Of a DNA stretch of 40,183 bases, positions 1 to 40,183 are shown piece after piece. Under the pieces are notes generated by a model, which saw only the letters and a program-made list of their open reading frames with translations, was not told the origin of the DNA and ran no database searches. Source of the DNA: Oscillospiraceae bacterium (GTDB lineage: Bacteria > Bacillota > Clostridia > Oscillospirales > Ruminococcaceae); contig JAGAKZ010000003.1 of the NCBI GenBank assembly GCA_017848115.1, positions 1 to 40,183 of the forward strand, in the 5' to 3' direction. How positions within the stretch are numbered: the stretch's first letter is position 1; every line of letters begins with the position of its first letter. Made by a program: the position numbers and the translations under genes.

Positions 1-9
1 CCATTGGAC

Positions 10-66
10 GCCTCCTGTGATTTTTACTTTGGCTTGCGACACCATTGTTATTATATCACAGGAGGC
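10..66. repeat. 12-bp perfect inverted repeat near the window start
   Basis: The arm at 10-21 (GCCTCCTGTGAT) is exactly complementary to the arm at 55-66, with 33 nt between them. It lies just upstream of an IS200/IS605-like hairpin, so both may belong to the end of a transposon or its guide-RNA region whose body is left of the window. No coding sequence is convincing here; an open frame over 17-217 shows no recognisable protein features. Confidence 0.5.
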
Positions 67-100
67 TTTTTATGTCTTGACACCCGACACGTCTTTTTCC

Positions 101-128
101 AATCTCCCCAGCATAGCTGGGGGTTTAA
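101..128 (+). mobile_element. IS200/IS605-type end hairpin (remnant or right end)
   Basis: A short hairpin has arms CCCCAGC (106-112) and GCTGGGG (116-122) around a 3-nt loop and is followed by T/A-rich sequence. GC-rich imperfect hairpins of this form (CTCCCC...GGGGG) are typical of the right end of IS200/IS605 elements carrying tnpB. A similar hairpin lies at 34891-34914 and a tnpB start at 40003. No transposase is visible beside it, so it is either the end of an element left of the window or a solo end. Confidence 0.45.
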
Positions 129-263
129 TAGATTCAATTATCAGAAAACATAATGATGATATATCAATTTTCCCAAACAAACTCTGGGATGAAGAAAGAA
201 TATTGAATTTACTTTAATTTTGATTTTCCGCACCGAACATGAACATATGCAATATCACAATTT

Positions 264-316
264 AAAATCGGACAGGAGTCTAACTGTTAATGATTAGCAA
301 CCTGCCCGATTTTTTA
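264..316. terminator. bidirectional hairpin terminator
   Basis: The arms at 265-276 and 301-312 (AAATCGGACAGG / CCTGCCCGATTT, one G-T pair) enclose a 24-nt loop. A T-run follows on the plus strand, and a shorter one on the minus strand just past the stop of the 4Fe-4S gene that ends at 341. It probably terminates that gene. Confidence 0.7.
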
Positions 317-340
317 TTATTTAGTTTTATATGTCAGGTC

Positions 341-1033
341 TTATAGCTCTAATATCCTCCCATCCGTAGAAATCGTAACCACACGCCACGGAATAAATTT
401 CTGGCTTGCCTGCAATGCACGTTTTACAGCATTTTCGATGCCTCCGCAACAAGGCACTTCCATTCTTACAACAGTCACACTCTTTATATTATTCCCTGAA
501 ATAATCTCTGTAAGCTTCACCGCATAGTCCCCTTCATCAAGTTTAGGACAACCTATAAGTGTAATATGGTTGCGTATAAACTCATTATGAAAATTTCCAT
601 ATGCAAAAGCTGTACAATCTGCCGCCACAAGAAGATTTGCATTTTCAAAATAAGGTGCATTTACCGGAACAAGCTTTATCTGAACAGGCCACTGCCCAAG
701 CTGACTTACAGCAGGTGCGACATCGGTCACTGTTTCACGGTTTATCATCTTCGACTGCGTTCCGGGGCAACCGCAAGGAAGGACATTTCCTGCTTTCTTC
801 TGTTTTTCTGCCAGCACAGCCGCTTCATCATATGCAGGAGCTTCACGTTCTTCAAAAGTTATTGCGCCGGTAGGACAGGCCGGTAAACAGTCACCAAGAC
901 CGTCACAATAATTTTCACGGGTAAGCTTTGCCTTTCCGTTTATCATTTCTATTGCACCTTCATGGCAAGCCTTTGCACAAAGACCACATCCGTTGCATTT
1001 TTCCTCATCTATTTTTATGATTTTTCTTATCAT
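341..1033 (-). CDS. 4Fe-4S ferredoxin-type protein
   Basis: The N-terminal 60 residues hold two ferredoxin cysteine clusters: CNGCGLCAKACHEGA, and a second one of less usual spacing, CDGLGDCLPACPTGA. They should bind two [4Fe-4S] centres. The rest (about 170 residues) is an alpha/beta region with further Cys motifs (CGCPG and VPCCGG) that could bind another cofactor. The protein is cytoplasmic with no signal peptide. Start: an in-frame GTG at 1036 precedes ATG at 1033; GGAGG at 1042-1046 is 8 nt from the ATG, so I prefer the ATG (230 aa). It is divergent from a Crp/Fnr regulator, a pairing seen in anaerobic Firmicutes that suggests redox or nitrosative-stress sensing. The exact reaction is unknown. 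Confidence 0.8.
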   Translation of the reverse strand: MIRKIIKIDEEKCNGCGLCAKACHEGAIEMINGKAKLTRENYCDGLGDCLPACPTGAITFEEREAPAYDEAAVLAEKQKKAGNVLPCGCPGTQSKMINRETVTDVAPAVSQLGQWPVQIKLVPVNAPYFENANLLVAADCTAFAYGNFHNEFIRNHITLIGCPKLDEGDYAVKLTEIISGNNIKSVTVVRMEVPCCGGIENAVKRALQASQKFIPWRVVTISTDGRILEL

Positions 1034-1069
1034 CACACATTCCTCCGGTTATTATTCAAAATTATCTGA

Positions 1070-1128
1070 TTGATTTTATGATATAATTATAATATAATAA
1101 CTGTTAACCGGTCGGTTGTATTTACAAC
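1070..1128 (+). promoter_or_regulatory. promoter and overlapping dyads upstream of the Crp/Fnr gene
   Basis: A -35 TTGATT (1070-1075), 17-bp spacer and -10 TATAAT (1093-1098) predict a start near 1105. Just downstream are two overlapping inverted repeats: AACCG-GT-CGGTT (1106-1117) and GTTGTA-TT-TACAAC (1115-1128). Their position at +1 to +24 suits repression, most likely by the Crp/Fnr protein itself. They could also affect the divergent 4Fe-4S gene. Confidence 0.6.
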
Positions 1129-1143
1129 AGAAATGAGGAAAAT

Positions 1144-1803
1144 ATGAAAAAATATATTCAGATACTTAAAAAAACCCAGCTTTTTTCAGAAATAAGCGAA
1201 GAAGAAATAACTGCAATGCTTCCCTGTCTGCGTGCAGAACTTAAAACATACAAAAAAGGCGAATTTATCCTGATGCAAGGCGAATCTCTAGACAAGATCC
1301 TGGTGCTTGCAGAAGGCAAACTTCACATTCAGTGTGATGACTACTGGGGCAACCGCAGTATTATAAATATGATACTCCCGGGAGAAATGTTCGGTGAAGC
1401 ATATGCCACTCCCCAAAGCGGAACGCTGACAAATGACGTACTTGCCACCGAAGATTCCGCTGTTATTTTCTTTGACGTAAAACAAATACTGACAGTCTGT
1501 TCCTCTGCATGCAGATTTCACACAACAGTGATCCGCAACTTATTTTTTGCAATTTCCGAAAAGAACAGAAAACTTGTCAAAAAAATAATGTTTATTTCAA
1601 AACGCACCACAAAAGAAAAATTAATAGCATATCTCTCCGAAGAAGCAAGACAACACAAAAACAATACCTTTTCCATTCCGTTTAACCGCCAGCAACTTGC
1701 AGATTTTCTGTCCGTCGATCGCAGCGCCATGTCAAATGAACTCTGCAAAATGCGTGACGAAGGTATGATCGAATTTGAGAAAAATCGGTTTACATTGTTG
1801 TAG
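1144..1803 (+). CDS. Crp/Fnr family transcriptional regulator
   Basis: This 219-aa protein has the full family layout: an N-terminal cyclic-nucleotide-binding-like beta-barrel (about residues 20-120, with GEMFGEAYATP in the phosphate-binding-cassette position), a dimerisation helix, and a C-terminal winged helix (about 150-219; recognition helix near RQQLADFLSVDRSAMSNEL). It has no N-terminal four-Cys cluster of the E. coli FNR kind, so an Fe-S cluster would need other cysteines, and the ligand is unknown. The divergent 4Fe-4S protein is the obvious target. GAGG at 1135-1138 serves the ATG at 1144. Confidence 0.88.
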   Translation: MKKYIQILKKTQLFSEISEEEITAMLPCLRAELKTYKKGEFILMQGESLDKILVLAEGKLHIQCDDYWGNRSIINMILPGEMFGEAYATPQSGTLTNDVLATEDSAVIFFDVKQILTVCSSACRFHTTVIRNLFFAISEKNRKLVKKIMFISKRTTKEKLIAYLSEEARQHKNNTFSIPFNRQQLADFLSVDRSAMSNELCKMRDEGMIEFEKNRFTLL

Positions 1804-1810
1804 TTTCACA

Positions 1811-1915
1811 CTATATCCATAATTGATACACCATTTTTGTATATCCCCACAAAAAACAAGAATACTATTGACATATCCATGATGGATATGCTACACTATA
1901 TCTATCATGGATATA
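1811..1915 (+). promoter_or_regulatory. PadR promoter with repeated dyad operators
   Basis: TTGACA (1868-1873) and TACACT (1892-1897, 18-bp spacer) form the promoter. A perfect 9-1-9 palindrome centred at 1881 (CATATCCAT-G-ATGGATATG) lies between -35 and -10. A second copy centred at 1906 has one mismatch and sits over the start site. A weaker related copy is centred at 1821. PadR proteins are normally autorepressors, and this arrangement fits. Confidence 0.72.
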
Positions 1916-1952
1916 CCAATATAACAAAACCGCAACGCAAGGAGTGATATAC

Positions 1953-2282
1953 TTGGCAAAAACAAGCCCTTATGAATCCGGCGAGCTGACCGACAGTATA
2001 TTCCTTATACTGCTGACCATGCTAAGTCCAGTTCACGGATACGGTATCATGCAGAAACTTTCCGAGCTGACTGACGGAAAAGTGGTTATCGGACCTGCAA
2101 CTATGTATACTACACTTAAAAAAATGAAAAATGCCGGCTGGATATCAGAACAAAAAAGCGAAGATAAGATTCTCTACACCATAACTAAGCAAGGTTCAGA
2201 TATTCTTAATAATGATTACAAACGCCGTAAGTACACAATGGAACTTGCAGATAAAATGTTAGGAGGAAACGACAATGGCTAA
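1953..2282 (+). CDS. PadR family transcriptional regulator
   Basis: A 109-aa winged-helix protein of the short PadR type: DSIFLILLTMLSPVHGYGIM at the N-terminus, then the TMYTTLKKMKNAGWI recognition-helix and wing region, and a C-terminal dimerisation helix. An in-frame GTG at 1944 lies inside the ribosome site AAGGAG (1939-1944), so TTG at 1953, 8 nt downstream, is the better start. It overlaps the next gene by 8 nt, so the two are co-translated. PadR regulators with a DUF2812 partner commonly respond to membrane or drug stress; the ligand here is unknown. Confidence 0.88.
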   Translation: MAKTSPYESGELTDSIFLILLTMLSPVHGYGIMQKLSELTDGKVVIGPATMYTTLKKMKNAGWISEQKSEDKILYTITKQGSDILNNDYKRRKYTMELADKMLGGNDNG

Positions 2283-2784
2283 ATATAAATACAAACTCGG
2301 ACACGGTCTTGCAATAAATCCCGAAAAAGACATGGAGATGTTTAGCAGTATGAGCGAAAAAGGCTGGCATCTTACAGATCAGGGCGGTCTTATGTACCGT
2401 TTTGAGCAAGGAGAACCACAAAAATATATATACACCCTGAATACAGACGACGATATATCGGAAGATATGTACATCACCTATGAAAAATGCGGTTGGACAC
2501 CTGTTATAAAAGAAAAAGGAATGCATATCTTTCGTGCTAAGCCCGGTACTCCGGACATTTTCAGCGACACCGAATCCGAACTTGAACTTCTTGTAAAAGA
2601 ACGTCACAAATTTGGTATATATGCACTTGTAGCAGGAATAATACTTGCTGTTGTATTTGTACTTTCCCGATTGTTTGAAAGTTTCTGGTGGTCGATACCG
2701 CTTGTAATATGCTGGTGCCAGTTTGTTCTGGGATTTTTCCCTTTTGTCGGGCTGTGCAGACAGATCAAGAAAAAGAAAGCATAA
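2275..2784 (+). CDS. DUF2812 domain membrane protein
   Basis: A 169-aa protein. Residues 1-110 match the DUF2812 pattern (KEKGWHL-like motif at about 27-33, MYITYEKCGWTPV near 62-74). They are followed by two hydrophobic segments (about 117-136 and 141-160) and a basic end (KKKK). DUF2812 proteins are typically encoded directly after a PadR regulator, as here; a role as membrane-bound partner or anti-regulator has been suggested for the family but is not shown. Its ATG is inside the padR 3' end, with AGGAGG at 2261-2266 as ribosome site. Confidence 0.85.
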   Translation: MAKYKYKLGHGLAINPEKDMEMFSSMSEKGWHLTDQGGLMYRFEQGEPQKYIYTLNTDDDISEDMYITYEKCGWTPVIKEKGMHIFRAKPGTPDIFSDTESELELLVKERHKFGIYALVAGIILAVVFVLSRLFESFWWSIPLVICWCQFVLGFFPFVGLCRQIKKKKA

Positions 2785-2792
2785 AAAAATAA

Positions 2793-2838
2793 GGAGAATA
2801 CCGCCTCAGATAAATCTGAGATGATATTCTCCATTTTT
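2793..2838. terminator. bidirectional terminator between convergent units
   Basis: A nested hairpin has outer arms GGAGAATA (2793-2800) / TATTCTCC (2825-2832) and inner arms CTCAGA / TCTGAG (2805-2820). T-runs follow on both strands. It ends the PadR-DUF2812 unit and the large biosynthetic operon arriving from the right. Confidence 0.85.
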
Positions 2839-2847
2839 GTAATCAGA

Positions 2848-3015
2848 TTATTTCTTCTTACCTGCTGTTACATTAGGTACAATTCCAAATGCCAGTGCCA
2901 TTGCAAAGTAAAATATACTGCCTTTTACATCACCTTTTGACACTATCATTACTATACCAACAGCAAGCCATATCAATGCAATAATTATTGACATGATTAT
3001 TTTTTTCTTTGTCAT
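2848..3015 (-). CDS. small two-helix membrane peptide (55 aa), last gene of the biosynthetic operon
   Basis: A short frame opens at ATG 3015 with a GGAG ribosome site (3025-3028) 9 nt upstream. It encodes a basic N-terminus (MTKKK), a hydrophobic helix (about residues 6-25), a short polar turn (SKGDVKGS), a second hydrophobic stretch (about 33-48) and a Lys-rich end. It starts 32 nt after the thioesterase stop and ends just before the terminator, so it is probably co-transcribed with the cluster. No family recognised; a role in export, membrane placement or self-protection is speculation. Confidence 0.6.
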   Translation of the reverse strand: MTKKKIIMSIIIALIWLAVGIVMIVSKGDVKGSIFYFAMALAFGIVPNVTAGKKK

Positions 3016-3046
3016 AACTCACATCTCCGTTTATAAAATTTAACTT

Positions 3047-3742
3047 TTATAAAAGTTTTCCGGAAATCAGCTCACAGACGGCTTCTTTATTATCATTATA
3101 ATAAAAATGTCCGCCCGCAAAAGAATGAATATCACAGTTTTTCTGAGCAAAACGTTTCCAACCGTCTACGCCTGCCCCACTTAAAAGCTCATCTTCAGTT
3201 CCGTACAAAACACTTATATCACACGGAAACTTAAAAGTTTCTGGTGTCGGTCTGTACTTTTCGACCATACGTACATCTGCACCTATGATCTTTGATATCA
3301 TATTGAGCATTTCCTTATTTTCAAGTATCATATCAGGCAGTAATTTGTTTTTTATAAAAACATCTACTACATCACTGTCTGATATATCATCTTCTTCTGA
3401 AAATAATCCCGGTGCTTCATCGGGCGCACATCTTCCCGAAAGAAATACGTGCTTTGGTGCCGGCAAACCGTCCTTAACTGCAAGTCTTACAAACTCAAAG
3501 GCAAGCAGTGTACCCATGCTGTGACCAAATACCGCATAATCACCGTTTTCTATATGCTCACGATTTCGTCTGAGCAAATCTGTCGCACATTCTGTTATAT
3601 CATCAAAACAAGCTTCGGCTGTACGTGATCCTCTGCCGGCAGGCTCTGCAGGAATAAGTTCTATCCCGTTTGCAAGAAACTTTTTAAAAACGCAGTAACC
3701 TCTTGCCGAACCTCCTGCATGAGGTAAGATCAGAAGTTTCAT
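3047..3742 (-). CDS. type II thioesterase (alpha/beta hydrolase)
   Basis: 231 aa, the usual length of the GrsT/RifR-type external thioesterases that remove wrongly loaded or stalled acyl groups from carrier proteins. It has the family start (LLILPHAGGSARGY), the nucleophile elbow GHSMG, an acid in the DISVLYGTEDELLS segment and a catalytic His in FAGGHFYYN. The frame extends upstream to 3763, but the ATG at 3742 lies 5 nt after AGGAGG (3748-3753) and matches family N-termini; it directly follows the ACP stop. The neighbouring ACP and adenylating enzyme suggest it edits or releases the product of this cluster. Confidence 0.88.
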   Translation of the reverse strand: MKLLILPHAGGSARGYCVFKKFLANGIELIPAEPAGRGSRTAEACFDDITECATDLLRRNREHIENGDYAVFGHSMGTLLAFEFVRLAVKDGLPAPKHVFLSGRCAPDEAPGLFSEEDDISDSDVVDVFIKNKLLPDMILENKEMLNMISKIIGADVRMVEKYRPTPETFKFPCDISVLYGTEDELLSGAGVDGWKRFAQKNCDIHSFAGGHFYYNDNKEAVCELISGKLL

Positions 3743-3743
3743 C

Positions 3744-3995
3744 TTAGTCCTCCTGCGGTACACCTTCGTTTACGAGCAAGTCGAAAAGCTCGCCTATCTT
3801 ACTGAGTGAAGCAACAGATGAAACAGGTACGTTTCTCTTGAATGTATCTGTGATATGTGCTCTGAGTCCGAAAAGTCCGAGTGAATCAAGACAAAGGTCC
3901 TCGAAAACATCTGTATCCTTATTTATTTCTTCAATATCAAGTCCTACATAATCAGAAATGCTTTCTCTGAATATATCCCATGTTAATTCTGGCAT
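3744..3995 (-). CDS. acyl carrier protein (cluster ACP 2)
   Basis: An 83-aa carrier protein with the phosphopantetheine site LCLDSLGLFGL (Ser about residue 38) at the start of helix II and acidic flanking helices. It is clearly different from the housekeeping ACP at 16659. It lies between the AMP-dependent ligase (26 nt upstream) and the type II thioesterase (overlapping signals), so it is probably the carrier loaded by that ligase. A ribosome site (AAAGGGAG) precedes the ATG at 3995. Confidence 0.88.
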   Translation of the reverse strand: MPELTWDIFRESISDYVGLDIEEINKDTDVFEDLCLDSLGLFGLRAHITDTFKRNVPVSSVASLSKIGELFDLLVNEGVPQED

Positions 3996-4021
3996 TTTAA
4001 TAAAACTCCCTTTCGTTATTT

Positions 4022-5584
4022 TTAAACTTTTGCTTTTTCTCTGAGATATTTAAACTGTATCTTACCGATATCTTTTGGTATTTCTTCAACAACTACCACT
4101 TTATCAGGAAGTTTGTATGCAGAAAGCTTACCGTCAAAATAACGTGCTATCTCACCACGAGTCATCTTATCAACGCCTTCGGCAAGCTGAACATATGCAA
4201 CTATCTGCTGACCGATGATCTTGTGATCTTCGGCTGTTACTGCCGCTGCTGCGATCTTAGGGTGTGTAAGCAGTGCTGCTTCTACTTCTTCTGCGTGAAC
4301 AAGATTTCCGCCTCTTTTGATTATACGTTTGCTTCTTCCTGCAAAACGTACTCTGCCGTTTTCGATCTTACGTACAAGATCTCCTGTGCGGAACCATCTC
4401 TTGCCGTTTTCGTTTATTATCTTTTCTGCAGAAAGTTCAGGATTTCCAAAATAATCTGTTATTACTGCGTCAGTGAAAATGCAGAGTTCACCTACTTCAC
4501 CGTCAGCAACTTCCTTGTCACCCATTCCAAGAACTCTTACATCTGTAAACGGAAGCTTACGGAAATCACTAGGATCAGTATCATTGTCAAATGCTGAATC
4601 CCATACTACCATTGTAGCTGTTTCAGAAGAACCGATAACATTTATAACTCTGATATTAAGGTCATTTACAAATATATCAGCAACTTCACGTGGAAGAACT
4701 TCTCCTGCAAAATAGCAAACCTTTACGCTTGAAAGGTCATACTCTTCAAAACCGGGAACGGAAAGAAGAACTTTTGCAAGTGTTGCTGTAAGCTGTATTA
4801 CATTTACATGATATTTCTGAACTGTTTCAAGGAATGTAACAGGATTGAACTGTGGCTGATACATAACTGTTCCGCCCTTTACAGTATTCTGAAGTCCCAT
4901 TCCGAAACCGCCCTGATGATAAAGTGTCATACCTATCATCATAACATCATCTTCGCCAAATTCAAGATAATCGCTTATATCTTTTTCTGCCTGATAAAAT
5001 CCGTAGTAAGGAACGGATAAAACCTTTGGTGTGCCTGTACTTCCCGATGTGCATGCAAGTGACATGATATGATCGTCTTCAGGAACATAAATGTCACATT
5101 CTTCACCACAAAAGTCATTTCTGAATTTTTCAAAAGTAATAAACTCATCTGACTCAAACTTTTCCTCTGATTCCATATAGCAAACTACTTTCTGAAGAGG
5201 GAACTTTGATGGTACAAGCTCTTTGAGTGCGTTTACTATATTATTGCTTCTGTACTTTTCAGAAGCAAAGCACATCTTTATAGTAGTAGCAGGAATAAGA
5301 CGTGAAAGTTCAAGACTTCCGCTCTGTGGATCTATCGGAACAGGCTGTGCACCTATACGTATAGCTGACCAGAATACAAGATACCATTCTATGCTGTTTG
5401 GCATTACGATACCGATCTTGTCATCTTTATTTATTCCAAGTTTTTTCATACCTGAACCTATTACAGCAGTTTCTTTCATAAACTGACCGTATGTAAGCTC
5501 ATTGTCATCAATACGGAGAAGTACCTTTTCAGGTTTTTCGGATGCCATTGAAGTATAAGTATCAAAAAAAGTATTCTTATTCAT
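4022..5584 (-). CDS. AMP-dependent acyl ligase (acyl-CoA/acyl-ACP synthetase type)
   Basis: 520 aa, complete class I adenylate-forming enzyme. The P-loop is LACTSGSTGTPKV (about residues 177-188). GSSETA, the acidic WFRTGDLVRKI motif, the hinge GRSKRIIKRGG and the catalytic lysine in DIGKIQFKYL (about K508) are all present. It activates a carboxylic acid as acyl-AMP and transfers it to a thiol, here most likely an ACP just downstream. Its ATG overlaps the hydrolase stop (TAATG), so the two are translationally coupled. Substrate cannot be told from sequence; an aliphatic or aryl starter acid is possible. Confidence 0.88.
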   Translation of the reverse strand: MNKNTFFDTYTSMASEKPEKVLLRIDDNELTYGQFMKETAVIGSGMKKLGINKDDKIGIVMPNSIEWYLVFWSAIRIGAQPVPIDPQSGSLELSRLIPATTIKMCFASEKYRSNNIVNALKELVPSKFPLQKVVCYMESEEKFESDEFITFEKFRNDFCGEECDIYVPEDDHIMSLACTSGSTGTPKVLSVPYYGFYQAEKDISDYLEFGEDDVMMIGMTLYHQGGFGMGLQNTVKGGTVMYQPQFNPVTFLETVQKYHVNVIQLTATLAKVLLSVPGFEEYDLSSVKVCYFAGEVLPREVADIFVNDLNIRVINVIGSSETATMVVWDSAFDNDTDPSDFRKLPFTDVRVLGMGDKEVADGEVGELCIFTDAVITDYFGNPELSAEKIINENGKRWFRTGDLVRKIENGRVRFAGRSKRIIKRGGNLVHAEEVEAALLTHPKIAAAAVTAEDHKIIGQQIVAYVQLAEGVDKMTRGEIARYFDGKLSAYKLPDKVVVVEEIPKDIGKIQFKYLREKAKV

Positions 5585-6702
5585 TATTTCAGCCTTTCTG
5601 CAAGAAAATCTGCCGCAATATGCTTGACCCAGTGGAACTGTTCTCCTACCGGCATAGCATGCATAATGGTTTCTTCTGACGCATATGCCGGTTTTTCTTC
5701 AACAAGTATATGCTCCTTATACCCCTTTGCCCTGTCATAAAGTTTAACAGACGCATCTGTATCCATCCAGTTATCATCATCACTGTGAACCATAAGGAAG
5801 TCACATGATATATTACCTTCTTCTATGCTCTTCATACGTTCGAGATAATCATCATACTCTCCGTACTGATAAGCAGACCATTTTCCTCGTTTCATCCATA
5901 TCGGTATGTTTTCCATATCCGCAAAGTTAAGAAACAGCGGGAACAAACTTACGCAGCACTTTGTCTTTTCTCTCTTTGCAGAAGCACGGAATGCATATCC
6001 TCCGCCCATACAAAGACCATAGTTTGCCATACGTTCAGAGTCGATATCCTCTCTTGATTCAAGATAAGCTGATATTGCGTCAAATGCATCATCAAGCTGA
6101 TCTCCGATACATTTAAGGTCATAATCAAAAAGAGCCGAACCTGTACCCGGCATATCAACGTTAAGTACTGCTATTCCACGTTCGTTGAGTGCTGATGACA
6201 ACAGATCGAGTTCTTCCTTACAGCTTCCGATACCCGAATATGTTGTTACACATGGATACTTACCTGACTTTCCGTTATCGGGGAAATGAAGGTAAGCCGG
6301 TATCTTTCCGCCCTTTGTATCGATCTCAATAAATTCAACACGATTTGAACGAAGTGAAACTTCTTTTTTATAATACTTTTCAAGATTTTTATAGATTTCT
6401 CTTTTCTGCTCTATATCATCAGAATTTATCATATAGCATGCATAGTGGCAACGTGTAACCATTTTATAGTATTCTCTTGCTGAAATTATATTGCCCTTTT
6501 CCTCTGACATCTGAGCATATTTAAGATAGTGTTCTGCTTTTCTCTCCCATTCTCCAAGCCATACAACTTTGATCTGCTTTCCGCTCATAACTTTGATCTG
6601 GTCCATTTTCTGGAGAATGTACTCCATATCAAAAGAATTTGCTCCGTATAAAAGTGTTCTTGTTACAACCGGATTTAACAAATCACGAATTCGCCATTTC
6701 AT
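5584..6702 (-). CDS. FrsA/Ayg1-like (DUF1100) alpha/beta hydrolase with Cys nucleophile
   Basis: 372 aa. The N-terminal helical half (about 1-120) and the C-terminal alpha/beta-hydrolase core resemble the FrsA/DUF1100 family, which includes the fungal polyketide-shortening hydrolase Ayg1. The nucleophile elbow reads GLCMGGGYAF: Cys231 (codon at 6010-6012) replaces the usual Ser, as in dienelactone hydrolases. The likely acid is in HSDDDNWMD and the His in EQFHWVKH. It may hydrolyse, cleave or transfer an enzyme-bound acyl chain. It is coupled to the ligase gene. Start: ATG 6702 with AAAGGAAT-type site; spacing is ordinary. Confidence 0.8.
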   Translation of the reverse strand: MKWRIRDLLNPVVTRTLLYGANSFDMEYILQKMDQIKVMSGKQIKVVWLGEWERKAEHYLKYAQMSEEKGNIISAREYYKMVTRCHYACYMINSDDIEQKREIYKNLEKYYKKEVSLRSNRVEFIEIDTKGGKIPAYLHFPDNGKSGKYPCVTTYSGIGSCKEELDLLSSALNERGIAVLNVDMPGTGSALFDYDLKCIGDQLDDAFDAISAYLESREDIDSERMANYGLCMGGGYAFRASAKREKTKCCVSLFPLFLNFADMENIPIWMKRGKWSAYQYGEYDDYLERMKSIEEGNISCDFLMVHSDDDNWMDTDASVKLYDRAKGYKEHILVEEKPAYASEETIMHAMPVGEQFHWVKHIAADFLAERLK

Positions 6703-6758
6703 TATATATTTATTCCTTTCTGTTTTACACCTATATCATAATCTTTTTATTTTTTTAC

Positions 6759-7112
6759 TCATGGAGTATACTTCCATGCCCCCTGTCGGTCCATTTCTGT
6801 AAACTGCATATATATCCTGTACGGATCTACGCCTGTATACTCCTGTATATGTCCGAGCATACGATCTGCAAACATTTTTAAAAATCCGGACTTTTCCTGC
6901 TCGTCCTTAAAATCACGTATATAACGAAACTCAGCAAAAAAAACGGTATCATCTGAATTGTTCATATACATATGTTCATTTGATAACATAACCATAACAG
7001 CAGGCAGAGGCTTTTCAAGAATTTCCGACAGCAGATCTGCTGTCTTTGATAAAAAAGCTTTCCTTATCTGCTCGTCCATCTTATAGTTTGTTTTCATCTG
7101 ACAAATCGGCAT
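6759..7112 (-). CDS. MIF/phenylpyruvate tautomerase-like protein
   Basis: 117 aa, about the length of macrophage migration inhibitory factor (MIF) family members, which use an N-terminal proline as general base for keto-enol tautomerisation. The protein begins Met-Pro-Ile, so processing would expose Pro1. Further family features are KTADLLSEILEKPLPAVMV (Lys in the position of MIF Lys32) and DPYRIYMQFTEM, matching the MIF strand that carries Tyr95 (here Tyr) and Asn97 (here Gln). AAGGAG at 7121-7126 fixes the start. It lies in the same operon between ketosynthase and hydrolase, which suggests action on a beta-keto or enol intermediate. No biochemical assignment is possible. Confidence 0.72.
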   Translation of the reverse strand: MPICQMKTNYKMDEQIRKAFLSKTADLLSEILEKPLPAVMVMLSNEHMYMNNSDDTVFFAEFRYIRDFKDEQEKSGFLKMFADRMLGHIQEYTGVDPYRIYMQFTEMDRQGAWKYTP

Positions 7113-7133
7113 CAGGTATACTCCTTTTCGTAA

Positions 7134-8345
7134 TTATTCACTGTATCTGCGGAAAACAAGTGTTGCGTTATGACCGCCAAAACCAAATGAGTTTGACAAA
7201 GCAACATCTATTTTCTTCTGTCTTGCTTTATTTGGAATGTAATCGAGATCCAGTTCGGGATCAGGTACATTATAGTTCACTGTAGGCGGAAGGATATCTG
7301 TTTCTATCGCTTTTATACAAGCTATAGCTTCAAGAACGCCACCTGCACCGAGAGTATGACCTATAGCTGCCTTGACTGAGGACACCGGAACATCTTTTGC
7401 GTGCTCTCCGAGCAATCTCTTTATAGCCATTGTTTCATACTTGTCGTTCAATATAGTAGATGTACCGTGTGCATTTATATAGTCTACATCTTCAGTTGAG
7501 ATACCTGCATTTTCAAGAGCCATTCTCATTGTTTTCTCCATGCCTGTACCATCTGTCAGAGGTGCTGTAAGATCGTGAGCCTCTCCATACATAGAGTATC
7601 CTGCCAGTTCACAGTAAACTTTAGCATTTCTTCTTTTTGCCGATTCTTCTGATTCAAGAATAACTGTTCCTGCACCTTCACCCATAACAAAACCGTCACG
7701 ATTTGCTGTAAAAGGTACAGACGCACAGCTAGGGTCTTCGCATACAGACATCGCCATGATCTGATTAAAACCTTTTATAGCTGCATGAGATACCATAGAA
7801 CCCATTCCGCCTATCAATACCATATCATACATTCCGCACTTTATAAGCTGTGCACCGAGTGCCATAGCATAAGCGGATGAAGCACAAGCTGTGGAAACGT
7901 TGAATGATGTTCCGCTAAGACCATATTTTATAGAAACAAGTGCAGGGCAAACACTTGGTGTATCTTTGAGAATAGCATTGAGTGGAGTATCCTTTTCGGC
8001 ATCTCTGTATGAGTTGTTTATAACACCATATATCAGAGCTACTCTGTCTTTGTTCATTGTATCAAAATCAACACCACTGTCATCTATTGCTTCTCCTGAT
8101 GACGCAAGAGTCATTCTCATAGCTTTTGTAGTAGCATTAAGCTGACGCTTTTTCCAGTATTTCTTAACGAGTGTTTCAAACTCATCATCTACCTGAGCAG
8201 CTACTTTAGACTCATGATCATCAACCGGAATTCTTGTTATCTTATCTATACCGCATTTTCCTTCAACAAGACCATTCCAGTAATCTGCAACGGTACTTCC
8301 GATTGAAGTAACTGCGCCCATGCCTGTTATCAATACTTTAGACAT
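7134..8345 (-). CDS. FabF-type ketosynthase of the biosynthetic cluster
   Basis: 403 aa beta-ketoacyl-ACP synthase of the FabF/KS fold. The catalytic triad of a condensing KS is intact: Cys154 in STACASSAY, His293 in NAHGTSTILND, His330 in SVKAAIGHTLG. So it should elongate and is neither a chain-length factor nor a KSQ decarboxylase. It differs from the housekeeping FabF (21042) in the segment after residue 60 (KKRQLNATTKAM instead of KKELRRMDRFTQF), which helps line the acyl pocket in FabF. Start: the frame reaches 8357 by GTG, but AAAGGTG (8355-8361) sits 9 nt before ATG 8345. Confidence 0.9.
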   Translation of the reverse strand: MSKVLITGMGAVTSIGSTVADYWNGLVEGKCGIDKITRIPVDDHESKVAAQVDDEFETLVKKYWKKRQLNATTKAMRMTLASSGEAIDDSGVDFDTMNKDRVALIYGVINNSYRDAEKDTPLNAILKDTPSVCPALVSIKYGLSGTSFNVSTACASSAYAMALGAQLIKCGMYDMVLIGGMGSMVSHAAIKGFNQIMAMSVCEDPSCASVPFTANRDGFVMGEGAGTVILESEESAKRRNAKVYCELAGYSMYGEAHDLTAPLTDGTGMEKTMRMALENAGISTEDVDYINAHGTSTILNDKYETMAIKRLLGEHAKDVPVSSVKAAIGHTLGAGGVLEAIACIKAIETDILPPTVNYNVPDPELDLDYIPNKARQKKIDVALSNSFGFGGHNATLVFRRYSE

Positions 8346-8353
8346 ATATTTAA

Positions 8354-9490
8354 TCACCTTTCTTTATCTAAATATTTATCATATAAACTTTTATCTGCCG
8401 GTGTATACAACTCCCAGCCTGTATCATTTCTGAGTATTTCAAGAACATTGCTTATGCGTTCATAACCATAGGTTTTATAATAATCGCTCCATTTTCCTTC
8501 GATACCAACTGCATCAGCAACCGCTTCAGAAACTATATCAGGGTCTGTAACTTCACTTACCATATGTACTATTTCATTAAGCAATACGGAAATAACAGTG
8601 CATTTTAACTCTTCTGCGTCAATATTTCCGCTTTCAGCTGACTGCTTATTTTCCATATATGACAAAAATGTCCCCGGCACTCCCGGACAACCGTCACAGA
8701 CACATTTCTCCATCCATGAATCACCGTATTTTACGACAGGCTGTATTCTCTCAAGCTGAAAATTACCCGAACTTCTTCGTAACAACTCAAGACCTATACT
8801 GTCTATCATACCAAACAAACCGTGCATTGTAAAGATCTCAGATAATATCTCCATACTATCCCTGACCTTTATTCCTGCTTTTTCTGTACTGTATATTCCC
8901 TGTGAAACAGCCAGTGATATAAACTGATTCATATACATATGATAATCATTTTCAAAAATCACTGTATTTTTACCGATTTGAGAAGATATATCCCTGACTG
9001 CATTTACTGTCTTATCATGTGTGACTGACAATTTATTTATCTCTACAAATCCCGAAAGTTTTACAGGATAGAAAAAGTGCATTCCTATACAACGTTCCGG
9101 ATTTGGTACATCTTCAAATATCTTTTCAAGCAATAACGAAGATGTATTTGACGCAAAAATACACTGCTCTGATACAATTTCAGAAAGTTCTTTGAATACT
9201 TTCCTTTTTTCCTCCAGATCTTCTGTGATACATTCAATTACTATATCACAGCCCGATAATTCTGAAAGTGAATTTACGAAGGCAAATTTACGGCATTTTT
9301 CGTTGTAAACATCTTCTGTGATTTTTTTACGACGCAACGCCTTATCCAACTCTTTTTGTATCTTAACAGTGTGTATCTCTGTATCCTCTATGCAAACTAC
9401 AGTTACCCACGGCATAAAATCATTTTTATCAAACAAACCGTGAAATATCTCACAGCCCATCTTGCCGTATCCAACTATTCCGATTTTCAT
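8354..9490 (-). CDS. 3-hydroxyacyl-CoA dehydrogenase family protein
   Basis: 378 aa with the NAD(P)-binding 3HCDH N-terminal domain (GIVGYGKMG at 4-12, SNTSSLLLEKI near 115-125, the GMHFFYPVKLS signature) followed by a helical C-terminal domain. In beta-oxidation it oxidises 3-hydroxyacyl-CoA; beside a ketosynthase it could run backwards and reduce the 3-ketoacyl chain. The cluster has no SDR ketoreductase, so this is its only ketoreductase candidate. Its ATG overlaps the crotonase stop by 4 nt, and its own stop lies inside the ribosome site of the ketosynthase, indicating tight coupling. Confidence 0.87.
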   Translation of the reverse strand: MKIGIVGYGKMGCEIFHGLFDKNDFMPWVTVVCIEDTEIHTVKIQKELDKALRRKKITEDVYNEKCRKFAFVNSLSELSGCDIVIECITEDLEEKRKVFKELSEIVSEQCIFASNTSSLLLEKIFEDVPNPERCIGMHFFYPVKLSGFVEINKLSVTHDKTVNAVRDISSQIGKNTVIFENDYHMYMNQFISLAVSQGIYSTEKAGIKVRDSMEILSEIFTMHGLFGMIDSIGLELLRRSSGNFQLERIQPVVKYGDSWMEKCVCDGCPGVPGTFLSYMENKQSAESGNIDAEELKCTVISVLLNEIVHMVSEVTDPDIVSEAVADAVGIEGKWSDYYKTYGYERISNVLEILRNDTGWELYTPADKSLYDKYLDKER

Positions 9491-10197
9491 AAATCAATGT
9501 CTCCTTCGTTTTTTAGAAATTCCGAAATATAGCACTCTGTTTCACTTGGTTTATACTCCGAAACATTTGCAGATATCCATTCAATCAGATCAATTGCTTT
9601 TTTCAAACCTTGCTTTTTGTCAGCCATAATATCAGCCCAGCCGATTTCATATGCTTCCTGTGACGGAATAAGTTCACCGGTAAACACAAGCTGTATAGCT
9701 TTTGACAAACCGCATATTTCCACACTTCTTGCTATTCCACCAAGGGCAGGCAATATACCGAATGTTGATTCGGGCTGTCCTACTCTCGCTGTCGGTTCAC
9801 ATATACGTATGTGACTGTTTACAGCGATCTCGCTTCCCGAACCGATACAAAAACCGCTTATTACGCTTACTACCGGATAAGGAAGATCGTGAAGAAATGT
9901 TACAAGCTTTTTCTGTTTTACATGACCTTGTGAAAAATCATAATCACCGTTCATTGTTTCTGATTCTGTTGAAGAACGCTCTGCAAGCGACCCTACATCT
10001 GCTCCTACACTGAAGTGACGTGCACTTCCTTTTATTATCAAACCTTTTAATTTCTTTTTCTTAGATATTTCTGTCATAAGTTCTTCATACTGTCTGAAGA
10101 ACTCATCTGTCATCAGGTTATTTCCCGGTGCCTGCATCGTAAGAACAAGTATACCGTTTTCCTCGGAAATAACAAAATACTCATTATTCTGTTCCAT
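9487..10197 (-). CDS. enoyl-CoA hydratase/isomerase (crotonase) 2
   Basis: 236 aa crotonase fold. The oxyanion-hole segments are HFSVGADVGSL and GFCIGSGSEIA. Both catalytic glutamates of true hydratases have counterparts: the Glu in GSGSEIA (rat Glu144) and the Glu in VGQPESTFG (rat Glu164). It could hydrate, or in this context dehydrate, a 3-hydroxyacyl thioester. It overlaps the degenerate crotonase gene upstream by 14 nt and the dehydrogenase downstream by 4 nt. Confidence 0.85.
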   Translation of the reverse strand: MEQNNEYFVISEENGILVLTMQAPGNNLMTDEFFRQYEELMTEISKKKKLKGLIIKGSARHFSVGADVGSLAERSSTESETMNGDYDFSQGHVKQKKLVTFLHDLPYPVVSVISGFCIGSGSEIAVNSHIRICEPTARVGQPESTFGILPALGGIARSVEICGLSKAIQLVFTGELIPSQEAYEIGWADIMADKKQGLKKAIDLIEWISANVSEYKPSETECYISEFLKNEGDIDL

Positions 10198-10828
10198 TAA
10201 TACCAGCCTCCGATTTTTCCTTGATCAACTTATAAAACTGACATGATTCTTCACGCATAACAAGCTCGGTATCACCTGTCCTTGCATACATAAAGCATGA
10301 TATCAAAGCTTTAATCTGAAACGGAGACTTTTCTTTAAGTAATCTCTGGGCATAGTCTGTAACACTGTCTTTAAGCTCAGACTCTGTTTCCATTACCTTT
10401 ACCAGCCCTGTGGCAAAAAGATCATCAGATTTCTTTTCTAAAAAATCTTTGTAACGCTGTGCTTCTTTGCGACCGCACATAATTTCATATTTTTTTAACT
10501 GCTCATCGGAAAGCTTAATATCGTGACCAAGACTGTATGCCGTATTGCCTGTACGTATGTCAAACAATGTCATACCGTCAAAAGAAACCTCTGAAAAATC
10601 AGACTTCATTCCGATAGTAAGAGCATCTATATTTTTAAAATATTCCTGTATATTCTCCCTGATTACATTATCCTCAGGAAGACTAAACGTTCCACCGATA
10701 TTTACTATCAGAACAGCTGCATCTTTTTCAAGGCGATCGTTTATTGCTTCGCTGTTCTGAAATATATCCTGTGGCGAATCGGACTCTACTAAAACAATAT
10801 TGTTATATGTTTCTATTTTCAAGTTCAT
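10184..10828 (-). CDS. degenerate crotonase-like protein (no recognisable active site)
   Basis: 214 aa. The C-terminal 50 residues (YAQRLLKEKSPFQIKALISC onward) look like the last helices of the crotonase fold, and the N-terminal strands (NIVLVESDSP, AAVLIVNIGG) fit its first beta layers. The HFSxGAD and GG-x-E oxyanion motifs and both catalytic Glu residues are missing. It may be a structural or regulatory partner of the adjacent crotonases, as DpgB-like crotonase homologues are in other clusters; that comparison is only an analogy. Its start lies 26 nt inside the thioesterase gene and its end 14 nt inside the next crotonase. Confidence 0.6.
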   Translation of the reverse strand: MNLKIETYNNIVLVESDSPQDIFQNSEAINDRLEKDAAVLIVNIGGTFSLPEDNVIRENIQEYFKNIDALTIGMKSDFSEVSFDGMTLFDIRTGNTAYSLGHDIKLSDEQLKKYEIMCGRKEAQRYKDFLEKKSDDLFATGLVKVMETESELKDSVTDYAQRLLKEKSPFQIKALISCFMYARTGDTELVMREESCQFYKLIKEKSEAGINGTE

Positions 10829-11216
10829 TGCACTCCACGTATTTTTTTATAAAATCAGGTACATCGCATATTATCCGTTCATTATTTACAAAAACAAGCT
10901 TTCCTGTTACCTTGCAGGCAATCTGACCACTTGTCTGATTTCTTATAATATGCTTGTACTCCATGATACTGCTTCCGCACTTCCATGTGGTTTCAACAGC
11001 AACTTCATCCATCATCTTAAGTTCATGCATATACCGAAGATTATTTTCCAGTATAACCGGAAAATATCCATCTGCTGTGATGTTCTCAAGAAGGCCGGTC
11101 TGATTAAAAAAATCCCATTTTGCAGCTTCGGCATACTGCAGATATACAGCATTATTTACATGTCCGAATGAATCAAGTTCATATCCGCGTACAGTCAGAT
11201 GATATATACTTTTCAT
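10803..11216 (-). CDS. hot-dog fold acyl thioesterase (4HBT/YbgC type)
   Basis: 137 aa from ATG 11216. The family signature GYELDSFGHVNNAVYLQYAE carries the Asp used as nucleophile/base in 4-hydroxybenzoyl-CoA-type thioesterases. The core is a single hot-dog domain. A longer frame (to 11291) runs inside the upstream crotonase; ATG 11216 is 1 nt after that gene's stop, with GGAGAGA at 11221-11227, and matches family N-termini. It may release the finished acyl chain from ACP or CoA, giving the operon two different thioesterases plus a hydrolase. Confidence 0.85.
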   Translation of the reverse strand: MKSIYHLTVRGYELDSFGHVNNAVYLQYAEAAKWDFFNQTGLLENITADGYFPVILENNLRYMHELKMMDEVAVETTWKCGSSIMEYKHIIRNQTSGQIACKVTGKLVFVNNERIICDVPDFIKKYVECNELENRNI

Positions 11217-11217
11217 A

Positions 11218-11934
11218 CTATCTCTCCGACAATCCGCGTAAAACTGCTTCAAATTTTCCCTTTGAAGGATCTTCTTCAAGTCTGGCAGCATTGTTTATAG
11301 TTTCAACAATACTGCGAATCTGAAGTGTACTCTTTCCTTCGGTGAGTGATTTTATAAATTCAAATGCACTCTCCAGACAGTTTCCTTCTGCTATATCTGT
11401 AATAAGACCATACTGCTTTGCGTCTGATGCGGATATCATTTCCCCTCTCAGACACATCATCAGAGCTTTCTCTTTTCCGATAAGGCGATACATACGTTCC
11501 ATACCACCCATTCCCGGTACTACACCATGCATTACTTCTGTAAGCCCGAAAAATGAACGTTTGGAGGATATACGGAACTGACAGCTAAGTGCTATTTCAA
11601 GTCCTCCGCCAAAACATCCGCCATTTATAGCGGCAACAGTAATAAGAGGCAGGTTCTCTATGATACATAACAGTTTTCTTGTCTTTTCCAGTTTCCTGGA
11701 AATACCGTCTGTATCAGAACCGGAAAAGAGAGATACATCTGCTCCGTGTGAAAAATGACGTCCTGCTCCTGTAATAACAAGAGATGTAAGCTCAGGATGT
11801 TCATCTATCCATTTGCAGAAAACATCTGTATCTATAAACTCAGGCTCTGTAAGCAGATTCTTAGCACCGTTCTCCAATGTAAGTACTGCTGTAGAACCCT
11901 CTGCGTAAATTGATGAAATATTAGATTTTACCAT
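11218..11934 (-). CDS. enoyl-CoA hydratase/isomerase (crotonase) 1
   Basis: 238 aa crotonase with HFSHGADVSLF, GGCFGGGLEIALS (Glu144 counterpart) and FFGLTEVMHGVVPG (Glu164 counterpart), so both hydratase glutamates are present. It lies 6 nt downstream of the cluster ACP 1 stop and is followed at once by the hot-dog thioesterase. With crotonase 2 it gives the operon two apparently active hydratases/dehydratases, perhaps for different chain lengths, or one acting as an isomerase. Confidence 0.85.
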   Translation of the reverse strand: MVKSNISSIYAEGSTAVLTLENGAKNLLTEPEFIDTDVFCKWIDEHPELTSLVITGAGRHFSHGADVSLFSGSDTDGISRKLEKTRKLLCIIENLPLITVAAINGGCFGGGLEIALSCQFRISSKRSFFGLTEVMHGVVPGMGGMERMYRLIGKEKALMMCLRGEMISASDAKQYGLITDIAEGNCLESAFEFIKSLTEGKSTLQIRSIVETINNAARLEEDPSKGKFEAVLRGLSER

Positions 11935-11940
11935 ACGTGA

Positions 11941-12249
11941 TTATTCCGAAAGGTTAACTATATCATTTCCGTACTGATAAACCTTGCAGAATACATCTAC
12001 AACGTCAGCCATTGTGTTAAGTGGTGCTTTAAGCATATATTTACCGATGCTCTGAAGCTTTATATCAAGATCATACTTGTCAGCTGTAAGTTCAACAAGT
12101 TCAACGAACATGAGTGAATCGCTTCCGAGTTCTTCCTGAGGATTTGTTTCCATTGTTATTTCGTCTCTGTCAACTTCGCATTCCTCTGCATAGTAGTCAA
12201 AAATCATATCCTTGATTTCCTGTCTTATAGCTTCTGTAATTTCTTTCAT
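11941..12249 (-). CDS. acyl carrier protein (cluster ACP 1)
   Basis: 102 aa, longer than a normal ACP. The phosphopantetheine serine is in ELGSDSLMFVELVEL (about residue 44). The loop and helix III region (KLQSIGKYMLKAPLNTM) is unusual. Standing first after the acyltransferase and before the crotonase, it is likely the carrier for extension chemistry. AGGTAA precedes ATG 12249. It is separated from the acyltransferase by 154 nt, the largest gap in the operon. Confidence 0.85.
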   Translation of the reverse strand: MKEITEAIRQEIKDMIFDYYAEECEVDRDEITMETNPQEELGSDSLMFVELVELTADKYDLDIKLQSIGKYMLKAPLNTMADVVDVFCKVYQYGNDIVNLSE

Positions 12250-12403
12250 AATTTACCTCCAAGTAATATTTGAAACTTATAAATAAAATATCTTAAAGCT
12301 TTACTTTTTTATTAGTAAAAGCAAACTTTAAATCTGATTACAGCAGAAAGCTTTCTCTGCCTGGTATGTAGCATTGTCATAAAAACAACGCTCGATAAAA
12401 ACA
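12250..12403 (-). other. non-coding gap inside the biosynthetic operon
   Basis: No plausible small gene. An imperfect hairpin (about 12299-12324, arms GCTTTACT / AGTAAAAGC with one bulged A) lies between the acyltransferase and ACP 1. It could moderate read-through or protect a processed RNA end. No strong separate promoter was found. Confidence 0.35.
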
Positions 12404-13297
12404 TCACAGATCTGCATATGTATAGATTTTAGAAGATCTCTTTTTAAGTCTTGAAAACTTCTTTATTGCACCATCTGCGCTTGTATCATAAAACTCTGTT
12501 ACTCCGAGTTCTTCCATTTTCGCAATGGACAGATCCCATCTCATAGGTGTTATGATATCTTTTATCTGTTCTTCTCTGATCTCCTCTGCTGTCATCATAG
12601 GCTCATTTGTAAATACGGAAACTATAGGATATTCCGGGTCTTTATAATCTACCTCTGACACAAGCTTCTGATATGCGCTTGCATACGGTTCTATCAAAGG
12701 TGTGTGATAAGCCATTCCGACATTCATTTTTATAGCTTTCAACGCTCCTTCATTTGTTGCAGCCTCAAGAACTCTGGCTACTGAAGGTTCTCTGCCTGTT
12801 ATCATGGAACATATACGCGAGTTGACACTTCCTATAACTACATTTTCAGATTCACCTGTACTCTGTATGATTTCTGAAATATCATTGCCGTCCATTCCTA
12901 TGATAACACCCATATCAAAATGTTTATCATTCTGCTCAAGGGCAAGTACTGTATTTCTGTTACAGAATATAATATCATATGAAACATCGTATGATATCGA
13001 TGAAAAACAAGCACATGCACCGACAAGCCCTGAACTGTAACCGCAACCTATCTGAGGAACTATGCCTTTTTCTCTGAACGCCTCATAAACAACTCTGTCT
13101 GCTATGGTTGACATAAGTGCTCCTGCTACAAGCCTGTCTGTTTTTTTATTATCAATCAAGCTTGGATTAAGACCATATCTTTTAAACACTTCTTCAACAT
13201 ATGTATCGTATTTATCACGGTCGGCAGGTGACAGACTTTGTCGCAACTTTTCAGGCTTTGAACATATTCCGTTAAACAAAAAAGCTTTGTTATACAA
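12404..13297 (-). CDS. FabD-like acyltransferase (cluster AT)
   Basis: 297 aa from TTG 13297. It resembles malonyl-CoA:ACP transacylases: the AFLFNG start corresponds to FPGQG, the nucleophile elbow is GYSSGLVGA (Ser88; family usually GHSLGE), and the catalytic His is in GMAYHTPLIEPYA. The Tyr in place of the elbow His and the altered start motif set it apart from the housekeeping FabD at 24356, so it may use another acyl-CoA or act as a proof-reading acyl hydrolase. Start: the frame reaches TTG 13327, but AAGGAG at 13307-13312 lies 9 nt before TTG 13297. Confidence 0.8.
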   Translation of the reverse strand: MYNKAFLFNGICSKPEKLRQSLSPADRDKYDTYVEEVFKRYGLNPSLIDNKKTDRLVAGALMSTIADRVVYEAFREKGIVPQIGCGYSSGLVGACACFSSISYDVSYDIIFCNRNTVLALEQNDKHFDMGVIIGMDGNDISEIIQSTGESENVVIGSVNSRICSMITGREPSVARVLEAATNEGALKAIKMNVGMAYHTPLIEPYASAYQKLVSEVDYKDPEYPIVSVFTNEPMMTAEEIREEQIKDIITPMRWDLSIAKMEELGVTEFYDTSADGAIKKFSRLKKRSSKIYTYADL

Positions 13298-13367
13298 AAA
13301 AATCTTCTCCTTACAAACAAAAAACAAGGACCTGCTATAAAGTCACTTGTTATCCACCATTTTTATT

Positions 13368-13434
13368 GCAGTGTAAACTGCTTATCCCAAATCATTACCT
13401 GTAATATTATAACATAATCATTTTCTAAAATCAA
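13368..13434 (-). promoter_or_regulatory. promoter of the biosynthetic operon
   Basis: On the minus strand a -35 TTGATT (13429-13434), 17-bp spacer and -10 TATAAT (13406-13411) predict a start near 13399. The roughly 100-nt leader contains an inverted repeat GCAGT-N4-ACTGC (13368-13381), about 20-30 nt into the transcript, which could be an operator. No dedicated regulator gene is next to it. Confidence 0.65.
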
Positions 13435-13575
13435 GCATTTCCGTCAATCTGAGGTTATTTTAAAGATTTTCGTTTTTTTCGACTGATAATTGAGTTATTT
13501 AAACCGTTTACTTCGTCAAATTGCAACACTGCTACCATTGCTTTCGGTAATAATCAGCATTTCAAAATTTAAAAG
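13435..13575. other. intergenic region between divergent units
   Basis: AT-rich spacer between the operon promoter on the minus strand and the CorA promoter on the plus strand. I see no gene and no strong repeat in it. Confidence 0.4.
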
Positions 13576-13604
13576 TAGACAATATACATTTTTTGTGGTA
13601 AACT
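13576..13604 (+). promoter_or_regulatory. promoter of the CorA-like gene
   Basis: TAGACA (13576-13581), 17-bp spacer and TAAACT (13599-13604) predict transcription from about 13611. That coincides with the first possible ATG, so translation probably starts at the later ATG at 13644. Confidence 0.5.
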
Positions 13605-13643
13605 ATTATTATGAAATCCGATACTGAAAGAGAAGTGATTTTA

Positions 13644-14585
13644 ATGATAAACAAGTATATTACAGACGGCGGAAACCTCAGGGAAATTGACGAATACCTC
13701 AATGGTGCATGGATATCTCTTACTTCCCCATCTCCCGAAGAATGTCTGGAAATCACCAGAACATATGGAATTGATATTTCCGACGTACGTGCTGCACTAG
13801 ACCAGGAAGAAAGTTCTCGTATAGACACTGAAGACGATTATATAGTTGTACTTTTTGACATTCCTTCAACAGAAATACGACATAAACAGCAGGCTTATAC
13901 AACAATTCCTCTCGGTATCATATGGACCAGCAGTGTAATAATAACGATTTGTTCTGCGCCTACCCAGGTTCTTGATTATTTCATTAAAAATCATGTAAGG
14001 GGATTCAGTACAAAAAAACAAGTAAAGTTCTGTTATCAGATACTTTTACGCACATGCGCACTTTACCAGACAGATCTCCGTATCATAGATAAGAAAAGAA
14101 TAGAAATAGAAGAAAAAATCCGTAAAACTACAGACGAATCAGATATCGTCATGCTCCACGAACTAGAATCAAATCTCGTTTATTTCGACACGTCACTCCG
14201 TGCAAACAGACTCGTACTCGAACGAATTTCACGATACAGCAGTATCAAGAAATATCCGGAGGACAGAGATCTCCTTGAAGATGTCATTGTCGAAAATCAA
14301 CAGGCTATAGAAATGGCACAGATTTATCGTGACATAATGCGAGGAACCAGAGAACTTATGTCATCTCTCCTCGACAGTAAACTGAACAACGTCATGAAAA
14401 CTCTTGCTTCAATCACCATTTTGATGGCTATTCCCACTATAGTTTCCGGCTTGTACGGAATGAATGTAAACTCAAAAGGTATGCCACTGGCAGGTTCGCC
14501 ATGGGGATTCGGAATAATCTGTGCACTTATACTGGTAATATGTGTGACTATCGCTTTTGCACTAAAGAAAAGAAAAATGCTCTGA
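13644..14585 (+). CDS. CorA-like divalent cation transporter
   Basis: 313 aa from ATG 13644. A large cytoplasmic domain with a long coiled-coil region (about residues 140-245) is followed by two C-terminal membrane helices (about 250-272 and 283-305). The signature YGMNV follows the first helix, as in all CorA/Mrs2 channels, which pass Mg2+, Co2+ or Ni2+ as pentamers. The extracellular loop MPLAGSPWG lacks the acidic MPEL motif, which is common in CorA-like paralogues. A promoter predicted to start at 13611 argues against the upstream ATG there. Confidence 0.85.
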   Translation: MINKYITDGGNLREIDEYLNGAWISLTSPSPEECLEITRTYGIDISDVRAALDQEESSRIDTEDDYIVVLFDIPSTEIRHKQQAYTTIPLGIIWTSSVIITICSAPTQVLDYFIKNHVRGFSTKKQVKFCYQILLRTCALYQTDLRIIDKKRIEIEEKIRKTTDESDIVMLHELESNLVYFDTSLRANRLVLERISRYSSIKKYPEDRDLLEDVIVENQQAIEMAQIYRDIMRGTRELMSSLLDSKLNNVMKTLASITILMAIPTIVSGLYGMNVNSKGMPLAGSPWGFGIICALILVICVTIAFALKKRKML

Positions 14586-14589
14586 AAAA

Positions 14590-14626
14590 AACGTGAAAAT
14601 AAGACTGTTCTTATTTTCACGTTTTC
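14590..14626 (+). terminator. hairpin terminator after the CorA-like gene
   Basis: Perfect 14-bp arms at 14590-14603 and 14610-14623 (ACGTGAAAATAAG / CTTATTTTCACGT core) with a 6-nt loop, then a T-rich tail. Confidence 0.85.
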
Positions 14627-14668
14627 TTCATATATATTAAATGTAAATAACAAAAAGGAGCTAAAAAA

Positions 14669-14950
14669 ATGAATGACGAAAACAAAATTGTAAAAGCACA
14701 CAACATAATAATGGAGGACCGAAAATTTCTCACGATATCAGGAGTCACCGATGTGGATAACTTTGACGAAAAAGAAATTCTCCTCTATACCCAGGCAGGA
14801 GAGCTCACCATAACCGGCAAAAACCTGCACGTTAACAGCATGAGCGTAGAAACAGGAGAAATGACGATAGAAGGCGATATATGGGCACTAAACTACGGCG
14901 ACAAAGACCGCAGAAGTCCTGTATCGTTTGTACGGAAACTTTTCAGATAA
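14669..14950 (+). CDS. yabP: spore coat-region protein YabP
   Basis: 93 aa YabP/YqfC-family protein: NIIMEDRKFLTISGVTDVDNFDEKEI, then LLYTQAGELTITGKNLHV and a final region rich in small residues (GEMTIEGDIWALNYG). In Bacillus and Clostridia yabP is sporulation-specific and needed for proper coat/cortex formation. AAAAGGAG stands 8 nt before ATG 14669. It overlaps the yabQ reading frame. Confidence 0.88.
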   Translation: MNDENKIVKAHNIIMEDRKFLTISGVTDVDNFDEKEILLYTQAGELTITGKNLHVNSMSVETGEMTIEGDIWALNYGDKDRRSPVSFVRKLFR

Positions 14951-14969
14951 CTTGTTCGGGGTGATATAT

Positions 14970-15359
14970 ATAGAACTTGAAACTTTTTTCAGTATAAATG
15001 AACAACTTAAACTATTTTTGTTAAGTTGTCTTTTAGGAATACCCGTAGGGATAATTTATGATATATTTCGCATTATCAGGATAATACTTCCTCACAATCA
15101 CGTTCTCACAGCGATAGAGGACGTATTATTTTTTATAATATACTCTGTAATTCTCATGTGTTTTACCATAAGTGCGGCACGTGCAGACTTTCGTGTATAT
15201 TACATAGTCGGAAATATTATAGGAGCAGGTGCTTATTTTTTTACAGTGGGAAACGTTATAACACGAATCGTGGTTAAATTTACTTATTTAATAAGAAAAA
15301 ACATCATAAATCCGCTCACTTTTACAATCAAAAAAGCGTTTTACAAGAAAAAATATTAA
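14970..15359 (+). CDS. yabQ: spore cortex protein YabQ (start codon uncertain)
   Basis: About 130 aa, with membrane helices near the N-terminus (EQLKLFLLSCLLGIPVGIIY), the middle (DVLFFIIYSVILMCF) and after (YYIVGNIIGAGAYFF), and a basic tail. YabQ localises to the spore membranes and is required for cortex formation. The frame is open from TTG 14928, but that codon has no ribosome site. A strong site GGGGTGAT (14958-14965) is followed at the right distance only by ATA 14970, and starting there matches the N-termini of YabQ proteins. GTG 14961 lies within the ribosome site. I list 14970 with caution. Confidence 0.7.
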   Translation: MELETFFSINEQLKLFLLSCLLGIPVGIIYDIFRIIRIILPHNHVLTAIEDVLFFIIYSVILMCFTISAARADFRVYYIVGNIIGAGAYFFTVGNVITRIVVKFTYLIRKNIINPLTFTIKKAFYKKKY

Positions 15360-15367
15360 AAAAACCC

Positions 15368-15432
15368 TTGAATGATATGCTGTTTTGTAGTATAATTAAT
15401 ATAACTCGAACAAAAGTGTAATTATACTTTTG
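15368..15432 (+). promoter_or_regulatory. promoter and 5' hairpin of the divIC-like gene
   Basis: TTGAAT (15368-15373), 17-bp spacer and TATAAT (15391-15396) predict a start near 15403. A near-perfect 22-nt palindrome (15411-15432, CAAAAGT...ACTTTTG) would form a hairpin at the 5' end of the RNA, or serve as an operator. Confidence 0.6.
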
Positions 15433-15502
15433 CATCAACGCAGGAACGGTTTCCTGTAAAAATTTTAAAACGCAGATTATCATAAAAGGACAGTGATAAA
15501 TA

Positions 15503-15805
15503 TTGGGTAAAGAAAACACTTCCAAAAACAAAAGTCCGCTCAAAATTTTCAGCATAACAGCTATAATAATCACTGCTTGTATATGCCTTGTCACAATCGT
15601 TTACAATCAGGCAGAGCTCGCTGAAAAAAGGAAAGAACTCGATGAACTTAACCTCAAAATCCAGGAAGTTGAACAGGCAAATCAGGAATATGAACAAGTT
15701 TTTGAGGATAATGATATAAACGGATATAAACTTAAAATGGCGATTGAAAGTATGGACTACGCTTATCCAAACGAAATCAGATTTTATGATACATCCAGAA
15801 ACTAA
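15503..15805 (+). CDS. DivIC/FtsB-like septum formation protein
   Basis: 100 aa: short basic cytoplasmic tail, one membrane helix (about residues 15-36), then a coiled coil (AELAEKRKELDELNLKIQEV, about 40-70) and a short end. That is the layout of DivIC/FtsB, which joins FtsL and DivIB/FtsQ in the divisome. In Bacillus, divIC lies directly after yabQ and before yabR, the same order as here. Start is TTG 15503, with AAAGGA about 12 nt upstream. Confidence 0.82.
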   Translation: MGKENTSKNKSPLKIFSITAIIITACICLVTIVYNQAELAEKRKELDELNLKIQEVEQANQEYEQVFEDNDINGYKLKMAIESMDYAYPNEIRFYDTSRN

Positions 15806-15829
15806 AACCAGGGAGGATATTTTTTTCTT

Positions 15830-16330
15830 ATGTCGCTTGAAACAGGTAAAATTTATGACGGAAAAGTTCGCAATATAGCTGCTTACGGAGCTTTTGTGGA
15901 AATCACACTTGAAGACAAAACCTATGTAGGTATGGTACATATCTCTGAGATCTCAAATACCTATGTCAATGAGATAAAAGACCACTTAAAAGAGGGTCAG
16001 GAAGTAAAGGTAAAAGTTTTAAATATTGACGAAAACGGTAAGACAGGGTTGTCAATCAAGAAAGCAATGGATCCGCCTCCGAAACCACCAAGACAGCCAA
16101 ATCCGAAATTCAACAATAACAGCAGCAATGATAACAACAGAAACAACAACCATAACAACGGCAACTACAACAACGGACCAAAAACATTTGCGAACAAACC
16201 ACAACAGCCTCAGGAACTTTCTTTCGAAGATATGTTGAACAAATTCAAACAGAGCAGCGAAGAAAAAATGAGCGATCTCAAAAGAAATATCGACGGAAAA
16301 CGTAAAAGCGGCAGTCGAAGAGGTAAGTAA
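15830..16330 (+). CDS. S1 RNA-binding domain protein (YabR-like)
   Basis: 166 aa. Residues 1-75 are one S1 domain (GKIYDGKVRNIAAYGAFVEI, then GMVHISEISNTYVNEI and VKVKVLNIDENGKTGLSIK). A Pro-rich and then strongly Asn-rich linker follows (about 80-122), and a basic C-terminus (KRKSGSRRGK) that may help bind RNA. Gene position matches Bacillus yabR. The GGGAGG ribosome site is a rather long 13 nt from the ATG. Confidence 0.86.
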   Translation: MSLETGKIYDGKVRNIAAYGAFVEITLEDKTYVGMVHISEISNTYVNEIKDHLKEGQEVKVKVLNIDENGKTGLSIKKAMDPPPKPPRQPNPKFNNNSSNDNNRNNNHNNGNYNNGPKTFANKPQQPQELSFEDMLNKFKQSSEEKMSDLKRNIDGKRKSGSRRGK

Positions 16331-16352
16331 GTTAAAAAATTTAATTTAAAAT

Positions 16353-16390
16353 AAAAAATGAACTCTCCTTTTTCGAGAGTTCATTTTTTT
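16353..16390. terminator. bidirectional terminator
   Basis: Arms AATGAACTCTC (16357-16367) and GAGAGTTCATT (16375-16385), with A/T tails on both sides, end the S1-domain gene on the plus strand and the fatty acid operon on the minus strand. Confidence 0.88.
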
Positions 16391-16406
16391 ATTTTATTTA
16401 AAATTA

Positions 16407-16571
16407 TCATACTCCGCATTCATCATAGTCCTGCCACTTTTCGCAATAATCACGCTTACTCTTGTTGCGTACTGATACAAAAGCCACAACGCCCACTATA
16501 ACCACTGCAAATGAAAGCAGCACAGATGTAAATGTACTGAGTACCAATGCTTTCTCTTCAACTTTTTTCAT
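16407..16571 (-). CDS. small single-helix membrane protein (54 aa) downstream of acpP
   Basis: ATG 16571 follows AAAGGAAG at a suitable distance. The product has a charged N-terminus (MKKVEEK), one hydrophobic helix (about residues 12-33, VLLSFAVVIVGVVAFVSV) and a charged tail ending DYCEKWQDYDECGV, with two Cys. It lies between the acpP hairpin and the shared terminator. No family recognised. Confidence 0.6.
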   Translation of the reverse strand: MKKVEEKALVLSTFTSVLLSFAVVIVGVVAFVSVRNKSKRDYCEKWQDYDECGV

Positions 16572-16611
16572 TGTTACTTCCTTTCTCCCTTGCCACCATA
16601 TATTTGTTTAT

Positions 16612-16644
16612 ATATCACCCGACATTTTTCACGACGGGTGATAT
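16612..16644 (-). terminator. hairpin after acpP (weak terminator or attenuator)
   Basis: Perfect 10-bp arms ATATCACCCG (16612-16621) and CGGGTGATAT (16635-16644) with a 13-nt loop, 15 nt past the acpP stop. The minus-strand sequence that follows is A/T-rich but has no T-run, so read-through into the small gene is likely. It may set a high acpP RNA level. Confidence 0.55.
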
Positions 16645-16658
16645 TAATCTAAACAAAA

Positions 16659-16892
16659 TTATTCAGCAGCATTAGCTTCGATATAGTTTACTATATCGCC
16701 TACTGTCTTGATATTCTCAACATCGTTATCAGGAATTTCAAGATCAAATTCACTTTCGATTGACATTATAAGATCCACAACATCAAGAGAATCAGCGTGT
16801 AAATCTTCTGTGATTGATGATTCCATCTTTATTGCTTCAGCGTCTACGTCTAACTGATCAGCAATCATGTCTTTAAGCTTTTCGAATACCAT
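16659..16892 (-). CDS. acpP: acyl carrier protein AcpP (housekeeping)
   Basis: 77 aa from ATG 16892: acidic four-helix carrier with the phosphopantetheine serine in [17 protein letters not shown] (Ser about 36). An upstream in-frame ATG at 16907 overlaps the ribosome site; GGAGG followed 9 nt later by ATG 16892 decides the start. It carries growing chains in type II fatty acid synthesis. Here it is last in the operon, whereas in many Firmicutes it follows fabH or fabG. Confidence 0.93.
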
Positions 16893-16971
16893 TAATATTT
16901 CCTCCATAAAGATATAAGATATTTTATATTATAATGGTGATTTACACCAGAATAAACTTTAACTGGAAAAA

Positions 16972-17811
16972 TCAGTCTTTTAATACTGATTTCTGAGCTT
17001 CTTCAAACTCGCCTATTTTTCTAAACTTAGTATATCGTTCATTGAGCAAAACGTCAATACTTTTTTTAGATTTTTCTGCTGTAACATTTAACAAATATTC
17101 TTTAATGTTTTCAGCAGTTTTGCACAAGTCGGTGTGTGCGCCACCTATTGGCTCATTGATTATATACTCCGCTATGCCAAGTCTGAGCATATCTTCGGCT
17201 GTTATTTTCATCATATTGCAAGCATCTTTCTCTCTTGAGGCATCTTTCCATAAAATACTTGCAAAACCTCTTGGAGAAATAACTGAATAAAGTGCATTTG
17301 AAAGCATAGCCATCTCGTCACATACGCCGATAGCGAGTGCTCCGCCACTTCCTGCCTCACCAAGAACAATAGAAATAACAGGAGTCTTCAGAGTCATAAA
17401 CTCACATATATTTCTTGCAATAGCTTCTCCCTGTCCGCGTTCCTCAGCTTCTATACCGCAGAAAGCGCCCGGTGTATCTATAAAGCATATTACAGGTCTG
17501 TGAAACTTTTCAGCCTGTCTTGCGAGCCTCAGAGCCTTTCTGTAGCCTTCCGGATGTGGCATCGCAAAGTTACATTTTTTATTCTCGTTAATGTTTCTTC
17601 CCTTTACATGAGATATAACTGTTACAGGACGATTGTCGAGCATCGCAAGTCCTCCGAGAATAGCAGCATCATCACCATAAAGTCTGTCGCCATGGAGTTC
17701 ATAAAACTCATCAAATATCATAGGGATATAATCATTTATCGTCGGCCTTGCCTTGTTTCTGATAAGTTCGAGGCGCTCCCATGGGGTCAGTGTATTTGCA
17801 TAATTATCCAT
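16972..17811 (-). CDS. accA: acetyl-CoA carboxylase carboxyltransferase alpha subunit
   Basis: 279 aa carboxyltransferase domain. Crotonase-like core motifs GFASILWKDA, GEAGSGGALAIGVCD and FIDTPGAFCGIEAEERGQGEAIARN are typical of AccA. With AccD it transfers CO2 from carboxybiotin to acetyl-CoA, giving malonyl-CoA. It follows accD by 15 nt with GGAGG before its ATG. Slightly shorter than E. coli AccA (319 aa) at the N-terminus, as common in Firmicutes. Confidence 0.94.
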   Translation of the reverse strand: MDNYANTLTPWERLELIRNKARPTINDYIPMIFDEFYELHGDRLYGDDAAILGGLAMLDNRPVTVISHVKGRNINENKKCNFAMPHPEGYRKALRLARQAEKFHRPVICFIDTPGAFCGIEAEERGQGEAIARNICEFMTLKTPVISIVLGEAGSGGALAIGVCDEMAMLSNALYSVISPRGFASILWKDASREKDACNMMKITAEDMLRLGIAEYIINEPIGGAHTDLCKTAENIKEYLLNVTAEKSKKSIDVLLNERYTKFRKIGEFEEAQKSVLKD

Positions 17812-17826
17812 ACTGCACCTCCGTTA

Positions 17827-18699
17827 TCATATTTCTTCGGGACGATAGTTGTTCAAGATCATAAGATGCGAAAGAACACTTCTCATTTTCTTTCTCTCAA
17901 CTATCATGTCAACAAAACCTTTTTCCATCTGAAACTCAGCAAGCTGAAAATCATCGGGAAGACGCTGTTTTATAGTACCTTCTATTACTCGTCTGCCTGC
18001 AAATCCTATAAGCGCTTTGGGTTCAGCAATGATTATATCGCCGAGTGACGCAAATGAAGCTGTTACTCCGCCTGTTGTCGGATCAGTAAGTACTGTGATA
18101 TATAACTGACCTGCCTCATTGTGTCTTGCCACCGCACCTGATGTCTTTGCCATCTGCATAAGAGATACTGTTCCTTCCTGCATTCTGGCACCGCCTGATG
18201 CTGTGAAAGCGATAAAAGGAAGTTTCTTTTCTGTAGCAATTTCAATAGCGCGTGTTATTTTTTCACCTACAACACTGCCCATAGACGCCATCATATAAGA
18301 AGGATCCATGATCGCTATTACCGCTTTTATTCTTCTGATACTGCATTCACCTGTAATAACAGCATCTTTAAGACCTGTTGACTCTCTGAGTTCTTCCTGT
18401 TTCTTCTCATAACCTGAAAAGTCAATAGGATTTTTACTTATCATATCCGAATCAAACTCTACAAAAGAACCTTTGTCTACTGTGAGTTTCAGTCTGTCAC
18501 GTGCGCTCAGTCTTCCGTGATAGTTGCACGAAATACAAACCTTGTTGTTTCTGGCATAATCATCTACAAACATTGTAGCTCTGCATCTCGGACATTTAAA
18601 CATGATATTTTCGGGGATATTTGTATCAACAGATACTGTTGCATCGGTTTCTTTGCCGTTAAATCTGGTTTTTACCACCTTGAAAAGATCTTCAAGCAC
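17827..18699 (-). CDS. accD: acetyl-CoA carboxylase carboxyltransferase beta subunit
   Basis: 290 aa. The N-terminal zinc ribbon is visible (CPRCRATMF...CISCNYHGR, about 34-56), followed by the carboxyltransferase core (FTASGGARMQEGTVSLMQMA, LTDPTTGGVTASFASLGD). It pairs with AccA. Start is GTG 18699, 8 nt after GGAGGAG. Confidence 0.94.
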   Translation of the reverse strand: MLEDLFKVVKTRFNGKETDATVSVDTNIPENIMFKCPRCRATMFVDDYARNNKVCISCNYHGRLSARDRLKLTVDKGSFVEFDSDMISKNPIDFSGYEKKQEELRESTGLKDAVITGECSIRRIKAVIAIMDPSYMMASMGSVVGEKITRAIEIATEKKLPFIAFTASGGARMQEGTVSLMQMAKTSGAVARHNEAGQLYITVLTDPTTGGVTASFASLGDIIIAEPKALIGFAGRRVIEGTIKQRLPDDFQLAEFQMEKGFVDMIVERKKMRSVLSHLMILNNYRPEEI

Positions 18700-18728
18700 T
18701 GCAAAATCTCCTCCTGTCCGTTAAAAAA

Positions 18729-20072
18729 TTATTTGCTTAAAAAATCTTCAATAAAGCCAACATCATAATTTCCCTTTTCAAAACCTTCGCTCTTTATAAG
18801 CTCAAGCTGAAAATCAATATTTGTATCTATACCGCCTACAATAAATTCAGATAACGCCCACTTCATCTTCATGATAGCTTCCTGTCGGTCTTTTCCGTAA
18901 ACAATAAGCTTAGAGATCATTGAATCATAATACGGTGTTATCGTGTATCCCTGATAAACAGCACTGTCCACTCTGATTCCCGGACCTCCCGGAGTGTAGA
19001 GAACAGAGATCACACCAGGACATGGTCTGAAATTCTTTTCAGGACATTCTGCATTGATACGGCATTCTATAGAATGACCCTTTACGCTTATATCATCCTG
19101 TGTAAAATCAAGTTCCTGTCCGTCAGCGATCTTTATCTGTGTCTTTACAAGGTCTACACCTGTTACAAATTCGGTAACAGGATGCTCTACCTGAATTCGT
19201 GTATTCATTTCCATGAAGTAAAAATCATTATTTTTATCAACAAGAAATTCTATAGTTCCTACGTTATAATAATTACTTACCTTTGCAGCCTGTACCGCAG
19301 CCTGACCCATCTTCGCACGAAGTTCTTCAGTCATAACAGGGCTTGGGCTTTCTTCAAGCACTTTCTGATGTCTTCTCTGGAGTGAGCAGTCACGCTCTCC
19401 GAGATATACAACATTTCCGTGCTTGTCGGCAGCTATCTGTATTTCAACGTGTCTTGGACGTTCTATAAATTTTTCAAGATATACAGCGTCATCGCTGAAA
19501 AAGCTCAGCGCTTCTTGTTTTGCGGCAGTTATCTGTGCTTCAAGTTCATCTTCGCTGTTTACTATTCTGATACCGCGTCCGCCACCGCCGGCTGCCGCTT
19601 TTATCAGAACAGGATATCCTATTTTTGACGCAAGTTCCTTTGCAAATTCAATTGATTCTATAGCACCTTTTGAACCCGGAATTACAGGGATACCTGCATT
19701 TTCCATTGTTTTCTTTGCGGTAGCCTTGTCACCAAGCATATCGATAGATGACGGTGAAGGTCCTATAAATGTTATACCGCATTTTTCACATATCTGTGCA
19801 AATCTTGAGTTTTCGGATAAAAATCCGAATCCCGGGTGAACCGCATCTGCACCTGTTATCTCACAAGCTGCCATTATGGCTTCTACGTTGAGATAACTTT
19901 TACTCGAATCTGCCGGACCTATGCAAACAGCCTCATCAGCTATCTGGGCATGAAGTGAACTTTTGTCGGCTGTCGAATATACTGCAACAGTGCGGATGCC
20001 AAGTTCACGACAGGCTCTTATTATTCTTACGGCTATTTCGCCTCTGTTAGCTATTAATATTTTTTTGAACAT
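18729..20072 (-). CDS. accC: biotin carboxylase
   Basis: 447 aa ATP-grasp enzyme, full length. N-terminal ILIANRGEIAVRIIRACREL, glycine-rich ATP loop KAAAGGGGRGIRIV, biotin/bicarbonate site residues in EMNTRIQVEHPVTE, and the C-terminal domain CRINAECPEKNFRPCPG are intact. It carboxylates the biotin on AccB with ATP and bicarbonate. It is 16 nt downstream of fabZ. Confidence 0.95.
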   Translation of the reverse strand: MFKKILIANRGEIAVRIIRACRELGIRTVAVYSTADKSSLHAQIADEAVCIGPADSSKSYLNVEAIMAACEITGADAVHPGFGFLSENSRFAQICEKCGITFIGPSPSSIDMLGDKATAKKTMENAGIPVIPGSKGAIESIEFAKELASKIGYPVLIKAAAGGGGRGIRIVNSEDELEAQITAAKQEALSFFSDDAVYLEKFIERPRHVEIQIAADKHGNVVYLGERDCSLQRRHQKVLEESPSPVMTEELRAKMGQAAVQAAKVSNYYNVGTIEFLVDKNNDFYFMEMNTRIQVEHPVTEFVTGVDLVKTQIKIADGQELDFTQDDISVKGHSIECRINAECPEKNFRPCPGVISVLYTPGGPGIRVDSAVYQGYTITPYYDSMISKLIVYGKDRQEAIMKMKWALSEFIVGGIDTNIDFQLELIKSEGFEKGNYDVGFIEDFLSK

Positions 20073-20088
20073 ATAACTCTCCGTATGT

Positions 20089-20508
20089 TTATTTCAAGAC
20101 AAAGGAAATTTCAGCTGTTACGGCTTTTTCTCCATCAACGGATGCAACTGCTTTACCAACACCTACAGGACCTTTTATCTTGATCATTTCCACTTCCAGT
20201 GTCACTGTATCACCCGGAACTACCATTCTTCTGAACTTTGCCTTATCTACTCCGCCAAGAAAACCTATCTTGCCTTTGTGTTCATCAAGTGAGAGCATCG
20301 AAACAGCACCTGCCTGAGCGAGCATCTCAACAAGAAGAACACCCGGTACTACAGGCTTCTCCGGAAAATGTCCCTTAAACCAGAATTCATCTTCTTTTAT
20401 GTGCTTTCTGGCAACTATACTCTTCCCCGGAACCATCTCTACAACTTCATCTATAAGCATAAAAGGATCTCTGTGAGGAATTATTTCCTCTATCTGCTGT
20501 TTATTCAT
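20089..20508 (-). CDS. fabZ: 3-hydroxyacyl-ACP dehydratase FabZ
   Basis: 139 aa hot-dog dehydratase. Catalytic His in FKGHFPEKPVVPGVL and Glu in LLVEMLAQAGAV. It removes water from 3-hydroxyacyl-ACP in each elongation cycle. Start: the frame begins at 20520, but GGAGAT precedes ATG 20508 (MNKQQIEEIIPHRDPF), which matches family N-termini. Confidence 0.94.
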   Translation of the reverse strand: MNKQQIEEIIPHRDPFMLIDEVVEMVPGKSIVARKHIKEDEFWFKGHFPEKPVVPGVLLVEMLAQAGAVSMLSLDEHKGKIGFLGGVDKAKFRRMVVPGDTVTLEVEMIKIKGPVGVGKAVASVDGEKAVTAEISFVLK

Positions 20509-20536
20509 CAGGATCTCCATACAAACTTCTCCTTTA

Positions 20537-21025
20537 TTAACCGATAATCATTACAGGCTGGTCAAACTCAACAGGTGAAGCATTGCTTACGCAGATCTCC
20601 TTTACAACTCCGTCATATTCACTCTGAACTTCGTTCATAAGTTTCATCGATTCGATTATAAAGAGAACATCACCCTTCTTTACCTGCTGACCAACTTCTA
20701 CAAAAGGTGGCTTGTCAGGTGACGGAGCTGCATAGAAAGTACCAACGATAGGTGATTTTACAGTATTTCCTGACTGTGTAACAGCTTTTGGTGCTTCAGG
20801 CTGCACTTCCGGAGTTGCTGATACCGGTGCATTTTCAAAAACCTGTGGCTGAGCAAACATCATAGGTGACTGTGGTGCTATCATCGGACGTGTTTTCTTA
20901 TCCTCAATAATTATACGGCTGTCATCAACCTTTATATCTATTTTTCCGAGTTTCTTTTCAGAAACTATATCTGCAAGTTCCTTTATCTCTGCAAATGTGA
21001 GATTACATATAAGCTTTTCAGACAT
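20537..21025 (-). CDS. accB: biotin carboxyl carrier protein of acetyl-CoA carboxylase
   Basis: 162 aa. An N-terminal helical region, a Pro/Ala/Gln-rich linker (about 48-88) and a C-terminal biotinyl domain with the biotin lysine in IIESMKLMNEV and the glycine-containing hairpin (SPIVGTFYAAPSPDKPPFV). It shuttles carboxyl groups between AccC and AccA/AccD. Confidence 0.94.
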   Translation of the reverse strand: MSEKLICNLTFAEIKELADIVSEKKLGKIDIKVDDSRIIIEDKKTRPMIAPQSPMMFAQPQVFENAPVSATPEVQPEAPKAVTQSGNTVKSPIVGTFYAAPSPDKPPFVEVGQQVKKGDVLFIIESMKLMNEVQSEYDGVVKEICVSNASPVEFDQPVMIIG

Positions 21026-21041
21026 GGTTTACCTCCTGGTA

Positions 21042-22274
21042 TTAATCAACTGATTTAAAACATATAGTTGCGTTGTGTCCGCCAAATCCAAGAGAATTTG
21101 ACAACGCCGCATTTATCTTCATATTTATATTTCCGTCTACGCAGTAATCAAGGTCGCATTCTTCATCAGGCACCTTGTATCCTACTGTCTTATGAACAAG
21201 ACTGTTTTTCATCTGAAGTGCAACTGCTATTGCTTCAACAGCACCTGCCGCACCGAGAAGATGACCTACCATAGACTTTGTGGAATTTATTTTAAGCTTA
21301 GCGGCACTGTCGCCAAAAGCTTTCTTTATTGCGGTTGTTTCATATTTGTCATTTAATCCTGTGGAAGTACCGTGAGCATTGATATAATCTACATCTTCAG
21401 GTTTGAGTCCTGCTTCAGTATAAGCATTTATCATCGCTCTGGCTGCCGCATCTCCCTCAGGTGACGGTGATGTCATATGATATGCATCGGCTGTAGCACC
21501 GTATCCTGCTATCTCAGCATATATCTTTGCACCTCTTGCCTTAGCGTGTTCATATTCTTCAAGAACAAGTATACCGCTTCCTTCGCCAAGAATAAAACCG
21601 TTTCTTTCCTTGTCAAAAGGAATTGACGCACGTTCAAGGTCGTTCGATCTGGAAAGTGCTTTCATATTATTGAAACCGCCGAGTGCAAACTCTGTAATAC
21701 AGCTTTCTGTACCACCGCATACACAAGCGTCCATGTATCCGTCCTTTATCTTACGGAAAGCTTCACCTATAGCGTGTGTTGAAGAAGCACAAGCTGTAAC
21801 AGTTGCGAAGTTGTCGCCTCTGAAATCATGCTTCATGGCAATAGTACCTGCCGCCATATTTCCTATCATCATAGGCACGTAAAATACTGAGATTCTGCCC
21901 GATCCTTTTTCAAGATATTTACCATGTTCCTGCTCGGTAAGCTCAAGTCCGCCTATACCGCAACCTACGATAACACCTACTCTGTACGGATCAAGATCTT
22001 TAAAATCCGTACCGCAGTCCTTAACAGCTTCATTTGCCGCTGTTACTGCAAACTGAGTAAATCTGTCCATACGTCTTAATTCTTTTTTGTCGATACTTTC
22101 ATCAGGCTGAAAATCCTTTACCTGACTTACTATCTTTACTTCAAAGTTTTCTGTATCAAATTTATCTATAAACGAAAATCCGAGTTTTCCCTCAGATATT
22201 CCTTTCCAGAATTCATCTTTATTGGCACCAAGGGAGTTTACTGTCCCAAGGCCTGTGATAACTACTCTACGCAA
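21042..22274 (-). CDS. fabF: 3-oxoacyl-ACP synthase II FabF (housekeeping)
   Basis: 410 aa. Catalytic Cys in TACASSTHAIG, His residues in NAHGTSTGLND and STKSMVGHLLGA, and the FabF gate segment RRMDRFTQFA. It elongates acyl-ACP with malonyl-ACP. The frame starts at ATG 22283, but AAGGAG directly abuts that ATG; TTG 22274 is 9 nt after it and gives the family-typical MRRVVITGLG start, so I chose it. Confidence 0.93.
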   Translation of the reverse strand: MRRVVITGLGTVNSLGANKDEFWKGISEGKLGFSFIDKFDTENFEVKIVSQVKDFQPDESIDKKELRRMDRFTQFAVTAANEAVKDCGTDFKDLDPYRVGVIVGCGIGGLELTEQEHGKYLEKGSGRISVFYVPMMIGNMAAGTIAMKHDFRGDNFATVTACASSTHAIGEAFRKIKDGYMDACVCGGTESCITEFALGGFNNMKALSRSNDLERASIPFDKERNGFILGEGSGILVLEEYEHAKARGAKIYAEIAGYGATADAYHMTSPSPEGDAAARAMINAYTEAGLKPEDVDYINAHGTSTGLNDKYETTAIKKAFGDSAAKLKINSTKSMVGHLLGAAGAVEAIAVALQMKNSLVHKTVGYKVPDEECDLDYCVDGNINMKINAALSNSLGFGGHNATICFKSVD

Positions 22275-22295
22275 AAGTCGCATCTCCTTTATATA

Positions 22296-23036
22296 TTACA
22301 TTGACAATCCGCCTGATATTTCTATGGTCTGACCTGTTATATATCCTGCATCTTCAGAAAATAAGAATGACACAAGACCTGCCACTTCAGACACTTTCCC
22401 ATATCTCTTCAGTGAAATATTTTCAAGTATAGCATTTCTTACTTCTTCACTGAGTTCCTCTGTCATAGGAGTTTCTATAAATCCCGGTGCAATAGCATTT
22501 ACTGTTATTCCTCTTGAACCGAGTTCCTTAGCGGCTGATTTTGTCATACCTATGATGGCTGCTTTTGAAGCCGCATAATTGAATTGACCGGCATTTCCGT
22601 AAAGACCTATAACGGAAGAAATATTTACTATACGTCCGCTTTTCTGTCTGAGCATTACTGCGCCTACGTGTTTCATCATATTATAAACGCTTTTCTGATT
22701 TGCGTTTATAACTTCATCATAAGCTTCTTCAGTCATTCTCACCAGAAGTCCGTCACGTGTTATACCTGCATTGTTAACAAGGTAATCTATGGTTGAAAAT
22801 CGCTTCTTTACTGCCTCGACCATAGCTTTACACTGTTCAAAATCAGATACATCGGCTGCAAAACATTCCGCTTCCACACCATAGCTTCTGAGTTCTTCGG
22901 CAAGCTGTCTGCCACCGTTTTCTATTCGCTGCTCACTGCGGCAATTTATAGCCACATTTATACCGTCTTTTGCAAGTCTTCTTGCTATTGCTGCACCTAT
23001 CCCCTGAACTGCTCCCGTAACAATTGCTGTACTCAT
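22296..23036 (-). CDS. fabG: 3-oxoacyl-ACP reductase FabG
   Basis: 246 aa SDR enzyme. Cofactor loop TGAVQGIGAAIA, NNAGITRDGLL, and the Ser-Tyr-Lys triad in NISSVIGLYG and FNYAASKAAIIG. It reduces 3-ketoacyl-ACP with NADPH. GGAGG stands before ATG 23036. This is the only SDR ketoreductase in the window and is separate from the upstream biosynthetic cluster. Confidence 0.94.
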   Translation of the reverse strand: MSTAIVTGAVQGIGAAIARRLAKDGINVAINCRSEQRIENGGRQLAEELRSYGVEAECFAADVSDFEQCKAMVEAVKKRFSTIDYLVNNAGITRDGLLVRMTEEAYDEVINANQKSVYNMMKHVGAVMLRQKSGRIVNISSVIGLYGNAGQFNYAASKAAIIGMTKSAAKELGSRGITVNAIAPGFIETPMTEELSEEVRNAILENISLKRYGKVSEVAGLVSFLFSEDAGYITGQTIEISGGLSM

Positions 23037-23071
23037 AATTTCCTCCGTTTCAGATATTTTTTGTTTTTTTA

Positions 23072-24064
23072 TCAGTATTCAAAGCAGACTGCACCATAGG
23101 TGAGACCTGCACCGAAACCAACAAGAGCAATCTTATCGCCTCTTTTTACAGAGCCGTTTTCAACTGCTTCGCTAAGGGCGAGCGGGATACTCGCACTTGA
23201 AGTATTTCCATAACGTTCTATATTTACATAGAACTTATCCATAGGAAGACCCAGTTTTGAGGCCGCTGTCTGTATTATACGGATATTGGCCTGATGAGGT
23301 ATTACCATATCAAGATCTTCCACGTTAAAATCAGATTTTTCAAGAGCTTTGTTTACCGCAAAAGGAAGTATGCCTACTGCAAACTTGTAAACTTCCTTAC
23401 CATCCTGTGCAAGGAATCCTGCATATTCGCTCTGTTTTTCAGGTTCTTCTATATTTTTTATTTTATAAAAAGGATTTAATTTATTGCTTATAACGTCAGC
23501 CCTGAGGAAATCAGCACCATTTCCGTCAGCACCGATAAAACTTGAATATGAAGTATCTGCCGCACACAGTACGACAGCAGCAGCTCCGTCACCAAAAAGT
23601 ATGCATGACGCTCTGTCTTCATAGTTTACTATCTTTGAAAGGTTTTCAGCACTGACAACCAGTACATTTCTTGCAGAACCTGTTGCAAGATACTTATGAG
23701 CCATATCGACTGCATATACAAAACCTGAACACGCACAACTCGCATCAAATGCCATACACCCTGTAATACCGAGTTCTCTCTGTATCATACACGCTGTTGA
23801 AGGGAACAGTGAATCAGGTGTAACTGTTGTACATATGATCATATCTATCTCTTCCTTGGAGATCCCCGAATTTTCCACCGCTTTCAGAGCCGCATTCGCT
23901 CCGCACTTCCATGTAGGAGTACCCATGGCATAGTGTCTTTCCTTTATGCCTGTTCTTGTAGTTATCCATTCATCGTTGGTTTCTATAACCCCGGTAAAAT
24001 CGTCATTGGATATTACTGTTTCCGGCACATATGAACCTATGCCTAAAATTTTTATACCTTGCAA
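23072..24064 (-). CDS. fabH: 3-oxoacyl-ACP synthase III FabH
   Basis: 330 aa. Catalytic Cys in DASCACSGFVYA, His in MVIPHQANIRI, Asn in ERYGNTSSASIPLAL. It starts fatty acid synthesis by joining acetyl- or branched-acyl-CoA to malonyl-ACP. First gene of the operon; start is TTG 24064, 8 nt after GGAGG. Confidence 0.94.
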   Translation of the reverse strand: MQGIKILGIGSYVPETVISNDDFTGVIETNDEWITTRTGIKERHYAMGTPTWKCGANAALKAVENSGISKEEIDMIICTTVTPDSLFPSTACMIQRELGITGCMAFDASCACSGFVYAVDMAHKYLATGSARNVLVVSAENLSKIVNYEDRASCILFGDGAAAVVLCAADTSYSSFIGADGNGADFLRADVISNKLNPFYKIKNIEEPEKQSEYAGFLAQDGKEVYKFAVGILPFAVNKALEKSDFNVEDLDMVIPHQANIRIIQTAASKLGLPMDKFYVNIERYGNTSSASIPLALSEAVENGSVKRGDKIALVGFGAGLTYGAVCFEY

Positions 24065-24355
24065 TAAATTTTCCTCCTATAACATTGTTTTATTCATTAA
24101 TTTGTGATATTATTAATAATATAAGTTTTACTTACTTATATGTACTTTTCCTTTCCGCTGTGGTCATCATATCATCAAATATGACTCCTGCGGAAAATCA
24201 TTCAAATATTATTTTAAACTATTTTTTATAAATTTGCAACAACACTTTTAATTAATAATATAAACTTCCTGAAAATTGATTATTTTTATTCATTTTCATG
24301 TAGTTTTTATAGATATTTTATGCAAGTTTACCACCAAGAAAGGAATATATTTTTT
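24065..24355. promoter_or_regulatory. divergent fabH-fabD regulatory region with dyads
   Basis: No gene in this 291-nt AT-rich stretch. It holds a perfect 16-bp palindrome (24107-24122, made of ATTATTAATAAT), a TATAAGT/ACTTATA inverted repeat (24120-24140), and a long hairpin whose outer arms are TTTCCGC (24152-24158) and GCGGAAA (24190-24196) with inner arms GTCAT/ATGAC. These are candidate operator and leader structures for a fatty acid regulator. I could not match them securely to FapR or FabT boxes, and no clear -35/-10 pair stands out. Confidence 0.45.
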
Positions 24356-25264
24356 ATGAACATTATTTTATTTGCAGGACAAGGCTCTCAGTATTCAGGT
24401 ATGGGAAAGGATATTTATGATAAATATCCGGAATTTCACTACATATTTGAAACAGGTTCAAAGATCTTAGGATATGACCTTTGCAAAGTCTGCTTTGATG
24501 AAAATTTTGAAGAACTCTCCAGAACATATTACTCTCAGCCTGCAATAATGGCTGTATCACTCCTTTGCTTTGAAGCTGCAAAAAAAGAAGGGCTCTCTTT
24601 TGAAGCTGTTGCAGGACACTCTCTCGGCGAATATGCTGCAATGGTAGCCTCAGGAATACTCTCTCTCGAAGACGGATTTAAAGTTATAAAAGCTCGTGCA
24701 GAAGCTTTTGACAAAGTTGCATCTTCTGCTAACGGAGCTATGGCGGCTATACTTAAACTTACTGCCGATGAAGTACGTGAAGTATGTGATGCTACCGAAG
24801 GATATGTTGTACCTGTAAACTACAACTCACCTGTACAGACGGTTATCGCAGGTGAAGCCGATGCTGTTGCCCGCGCAAGTGCAGTATTCAAGGAAAAGAA
24901 AGCAAGAGTAATGCCACTTAACACCGAATCTGCATTCCACTCTGAGATCATGAAACCGGCAAGTGAAGATTTTTATGAAAATATCAAAGATATAACATTC
25001 AATAAACCAACTGTAAAGTTTTTCTCAAACCTTCTCGGCGCAGAACTTACAGATTTTTCAGATATGCCTTCCCTCCTCGCAAAGCATGTGGTATCTCCTG
25101 TTAAATTTACAGGCGAACTTGCCGCTGTAAAGGAAAGCGGTTTTGACAAGTACATAGAACTCGGTCCGGGAAAAACTCTTACAGGACTTGTAAAAAAGAC
25201 TCTCAGTGATGTAGTTTCATTCAACATTGAAAATCTGACATCTCTTGAAAGCGCAGAATTCTAA
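24356..25264 (+). CDS. fabD: malonyl-CoA:ACP transacylase FabD
   Basis: 302 aa. LFAGQGSQYSGMG start, nucleophile elbow GHSLGEYAA, catalytic His in ESAFHSEIMKPA, ELGPGKTLTGL near the end: all canonical. It moves malonyl groups to ACP. A longer frame begins at 24320, but AAAGGA precedes ATG 24356 and the family start agrees. It is divergent from the rest of the fab genes. Confidence 0.93.
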   Translation: MNIILFAGQGSQYSGMGKDIYDKYPEFHYIFETGSKILGYDLCKVCFDENFEELSRTYYSQPAIMAVSLLCFEAAKKEGLSFEAVAGHSLGEYAAMVASGILSLEDGFKVIKARAEAFDKVASSANGAMAAILKLTADEVREVCDATEGYVVPVNYNSPVQTVIAGEADAVARASAVFKEKKARVMPLNTESAFHSEIMKPASEDFYENIKDITFNKPTVKFFSNLLGAELTDFSDMPSLLAKHVVSPVKFTGELAAVKESGFDKYIELGPGKTLTGLVKKTLSDVVSFNIENLTSLESAEF

Positions 25265-25287
25265 TAAAAACAAAGGGGAAAAGAAAT

Positions 25288-26121
25288 ATGCAGAAATATA
25301 CATTAACGGGATATCCGCTCGGACATTCCATGTCGCCTTTTATTCATGAAAAACTTTTCAAAATGAGCGGAATAGAAGCAGTTTACGACTGTACAGAAAT
25401 TTCTCCGGAAGATTTCTCGGCAAAAGCTCCACTACTAAAGGAATTAAATGGTTACAATATAACTATTCCTTATAAAAGAGAAATTATTCCGCATCTTGAC
25501 GAACTTCACCATTCAGCCCAAAGATACGGTGCTGTAAACTGCGTACACAATCATAAAGGAAAATCTATCGGTTACAATACTGACTGTGACGGATTTCTTA
25601 TGTCAGTAAAATCTCTGGCACTGTCGGGAAAGGTTCTCATAATAGGTTGCGGAGGCGTAGGAAGAATGATGGCGATAGAAGCTATCCTCCACAACGCAGA
25701 TCTTACTATCGGAATTATTCCTGATGCCGCAGGTGCTGCCGCAGATCTGTCCGATGAAATACATTCCATCGCTGACAACTGTAAACTTCGCATAAAAAAT
25801 ATCGACTGTATAAAAGGAGAATACGATCTTATCATAAACGCATCTCCTGTCGGAATGTATCCCAAAACCGATGCATGCCCGATAAGTGCGGAAGTCATCG
25901 AAAAATGCGGTGGTGTATTTGACGCTGTATACAACCCTGTAGAAACAAAATTTATCCAGCTGGCAAAATCTTTTGGCAAGCCTGCCATAAACGGTACAGC
26001 AATGCTCGTATATCAGGCTGTAAAGGCTCACGAAATATGGAACAGCTCATACTACACCGACGAACAGATAAACAAACTTATAGACGAAACCAACAAAGCT
26101 ATAGCAGGTGAACAGAAATGA
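25288..26121 (+). CDS. aroE: shikimate dehydrogenase
   Basis: 277 aa. Shikimate-binding GHSMSPFIHEK, catalytic Lys in NITIPYKREII, Asp in YNTDCDGF, and the nucleotide loop GCGGVGRMMA. It reduces 3-dehydroshikimate with NADPH in aromatic amino acid synthesis. AAAGGGG ribosome site; 23 nt after fabD, and overlaps aroK by 4 nt. Confidence 0.94.
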   Translation: MQKYTLTGYPLGHSMSPFIHEKLFKMSGIEAVYDCTEISPEDFSAKAPLLKELNGYNITIPYKREIIPHLDELHHSAQRYGAVNCVHNHKGKSIGYNTDCDGFLMSVKSLALSGKVLIIGCGGVGRMMAIEAILHNADLTIGIIPDAAGAAADLSDEIHSIADNCKLRIKNIDCIKGEYDLIINASPVGMYPKTDACPISAEVIEKCGGVFDAVYNPVETKFIQLAKSFGKPAINGTAMLVYQAVKAHEIWNSSYYTDEQINKLIDETNKAIAGEQK

Positions 26122-26636
26122 CAATATATTTGTGCGGATTTATGGGCTGCGGAAAATCAACCATAGGAAAAATGATCGCTACAAAAACAAATATGAATTT
26201 TACAGATCTTGATGAATATATTACCTGTAAAGAAGGAATGAGTATACCTGAAATTTTTTCACAAAAAGGTGAACCTTATTTCAGAGCAAAAGAAGCTGAA
26301 GCTGTAAAAGAACTTTCAGGCAAAAACACTGTAATAGCCTGTGGCGGAGGCACTATTCTGAACGACAACAGCGCTACCGCTGCACGTGAAAACGGAGTAG
26401 TCATATTTCTCGATGTTCCGTTTGAGTCATGTTACGAACGAATCAAAGACGATACCAACAGACCTCTCGTTGTAAACAACACTAAAGAACAGCTCAGAGA
26501 AATATTTGACCACCGACACGATATTTATCTGAAAAACTCCACACTTTCTCTGCTAGCAGACAAATCGCCTTTTGAAATATGCGAAGATATACTCAGTACA
26601 ATAAAAATATTTAAAAAGCAGGGTGATCTTTCTTGA
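26118..26636 (+). CDS. aroK: shikimate kinase
   Basis: 172 aa P-loop kinase: GFMGCGKSTIGKMIA, shikimate-binding DLDEYI and FRAKEAEAV, and CGGGTILND. It phosphorylates shikimate, the step after AroE, whose gene overlaps it by ATGA. Confidence 0.94.
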   Translation: MTIYLCGFMGCGKSTIGKMIATKTNMNFTDLDEYITCKEGMSIPEIFSQKGEPYFRAKEAEAVKELSGKNTVIACGGGTILNDNSATAARENGVVIFLDVPFESCYERIKDDTNRPLVVNNTKEQLREIFDHRHDIYLKNSTLSLLADKSPFEICEDILSTIKIFKKQGDLS

Positions 26637-27796
26637 AAATATACAATGCAAAAATTTTTACAATGGACGCTGAAAATACCGTCATAGAAAACGGCTGGGT
26701 AGAAATACTCGGTTCAAAAATCACTTCTGTCGGCACCAACGATACAACTGTTGATGAAAATGATATCGACGCAGGCGGAAAAATGTTGCTCCCCGGATTT
26801 ATAGACGCACACACACATCTCGGAATAATAGGAAACGGTCTTGGTTTTGAGTCAGACGACTGCAACGAACAGACTGATCCGATAACTCCTCATATATCAG
26901 TTGCCGATGGTATAAATCCTTTTGATTACTGCTTTGAAGAAGCACGACAAAGAGGTATCACAAGCGTGCTCAGCTGTCCCGGAAGTGCAAACCCTGTAGG
27001 TGGCGGAATATGTGCCATAAAAACAAACGGCAGACGAATCGAAAAAATGACGATAAAAAAAGCAGGCGTAAAATTTGCTCTCGGAGAAAATCCAAAAACC
27101 GCATACAACGAAAGAGAAGAAACTCCGATAACAAGAATGGCAACTGCAGGACTTATACGTGAACATCTCTCAAAATCCCAGAAATACAGAGATGATATCT
27201 CAAAACACAAAGAAGATCCCGAAAGCAATGACCTTCCGGAATATGACCCTAAGTTTGAGGCTACTCTGCCTCTTCTGGAAAAGACACAGAAGGCACACTT
27301 TCACTGTCATCGTGCCGATGATATACTCACTGCTGTACGCATATCAAAAGCTTATGACATAGACGCCGTACTTGTACACGCAACAGAAGGTCATCTGATA
27401 GCCGACCTCATAGCCGAAGACAAGGTTGACGCTATAGTAGGTCCTGTAATATGCGACCGTTCAAAACCCGAACTTCTTAACCACAGTATCAAAACTGCAG
27501 GAACACTTTATAAAAACGGAGTCAAAGTAGCAATATGCACCGATCACCCCGTAATTCCGATACAGTATCTGCCGTTAAATGCAGCTGCTGCAGTAAAAGG
27601 CGGTCTCGACTACAACGAAGCACTTCGTGCCATAACGATAAATGCCGCCGAAATATCCGGCATATCCGATGTGACAGGAAGTATCGAAAAGGGCAAAGAC
27701 GCAGATATACAGCTTTACTCCTCAGATCCTCTTGATATAATGAGCGATCCTGAACTTGTAATGATAAGCGGAGAAATTATTTTAAAGAAAGGATAA
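26633..27796 (+). CDS. amidohydrolase family protein
   Basis: 387 aa metal-dependent hydrolase with the imidazolonepropionase-like layout: beta-sandwich N-terminus, metal site DAHTHLG (about 58-64), further histidines in AHFHCHRADDI and VLVHATEGH, and the catalytic Asp in ICTDHPVI, then the returning sandwich (DADIQLYSSDP). It hydrolyses a C-N bond; the substrate is not deducible. Start TTG 26633 overlaps the aroK stop (TTGA), so it is coupled to the aromatic pathway genes without an obvious pathway link. Confidence 0.86.
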   Translation: MKIYNAKIFTMDAENTVIENGWVEILGSKITSVGTNDTTVDENDIDAGGKMLLPGFIDAHTHLGIIGNGLGFESDDCNEQTDPITPHISVADGINPFDYCFEEARQRGITSVLSCPGSANPVGGGICAIKTNGRRIEKMTIKKAGVKFALGENPKTAYNEREETPITRMATAGLIREHLSKSQKYRDDISKHKEDPESNDLPEYDPKFEATLPLLEKTQKAHFHCHRADDILTAVRISKAYDIDAVLVHATEGHLIADLIAEDKVDAIVGPVICDRSKPELLNHSIKTAGTLYKNGVKVAICTDHPVIPIQYLPLNAAAAVKGGLDYNEALRAITINAAEISGISDVTGSIEKGKDADIQLYSSDPLDIMSDPELVMISGEIILKKG

Positions 27797-27801
27797 GATA
27801 T

Positions 27802-28644
27802 ATGAGAACCATAGACGTTAAGGACATACAGAAAACCGTCAGTGAATTATGCATAAAAGCAAACAGACATCTTCCTGAAAGTCTTGAAAAAAAGATACGT
27901 GAATGCTCAGGTATCGAACAGTCCCCCACTGGAAAAGCCGTATTTGACGATTTGTGCGACAATATAGATGCTGCCAGAGAATGTGACATCGCTATATGTC
28001 AGGATACAGGAATGGCAATAATTTTCCTGCAGATAGGCCAGGACGTTCATTTTGAAGGCGGAAATCTTTATGAAGCTATAAATAAAGGTGTTGCCGACGG
28101 ATATACAAACGGTTATCTCCGTTGCTCGATTGTCGGTGATCCGCTTGAACGTGTAAACACAGGCGACAACACTCCGGCAATAATACACACCACTATAGTT
28201 GACGGCGATAAAGTAAAGATCGATGTATGCCCGAAAGGTTTCGGAAGTGAAAATATGTCTGCAATAAAGATGTTCACACCTTCGGCTACTCATGAAGATA
28301 TAGTAAACTTCGTAACCGAATCCATTTCAAAAGCAGGAAGCAACCCCTGCCCTCCTATCGTTGTAGGCGTAGGGATAGGCGGAAGCTTTGAACACTGCGC
28401 ATTTCTTGCAAAAAAAGCTCTTTGCAGGGATATAGCAATAAGAAATCCGAAACCGCTGTATGCTGACCTTGAAAAAACAATGCTTGAAAAAATAAATCTG
28501 CTCGGAATAGGTCCACAGGGCTTTGGCGGAACTGTTACAGCTCTTGCTGTAAATATAGAAGAACACCCAACACATATAGCAGGTCTTCCCGTAGCAGTAA
28601 ACGTGGGCTGTCACGTAACAAGACACGCCAGTGCCGAAATCTAA
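27802..28644 (+). CDS. class I fumarate hydratase alpha subunit (FumA N-terminal/TtdA type)
   Basis: 280 aa, the normal size of the alpha subunit of two-subunit Fe-S fumarases and L-tartrate dehydratases. Cluster-ligand regions are visible: ICQDTGMAIIF, CPKGFGSENMSA and VNVGCHVTRHA, with GIGGSFEHCAFLAKKAL between. The beta subunit (about 185 aa), normally next door, is absent; the next gene is unrelated. GAAAGGA before ATG 27802; 5 nt after the amidohydrolase. Confidence 0.9.
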   Translation: MRTIDVKDIQKTVSELCIKANRHLPESLEKKIRECSGIEQSPTGKAVFDDLCDNIDAARECDIAICQDTGMAIIFLQIGQDVHFEGGNLYEAINKGVADGYTNGYLRCSIVGDPLERVNTGDNTPAIIHTTIVDGDKVKIDVCPKGFGSENMSAIKMFTPSATHEDIVNFVTESISKAGSNPCPPIVVGVGIGGSFEHCAFLAKKALCRDIAIRNPKPLYADLEKTMLEKINLLGIGPQGFGGTVTALAVNIEEHPTHIAGLPVAVNVGCHVTRHASAEI

Positions 28645-28670
28645 AAAATTCTGAAAGGAAATTTTTCGTT

Positions 28671-29000
28671 ATGAGTGTTATTATGAGTGAAAATGAATTT
28701 ATAAAAAACGCTGCCTCAGAAATACATCAGATATGTGATCCGATAAATATAATACTTGTAAGCAACAAAATAAACACTGCCGGAGAAATAGTAAGCTTCA
28801 AGCTTGCTGTAATTGTAAAAGACGACACCGCCAGCATATCCGAACTCGAATGTAGTCTTTACATGAAAGTAGACAGTGAAATTCCATACGACCTTGTTCT
28901 CTATACTGTTTCCGAATGGGATAAACTCAAAAACGAAATAGGAACATTCGCATGGAAAATCTATAATACAGGAGCATACCTTTATGGGCAGAGGATATAG
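28671..29000 (+). CDS. degenerate nucleotidyltransferase-like protein (MNT type)
   Basis: 109 aa. The fold pattern resembles small MNT nucleotidyltransferases: IILVSNKINTAGE where active enzymes have LFGSxARGE, FKLAVIVKDD where they have SDIDLLV, then IPYDLVLYTVSEWDKL and a GAYLYG ending, which are well kept. The G-S and D-x-D residues needed for nucleotidyl transfer are lost, so it is probably not catalytic. It overlaps the HEPN gene by 17 nt, the usual MNT-HEPN order. A second ATG at 28683 is possible. Confidence 0.65.
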   Translation: MSVIMSENEFIKNAASEIHQICDPINIILVSNKINTAGEIVSFKLAVIVKDDTASISELECSLYMKVDSEIPYDLVLYTVSEWDKLKNEIGTFAWKIYNTGAYLYGQRI

Positions 29001-29421
29001 GGAAAGTGACAGCCGAAGATATTTTGACTGGCTGTTTCACGCAAATCTTGACTTTCTGGCGGCAAAAAACCTTATAAAGGACGCACGTTGCTATAACTCT
29101 GCGGCATTTCACTGCCAGCAGTGTATAGAAAAAGCTCTCAAGGGCTATCTGCTCTTTAAAAAATACAAGTTATTCGATGGTCATAACCTTACCTGGCTTT
29201 GCAAACAGGCGGCTATGTGTGACAGTCATTTTGAAAGATGGATCTCAAAAAGCTCATCTCTGAACCGTTTCTACATCGAAACAAGATACCCTGCAGATAT
29301 TCCGCTCGATATAGATACGGAAACGATAGAGGATCTTATGAATTCCACAACAGAAATGCTTGAATTTATAACCGAGCAGATACGTTTTGACTTTGTAAGC
29401 TATCACAGACGCAAAAAATAA
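28984..29421 (+). CDS. HEPN domain protein
   Basis: 145 aa all-helical protein of the PF05168 HEPN type: WLFHANLDFLAAKNLI, CYNSAAFHCQQCIEKALKGY and ETRYPADIP match the family's conserved helices. Some HEPN proteins are RNases with an Rx4-6H motif; a clear copy is not seen here, so nuclease activity is doubtful. It lies after the MNT-like gene, giving a two-gene module between housekeeping genes. Confidence 0.8.
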   Translation: MGRGYRESDSRRYFDWLFHANLDFLAAKNLIKDARCYNSAAFHCQQCIEKALKGYLLFKKYKLFDGHNLTWLCKQAAMCDSHFERWISKSSSLNRFYIETRYPADIPLDIDTETIEDLMNSTTEMLEFITEQIRFDFVSYHRRKK

Positions 29422-29444
29422 AAAGGAAAAAGGGGGATTTTATT

Positions 29445-31055
29445 ATGAAAAAGCCAATAGTAGCATCACTTACAGCTATTGCATGTGCAATGAGTGCTGT
29501 ATCGTGCAGCGGAAATGATAATGAAAAAAGCTCATCGGAGGAAAAAGATGAACCTAAAACAAACTACAGCCAGTACATGAAAGATTATGCACGTACCGAA
29601 TTCAACGATTCTCTCGATCTTTCAGACTTTGACTTTCAGTCAAATGACATTCCGGCTGATTTTGCACTTACACTCGAAGCCGAAGAAGGAACTCTCAGCG
29701 GGGAAACAGAAATTCCTTCCATATCACTTGAAGGTTACAGCGGTGACGGATATGTATTTATGAAACAAAGCGAAGGTGACAGTCTTACATTTTCAGCTCA
29801 GATAGAAACAGCCGGAAACTATGACCTCATATTCAACACTGCATCAAGTGGCGGTCAGAAATACAATAATGTATCTGTAAACGGCAATAAAGTAGGTGAT
29901 GTCTACACACAGGACGGTACTTTTTCTCTTTCAACAGTAAAACAGGTATACCTTGAAAAAGGTAAAAATGATATAATGATCACTCCTTCGTGGGGCTGGA
30001 TCTATATCGATAATGTAAAGATAGTCCCTGCTTCCGGTATCTCCGAAGACACTTACAAAGTATCTTCAGAACTTGTAAATCCAAATGCAGGTATTCCTGC
30101 AAAACAGCTTATGAAATTTATGTCTGATGTATACGGAAAGTATATTATTTCAGGACAGTACGCTTCAGAAGGTGTAAGCAGTGCAGAAATAGAAAAAATC
30201 GAAAAACAGTCGGGCAAAAAGCCTGCTATTCTCGGTCTGGATCTCATAGAATACTCACCTTCAAGAGTTGAACACGACTCTTCTTCACAGGCAATCGAAC
30301 ACGCTATAGACTGGTACTACAACTACGGCGGAATAGTAACATTCTGCTGGCACTGGAACGCACCTTCAAAGTACCTCATAAACACATCAGCTCAGCCATG
30401 GTACAAAGGTTTTTACAAAGAAGCCACAACAATTAACCTTGATGATATAATGAACGGTAAAGATAATGAAGGCTATGACCTTCTCATGTCTGATATAGAC
30501 GCTATAGCTTTACAGCTCAAAAGACTTGATGACGCAGGTGTCCCTGTACTCTGGCGCCCGCTCCACGAAGCAAGCGGTGGCTGGTTCTGGTGGGGCAACT
30601 GTTCTGCCGAGTCATACAAAAAGCTCTGGAATGCAGTATATGACAAACTCACAAACGAACACAAACTCACAAATCTTATCTGGGTATGGAACGGTCAGAA
30701 CAAAGACTGGTATCCGGGCGATGAAACAGTTGATATGATAGGCGAAGACCTTTACCCGGGTGAAAAGGTATACTCTTCGCAGAGCAGCAAGTTCATGGAA
30801 GTTACCGAATATACCGACACCAAAAAGATAATCGCCATGTCAGAAAACGGCTGTCTTTTCGATCCCGAACTTGCAATAAGAGACGGCTCACTATGGTCAT
30901 GGTTCTGTGTATGGAACGGTGAATTTGTAGTAGATAAGTTCAGACAGTTAAACGGCATTTACAACGAAAAGGAAATGTGGTCAAAAGTATATCAGCATGA
31001 ACGTGTACTTACTCTTGATGAACTTCCTGACTTACGTAAATACAAAATCGACTAG
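29445..31055 (+). CDS. GH26 beta-mannanase lipoprotein with CBM35/CBM6-like domain
   Basis: 536 aa. A lipoprotein signal peptide ends in the lipobox AVSC (Cys21), followed by a Ser/Glu/Lys linker. Residues about 68-200 form a beta-sandwich carbohydrate-binding module of the CBM6/CBM35 kind (EAEEGTLSGE start, GWIYIDNVKIVP end). The GH26 barrel follows: acid/base Glu375 in LWRPLHEASGGWFWWG and nucleophile Glu467 in AMSENGCLF. It should cleave mannan or galactomannan at the cell surface, so it is membrane-anchored and not cellulosomal. AAAGGGGG ribosome site. Confidence 0.9.
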   Translation: MKKPIVASLTAIACAMSAVSCSGNDNEKSSSEEKDEPKTNYSQYMKDYARTEFNDSLDLSDFDFQSNDIPADFALTLEAEEGTLSGETEIPSISLEGYSGDGYVFMKQSEGDSLTFSAQIETAGNYDLIFNTASSGGQKYNNVSVNGNKVGDVYTQDGTFSLSTVKQVYLEKGKNDIMITPSWGWIYIDNVKIVPASGISEDTYKVSSELVNPNAGIPAKQLMKFMSDVYGKYIISGQYASEGVSSAEIEKIEKQSGKKPAILGLDLIEYSPSRVEHDSSSQAIEHAIDWYYNYGGIVTFCWHWNAPSKYLINTSAQPWYKGFYKEATTINLDDIMNGKDNEGYDLLMSDIDAIALQLKRLDDAGVPVLWRPLHEASGGWFWWGNCSAESYKKLWNAVYDKLTNEHKLTNLIWVWNGQNKDWYPGDETVDMIGEDLYPGEKVYSSQSSKFMEVTEYTDTKKIIAMSENGCLFDPELAIRDGSLWSWFCVWNGEFVVDKFRQLNGIYNEKEMWSKVYQHERVLTLDELPDLRKYKID

Positions 31056-31067
31056 AATCCGGTAATG

Positions 31068-31116
31068 GCATTTTCATATAGGACAGCATTCTTATGTTGT
31101 TCTATGTGAAAAATGC
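31068..31116 (+). terminator. long hairpin after the mannanase gene
   Basis: Arms GCATTTTCATATAG (31068-31081) and CTATGTGAAAAATGC (31102-31116) pair with one bulge; an inner stem extends it. No T-run follows, so termination or 3'-end protection are both possible. Confidence 0.45.
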
Positions 31117-31199
31117 ATATCAGACCATAACAGAACACGTTCAATTAACCGCAGATTAAACAAAAACGATTTTTCTCAAAAATTTTTTAAAAAATCCTA

Positions 31200-31228
31200 T
31201 TGACATTTCTATGAGAGTATAGTATAAT
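31200..31228 (+). promoter_or_regulatory. consensus promoter of the tRNA pair
   Basis: Exact TTGACA (31200-31205), 17-bp spacer and exact TATAAT (31223-31228), 33 nt before the first tRNA. This is the strongest sigma-A promoter in the window, as expected for stable RNA genes. Confidence 0.85.
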
Positions 31229-31260
31229 AATTAACGTCGCTGGACGGCAATTATAAAGAT

Positions 31261-31334
31261 GGCGGCATAGCTCAGTTGGCTAGAGTACTCGGTTCATACC
31301 CGATTGGTCGTAGGTTCGAATCCCACTGCCGCTA
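31261..31334 (+). tRNA. tRNA-Met (anticodon CAT, elongator type)
   Basis: Complete cloverleaf of 74 nt, anticodon at 31295-31297. A G1-U72 acceptor pair and the TTCGAAT T-loop are present. No CCA is encoded. Two mismatches are visible: C27-U43 in the anticodon stem and A51-C63 in the T-stem. Sequence resembles Firmicute elongator tRNA-Met; tRNA-Ile(CAT) is not fully excluded. Confidence 0.9.
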
Positions 31335-31342
31335 TTATACAC

Positions 31343-31414
31343 GGCCCGTTGGTCAAGAGGTTAAGACGCTGCCCTTTCACGGCGGAATCATGGGTTCAAT
31401 TCCCGTACGGGTCA
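31343..31414 (+). tRNA. tRNA-Glu (anticodon TTC)
   Basis: Complete 72-nt cloverleaf 8 nt after the tRNA-Met gene; anticodon at 31376-31378, acceptor GGCCCGT / ACGGGTC, no encoded CCA. Co-transcribed with tRNA-Met. Confidence 0.93.
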
Positions 31415-31421
31415 TCAACGC

Positions 31422-31455
31422 AAAAAGAACACTCAGTATTGAGTGTTCTTTTTTT
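31422..31455 (+). terminator. terminator of the tRNA operon
   Basis: Arms AAAGAACACTCA and TGAGTGTTCTTT around a 4-nt loop, followed by a T-run. Confidence 0.9.
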
Positions 31456-31510
31456 ATATATCGACAACACAAATCTCACATTTCAAAAATTCTAAAGGAT
31501 GGTAATTAAC

Positions 31511-31933
31511 ATGGCAAACCTCAATTTACAGCAAAGACAACTATGCGACATTCAGGGACGATTATTTGAACTGGCTTTAAAACAAAATGTATCCTGTCCC
31601 GAATTTATCGAATCATTTATGAACAGCAGAGCAGCCGCTTGCCTTGATGATATCTATGACCGTCTGCAATGGGCAGGTGAAGAATATATACTTGAAGAAC
31701 TTGAAGATGAACTGGGTGGTTTTAAAAAAGGCGGTACAGTTTTTTCCCGTGAAGTTATGTACTGGACAGGCTATGTGTACCGATACTGGCATTATTATAC
31801 CGGAGAATCAAGCAAGGAAATTTACAATACAGCAGATGCCGTACTCATGAACGATTGCTGGCTTGGTTTTCATACACTTGACGTGGAAATGGCAATAGAC
31901 AGGCTGAAAGAAGCGAAAGCACAGCCATTTTAG
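31511..31933 (+). CDS. conserved hypothetical protein
   Basis: 140 aa, helical, acidic, rich in aromatic residues (REVMYWTGYVYRYWHYYTGES). No catalytic motif recognised. The segment ending LGFHTLDVEMAIDRLKEAK reminds me of small proteins found near toxin-antitoxin genes in gut Firmicutes, but this is memory, not a search. Start: ATG 31499 overlaps the AAAGGA ribosome site; ATG 31511 is better spaced. It stands 56 nt before the TraX-like gene. Confidence 0.65.
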   Translation: MANLNLQQRQLCDIQGRLFELALKQNVSCPEFIESFMNSRAAACLDDIYDRLQWAGEEYILEELEDELGGFKKGGTVFSREVMYWTGYVYRYWHYYTGESSKEIYNTADAVLMNDCWLGFHTLDVEMAIDRLKEAKAQPF

Positions 31934-31989
31934 AATGACTGTCAATATATTTTTTCTGTTTTAAAAAAATTTTATAGGAGATATGAATT

Positions 31990-32727
31990 ATGAATAATAA
32001 AACAAATTTAAAAGTAATTAACCGCGATATGTTAAAATACATTGCCGCCATAGCAATGTTTATAGGACACTTTTTGCTCTACACTGCAAAAGAAATTCGC
32101 TATTTTAATTTACCCACATCACTGGTAAGGGTATTTATTTATCTTCAGTTTATCGCTCCGCCTATATTTTTCTTTTTTATTGCTGAAGGTTTCAAATATA
32201 CCCGTTCAAAAAAGAATTACGCACTGCGACTTATGGTAATAACAATAATTACACAATTTCCATTTGTACTATACAATTGTATGAAATTTGATATTCATTT
32301 GTTTTTTACACGGTGGAACGTTATGCTGTCACTGTTTCTGGGACTTGTAACGTTAATCATATCAGAATGCAAACTTCCGGTGCCTGTAAGATTATTGCTG
32401 ATCGCATCATGCATGTACATCAGTTATTTACTAAAAGCCGAGTGGTATATATTTGGGTTGCTGATAATTCTTGCTTTTCACCTTTTACGTGAACGACCAT
32501 ACCTGCGACTGGCTGTTTATGAAATAATAGCACTTATATATTGCTCAACAGGCGGAAACGGTATATCAATCCCTCATTTCATATGGTTGAGCTTGCCGAT
32601 TATCATAATAACATTTTTCTATAATGGTCAGAAAGGAAGATTTCCGAAGTTCTCAAACTGCTTTTTTTATGTATTCTATCCGGCACATCTGCTGTTGATT
32701 TTCTTTGTAAAACTTATAGCAGGCTAA
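31990..32727 (+). CDS. TraX-like membrane protein
   Basis: 245 aa with about seven to eight membrane helices. The N-terminus (RDMLKYIAAIAMFIGHFLLY) and C-terminus (FYVFYPAHLLLIFFVK) match the TraX family, named after the F-plasmid pilin N-acetyltransferase. Chromosomal members are common in gut Firmicutes and have no known pilus partner; the likely role is acyl transfer to a surface molecule. TAGGAG ribosome site. Confidence 0.82.
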   Translation: MNNKTNLKVINRDMLKYIAAIAMFIGHFLLYTAKEIRYFNLPTSLVRVFIYLQFIAPPIFFFFIAEGFKYTRSKKNYALRLMVITIITQFPFVLYNCMKFDIHLFFTRWNVMLSLFLGLVTLIISECKLPVPVRLLLIASCMYISYLLKAEWYIFGLLIILAFHLLRERPYLRLAVYEIIALIYCSTGGNGISIPHFIWLSLPIIIITFFYNGQKGRFPKFSNCFFYVFYPAHLLLIFFVKLIAG

Positions 32728-32754
32728 CCAAAAAGCCACTTATTATTCAAACTA

Positions 32755-32948
32755 TTACATAAGATTTATGATCCCGATAACGCCGAGCATTGAAAGCCCC
32801 ATGCTCGGCATTATAATACCCGGAAGGTCACAAAACCACTGCGGTTTTATCTTCCTTAAAGTGATCCCAACAATTATGGGTGGGATTATTTGAATTTTTA
32901 AGGCTTAACAAAAAACGACAGCCAATCGAAAAATCTTCCCCTCCGCAT
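32755..32948 (-). pseudogene. possible frameshifted small membrane protein gene
   Basis: On the minus strand an open stretch (32755-32904) encodes a hydrophobic peptide ending ...GIIMPSMGLSMLGVIGIINL-Met-stop, but has no start codon near its 5' end. One frame over, ATG 32948 after GGAGGG-like bases gives MRRGRFFDWLSFFVKP-stop, which would join it by one frameshift near 32905. The joined peptide (about 65 aa) looks membrane-bound. This could be decay or chance. Confidence 0.25.
32782..32809. repeat. 9-bp hairpin in the intergenic region
   Basis: Perfect arms GCCGAGCAT (32782-32790) and ATGCTCGGC (32801-32809) with a 10-nt loop and no T-run. It lies 54 nt after the TraX-like stop and may protect or end that RNA. 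It also lies within the possible minus-strand pseudogene. Confidence 0.5.
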
Positions 32949-33133
32949 ATTGCTGTACACAGTTCTATGACTATGGTATCTTTGGGCTTGTGTCGGATAT
33001 TTCAATATCTCGTTCTTCTTTATTCTCTGATATTTTTGATTCCGTCTTTCAGTTCTTCTATCTTCATACTTCTATTTTACATTCTTTTTCTAAATTGTAA
33101 ATGCTGTTGCCGTGTGTTCATAACGCAAAGATA
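32949..33133. other. intergenic region with nothing clear
   Basis: T-rich on the plus strand. An open frame from GTG 32880 reads MGLFEFLRLNKKRQP and then only Ser/Phe/Leu-rich sequence without a recognisable fold; it is not convincing as a gene. Confidence 0.3.
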
Positions 33134-33203
33134 TTGACATTATTGCACATTTGTGTTATACTATTTAAGTAGCTATTGCACATGTGCAATAATATGCAAT
33201 AAC
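33134..33203 (+). promoter_or_regulatory. promoter with 18-bp palindromic operator
   Basis: TTGACA (33134-33139), 17-bp spacer and TATACT (33157-33162) predict a start near 33169. A perfect 18-bp palindrome TATTGCACATGTGCAATA covers 33174-33191. Further half-sites (TATTGCACAT at 33141-33150 in the spacer, ATGCAATA at 33195-33202) flank it. This is a likely autorepression site for the regulator downstream. Confidence 0.75.
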
Positions 33204-33233
33204 GAGTAATGATAAAATAATGGAGGTGATGAG

Positions 33234-34880
33234 ATGAATATCGGATTCAAAGAGGATCTGACTATTGAATTTAAGAGTGACAAAAACAAGTTGCCGGATT
33301 CTGATTTGGTTGATGCAGTTGTCGCTTTTGCAAATACTAACGGCGGAGATATCTACCTCGGTATTGAGGATGACGGTGAGATCACCGGACTTCATAAATC
33401 TCATCAAGATATCACACAGTTAGCGGCTTTTATTGCCAATAAGACAGTTCCTCCGATTGCAGTCCGTGCAGAAAAATCTGAGGATAAGCAGTATCTAAAG
33501 ATTTCTGTTCCAAAAAGCAGAAGCATAGTTGCATCATCTTCTGGTAAGATTCAGCGCCGCCGCATCAAAGCAGATGGAACACCTGAAAATGTTCCTATGT
33601 ATCCTCATGAGATAGCATCTCGTCTAAGCGATCTTAGTTTACTTGATTATTCCAGCTTATGCGTACCAGATGCTAAGTACAGCGACCTTGACCCTGTAGA
33701 AAGAGAACGCTTACGTAGTATTATTCGTATGAATCCTCAAGGTGAACAGAATCTATTGGAACTGGATGATGAAGAACTTGATAAGGCTCTTCGTCTTGTT
33801 GCAGATAACAACGGGCAGCTTACTCCAACTTACTGTGGTATGCTTTTGATAGGCCGTGCAGATAGCCTTCGTAGATGCGTACCTACGGCAGAGGCGGCAT
33901 TTCAAGTGATGAACGGCACAAATGTAGTGTTGAACGAATCATTTATTTTGCCGCTGTTGGCAGCATTTGAGAAGATGGAAACATATATGAATGCAAGAAA
34001 TTCCGAAGCAGAGATTGAAGAAGGCCTGTTCTGTATTTCTGTGCCTGATTATAATAAAAGAGCTTTCCGTGAAGCATTGGTCAATGCGTTCAGCCACCGT
34101 GATTACACAATGATGGGACGAGTACGTGTCCAGATGGACAACGATGGCATGACTATCAGCAATCCTGGTGGATTCATTGAGGGTGTAACTATCGACAACC
34201 TTCTAACTGTTGAGCCTCACGGCAGAAATACAGCACTTGCGGATGCAATGAAACGTATCGGCTTGGCAGAACGTACAGGACGTGGCGTTGACCGAATATT
34301 TGAAGGATCGCTTCTCTATGGCAAACCACTTCCGGATTATTCAGAATCTACCGATGTAATGGTAAAACTATTTATTCCTAAAAGTTTACCCGATCCGAAT
34401 TTCACAAAATTGATTTCAGAAGAACACAGGGCTACGGGCGAATCTCTTCCTATCAATTCATTACTTGTTCTGAATGCTTTAAAACGAAGCCGCAGAGCAA
34501 CAGTAAATGAGCTTGCAGATTTTGCTCATATTACCGTAGAAAAGGCACGAATTACAGCTGAACGGCTTGTGGAATCAGGTATGCTTGAACCCTCAGGAAA
34601 TGGAAAAGGTCGTTGTTATACTCTAAGTGCAAAGCTGTATCATGCTGATAACAACATAACAGGTTACATCAGGCAAAAGGGAATTGATAATGTCAGGTAT
34701 CCCGAAATGGTGATGCAGTTTGCCAAAGAAAACGACGGTACAATAACACGTGGAGATGTCATGGAATTGCTTCATCTCACTAGATCACAAGCATATAATC
34801 TTTTAAAAAAAATGGTGGATGATGATAAATTAGATTCTAAAGGTACAACACGTAATGCATATTATAGATTAAAGGAATAA
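33234..34880 (+). CDS. AlbA_2 (Schlafen AAA_4-type) / HATPase_c_4 DNA-binding regulator
   Basis: 548 aa in three parts. Residues 1-115 are an AlbA_2 divergent-AAA/Schlafen-like domain (TIEFKSD, ANTNGGDIYLGIEDDGEI). Residues about 240-385 are the HATPase_c_4 region once annotated as RecG-like (NAFSHRDYTMMGRVRVQM, SNPGGFIEGV, ERTGRGVDRI). Residues about 400-548 contain two winged-helix units. Family members act as transcription regulators or accompany defence and mobile loci. Perfect GGAGGTGAT 3 nt before ATG 33234. Its codon choice (more GAT, CTT, ATC) looks slightly different from its neighbours, and an IS-type hairpin follows its stop at once, so transfer is possible. Confidence 0.85.
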   Translation: MNIGFKEDLTIEFKSDKNKLPDSDLVDAVVAFANTNGGDIYLGIEDDGEITGLHKSHQDITQLAAFIANKTVPPIAVRAEKSEDKQYLKISVPKSRSIVASSSGKIQRRRIKADGTPENVPMYPHEIASRLSDLSLLDYSSLCVPDAKYSDLDPVERERLRSIIRMNPQGEQNLLELDDEELDKALRLVADNNGQLTPTYCGMLLIGRADSLRRCVPTAEAAFQVMNGTNVVLNESFILPLLAAFEKMETYMNARNSEAEIEEGLFCISVPDYNKRAFREALVNAFSHRDYTMMGRVRVQMDNDGMTISNPGGFIEGVTIDNLLTVEPHGRNTALADAMKRIGLAERTGRGVDRIFEGSLLYGKPLPDYSESTDVMVKLFIPKSLPDPNFTKLISEEHRATGESLPINSLLVLNALKRSRRATVNELADFAHITVEKARITAERLVESGMLEPSGNGKGRCYTLSAKLYHADNNITGYIRQKGIDNVRYPEMVMQFAKENDGTITRGDVMELLHLTRSQAYNLLKKMVDDDKLDSKGTTRNAYYRLKE

Positions 34881-34883
34881 TGG

Positions 34884-34920
34884 TGACATCCTCCCCACCT
34901 GTAGAGGTGGGGGAATTCTT
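34884..34920 (+). mobile_element. solo IS200/IS605-type end hairpin
   Basis: Arms CCCCACCT (34893-34900) and AGGTGGGG (34905-34912) with a 4-nt loop, in the context ACATCCTCCCC...GGGGGAATTCTT, are the classic right-end/guide-scaffold hairpin of tnpB-bearing IS200/IS605 elements. No transposase gene adjoins. It starts 3 nt after the stop of the AlbA_2 gene, so it is probably the remnant of an excised or truncated element, or a miniature (PATE-like) element. Confidence 0.6.
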
Positions 34921-35037
34921 GCTGAAAATAGTTAAACCATTTAAATATATTTTTCCTCTTTTAAAGAAATATAAATGCCATAAATACCTGTTTCTGAGTT
35001 AAAAAAATTTTTTTAACCAAATTTTTATATTTTTGTA

Positions 35038-35083
35038 TTGACTTACATAAAACAATATGGTATAATTATACTTGTTCGAACAA
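35038..35083 (+). promoter_or_regulatory. promoter of the dockerin protein gene with 12-bp palindrome
   Basis: TTGACT (35038-35043), 17-bp spacer and TATAAT (35061-35066) predict a start near 35073. A perfect palindrome TTGTTCGAACAA (35072-35083) covers the start site and may be an operator. The leader to ATG 35179 is about 105 nt. Confidence 0.65.
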
Positions 35084-35178
35084 TATTGGTTTTACAAATT
35101 TGTAATGTTTTAATTTTTAGCAAACGCAAGCATAAATGTTTGCAATCTTTAAGGGTAAAAATAACGGAGGATTTAATT

Positions 35179-36084
35179 ATGAACAGAATTATCAAGAAAG
35201 TGACAGCAACAGCATTATCACTCGCTCTTCTCGCAGGAACAGGTATGATTTCCAATAACTTTGCTTTTGGCAACAACACAGCTATTACTGTATCTGCTGC
35301 ATCAGCAAAATCAGTAATCATCAACAATGTTATATACCGTGAATACGACAGCTATGTTGAAGTATCAGGATGCAGATCAACAACATCATCTATCACAATT
35401 CCTGCTAAAATAAACAACAAACCTGTTGTCAGCATAGACAGCTATGCATTCAGCTACAGTTCATATCTTGAAAATGTTACGATAAACGCAGACATCGAGT
35501 ATATCGAAGAAGGTACTTTCAAAAACTGTAGAAATCTTAAGACTGTAACATTGCCAGATAGTCTTGAAGTAATCTGGCAGGGCGCATTCTCAGGTTGTTC
35601 CAACCTAAAAACTTTGATTCTTCCTTACAACACAACACACGTTTCTTCATCAGCACTTTACGGCTGTACAAGATTACAGAATATCGTTGTACCTAACAAG
35701 AACACTTTCATAAGCACAGCTGTATTCAAACACCCTACTCTTTCAACAACAAGTGAATTCTGCGGTCGTATAACATGTCTTAAAGGCTCACTCGCTGAAA
35801 GAATGGCTAAATTACGCGGACACAGATATTCATCTTACTCACTTGGTGACGTAAACAACGATGGTGTTGTTAATGTTATGGACGCTTCTGCAATATTAAG
35901 CGCATATACAGCTCTCAGCACAGGCGGTACAATCACAAGCACACAGGCTAAGCTCTGGGTTACAGCTGACGTTGACCACGATGGTCGCATAAATGCAAGT
36001 GATGCAAGCTGCGTACTTTCATATGCTTCAAAAGCAGGTACAGGTTACACAGGTACATTTGAACAGTTTATGGCTACTCGTTAA
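35179..36084 (+). CDS. secreted LRR (BspA-like) protein with type I dockerin
   Basis: 301 aa from ATG 35179 (ACGGAGG upstream). A Sec signal peptide (NRIIKKVTATALSLALLAGT, cleavage near VSA). Residues about 50-215 contain BspA-type leucine-rich repeats (SIDSYAFSYSSYLENVTI, IEEGTFKNCRNLKTVTL, WQGAFSGCSNLKTLIL). Residues from 223 are a dockerin with two intact calcium loops: DVNNDGVVNVMD and DVDHDGRINASD. It should dock onto a cohesin scaffold on the cell surface. The LRR part suggests binding and no catalysis. The frame runs upstream to 35038 but only through the promoter. Confidence 0.9.
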   Translation: MNRIIKKVTATALSLALLAGTGMISNNFAFGNNTAITVSAASAKSVIINNVIYREYDSYVEVSGCRSTTSSITIPAKINNKPVVSIDSYAFSYSSYLENVTINADIEYIEEGTFKNCRNLKTVTLPDSLEVIWQGAFSGCSNLKTLILPYNTTHVSSSALYGCTRLQNIVVPNKNTFISTAVFKHPTLSTTSEFCGRITCLKGSLAERMAKLRGHRYSSYSLGDVNNDGVVNVMDASAILSAYTALSTGGTITSTQAKLWVTADVDHDGRINASDASCVLSYASKAGTGYTGTFEQFMATR

Positions 36085-36128
36085 TCTTTAATTTGTATTT
36101 CCGAAGTCATATTCAAAAAATACATAAC

Positions 36129-36165
36129 AAAAACGCAACATTCGCTAGTGATGTTGCGTTTTTTA
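36129..36165 (+). terminator. terminator after the dockerin gene
   Basis: Arms AAAACGCAACAT and ATGTTGCGTTTT around a 9-nt loop, followed by T residues. Confidence 0.9.
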
Positions 36166-36184
36166 TATAATTTTTTAAAACCCC

Positions 36185-36215
36185 TTGACACTCCCCTAAC
36201 GTCATAGTATATACT
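36185..36215 (+). promoter_or_regulatory. MerR-type promoter with 19-bp spacer
   Basis: TTGACA (36185-36190) and TATACT (36210-36215) are 19 bp apart. The spacer holds CCCTAACGTCATAG, resembling MerR-family operators. Over-long spacers that only MerR proteins can correct by bending DNA are typical, so this gene is likely activated by its own product when a ligand binds. Confidence 0.75.
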
Positions 36216-36235
36216 AATACTTAGAGGTGATTGAA

Positions 36236-36973
36236 ATGAAAATGCATATAAAAGAATTTGCAAAGCTTACAGGTGTCAGTGTGCGCACACTGCACTACTA
36301 CGATGAAATCGGGCTTTTAAAACCGGCTTTCATTGACCATAACAACAACTACCGCTTTTACAGTGAAGCTTCTCTTGAACGTATGCAGGAGATACTTTTT
36401 TATCGTGAGCTGGATTTTCCTTTAAAAAGCATTATCACTATACTTTCATCTCCCGATTATGACAAGAAAAAAGCATTAAGCGAGCAGAAGAGGTTGCTGA
36501 TTCTGAAAAAAGAACGGCTTGAAAGACTGATTTTGGCTCTCGATAACGCAGATAAAGGAGTAATTGATATGAATACATTTGACAACAGCAAATTTGAAAA
36601 CGAACGTAAAAAATATCAGCAGGAAGCAAAAGAAAAATGGGGCAATACCGCCGAATACAAGGATTTTGAAAAACGCAATAAAAACTTTTCAGAACTTACT
36701 GACGGCCTTAATTCATTCATAGCAGAATTTGCAAAACTAAAAAAAGACGGATTTTCACCAGAATCACCACAGGTGCAAAAACTTGTATCAGACTATCATG
36801 CATTTATAAACGAAAACTGCTACAACTGCACAGATGAGATTCTTCTCTCACTCGGTCAGATGTATATATGTGATGAACGTTTTACCAAAAATATAGATAG
36901 TTTCGGCAAAGGAACAGCGCTGTTTATGAAAGACTCTATAACCGTATACACAGATATTCGCAAAAGATCATAA
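36236..36973 (+). CDS. MerR family regulator with TipAS-like ligand domain
   Basis: 245 aa. N-terminal MerR winged helix (HIKEFAKLTGVSVRTLHYYD, then NNNYRFYSEASLERMQ), a coiled-coil dimer helix (about 80-110), and a C-terminal TipAS-type helical domain (about 115-240: YQQEAKEKWGNTAEYKDFEK, FINENCYNCTDEILLSLGQM) that in TipA binds thiopeptide antibiotics. GTG 36227 lies inside the ribosome site AGAGGTGAT; ATG 36236 is the start. Confidence 0.88.
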   Translation: MKMHIKEFAKLTGVSVRTLHYYDEIGLLKPAFIDHNNNYRFYSEASLERMQEILFYRELDFPLKSIITILSSPDYDKKKALSEQKRLLILKKERLERLILALDNADKGVIDMNTFDNSKFENERKKYQQEAKEKWGNTAEYKDFEKRNKNFSELTDGLNSFIAEFAKLKKDGFSPESPQVQKLVSDYHAFINENCYNCTDEILLSLGQMYICDERFTKNIDSFGKGTALFMKDSITVYTDIRKRS

Positions 36974-36981
36974 TTTTTCAT

Positions 36982-37037
36982 CCGGACAAATCCTTGCAAA
37001 AATTATCGGGACATATCCTTTTATAAAGTGATATAAT
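36982..37037 (+). promoter_or_regulatory. promoter with paired direct repeats upstream of the AraC gene
   Basis: Two direct copies, CCGGACAAATCCTT (36982-36995) and CGGGACATATCCTT (37007-37020), match at 12 of 14 positions and start 25 bp apart. The second covers the -35 position of a promoter with -10 TATAAT (37032-37037). Paired half-sites on the same face of DNA are the usual AraC-type operator. Confidence 0.65.
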
Positions 37038-37086
37038 ATTTTTACAGCAAGCAAAAGACACCCTTAAAATAGAAAGGAAAATACAA

Positions 37087-37944
37087 ATGAACTGGACAGA
37101 AATCATATCCGACGCAATAATATATATCGAAAGCAATATCACAAAAGAACTCTCAACCGAAAAAATCGCAGAATATATAAACGTATCACCGTTTTATTTT
37201 CAAAAAGGTTTTTCCATGTTGTGCGATCTCAGCCCTGCCGAATACATACGCAATCGCAGACTGTCAATTGCAGGAACGGAAATATTGGCAGGAAACGACA
37301 AAATTATTGATATTGCCATGCGTTACGGCTATGATTCTCCGGACAGTTTCACCAAAGCCTTTACAAGATTTCACGGTCTGACACCTATACAGGCACGCAA
37401 AGAAGGGTCAACACTAAAATCTTTTGCTCCGCTGAAAATAAAAATCTCACTTGAGGGAGGATATATCATGGATTACAAGATTATCAGAAAAGAAGCTTTT
37501 ACAGTTATCGCAAACGCCAAAACATTTTCATATGAAAATGCAAAGGAAAATGTTCCGCAGTTCTGGCAGGAACATTACAAAAACGGTGGCGGACAGACAG
37601 TGATGGGGATGTTCGGCATAAATATTGACGAAAGTATGGGAAATGATACTTTTGAATATCTCATTGCCGATATATGCGACCCAAATCGTGACGTACCCGA
37701 CGGTTTCACACTCAGAACCATTCCTACATTCACATGGGCAGTATTCCCCTGCAAAGGTCCTATGCCACAGTCCATGCAGGACGCCAACACACTCATATAT
37801 ACCGAATGGCTCCCGGCTCTCAAAGAATACGAATTTGCCGCCGGCTACTGCGTGGAATTTTACGCAAATCCCTGTGACTTTCCCAAGGGAACTCTTGACG
37901 AAAACTACTACAGCGAAATATGGATCCCTATAAAAGCAAAATAA
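37087..37944 (+). CDS. AraC family regulator with GyrI-like effector domain
   Basis: 285 aa. Residues 1-105 are the double helix-turn-helix of the AraC family (LSTEKIAEYINVSPFYFQKG, DIAMRYGYDSPDSFTKAFTR). Residues about 125-285 are a GyrI-like/AraC_E_bind effector domain (DYKIIRKEAFTVIANAKTF at its start, FEYLIADI, IYTEWLPALKEYEF, EIWIPIK at its end), as in Rob and drug-binding regulators. Start ATG 37087 after AAAGGAAA. Likely a drug or metabolite sensor; no target gene adjoins. Confidence 0.9.
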   Translation: MNWTEIISDAIIYIESNITKELSTEKIAEYINVSPFYFQKGFSMLCDLSPAEYIRNRRLSIAGTEILAGNDKIIDIAMRYGYDSPDSFTKAFTRFHGLTPIQARKEGSTLKSFAPLKIKISLEGGYIMDYKIIRKEAFTVIANAKTFSYENAKENVPQFWQEHYKNGGGQTVMGMFGINIDESMGNDTFEYLIADICDPNRDVPDGFTLRTIPTFTWAVFPCKGPMPQSMQDANTLIYTEWLPALKEYEFAAGYCVEFYANPCDFPKGTLDENYYSEIWIPIKAK

Positions 37945-37952
37945 AGATAATA

Positions 37953-37998
37953 AAAAAGAATGCACTTTGATTTAAAATCAAAACAGTGCATTCTTTTT
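37953..37998. terminator. bidirectional terminator between convergent genes
   Basis: Arms AAAAAGAATGCACT (37953-37966) and AGTGCATTCTTTTT (37985-37998), with T-runs on both strands, lie between the AraC gene and the minus-strand gene ending at 38018. Confidence 0.88.
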
Positions 37999-38017
37999 AT
38001 ATCATTATGATACTTAA

Positions 38018-38425
38018 CTACAATGAAACCTCATCATTTGTCATAACTTCAAAATGTCTGCGATATCTTTTTGGAATATTAATGCCAACAACATACCCCA
38101 TGGCATACAAAAACTCAGAAATTTCTGAAAACCCATCTTTATAAAATCTCTCTATCCGATGAACTTTATGTGCGATTTCCTTATAGTCAGGCGGACAGAT
38201 AAATGTCCAGTCAGCTCCGCTCCTGTCAAATACCACTCTGAAAAATTTATCTGTATCTGTACTCTTACGTCCTGCATTTGCAAGTAAAACATGATGTTCC
38301 ACAGCATCATCTATATGACTTACAATCGCTTCTCTGCCATCAAATGAAATGACTGCAAGCAACGGCTCATCTTTATTTACAGCATCATTTACAGATTCGT
38401 CACATGGATATTTTATAATATTCAT
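38018..38425 (-). CDS. conserved hypothetical protein
   Basis: 135 aa, soluble, no recognised domain. A beta-rich first half (LLAVISFDGREAIVSHI, HVLLANAGR, FRVVFDRSGADWTFICPPDY) and a helical end (KVHRIERFYKDGFSEISEFL). It stands alone between convergent and divergent neighbours, with GGAGGAA upstream of its ATG. It may be a lineage-specific protein; no function can be given. Confidence 0.7.
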   Translation of the reverse strand: MNIIKYPCDESVNDAVNKDEPLLAVISFDGREAIVSHIDDAVEHHVLLANAGRKSTDTDKFFRVVFDRSGADWTFICPPDYKEIAHKVHRIERFYKDGFSEISEFLYAMGYVVGINIPKRYRRHFEVMTNDEVSL

Positions 38426-38503
38426 CTTTGTTCCTCCGCTATAATGATTTTTCCGCTAAATACATTTTAACTCTTTTTTCCTCAAAAGTAAATACCCGCA
38501 CAC

Positions 38504-38532
38504 TTGTATTCCATCAGCCTTTGTGGTACAAT
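38504..38532 (+). promoter_or_regulatory. promoter of the TrkA gene
   Basis: TTGTAT (38504-38509), 17-bp spacer and TACAAT (38527-38532), 48 nt before the ATG. Confidence 0.5.
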
Positions 38533-38579
38533 AAGCATATCAATCATTACTATGGCAAACTGAAAGGAATACTCAGATT

Positions 38580-39935
38580 ATGAATATTATCATTGTAGGC
38601 TGTGGAAAAGTCGGACAGACACTTGCCGAACAGCTTAATGAAAACGACAACAATATCACTGTTATAGATACAAATGCAAATCTGGTACACGCTATAGCCC
38701 ATCGCTACGATATAATGGGCGTTGTCGGAAATGGTGCAATACATTCAATACAACACGAAGCAGGAATAGAAAAAGCCGATCTTCTGATTGCCGTAACAAA
38801 CTCGGACGAACTTAATATGCTCTGCTGTCTTATTGCGAAAAAGGCAGGAAACTGCCAGACTATCGCACGTATAAGAAATCCGGAATACAGCTCGGAAGCA
38901 CCGTTTCTCAAAGAAGAACTCGGACTTGCAATGGTTATAAATCCGGAATTTGCAGCGGCCAGTGAAATATCACGTATTATCAATTTTTCATCTGCTATCA
39001 AAATAGAAACATTTTCAAAAGGCAGAGTAGAACTTCTGAAGTTCCGTCTCCCCGAAGGAAGTCCGCTTGTAAACATATCAGTAAAAGAAATAATCTCAAA
39101 ACTGCACTGCAACGTTCTTGTATGTACTATTGAACGAGATGATGAAGCATATATAGCAAACGGTGACTTTGTATTCAAGGAAAAAGATATAATCTCCATA
39201 ATAGCGTCACACAAAAACGCTACTGCCTTTTTCAGAAAAATAAAACACAAGGTAACTCCCGTAAAAGACATCATCATTGTCGGAGGCGGAGAAATATCAC
39301 ACTATCTTTGCGCACTTCTTGAAAAAACAGGCCAATCCATAAAAATCATAGAAAAAAACGAAAAACGATGCGACGAAATAGCGTCAACATGGCCTGATGT
39401 CACTGTAATACATGGCGACGGCGTTGAAAAAGAACTTTTGCTTGAACAAGGCATAGCCGATACTGACGCTTTTTTATCTCTTACAAATCTTGATGAAGAA
39501 AATATACTCCTGTCACTCTTTGCTCAGAGTGTCGGCTGTAAGAAAACTATCACTAAAATAAATCGTATTGACTTTGACGGAGTAGTGCAAAAGCTTGACC
39601 TTAACTCCACCATTTACCCCAAACATATTACTTCGGATATCATCGTTAGTTATGTACGTGCTACAAAAAATACGATAGGCAGTAACGTGGAAACGCTCTA
39701 CAGCGTGATCAAGGGAAAAGTTGAGGCGGCAGAATTTATAATAAAGGAAAACTCACCTGTTGCCGGCAAAGCAATACTTGACCTCAACTTGAAAAAGCAT
39801 GTCCTTATTGCAGCTATACTGCGTGACCGAAAAATGCTGATACCACGAGGTAGTGATATCATACAGCCCGGGGATTCTGTAGTTATTGTTTCAAAATTAT
39901 TAGGAATGCAGGATATTTCTGATATACTGGTATAG
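38580..39935 (+). CDS. trkA: Trk system K+ uptake regulator TrkA
   Basis: 451 aa with tandem RCK units: NAD-binding domain 1 (IIVGCGKVGQTLAEQL), TrkA_C 1 (about 140-215), NAD-binding domain 2 (IIIVGGGEISHYLCALLE, slightly off the GxGxxG consensus) and TrkA_C 2 (about 365-451). It is a cytoplasmic ligand-gated regulator of a TrkH/KtrB potassium channel. The channel gene is not in the window. AAAGGAA ribosome site before ATG 38580. Confidence 0.92.
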   Translation: MNIIIVGCGKVGQTLAEQLNENDNNITVIDTNANLVHAIAHRYDIMGVVGNGAIHSIQHEAGIEKADLLIAVTNSDELNMLCCLIAKKAGNCQTIARIRNPEYSSEAPFLKEELGLAMVINPEFAAASEISRIINFSSAIKIETFSKGRVELLKFRLPEGSPLVNISVKEIISKLHCNVLVCTIERDDEAYIANGDFVFKEKDIISIIASHKNATAFFRKIKHKVTPVKDIIIVGGGEISHYLCALLEKTGQSIKIIEKNEKRCDEIASTWPDVTVIHGDGVEKELLLEQGIADTDAFLSLTNLDEENILLSLFAQSVGCKKTITKINRIDFDGVVQKLDLNSTIYPKHITSDIIVSYVRATKNTIGSNVETLYSVIKGKVEAAEFIIKENSPVAGKAILDLNLKKHVLIAAILRDRKMLIPRGSDIIQPGDSVVIVSKLLGMQDISDILV

Positions 39936-40002
39936 TAGCAAATAATATTTAAAACAATAAAATATATATTGAAATTTTTATAAAAGAGGTGATCTGTAAA
40001 AA

Positions 40003-40183
40003 ATGAGTGAATTAATAACAGCTACAAGAGTAGAAAAACATGTAATCAAATCATCATGCAGTTATTTTTCTATGCTGATGGATTTCTGCCATAAGTCTAA
40101 AAATCTGTATAATCATGCAAATTATATCATTCGTAACAAGTTTGCCAAAGAAAATATTTTAGTCAGTTACGGAGAACTTGATA
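40003..40183 (+). CDS. tnpB: IS200/IS605-family TnpB/OrfB, 5' part, cut by window edge
   Basis: The first 60 codons are present. The product begins MSELITATRVEKHVIKSS and continues with SKNLYNHANYIIRNKF, the typical N-terminal region of TnpB RNA-guided nucleases (strand plus helix with the NLYN-x-ANY motif). A strong AGAGGTGAT ribosome site lies 8 nt upstream. No tnpA is seen just upstream, so the element is of the tnpB-only type or tnpA lies elsewhere. Confidence 0.85.
   Translation, partial: MSELITATRVEKHVIKSSCSYFSMLMDFCHKSKNLYNHANYIIRNKFAKENILVSYGELD

Follow-up and report, generated by a model that had tools for sequence, protein, structure and literature searches.

The described systems closest to the locus reported here are the type II fatty acid synthase (FAS; FabD, FabF, FabG, FabZ and ACP), the Photorhabdus ant type II polyketide synthase (PKS), the aryl polyene and other polyene type II PKSs, and the HMGS β-branching cassette. 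The ant anthraquinone system, like our locus, has an AMP-ligase. In that pathway the hydrolase AntI trims an ACP-bound polyketide, and the nucleophile of both AntI and Ayg1 is a serine, Ser245 in AntI (PMC11165489). Aryl polyene systems are described as having a KS-α/β pair plus an extra homodimeric FAS-like ketosynthase (KS; PMC9582728). Going by the figures of one survey (75 PKS out of 14,814 clusters, with 2,800 aryl polyenes tallied separately; PMC8241843), genomes from the rumen seem to hold few PKS clusters. Cluster finders depend on likeness to known clusters (PMC11747023), and a compact operon of FabF-like and β-oxidation-like genes could therefore be overlooked. Among the matches listed in our literature search, outside which lay most subscription journals, no title or abstract opening described the 13-gene set presented below.

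The stretch of DNA analysed (hereafter the window, 40,183 nucleotides) belongs to a Ruminococcus-type bacterium, and inspection of its ORFs revealed a compact operon whose 14 ORFs are all present and share one strand, as had been claimed in the original prediction; this is the minus strand. Gene order on this strand is AT, ACP1, ECH1, HD, ECHd, ECH2 and HCDH, followed by KS, MIF, the Cys-hydrolase, LIG, ACP2, TE2 and a membrane peptide, with intergenic gaps ranging from -26 to +56 bp save for 154 bp between AT and ACP1. Genes were assigned with Pfam/NCBIfam profiles, and the features are the following:

13406..13434, minus strand: candidate promoter, extended -10, 10/12 consensus
12404..13297, minus strand: AT, malonyl-transferase-like acyltransferase; probable TTG start at 13297; fabD model 86.4 bits (cut-off 260.9)
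11941..12249, minus strand: ACP1; PP-binding 22.6 bits (cut-off 20.8)
11218..11934, minus strand: ECH1, crotonase; ECH_1 111 bits
10803..11216, minus strand: HD, hot-dog thioesterase of YbgC/FadM type; 4HBT_2 72 bits; TIGR00051 40 bits, under its cut-off
10184..10828, minus strand: ECHd, degenerate truncated crotonase; no Pfam/NCBIfam family, assigned by hhalign to a crotonase alignment
9487..10197, minus strand: ECH2, crotonase; ECH_1 100 bits
8354..9490, minus strand: HCDH, 3-hydroxyacyl-CoA dehydrogenase homologue; 3HCDH_N 139.8 bits, C-domain below cut-off
7134..8345, minus strand: KS, FabF-like elongating ketosynthase; TIGR03150 422 bits (cut-off 493.75); broader NF005589 418.6 (cut-off 387)
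6759..7112, minus strand: MIF-family tautomerase; PF01187 23.6 bits (cut-off 22)
5584..6702, minus strand: Cys-hydrolase, FrsA/AntI-like α/β hydrolase with Cys nucleophile; AntI the best profile match
4022..5584, minus strand: LIG, acyl-AMP ligase; AMP-binding 185 bits
3744..3995, minus strand: ACP2; PP-binding 33.8 bits
3047..3742, minus strand: TE2, type II thioesterase; PF00975 114 bits
2848..3015, minus strand: small membrane peptide, 55 aa; no family, placed on the operon transcript by position
2780..2836, minus strand: intrinsic terminator; folding energy -24.2 kcal/mol (z -6.35), followed by a U-run

The single terminator expected at the operon end was thus recovered; it is strong by fold energy, yet missing from a simple terminator scan. 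The "one good promoter" proposed upstream stood as regards its consensus match and extended -10, whereas promoter-like matches in the region were not in excess (63 vs. 54.8 in shuffles, sd 9.6), and a real promoter at 13434-13406 is plausible only. The claim of a degenerate crotonase was borne out by hhalign, which ties ECHd to the crotonases (probability 97.3, E 2e-11 in a single comparison); this protein is possibly non-catalytic. Neither PPTase nor exporter, regulator or resistance genes were found within the operon; a PPTase is encoded elsewhere in the genome.

We consider it fairly probable, judging from gene content and sequence, that this is a specialised-metabolite operon of the type II PKS/FAS kind, in which a lone KS would act with a reverse-β-oxidation-like reductive loop on ACPs, and finishing would fall to a Pro1 tautomerase together with an AntI-like hydrolase that uses Cys. 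Carrier-bound acyl assembly, already suggested by the original prediction, is the likeliest logic.

The 13-gene set was found again in 15 related loci. This recurrence is an observation beyond chance; it answers the call of the original prediction for a co-occurrence check in other genomes and supports one co-inherited gene set. Counts over 16 rows given below correspond to the window plus these 15 loci; they omit L007 and L116, both from the window's own species, L003, L010 and L012, whose genomes are already represented by L105, L108 and L109, and L004/L119 and L006, where contig ends cut the operon. Distances between loci for KS correlated with those for ten other operon proteins (r 0.70-0.92, 14 rows), in part because shared species descent alone gives some correlation. 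In L106, HCDH and TE2 are each split into two frames. A tblastn search for the 55-aa membrane peptide gave 0 matches in the 15 relatives, a weak test at such short length.

Catalytic residues were intact almost everywhere across the related loci in the 16-row alignments, their roles being those we presume from the respective families. Of the hallmarks of type II FAS/PKS, the following were present: a discrete KS with Cys-His-His (16/16 rows), the DSL serine in both ACP1 and ACP2 (16/16 each), and the Ser and His of AT (15/15 aligned rows). TE2 retained GHSxG in every one of the 16 rows. Both catalytic Glu residues were found in ECH1 and likewise in ECH2 (16/16), and HCDH, a probable ketoreductase by its sequence, kept His138, Glu150 and Asn188 (16/16). 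ECH2 and HCDH are fused into one protein in two genomes; given their close sequences, both fusions may come from one event. For HD, the nearest solved structures are putative thioesterases.

MIF displayed Pro2 (Pro1 in the mature protein), Lys34 and Tyr101 in 16/16 rows, which we take to be the catalytic Pro1, Lys and Tyr of the tautomerase family. The hydrolase profile matched AntI best (E 5.8e-20, the alignment spanning positions 41-353 of a 377-position profile) and shares the two-domain make-up of AntI/Ayg1, an N-terminal domain plus an α/β-hydrolase; when a single sequence was searched, the best PDB match was dihydroxypseudo-oxynicotine hydrolase (4.3e-15, AntI giving 1.3e-7). Cys231, Asp310 and His357 were present in all 16 rows, and the nucleophile motif, GLCMGGG, has Cys in 16/16 and not the Ser of GXSXG.

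As for loading, the column of AT corresponding to the presumed malonate Arg of FabD, a residue that we assume to determine malonyl specificity, contained Arg in 0 of the 15 aligned rows when read by eye; an Arg one column later was seen, also by eye, in 7/15 (the window and six relatives) and was absent in the other eight. With no Arg in that column, AT may carry a different acyl group or act as an editing hydrolase. Separate FabD and FabF are present in the same genome, and homologues of FabF, FabD and FabH lie elsewhere in the window; the genome's own FabD could be the source of malonyl-ACP. LIG was the most conserved among the large operon proteins (mean pairwise identity 69%, 14 rows), with three pocket stretches nearly invariant across 16 rows. 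Its top-scoring PDB chains were gramicidin synthase modules, and then 2,3-dihydroxybenzoate and other aryl-AMP ligases. In amino-acid adenylation domains an Asp of core A4 binds the α-amino group. The LIG motif M[TP]LYHQGGFGMG (16/16; A4 core placed by eye) has no Asp, which suggests a non-amino acid substrate, although the gramicidin synthase matches point the other way.

Putting these elements in order, a carboxylic acid would be activated by LIG and loaded onto one ACP, probably ACP2. For its elongation, KS would draw on a unit carried by ACP1; this unit is probably malonyl and would come from AT or from cellular FabD. The β-keto group would then be reduced by the 3HCDH homologue and dehydrated or isomerised by the crotonases, in replacement of FabG/FabZ; that β-oxidation enzymes may run in reverse on ACP thioesters is suggested by the gene content, the intact active sites and the ECH2-HCDH fusion. 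Since the operon has no enoyl reductase, the chain should remain unsaturated. The Pro1 tautomerase might act on a double bond or on a keto group, moving or enolising it. The Cys of the AntI-like hydrolase could then accept the chain, which this enzyme would trim, cyclise or release, and HD and TE2 may carry out editing or release.

The locus resembles type II FAS in its stand-alone AT, its FabF-like KS with Cys-His-His and its ACPs, and differs from it in having 3HCDH and crotonase homologues in the FabG/FabZ role and in its KS, whose clade stood apart from FabF with support 100/100 in a tree built without reference PKS ketosynthases. Carrier-bound type II logic and an AntI-like two-domain hydrolase are shared with Photorhabdus ant; in contrast with that system, KS-β/chain-length factor, aromatase and cyclase are absent from the operon and the hydrolase has Cys where AntI has Ser245. 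With the aryl polyene and polyene PKSs it has in common a reducing iterative type II logic, whereas it contains one KS and a 3HCDH/crotonase set; no chain-length-factor gene occurs beside this single KS. Aryl polyene and aromatic type II PKS were rejected for their missing parts and for the lone KS without a KS-α/KS-β pair. ACP and two crotonases recall the HMGS cassette, which was also discarded, as profile searches gave no match to HMG synthase in the operon and no decarboxylating KS is present, the KS Cys being intact. The locus falls outside every class that the original prediction had listed and set aside (type I PKS, NRPS, aryl polyene and HMGS cassette). A haliangicin-type 3HCDH route to methoxymalonyl-ACP was dismissed as well: genes for an FkbH-like protein and an acyl-CoA dehydrogenase are listed for the haliangicin cluster as well (PMC4768178), and both are absent from the 13.

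It is unlikely, although by no means far-fetched, that the product is a fatty acid of unusual structure, unsaturated or containing a ring, which is built into membrane lipids, and not a secreted metabolite. The FabF-like KS passes the cut-off of the FabF subfamily model NF005589 and could serve a modified lipid, no second KS is found in the operon, the combination of ligase and ACP recalls acyl-ACP synthetase logic, and exporter and resistance genes are lacking; however, the distribution is an accessory one, with LIG in 12/396 family genomes at E 1e-100 (5/126 genera) and the hydrolase in 1/394 order genomes at E 1e-40, the window's own genome alone, both being sparse samples, and bulk membrane lipid synthesis would not be expected to involve MIF, a type II thioesterase or a Cys-hydrolase akin to AntI.

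The strong conservation of LIG and of its pocket also leaves a small chance that an exogenous acid, for instance a plant-derived aromatic, is loaded by this enzyme, shortened in the β-oxidation direction and released by the hydrolase, whose family includes the dihydroxypseudo-oxynicotine hydrolase retrieved as top single-sequence match; 3HCDH and crotonases are, moreover, classic degradative enzymes. Two ACPs, AT, KS and TE2 favour assembly instead, and profile searches detected neither thiolase nor acyl-CoA dehydrogenase among the operon genes, nor any acyl-CoA dehydrogenase (PF00441) in the 11 genus genomes (0/11; controls positive 9/14). Ordinary β-oxidation or butyrate-type fermentation genes adjoining PKS-like genes by chance, as the family names of ECH1, ECH2 and HCDH might imply, were rejected, and we give this explanation hardly any weight: the acyl-CoA dehydrogenase that usually partners such enzymes gave no match genus-wide, all 19 crotonase matches of the 11 genus genomes fall inside the operon, and the unit is conserved in 15 loci. 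Ordinary fatty acid breakdown, which the original prediction had named as evidence that would count against it, is therefore not what these genomes indicate. The 3HCDH C-domain gave no match in the window's own genome (controls positive 7/14). If the favoured interpretation, a specialised-metabolite operon, is true, the combination of KS, 3HCDH and a pair of crotonases alongside ACPs would constitute a gene signature for recognition, and the locus would supply a polyketide-trimming hydrolase in a Cys version as well as an example of a tautomerase taking part in acyl assembly.

Within the best 80 of 255 confirmed KS matches, the KS clade was common to different clusters (L008, L009, L013-L020, L030 and L064), hosted by Lachnospiraceae, other clostridia, Bacteroidota, Spirochaetota and one proteobacterial bin. 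This wider clade with its varied partners, the AntI likeness of the hydrolase and the ambiguous extender specificity of AT did not figure in the original prediction. Homologues of KS, ACP1, ECH1, HD, ECH2, HCDH and AT were found in 6 of the 9 such loci longer than 14 kb; in contrast to the window, the examined stretches gave no match to MIF, AntI-like hydrolase, LIG, ACP2 or TE2, and 9/12 loci had instead a StlD-related KASIII homologue and a B12-binding radical SAM protein. We tentatively propose, at somewhat short of even confidence, an undescribed bacterial class of type II synthases across Bacillota, Bacteroidota and Spirochaetota, consisting of a single homodimeric KS and a carrier-bound reverse-β-oxidation module (3HCDH, paired crotonases and a dead crotonase as possible scaffold), the ends of which would be swapped by lineage: Pro1 tautomerase and Cys AntI-type trimming/cyclising hydrolase in the window's family, a StlD-like condensing enzyme and B12 radical SAM protein elsewhere. 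As a marker of this wider class, StlD-like KASIII was found in 0/398 phylum genomes at E 1e-40 in a search run without positive control. Within the genus, 7 of the 11 genomes (G000, G396, G397, G398, G399, G401 and G403) presented exactly two KS matches, one of them in the operon and the second scoring like FabF, and G394, G400 and G402 displayed additional KS matches beyond those two.

The 14 genes of the operon, which the original prediction had placed on one strand, all lay on the minus strand from approximately 13297 to 2848; neighbouring genes were spaced by -26 to +56 bp, except for 154 bp between the first two (AT and ACP1). A purine-rich ribosome-binding site was seen by eye ahead of most of them. 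The source genome is a draft (3.34 Mb, 108 contigs, 81% completeness). As to the predicted transcription boundaries, the terminator was strong and the promoter plausible, similar matches being no more frequent than in shuffled sequence. The operon was bordered by the following features:

13434-13406, minus strand, candidate promoter
Operon end, strong terminator
Upstream of the operon, divergent, CorA gene
Downstream of the operon, convergent, DUF2812 gene

Searches with Pfam and NCBIfam models identified a FabD-like acyltransferase (AT) scoring under its family cut-off, two ACPs, two crotonases (ECH1 and ECH2), a YbgC-type hot-dog thioesterase (HD), a 3HCDH homologue (HCDH) with a weak C-terminal domain, a MIF-family protein, a FrsA-like hydrolase, an AMP-ligase (LIG) and a type II thioesterase (TE2). 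The ketosynthase (KS) was FabF-like; it scored under the threshold for the fabF equivalog and over that of a broader FabF subfamily model. No Pfam or NCBIfam family matched the fifth gene. In a single comparison, a profile of its product and nine same-place proteins from other loci aligned with a crotonase profile over 179 columns (probability 97.3, E 2e-11), and the gene was therefore read as a degenerate crotonase, in agreement with what had been proposed.

Relatives were gathered by a single KS scan of the GTDB genomes (best 80 of 255 confirmed matches) and by searching genomes with the hydrolase and ligase sequences. Fifteen carried the set (loci L005 and L011 from the KS scan and thirteen fetched regions, L103-L115), after leaving out repeat genomes (L003 = L105, L010 = L108 and L012 = L109, with the further pairs L004 = L119 and L007 = L116), loci from the window's species (L007, L116), and loci truncated by contig ends (L004/L119, L006). 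L007, a GTDB contig titled Ruminococcus sp. isolate SIG549, contained the same operon with 97-100% protein identity across 13 genes. All 13 genes were found by tblastn in 13 of the 15 relatives; L005 was devoid of AT, the position of which falls at the contig end, and in L110 the degenerate crotonase was detected by BLASTP only. The last gene, encoding the small membrane peptide, gave no tblastn match in the 15 relatives and was left outside the conserved system. The hydrolase gene was placed between HCDH and KS in L104, L106, and L107; its position varies and its membership in the set is kept. Flanking genes were mostly unlike between loci, some sharing neighbours (e.g., L111 with L113, and L106 with L107). 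The operon copy of L106 (genome G394) was complete except that HCDH and TE2 each appeared in two frames, reflecting either biology or assembly error.

The hydrolase was present in 9 of the 11 genus genomes; in G403 a contig end cuts inside its gene, with the neighbouring genes still present, and G395 displayed no crotonase match either. Over wider samples, the ligase occurred in 12 of 396 family genomes, representing 5 of 126 genera; for the hydrolase, 1 of 394 genomes sampled across the order was positive. In L103 (G399) and L004/L119 (G403), ECH2 and HCDH were fused in one frame of some 600 aa, a FadB-like arrangement; the two fusion proteins are similar and perhaps derive from one event, and the fusion supports the reading that ECH2 and HCDH would act in succession. 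A second AMP-ligase with about 24% identity to LIG followed TE2 in L108 and L109.

Residues which we take, from family knowledge, to be catalytic were retained. Invariant across the window and its 15 relatives were the KS Cys-His-His, the two Glu in each of ECH1 and ECH2, the HCDH His, Glu, and Asn, the MIF Pro1, Lys, and Tyr, the hydrolase Cys231, Asp310, and His357, and the serines of the ACPs and the thioesterase; the HCDH NAD-binding motif and the TE2 His region were absent solely in the broken L106 genes. The AT Ser and His were retained in 15/15 rows, and no row had Arg in the column of the presumed malonate-holding Arg of FabD; an Arg occurred one column later in the window and six relatives and was missing there in the other eight. 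The relatives split into two AT subtypes, one having G[YH]SSG and the other GYSLG around the Ser, and these also differed near the malonate-Arg region, possibly reflecting a difference in extender unit or a role in editing. When 11 proteins were compared in 14 rows, conservation was highest for the ligase (mean pairwise identity 69%) and ACP1 (68%). Three stretches of the ligase pocket were nearly letter-identical across rows, suggesting that the loci share a single acid substrate. Judged by eye, the ligase has a residue other than Asp where adenylation domains carry the Asp that binds the amino acid; gramicidin synthase modules headed the PDB matches of the ligase.

Ordinary fatty acid breakdown, which would have told against a biosynthetic operon, was examined in the 11 genus genomes and contradicted. 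All 19 crotonase matches fell at the operon's own place, acyl-CoA dehydrogenase was found in none of the 11 genomes (controls positive in 9 of 14) and the 3HCDH C-terminal domain had no match in the window's genome (controls positive in 7 of 14); on these results beta-oxidation was rejected. Nor is the operon the housekeeping fatty-acid synthase, since a true FabD and a FabF are present elsewhere in the window:

24320-25264, plus strand, true FabD
21042-22283, minus strand, FabF

Within 21042-26636, FabF and FabH homologues lie on the minus strand and FabD is encoded divergently on the plus strand; genes for shikimate dehydrogenase and shikimate kinase come next. In 7 of the 11 genus genomes the KS search gave exactly two matches, of which one lay in the operon, so that no KS is left over to act as a KS-beta partner within their assembled part. 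More than two appeared in G394, G400, and G402. Some of the further KS proteins (G394:C1:24451-25188, G402:C48, G402:C253, and G400:C3) occurred in frames 774 to 2558 aa long, resembling large PKS proteins.

The KS tree comprised 41 proteins. Those of the operon and of other clusters, 28 in all, grouped together and were separated from 13 FabF-type proteins including the window FabF (100/100); as the tree contained no reference polyketide KSs, it gives the clade no position relative to the known PKS classes. One supported set united 14 of the 16 operon KSs, with the pair L108 and L109 beside it, so that the operon type may comprise more than one lineage. The other 12 members came from sources including Lachnospiraceae, other clostridia, Bacteroidota, a Spirochaetota bin, and a proteobacterial bin. 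Nine of these loci were longer than 14 kb, and in six of the nine the window's operon had counterparts of KS, ACP1, ECH1, HD, ECH2, HCDH, and AT, the exceptions being L016 (no HCDH match), L008 (no AT match at the threshold used), and L064 (without the two crotonases and HD). Within the stretches at hand, MIF, hydrolase, LIG, ACP2, and TE2 were found in none of the 12 loci, and 9 of the 12 carried a KASIII homologue and a B12-binding radical SAM protein, neither being found in L018, L019, or L064. The nearest solved relative of the L013 KASIII homologue was StlD (E 6e-14), and three aligned KASIII proteins retained the Cys but not the FabH catalytic His. As the core is shared and the end genes differ, this indicated a common acyl-building core with varying starting and finishing enzymes.

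The clostridial loci L008, L009, L013, L015, L017, and L030 combined the KS core with the StlD-like KASIII, the B12 radical SAM protein and a PPTase; upstream, L008 and L015 encoded an aldehyde:ferredoxin oxidoreductase, and L009, L013, L017, and L030 a 2-oxoacid:ferredoxin oxidoreductase specified by two genes. L008 additionally presented glycosyltransferases and two condensation-domain-like proteins, one above the Pfam cut-off. The Bacteroidota loci L014 and L016 had a KS of this clade together with KASIII, an AcpS-like gene lying between the ACP and AT genes, and nearby B12-binding radical SAM genes (in L014, one recognized by Pfam, one by tblastn, and one by look alone).

A profile of six operon hydrolases matched AntI, the Photorhabdus anthraquinone polyketide-trimming enzyme, best in the PDB over most of its length (E 5.8e-20), followed by dihydroxypseudo-oxynicotine hydrolase and Ayg1-type enzymes. 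The order differed with the window hydrolase alone (dihydroxypseudo-oxynicotine hydrolase 4.3e-15, Ayg1-like 6.5e-11, AntI 1.3e-7). AntI is reported to hydrolyse its ACP-bound intermediate, with retro-Claisen trimming and ring closure from a Ser245 acyl-enzyme (PMC11165489). The operon hydrolase has an invariant Cys in place of this Ser, a change that could favour thioester transfer or cyclisation.

By its logic the operon is type II PKS/FAS-like, and it lacks a defining feature of every named class compared; for these reasons we call it a variant of type II PKS/FAS-like systems. Among the open-access full-text matches listed, no description of this gene set was found. In the pathway proposed, LIG would put a carboxylic acid onto an ACP and KS would lengthen the loaded chain, with HCDH and the crotonases carrying out carrier-bound reduction and dehydration; MIF may perform a tautomerisation, the Cys-hydrolase trimming, cyclisation or release of the chain, and HD and TE2 would have an editing role.

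Elsewhere in the window, a GH26-CBM35 glycoside hydrolase and a leucine-rich-repeat protein with dockerin (29445-31055 and 35038-36084) resembled those of cellulosome-bearing bacteria.
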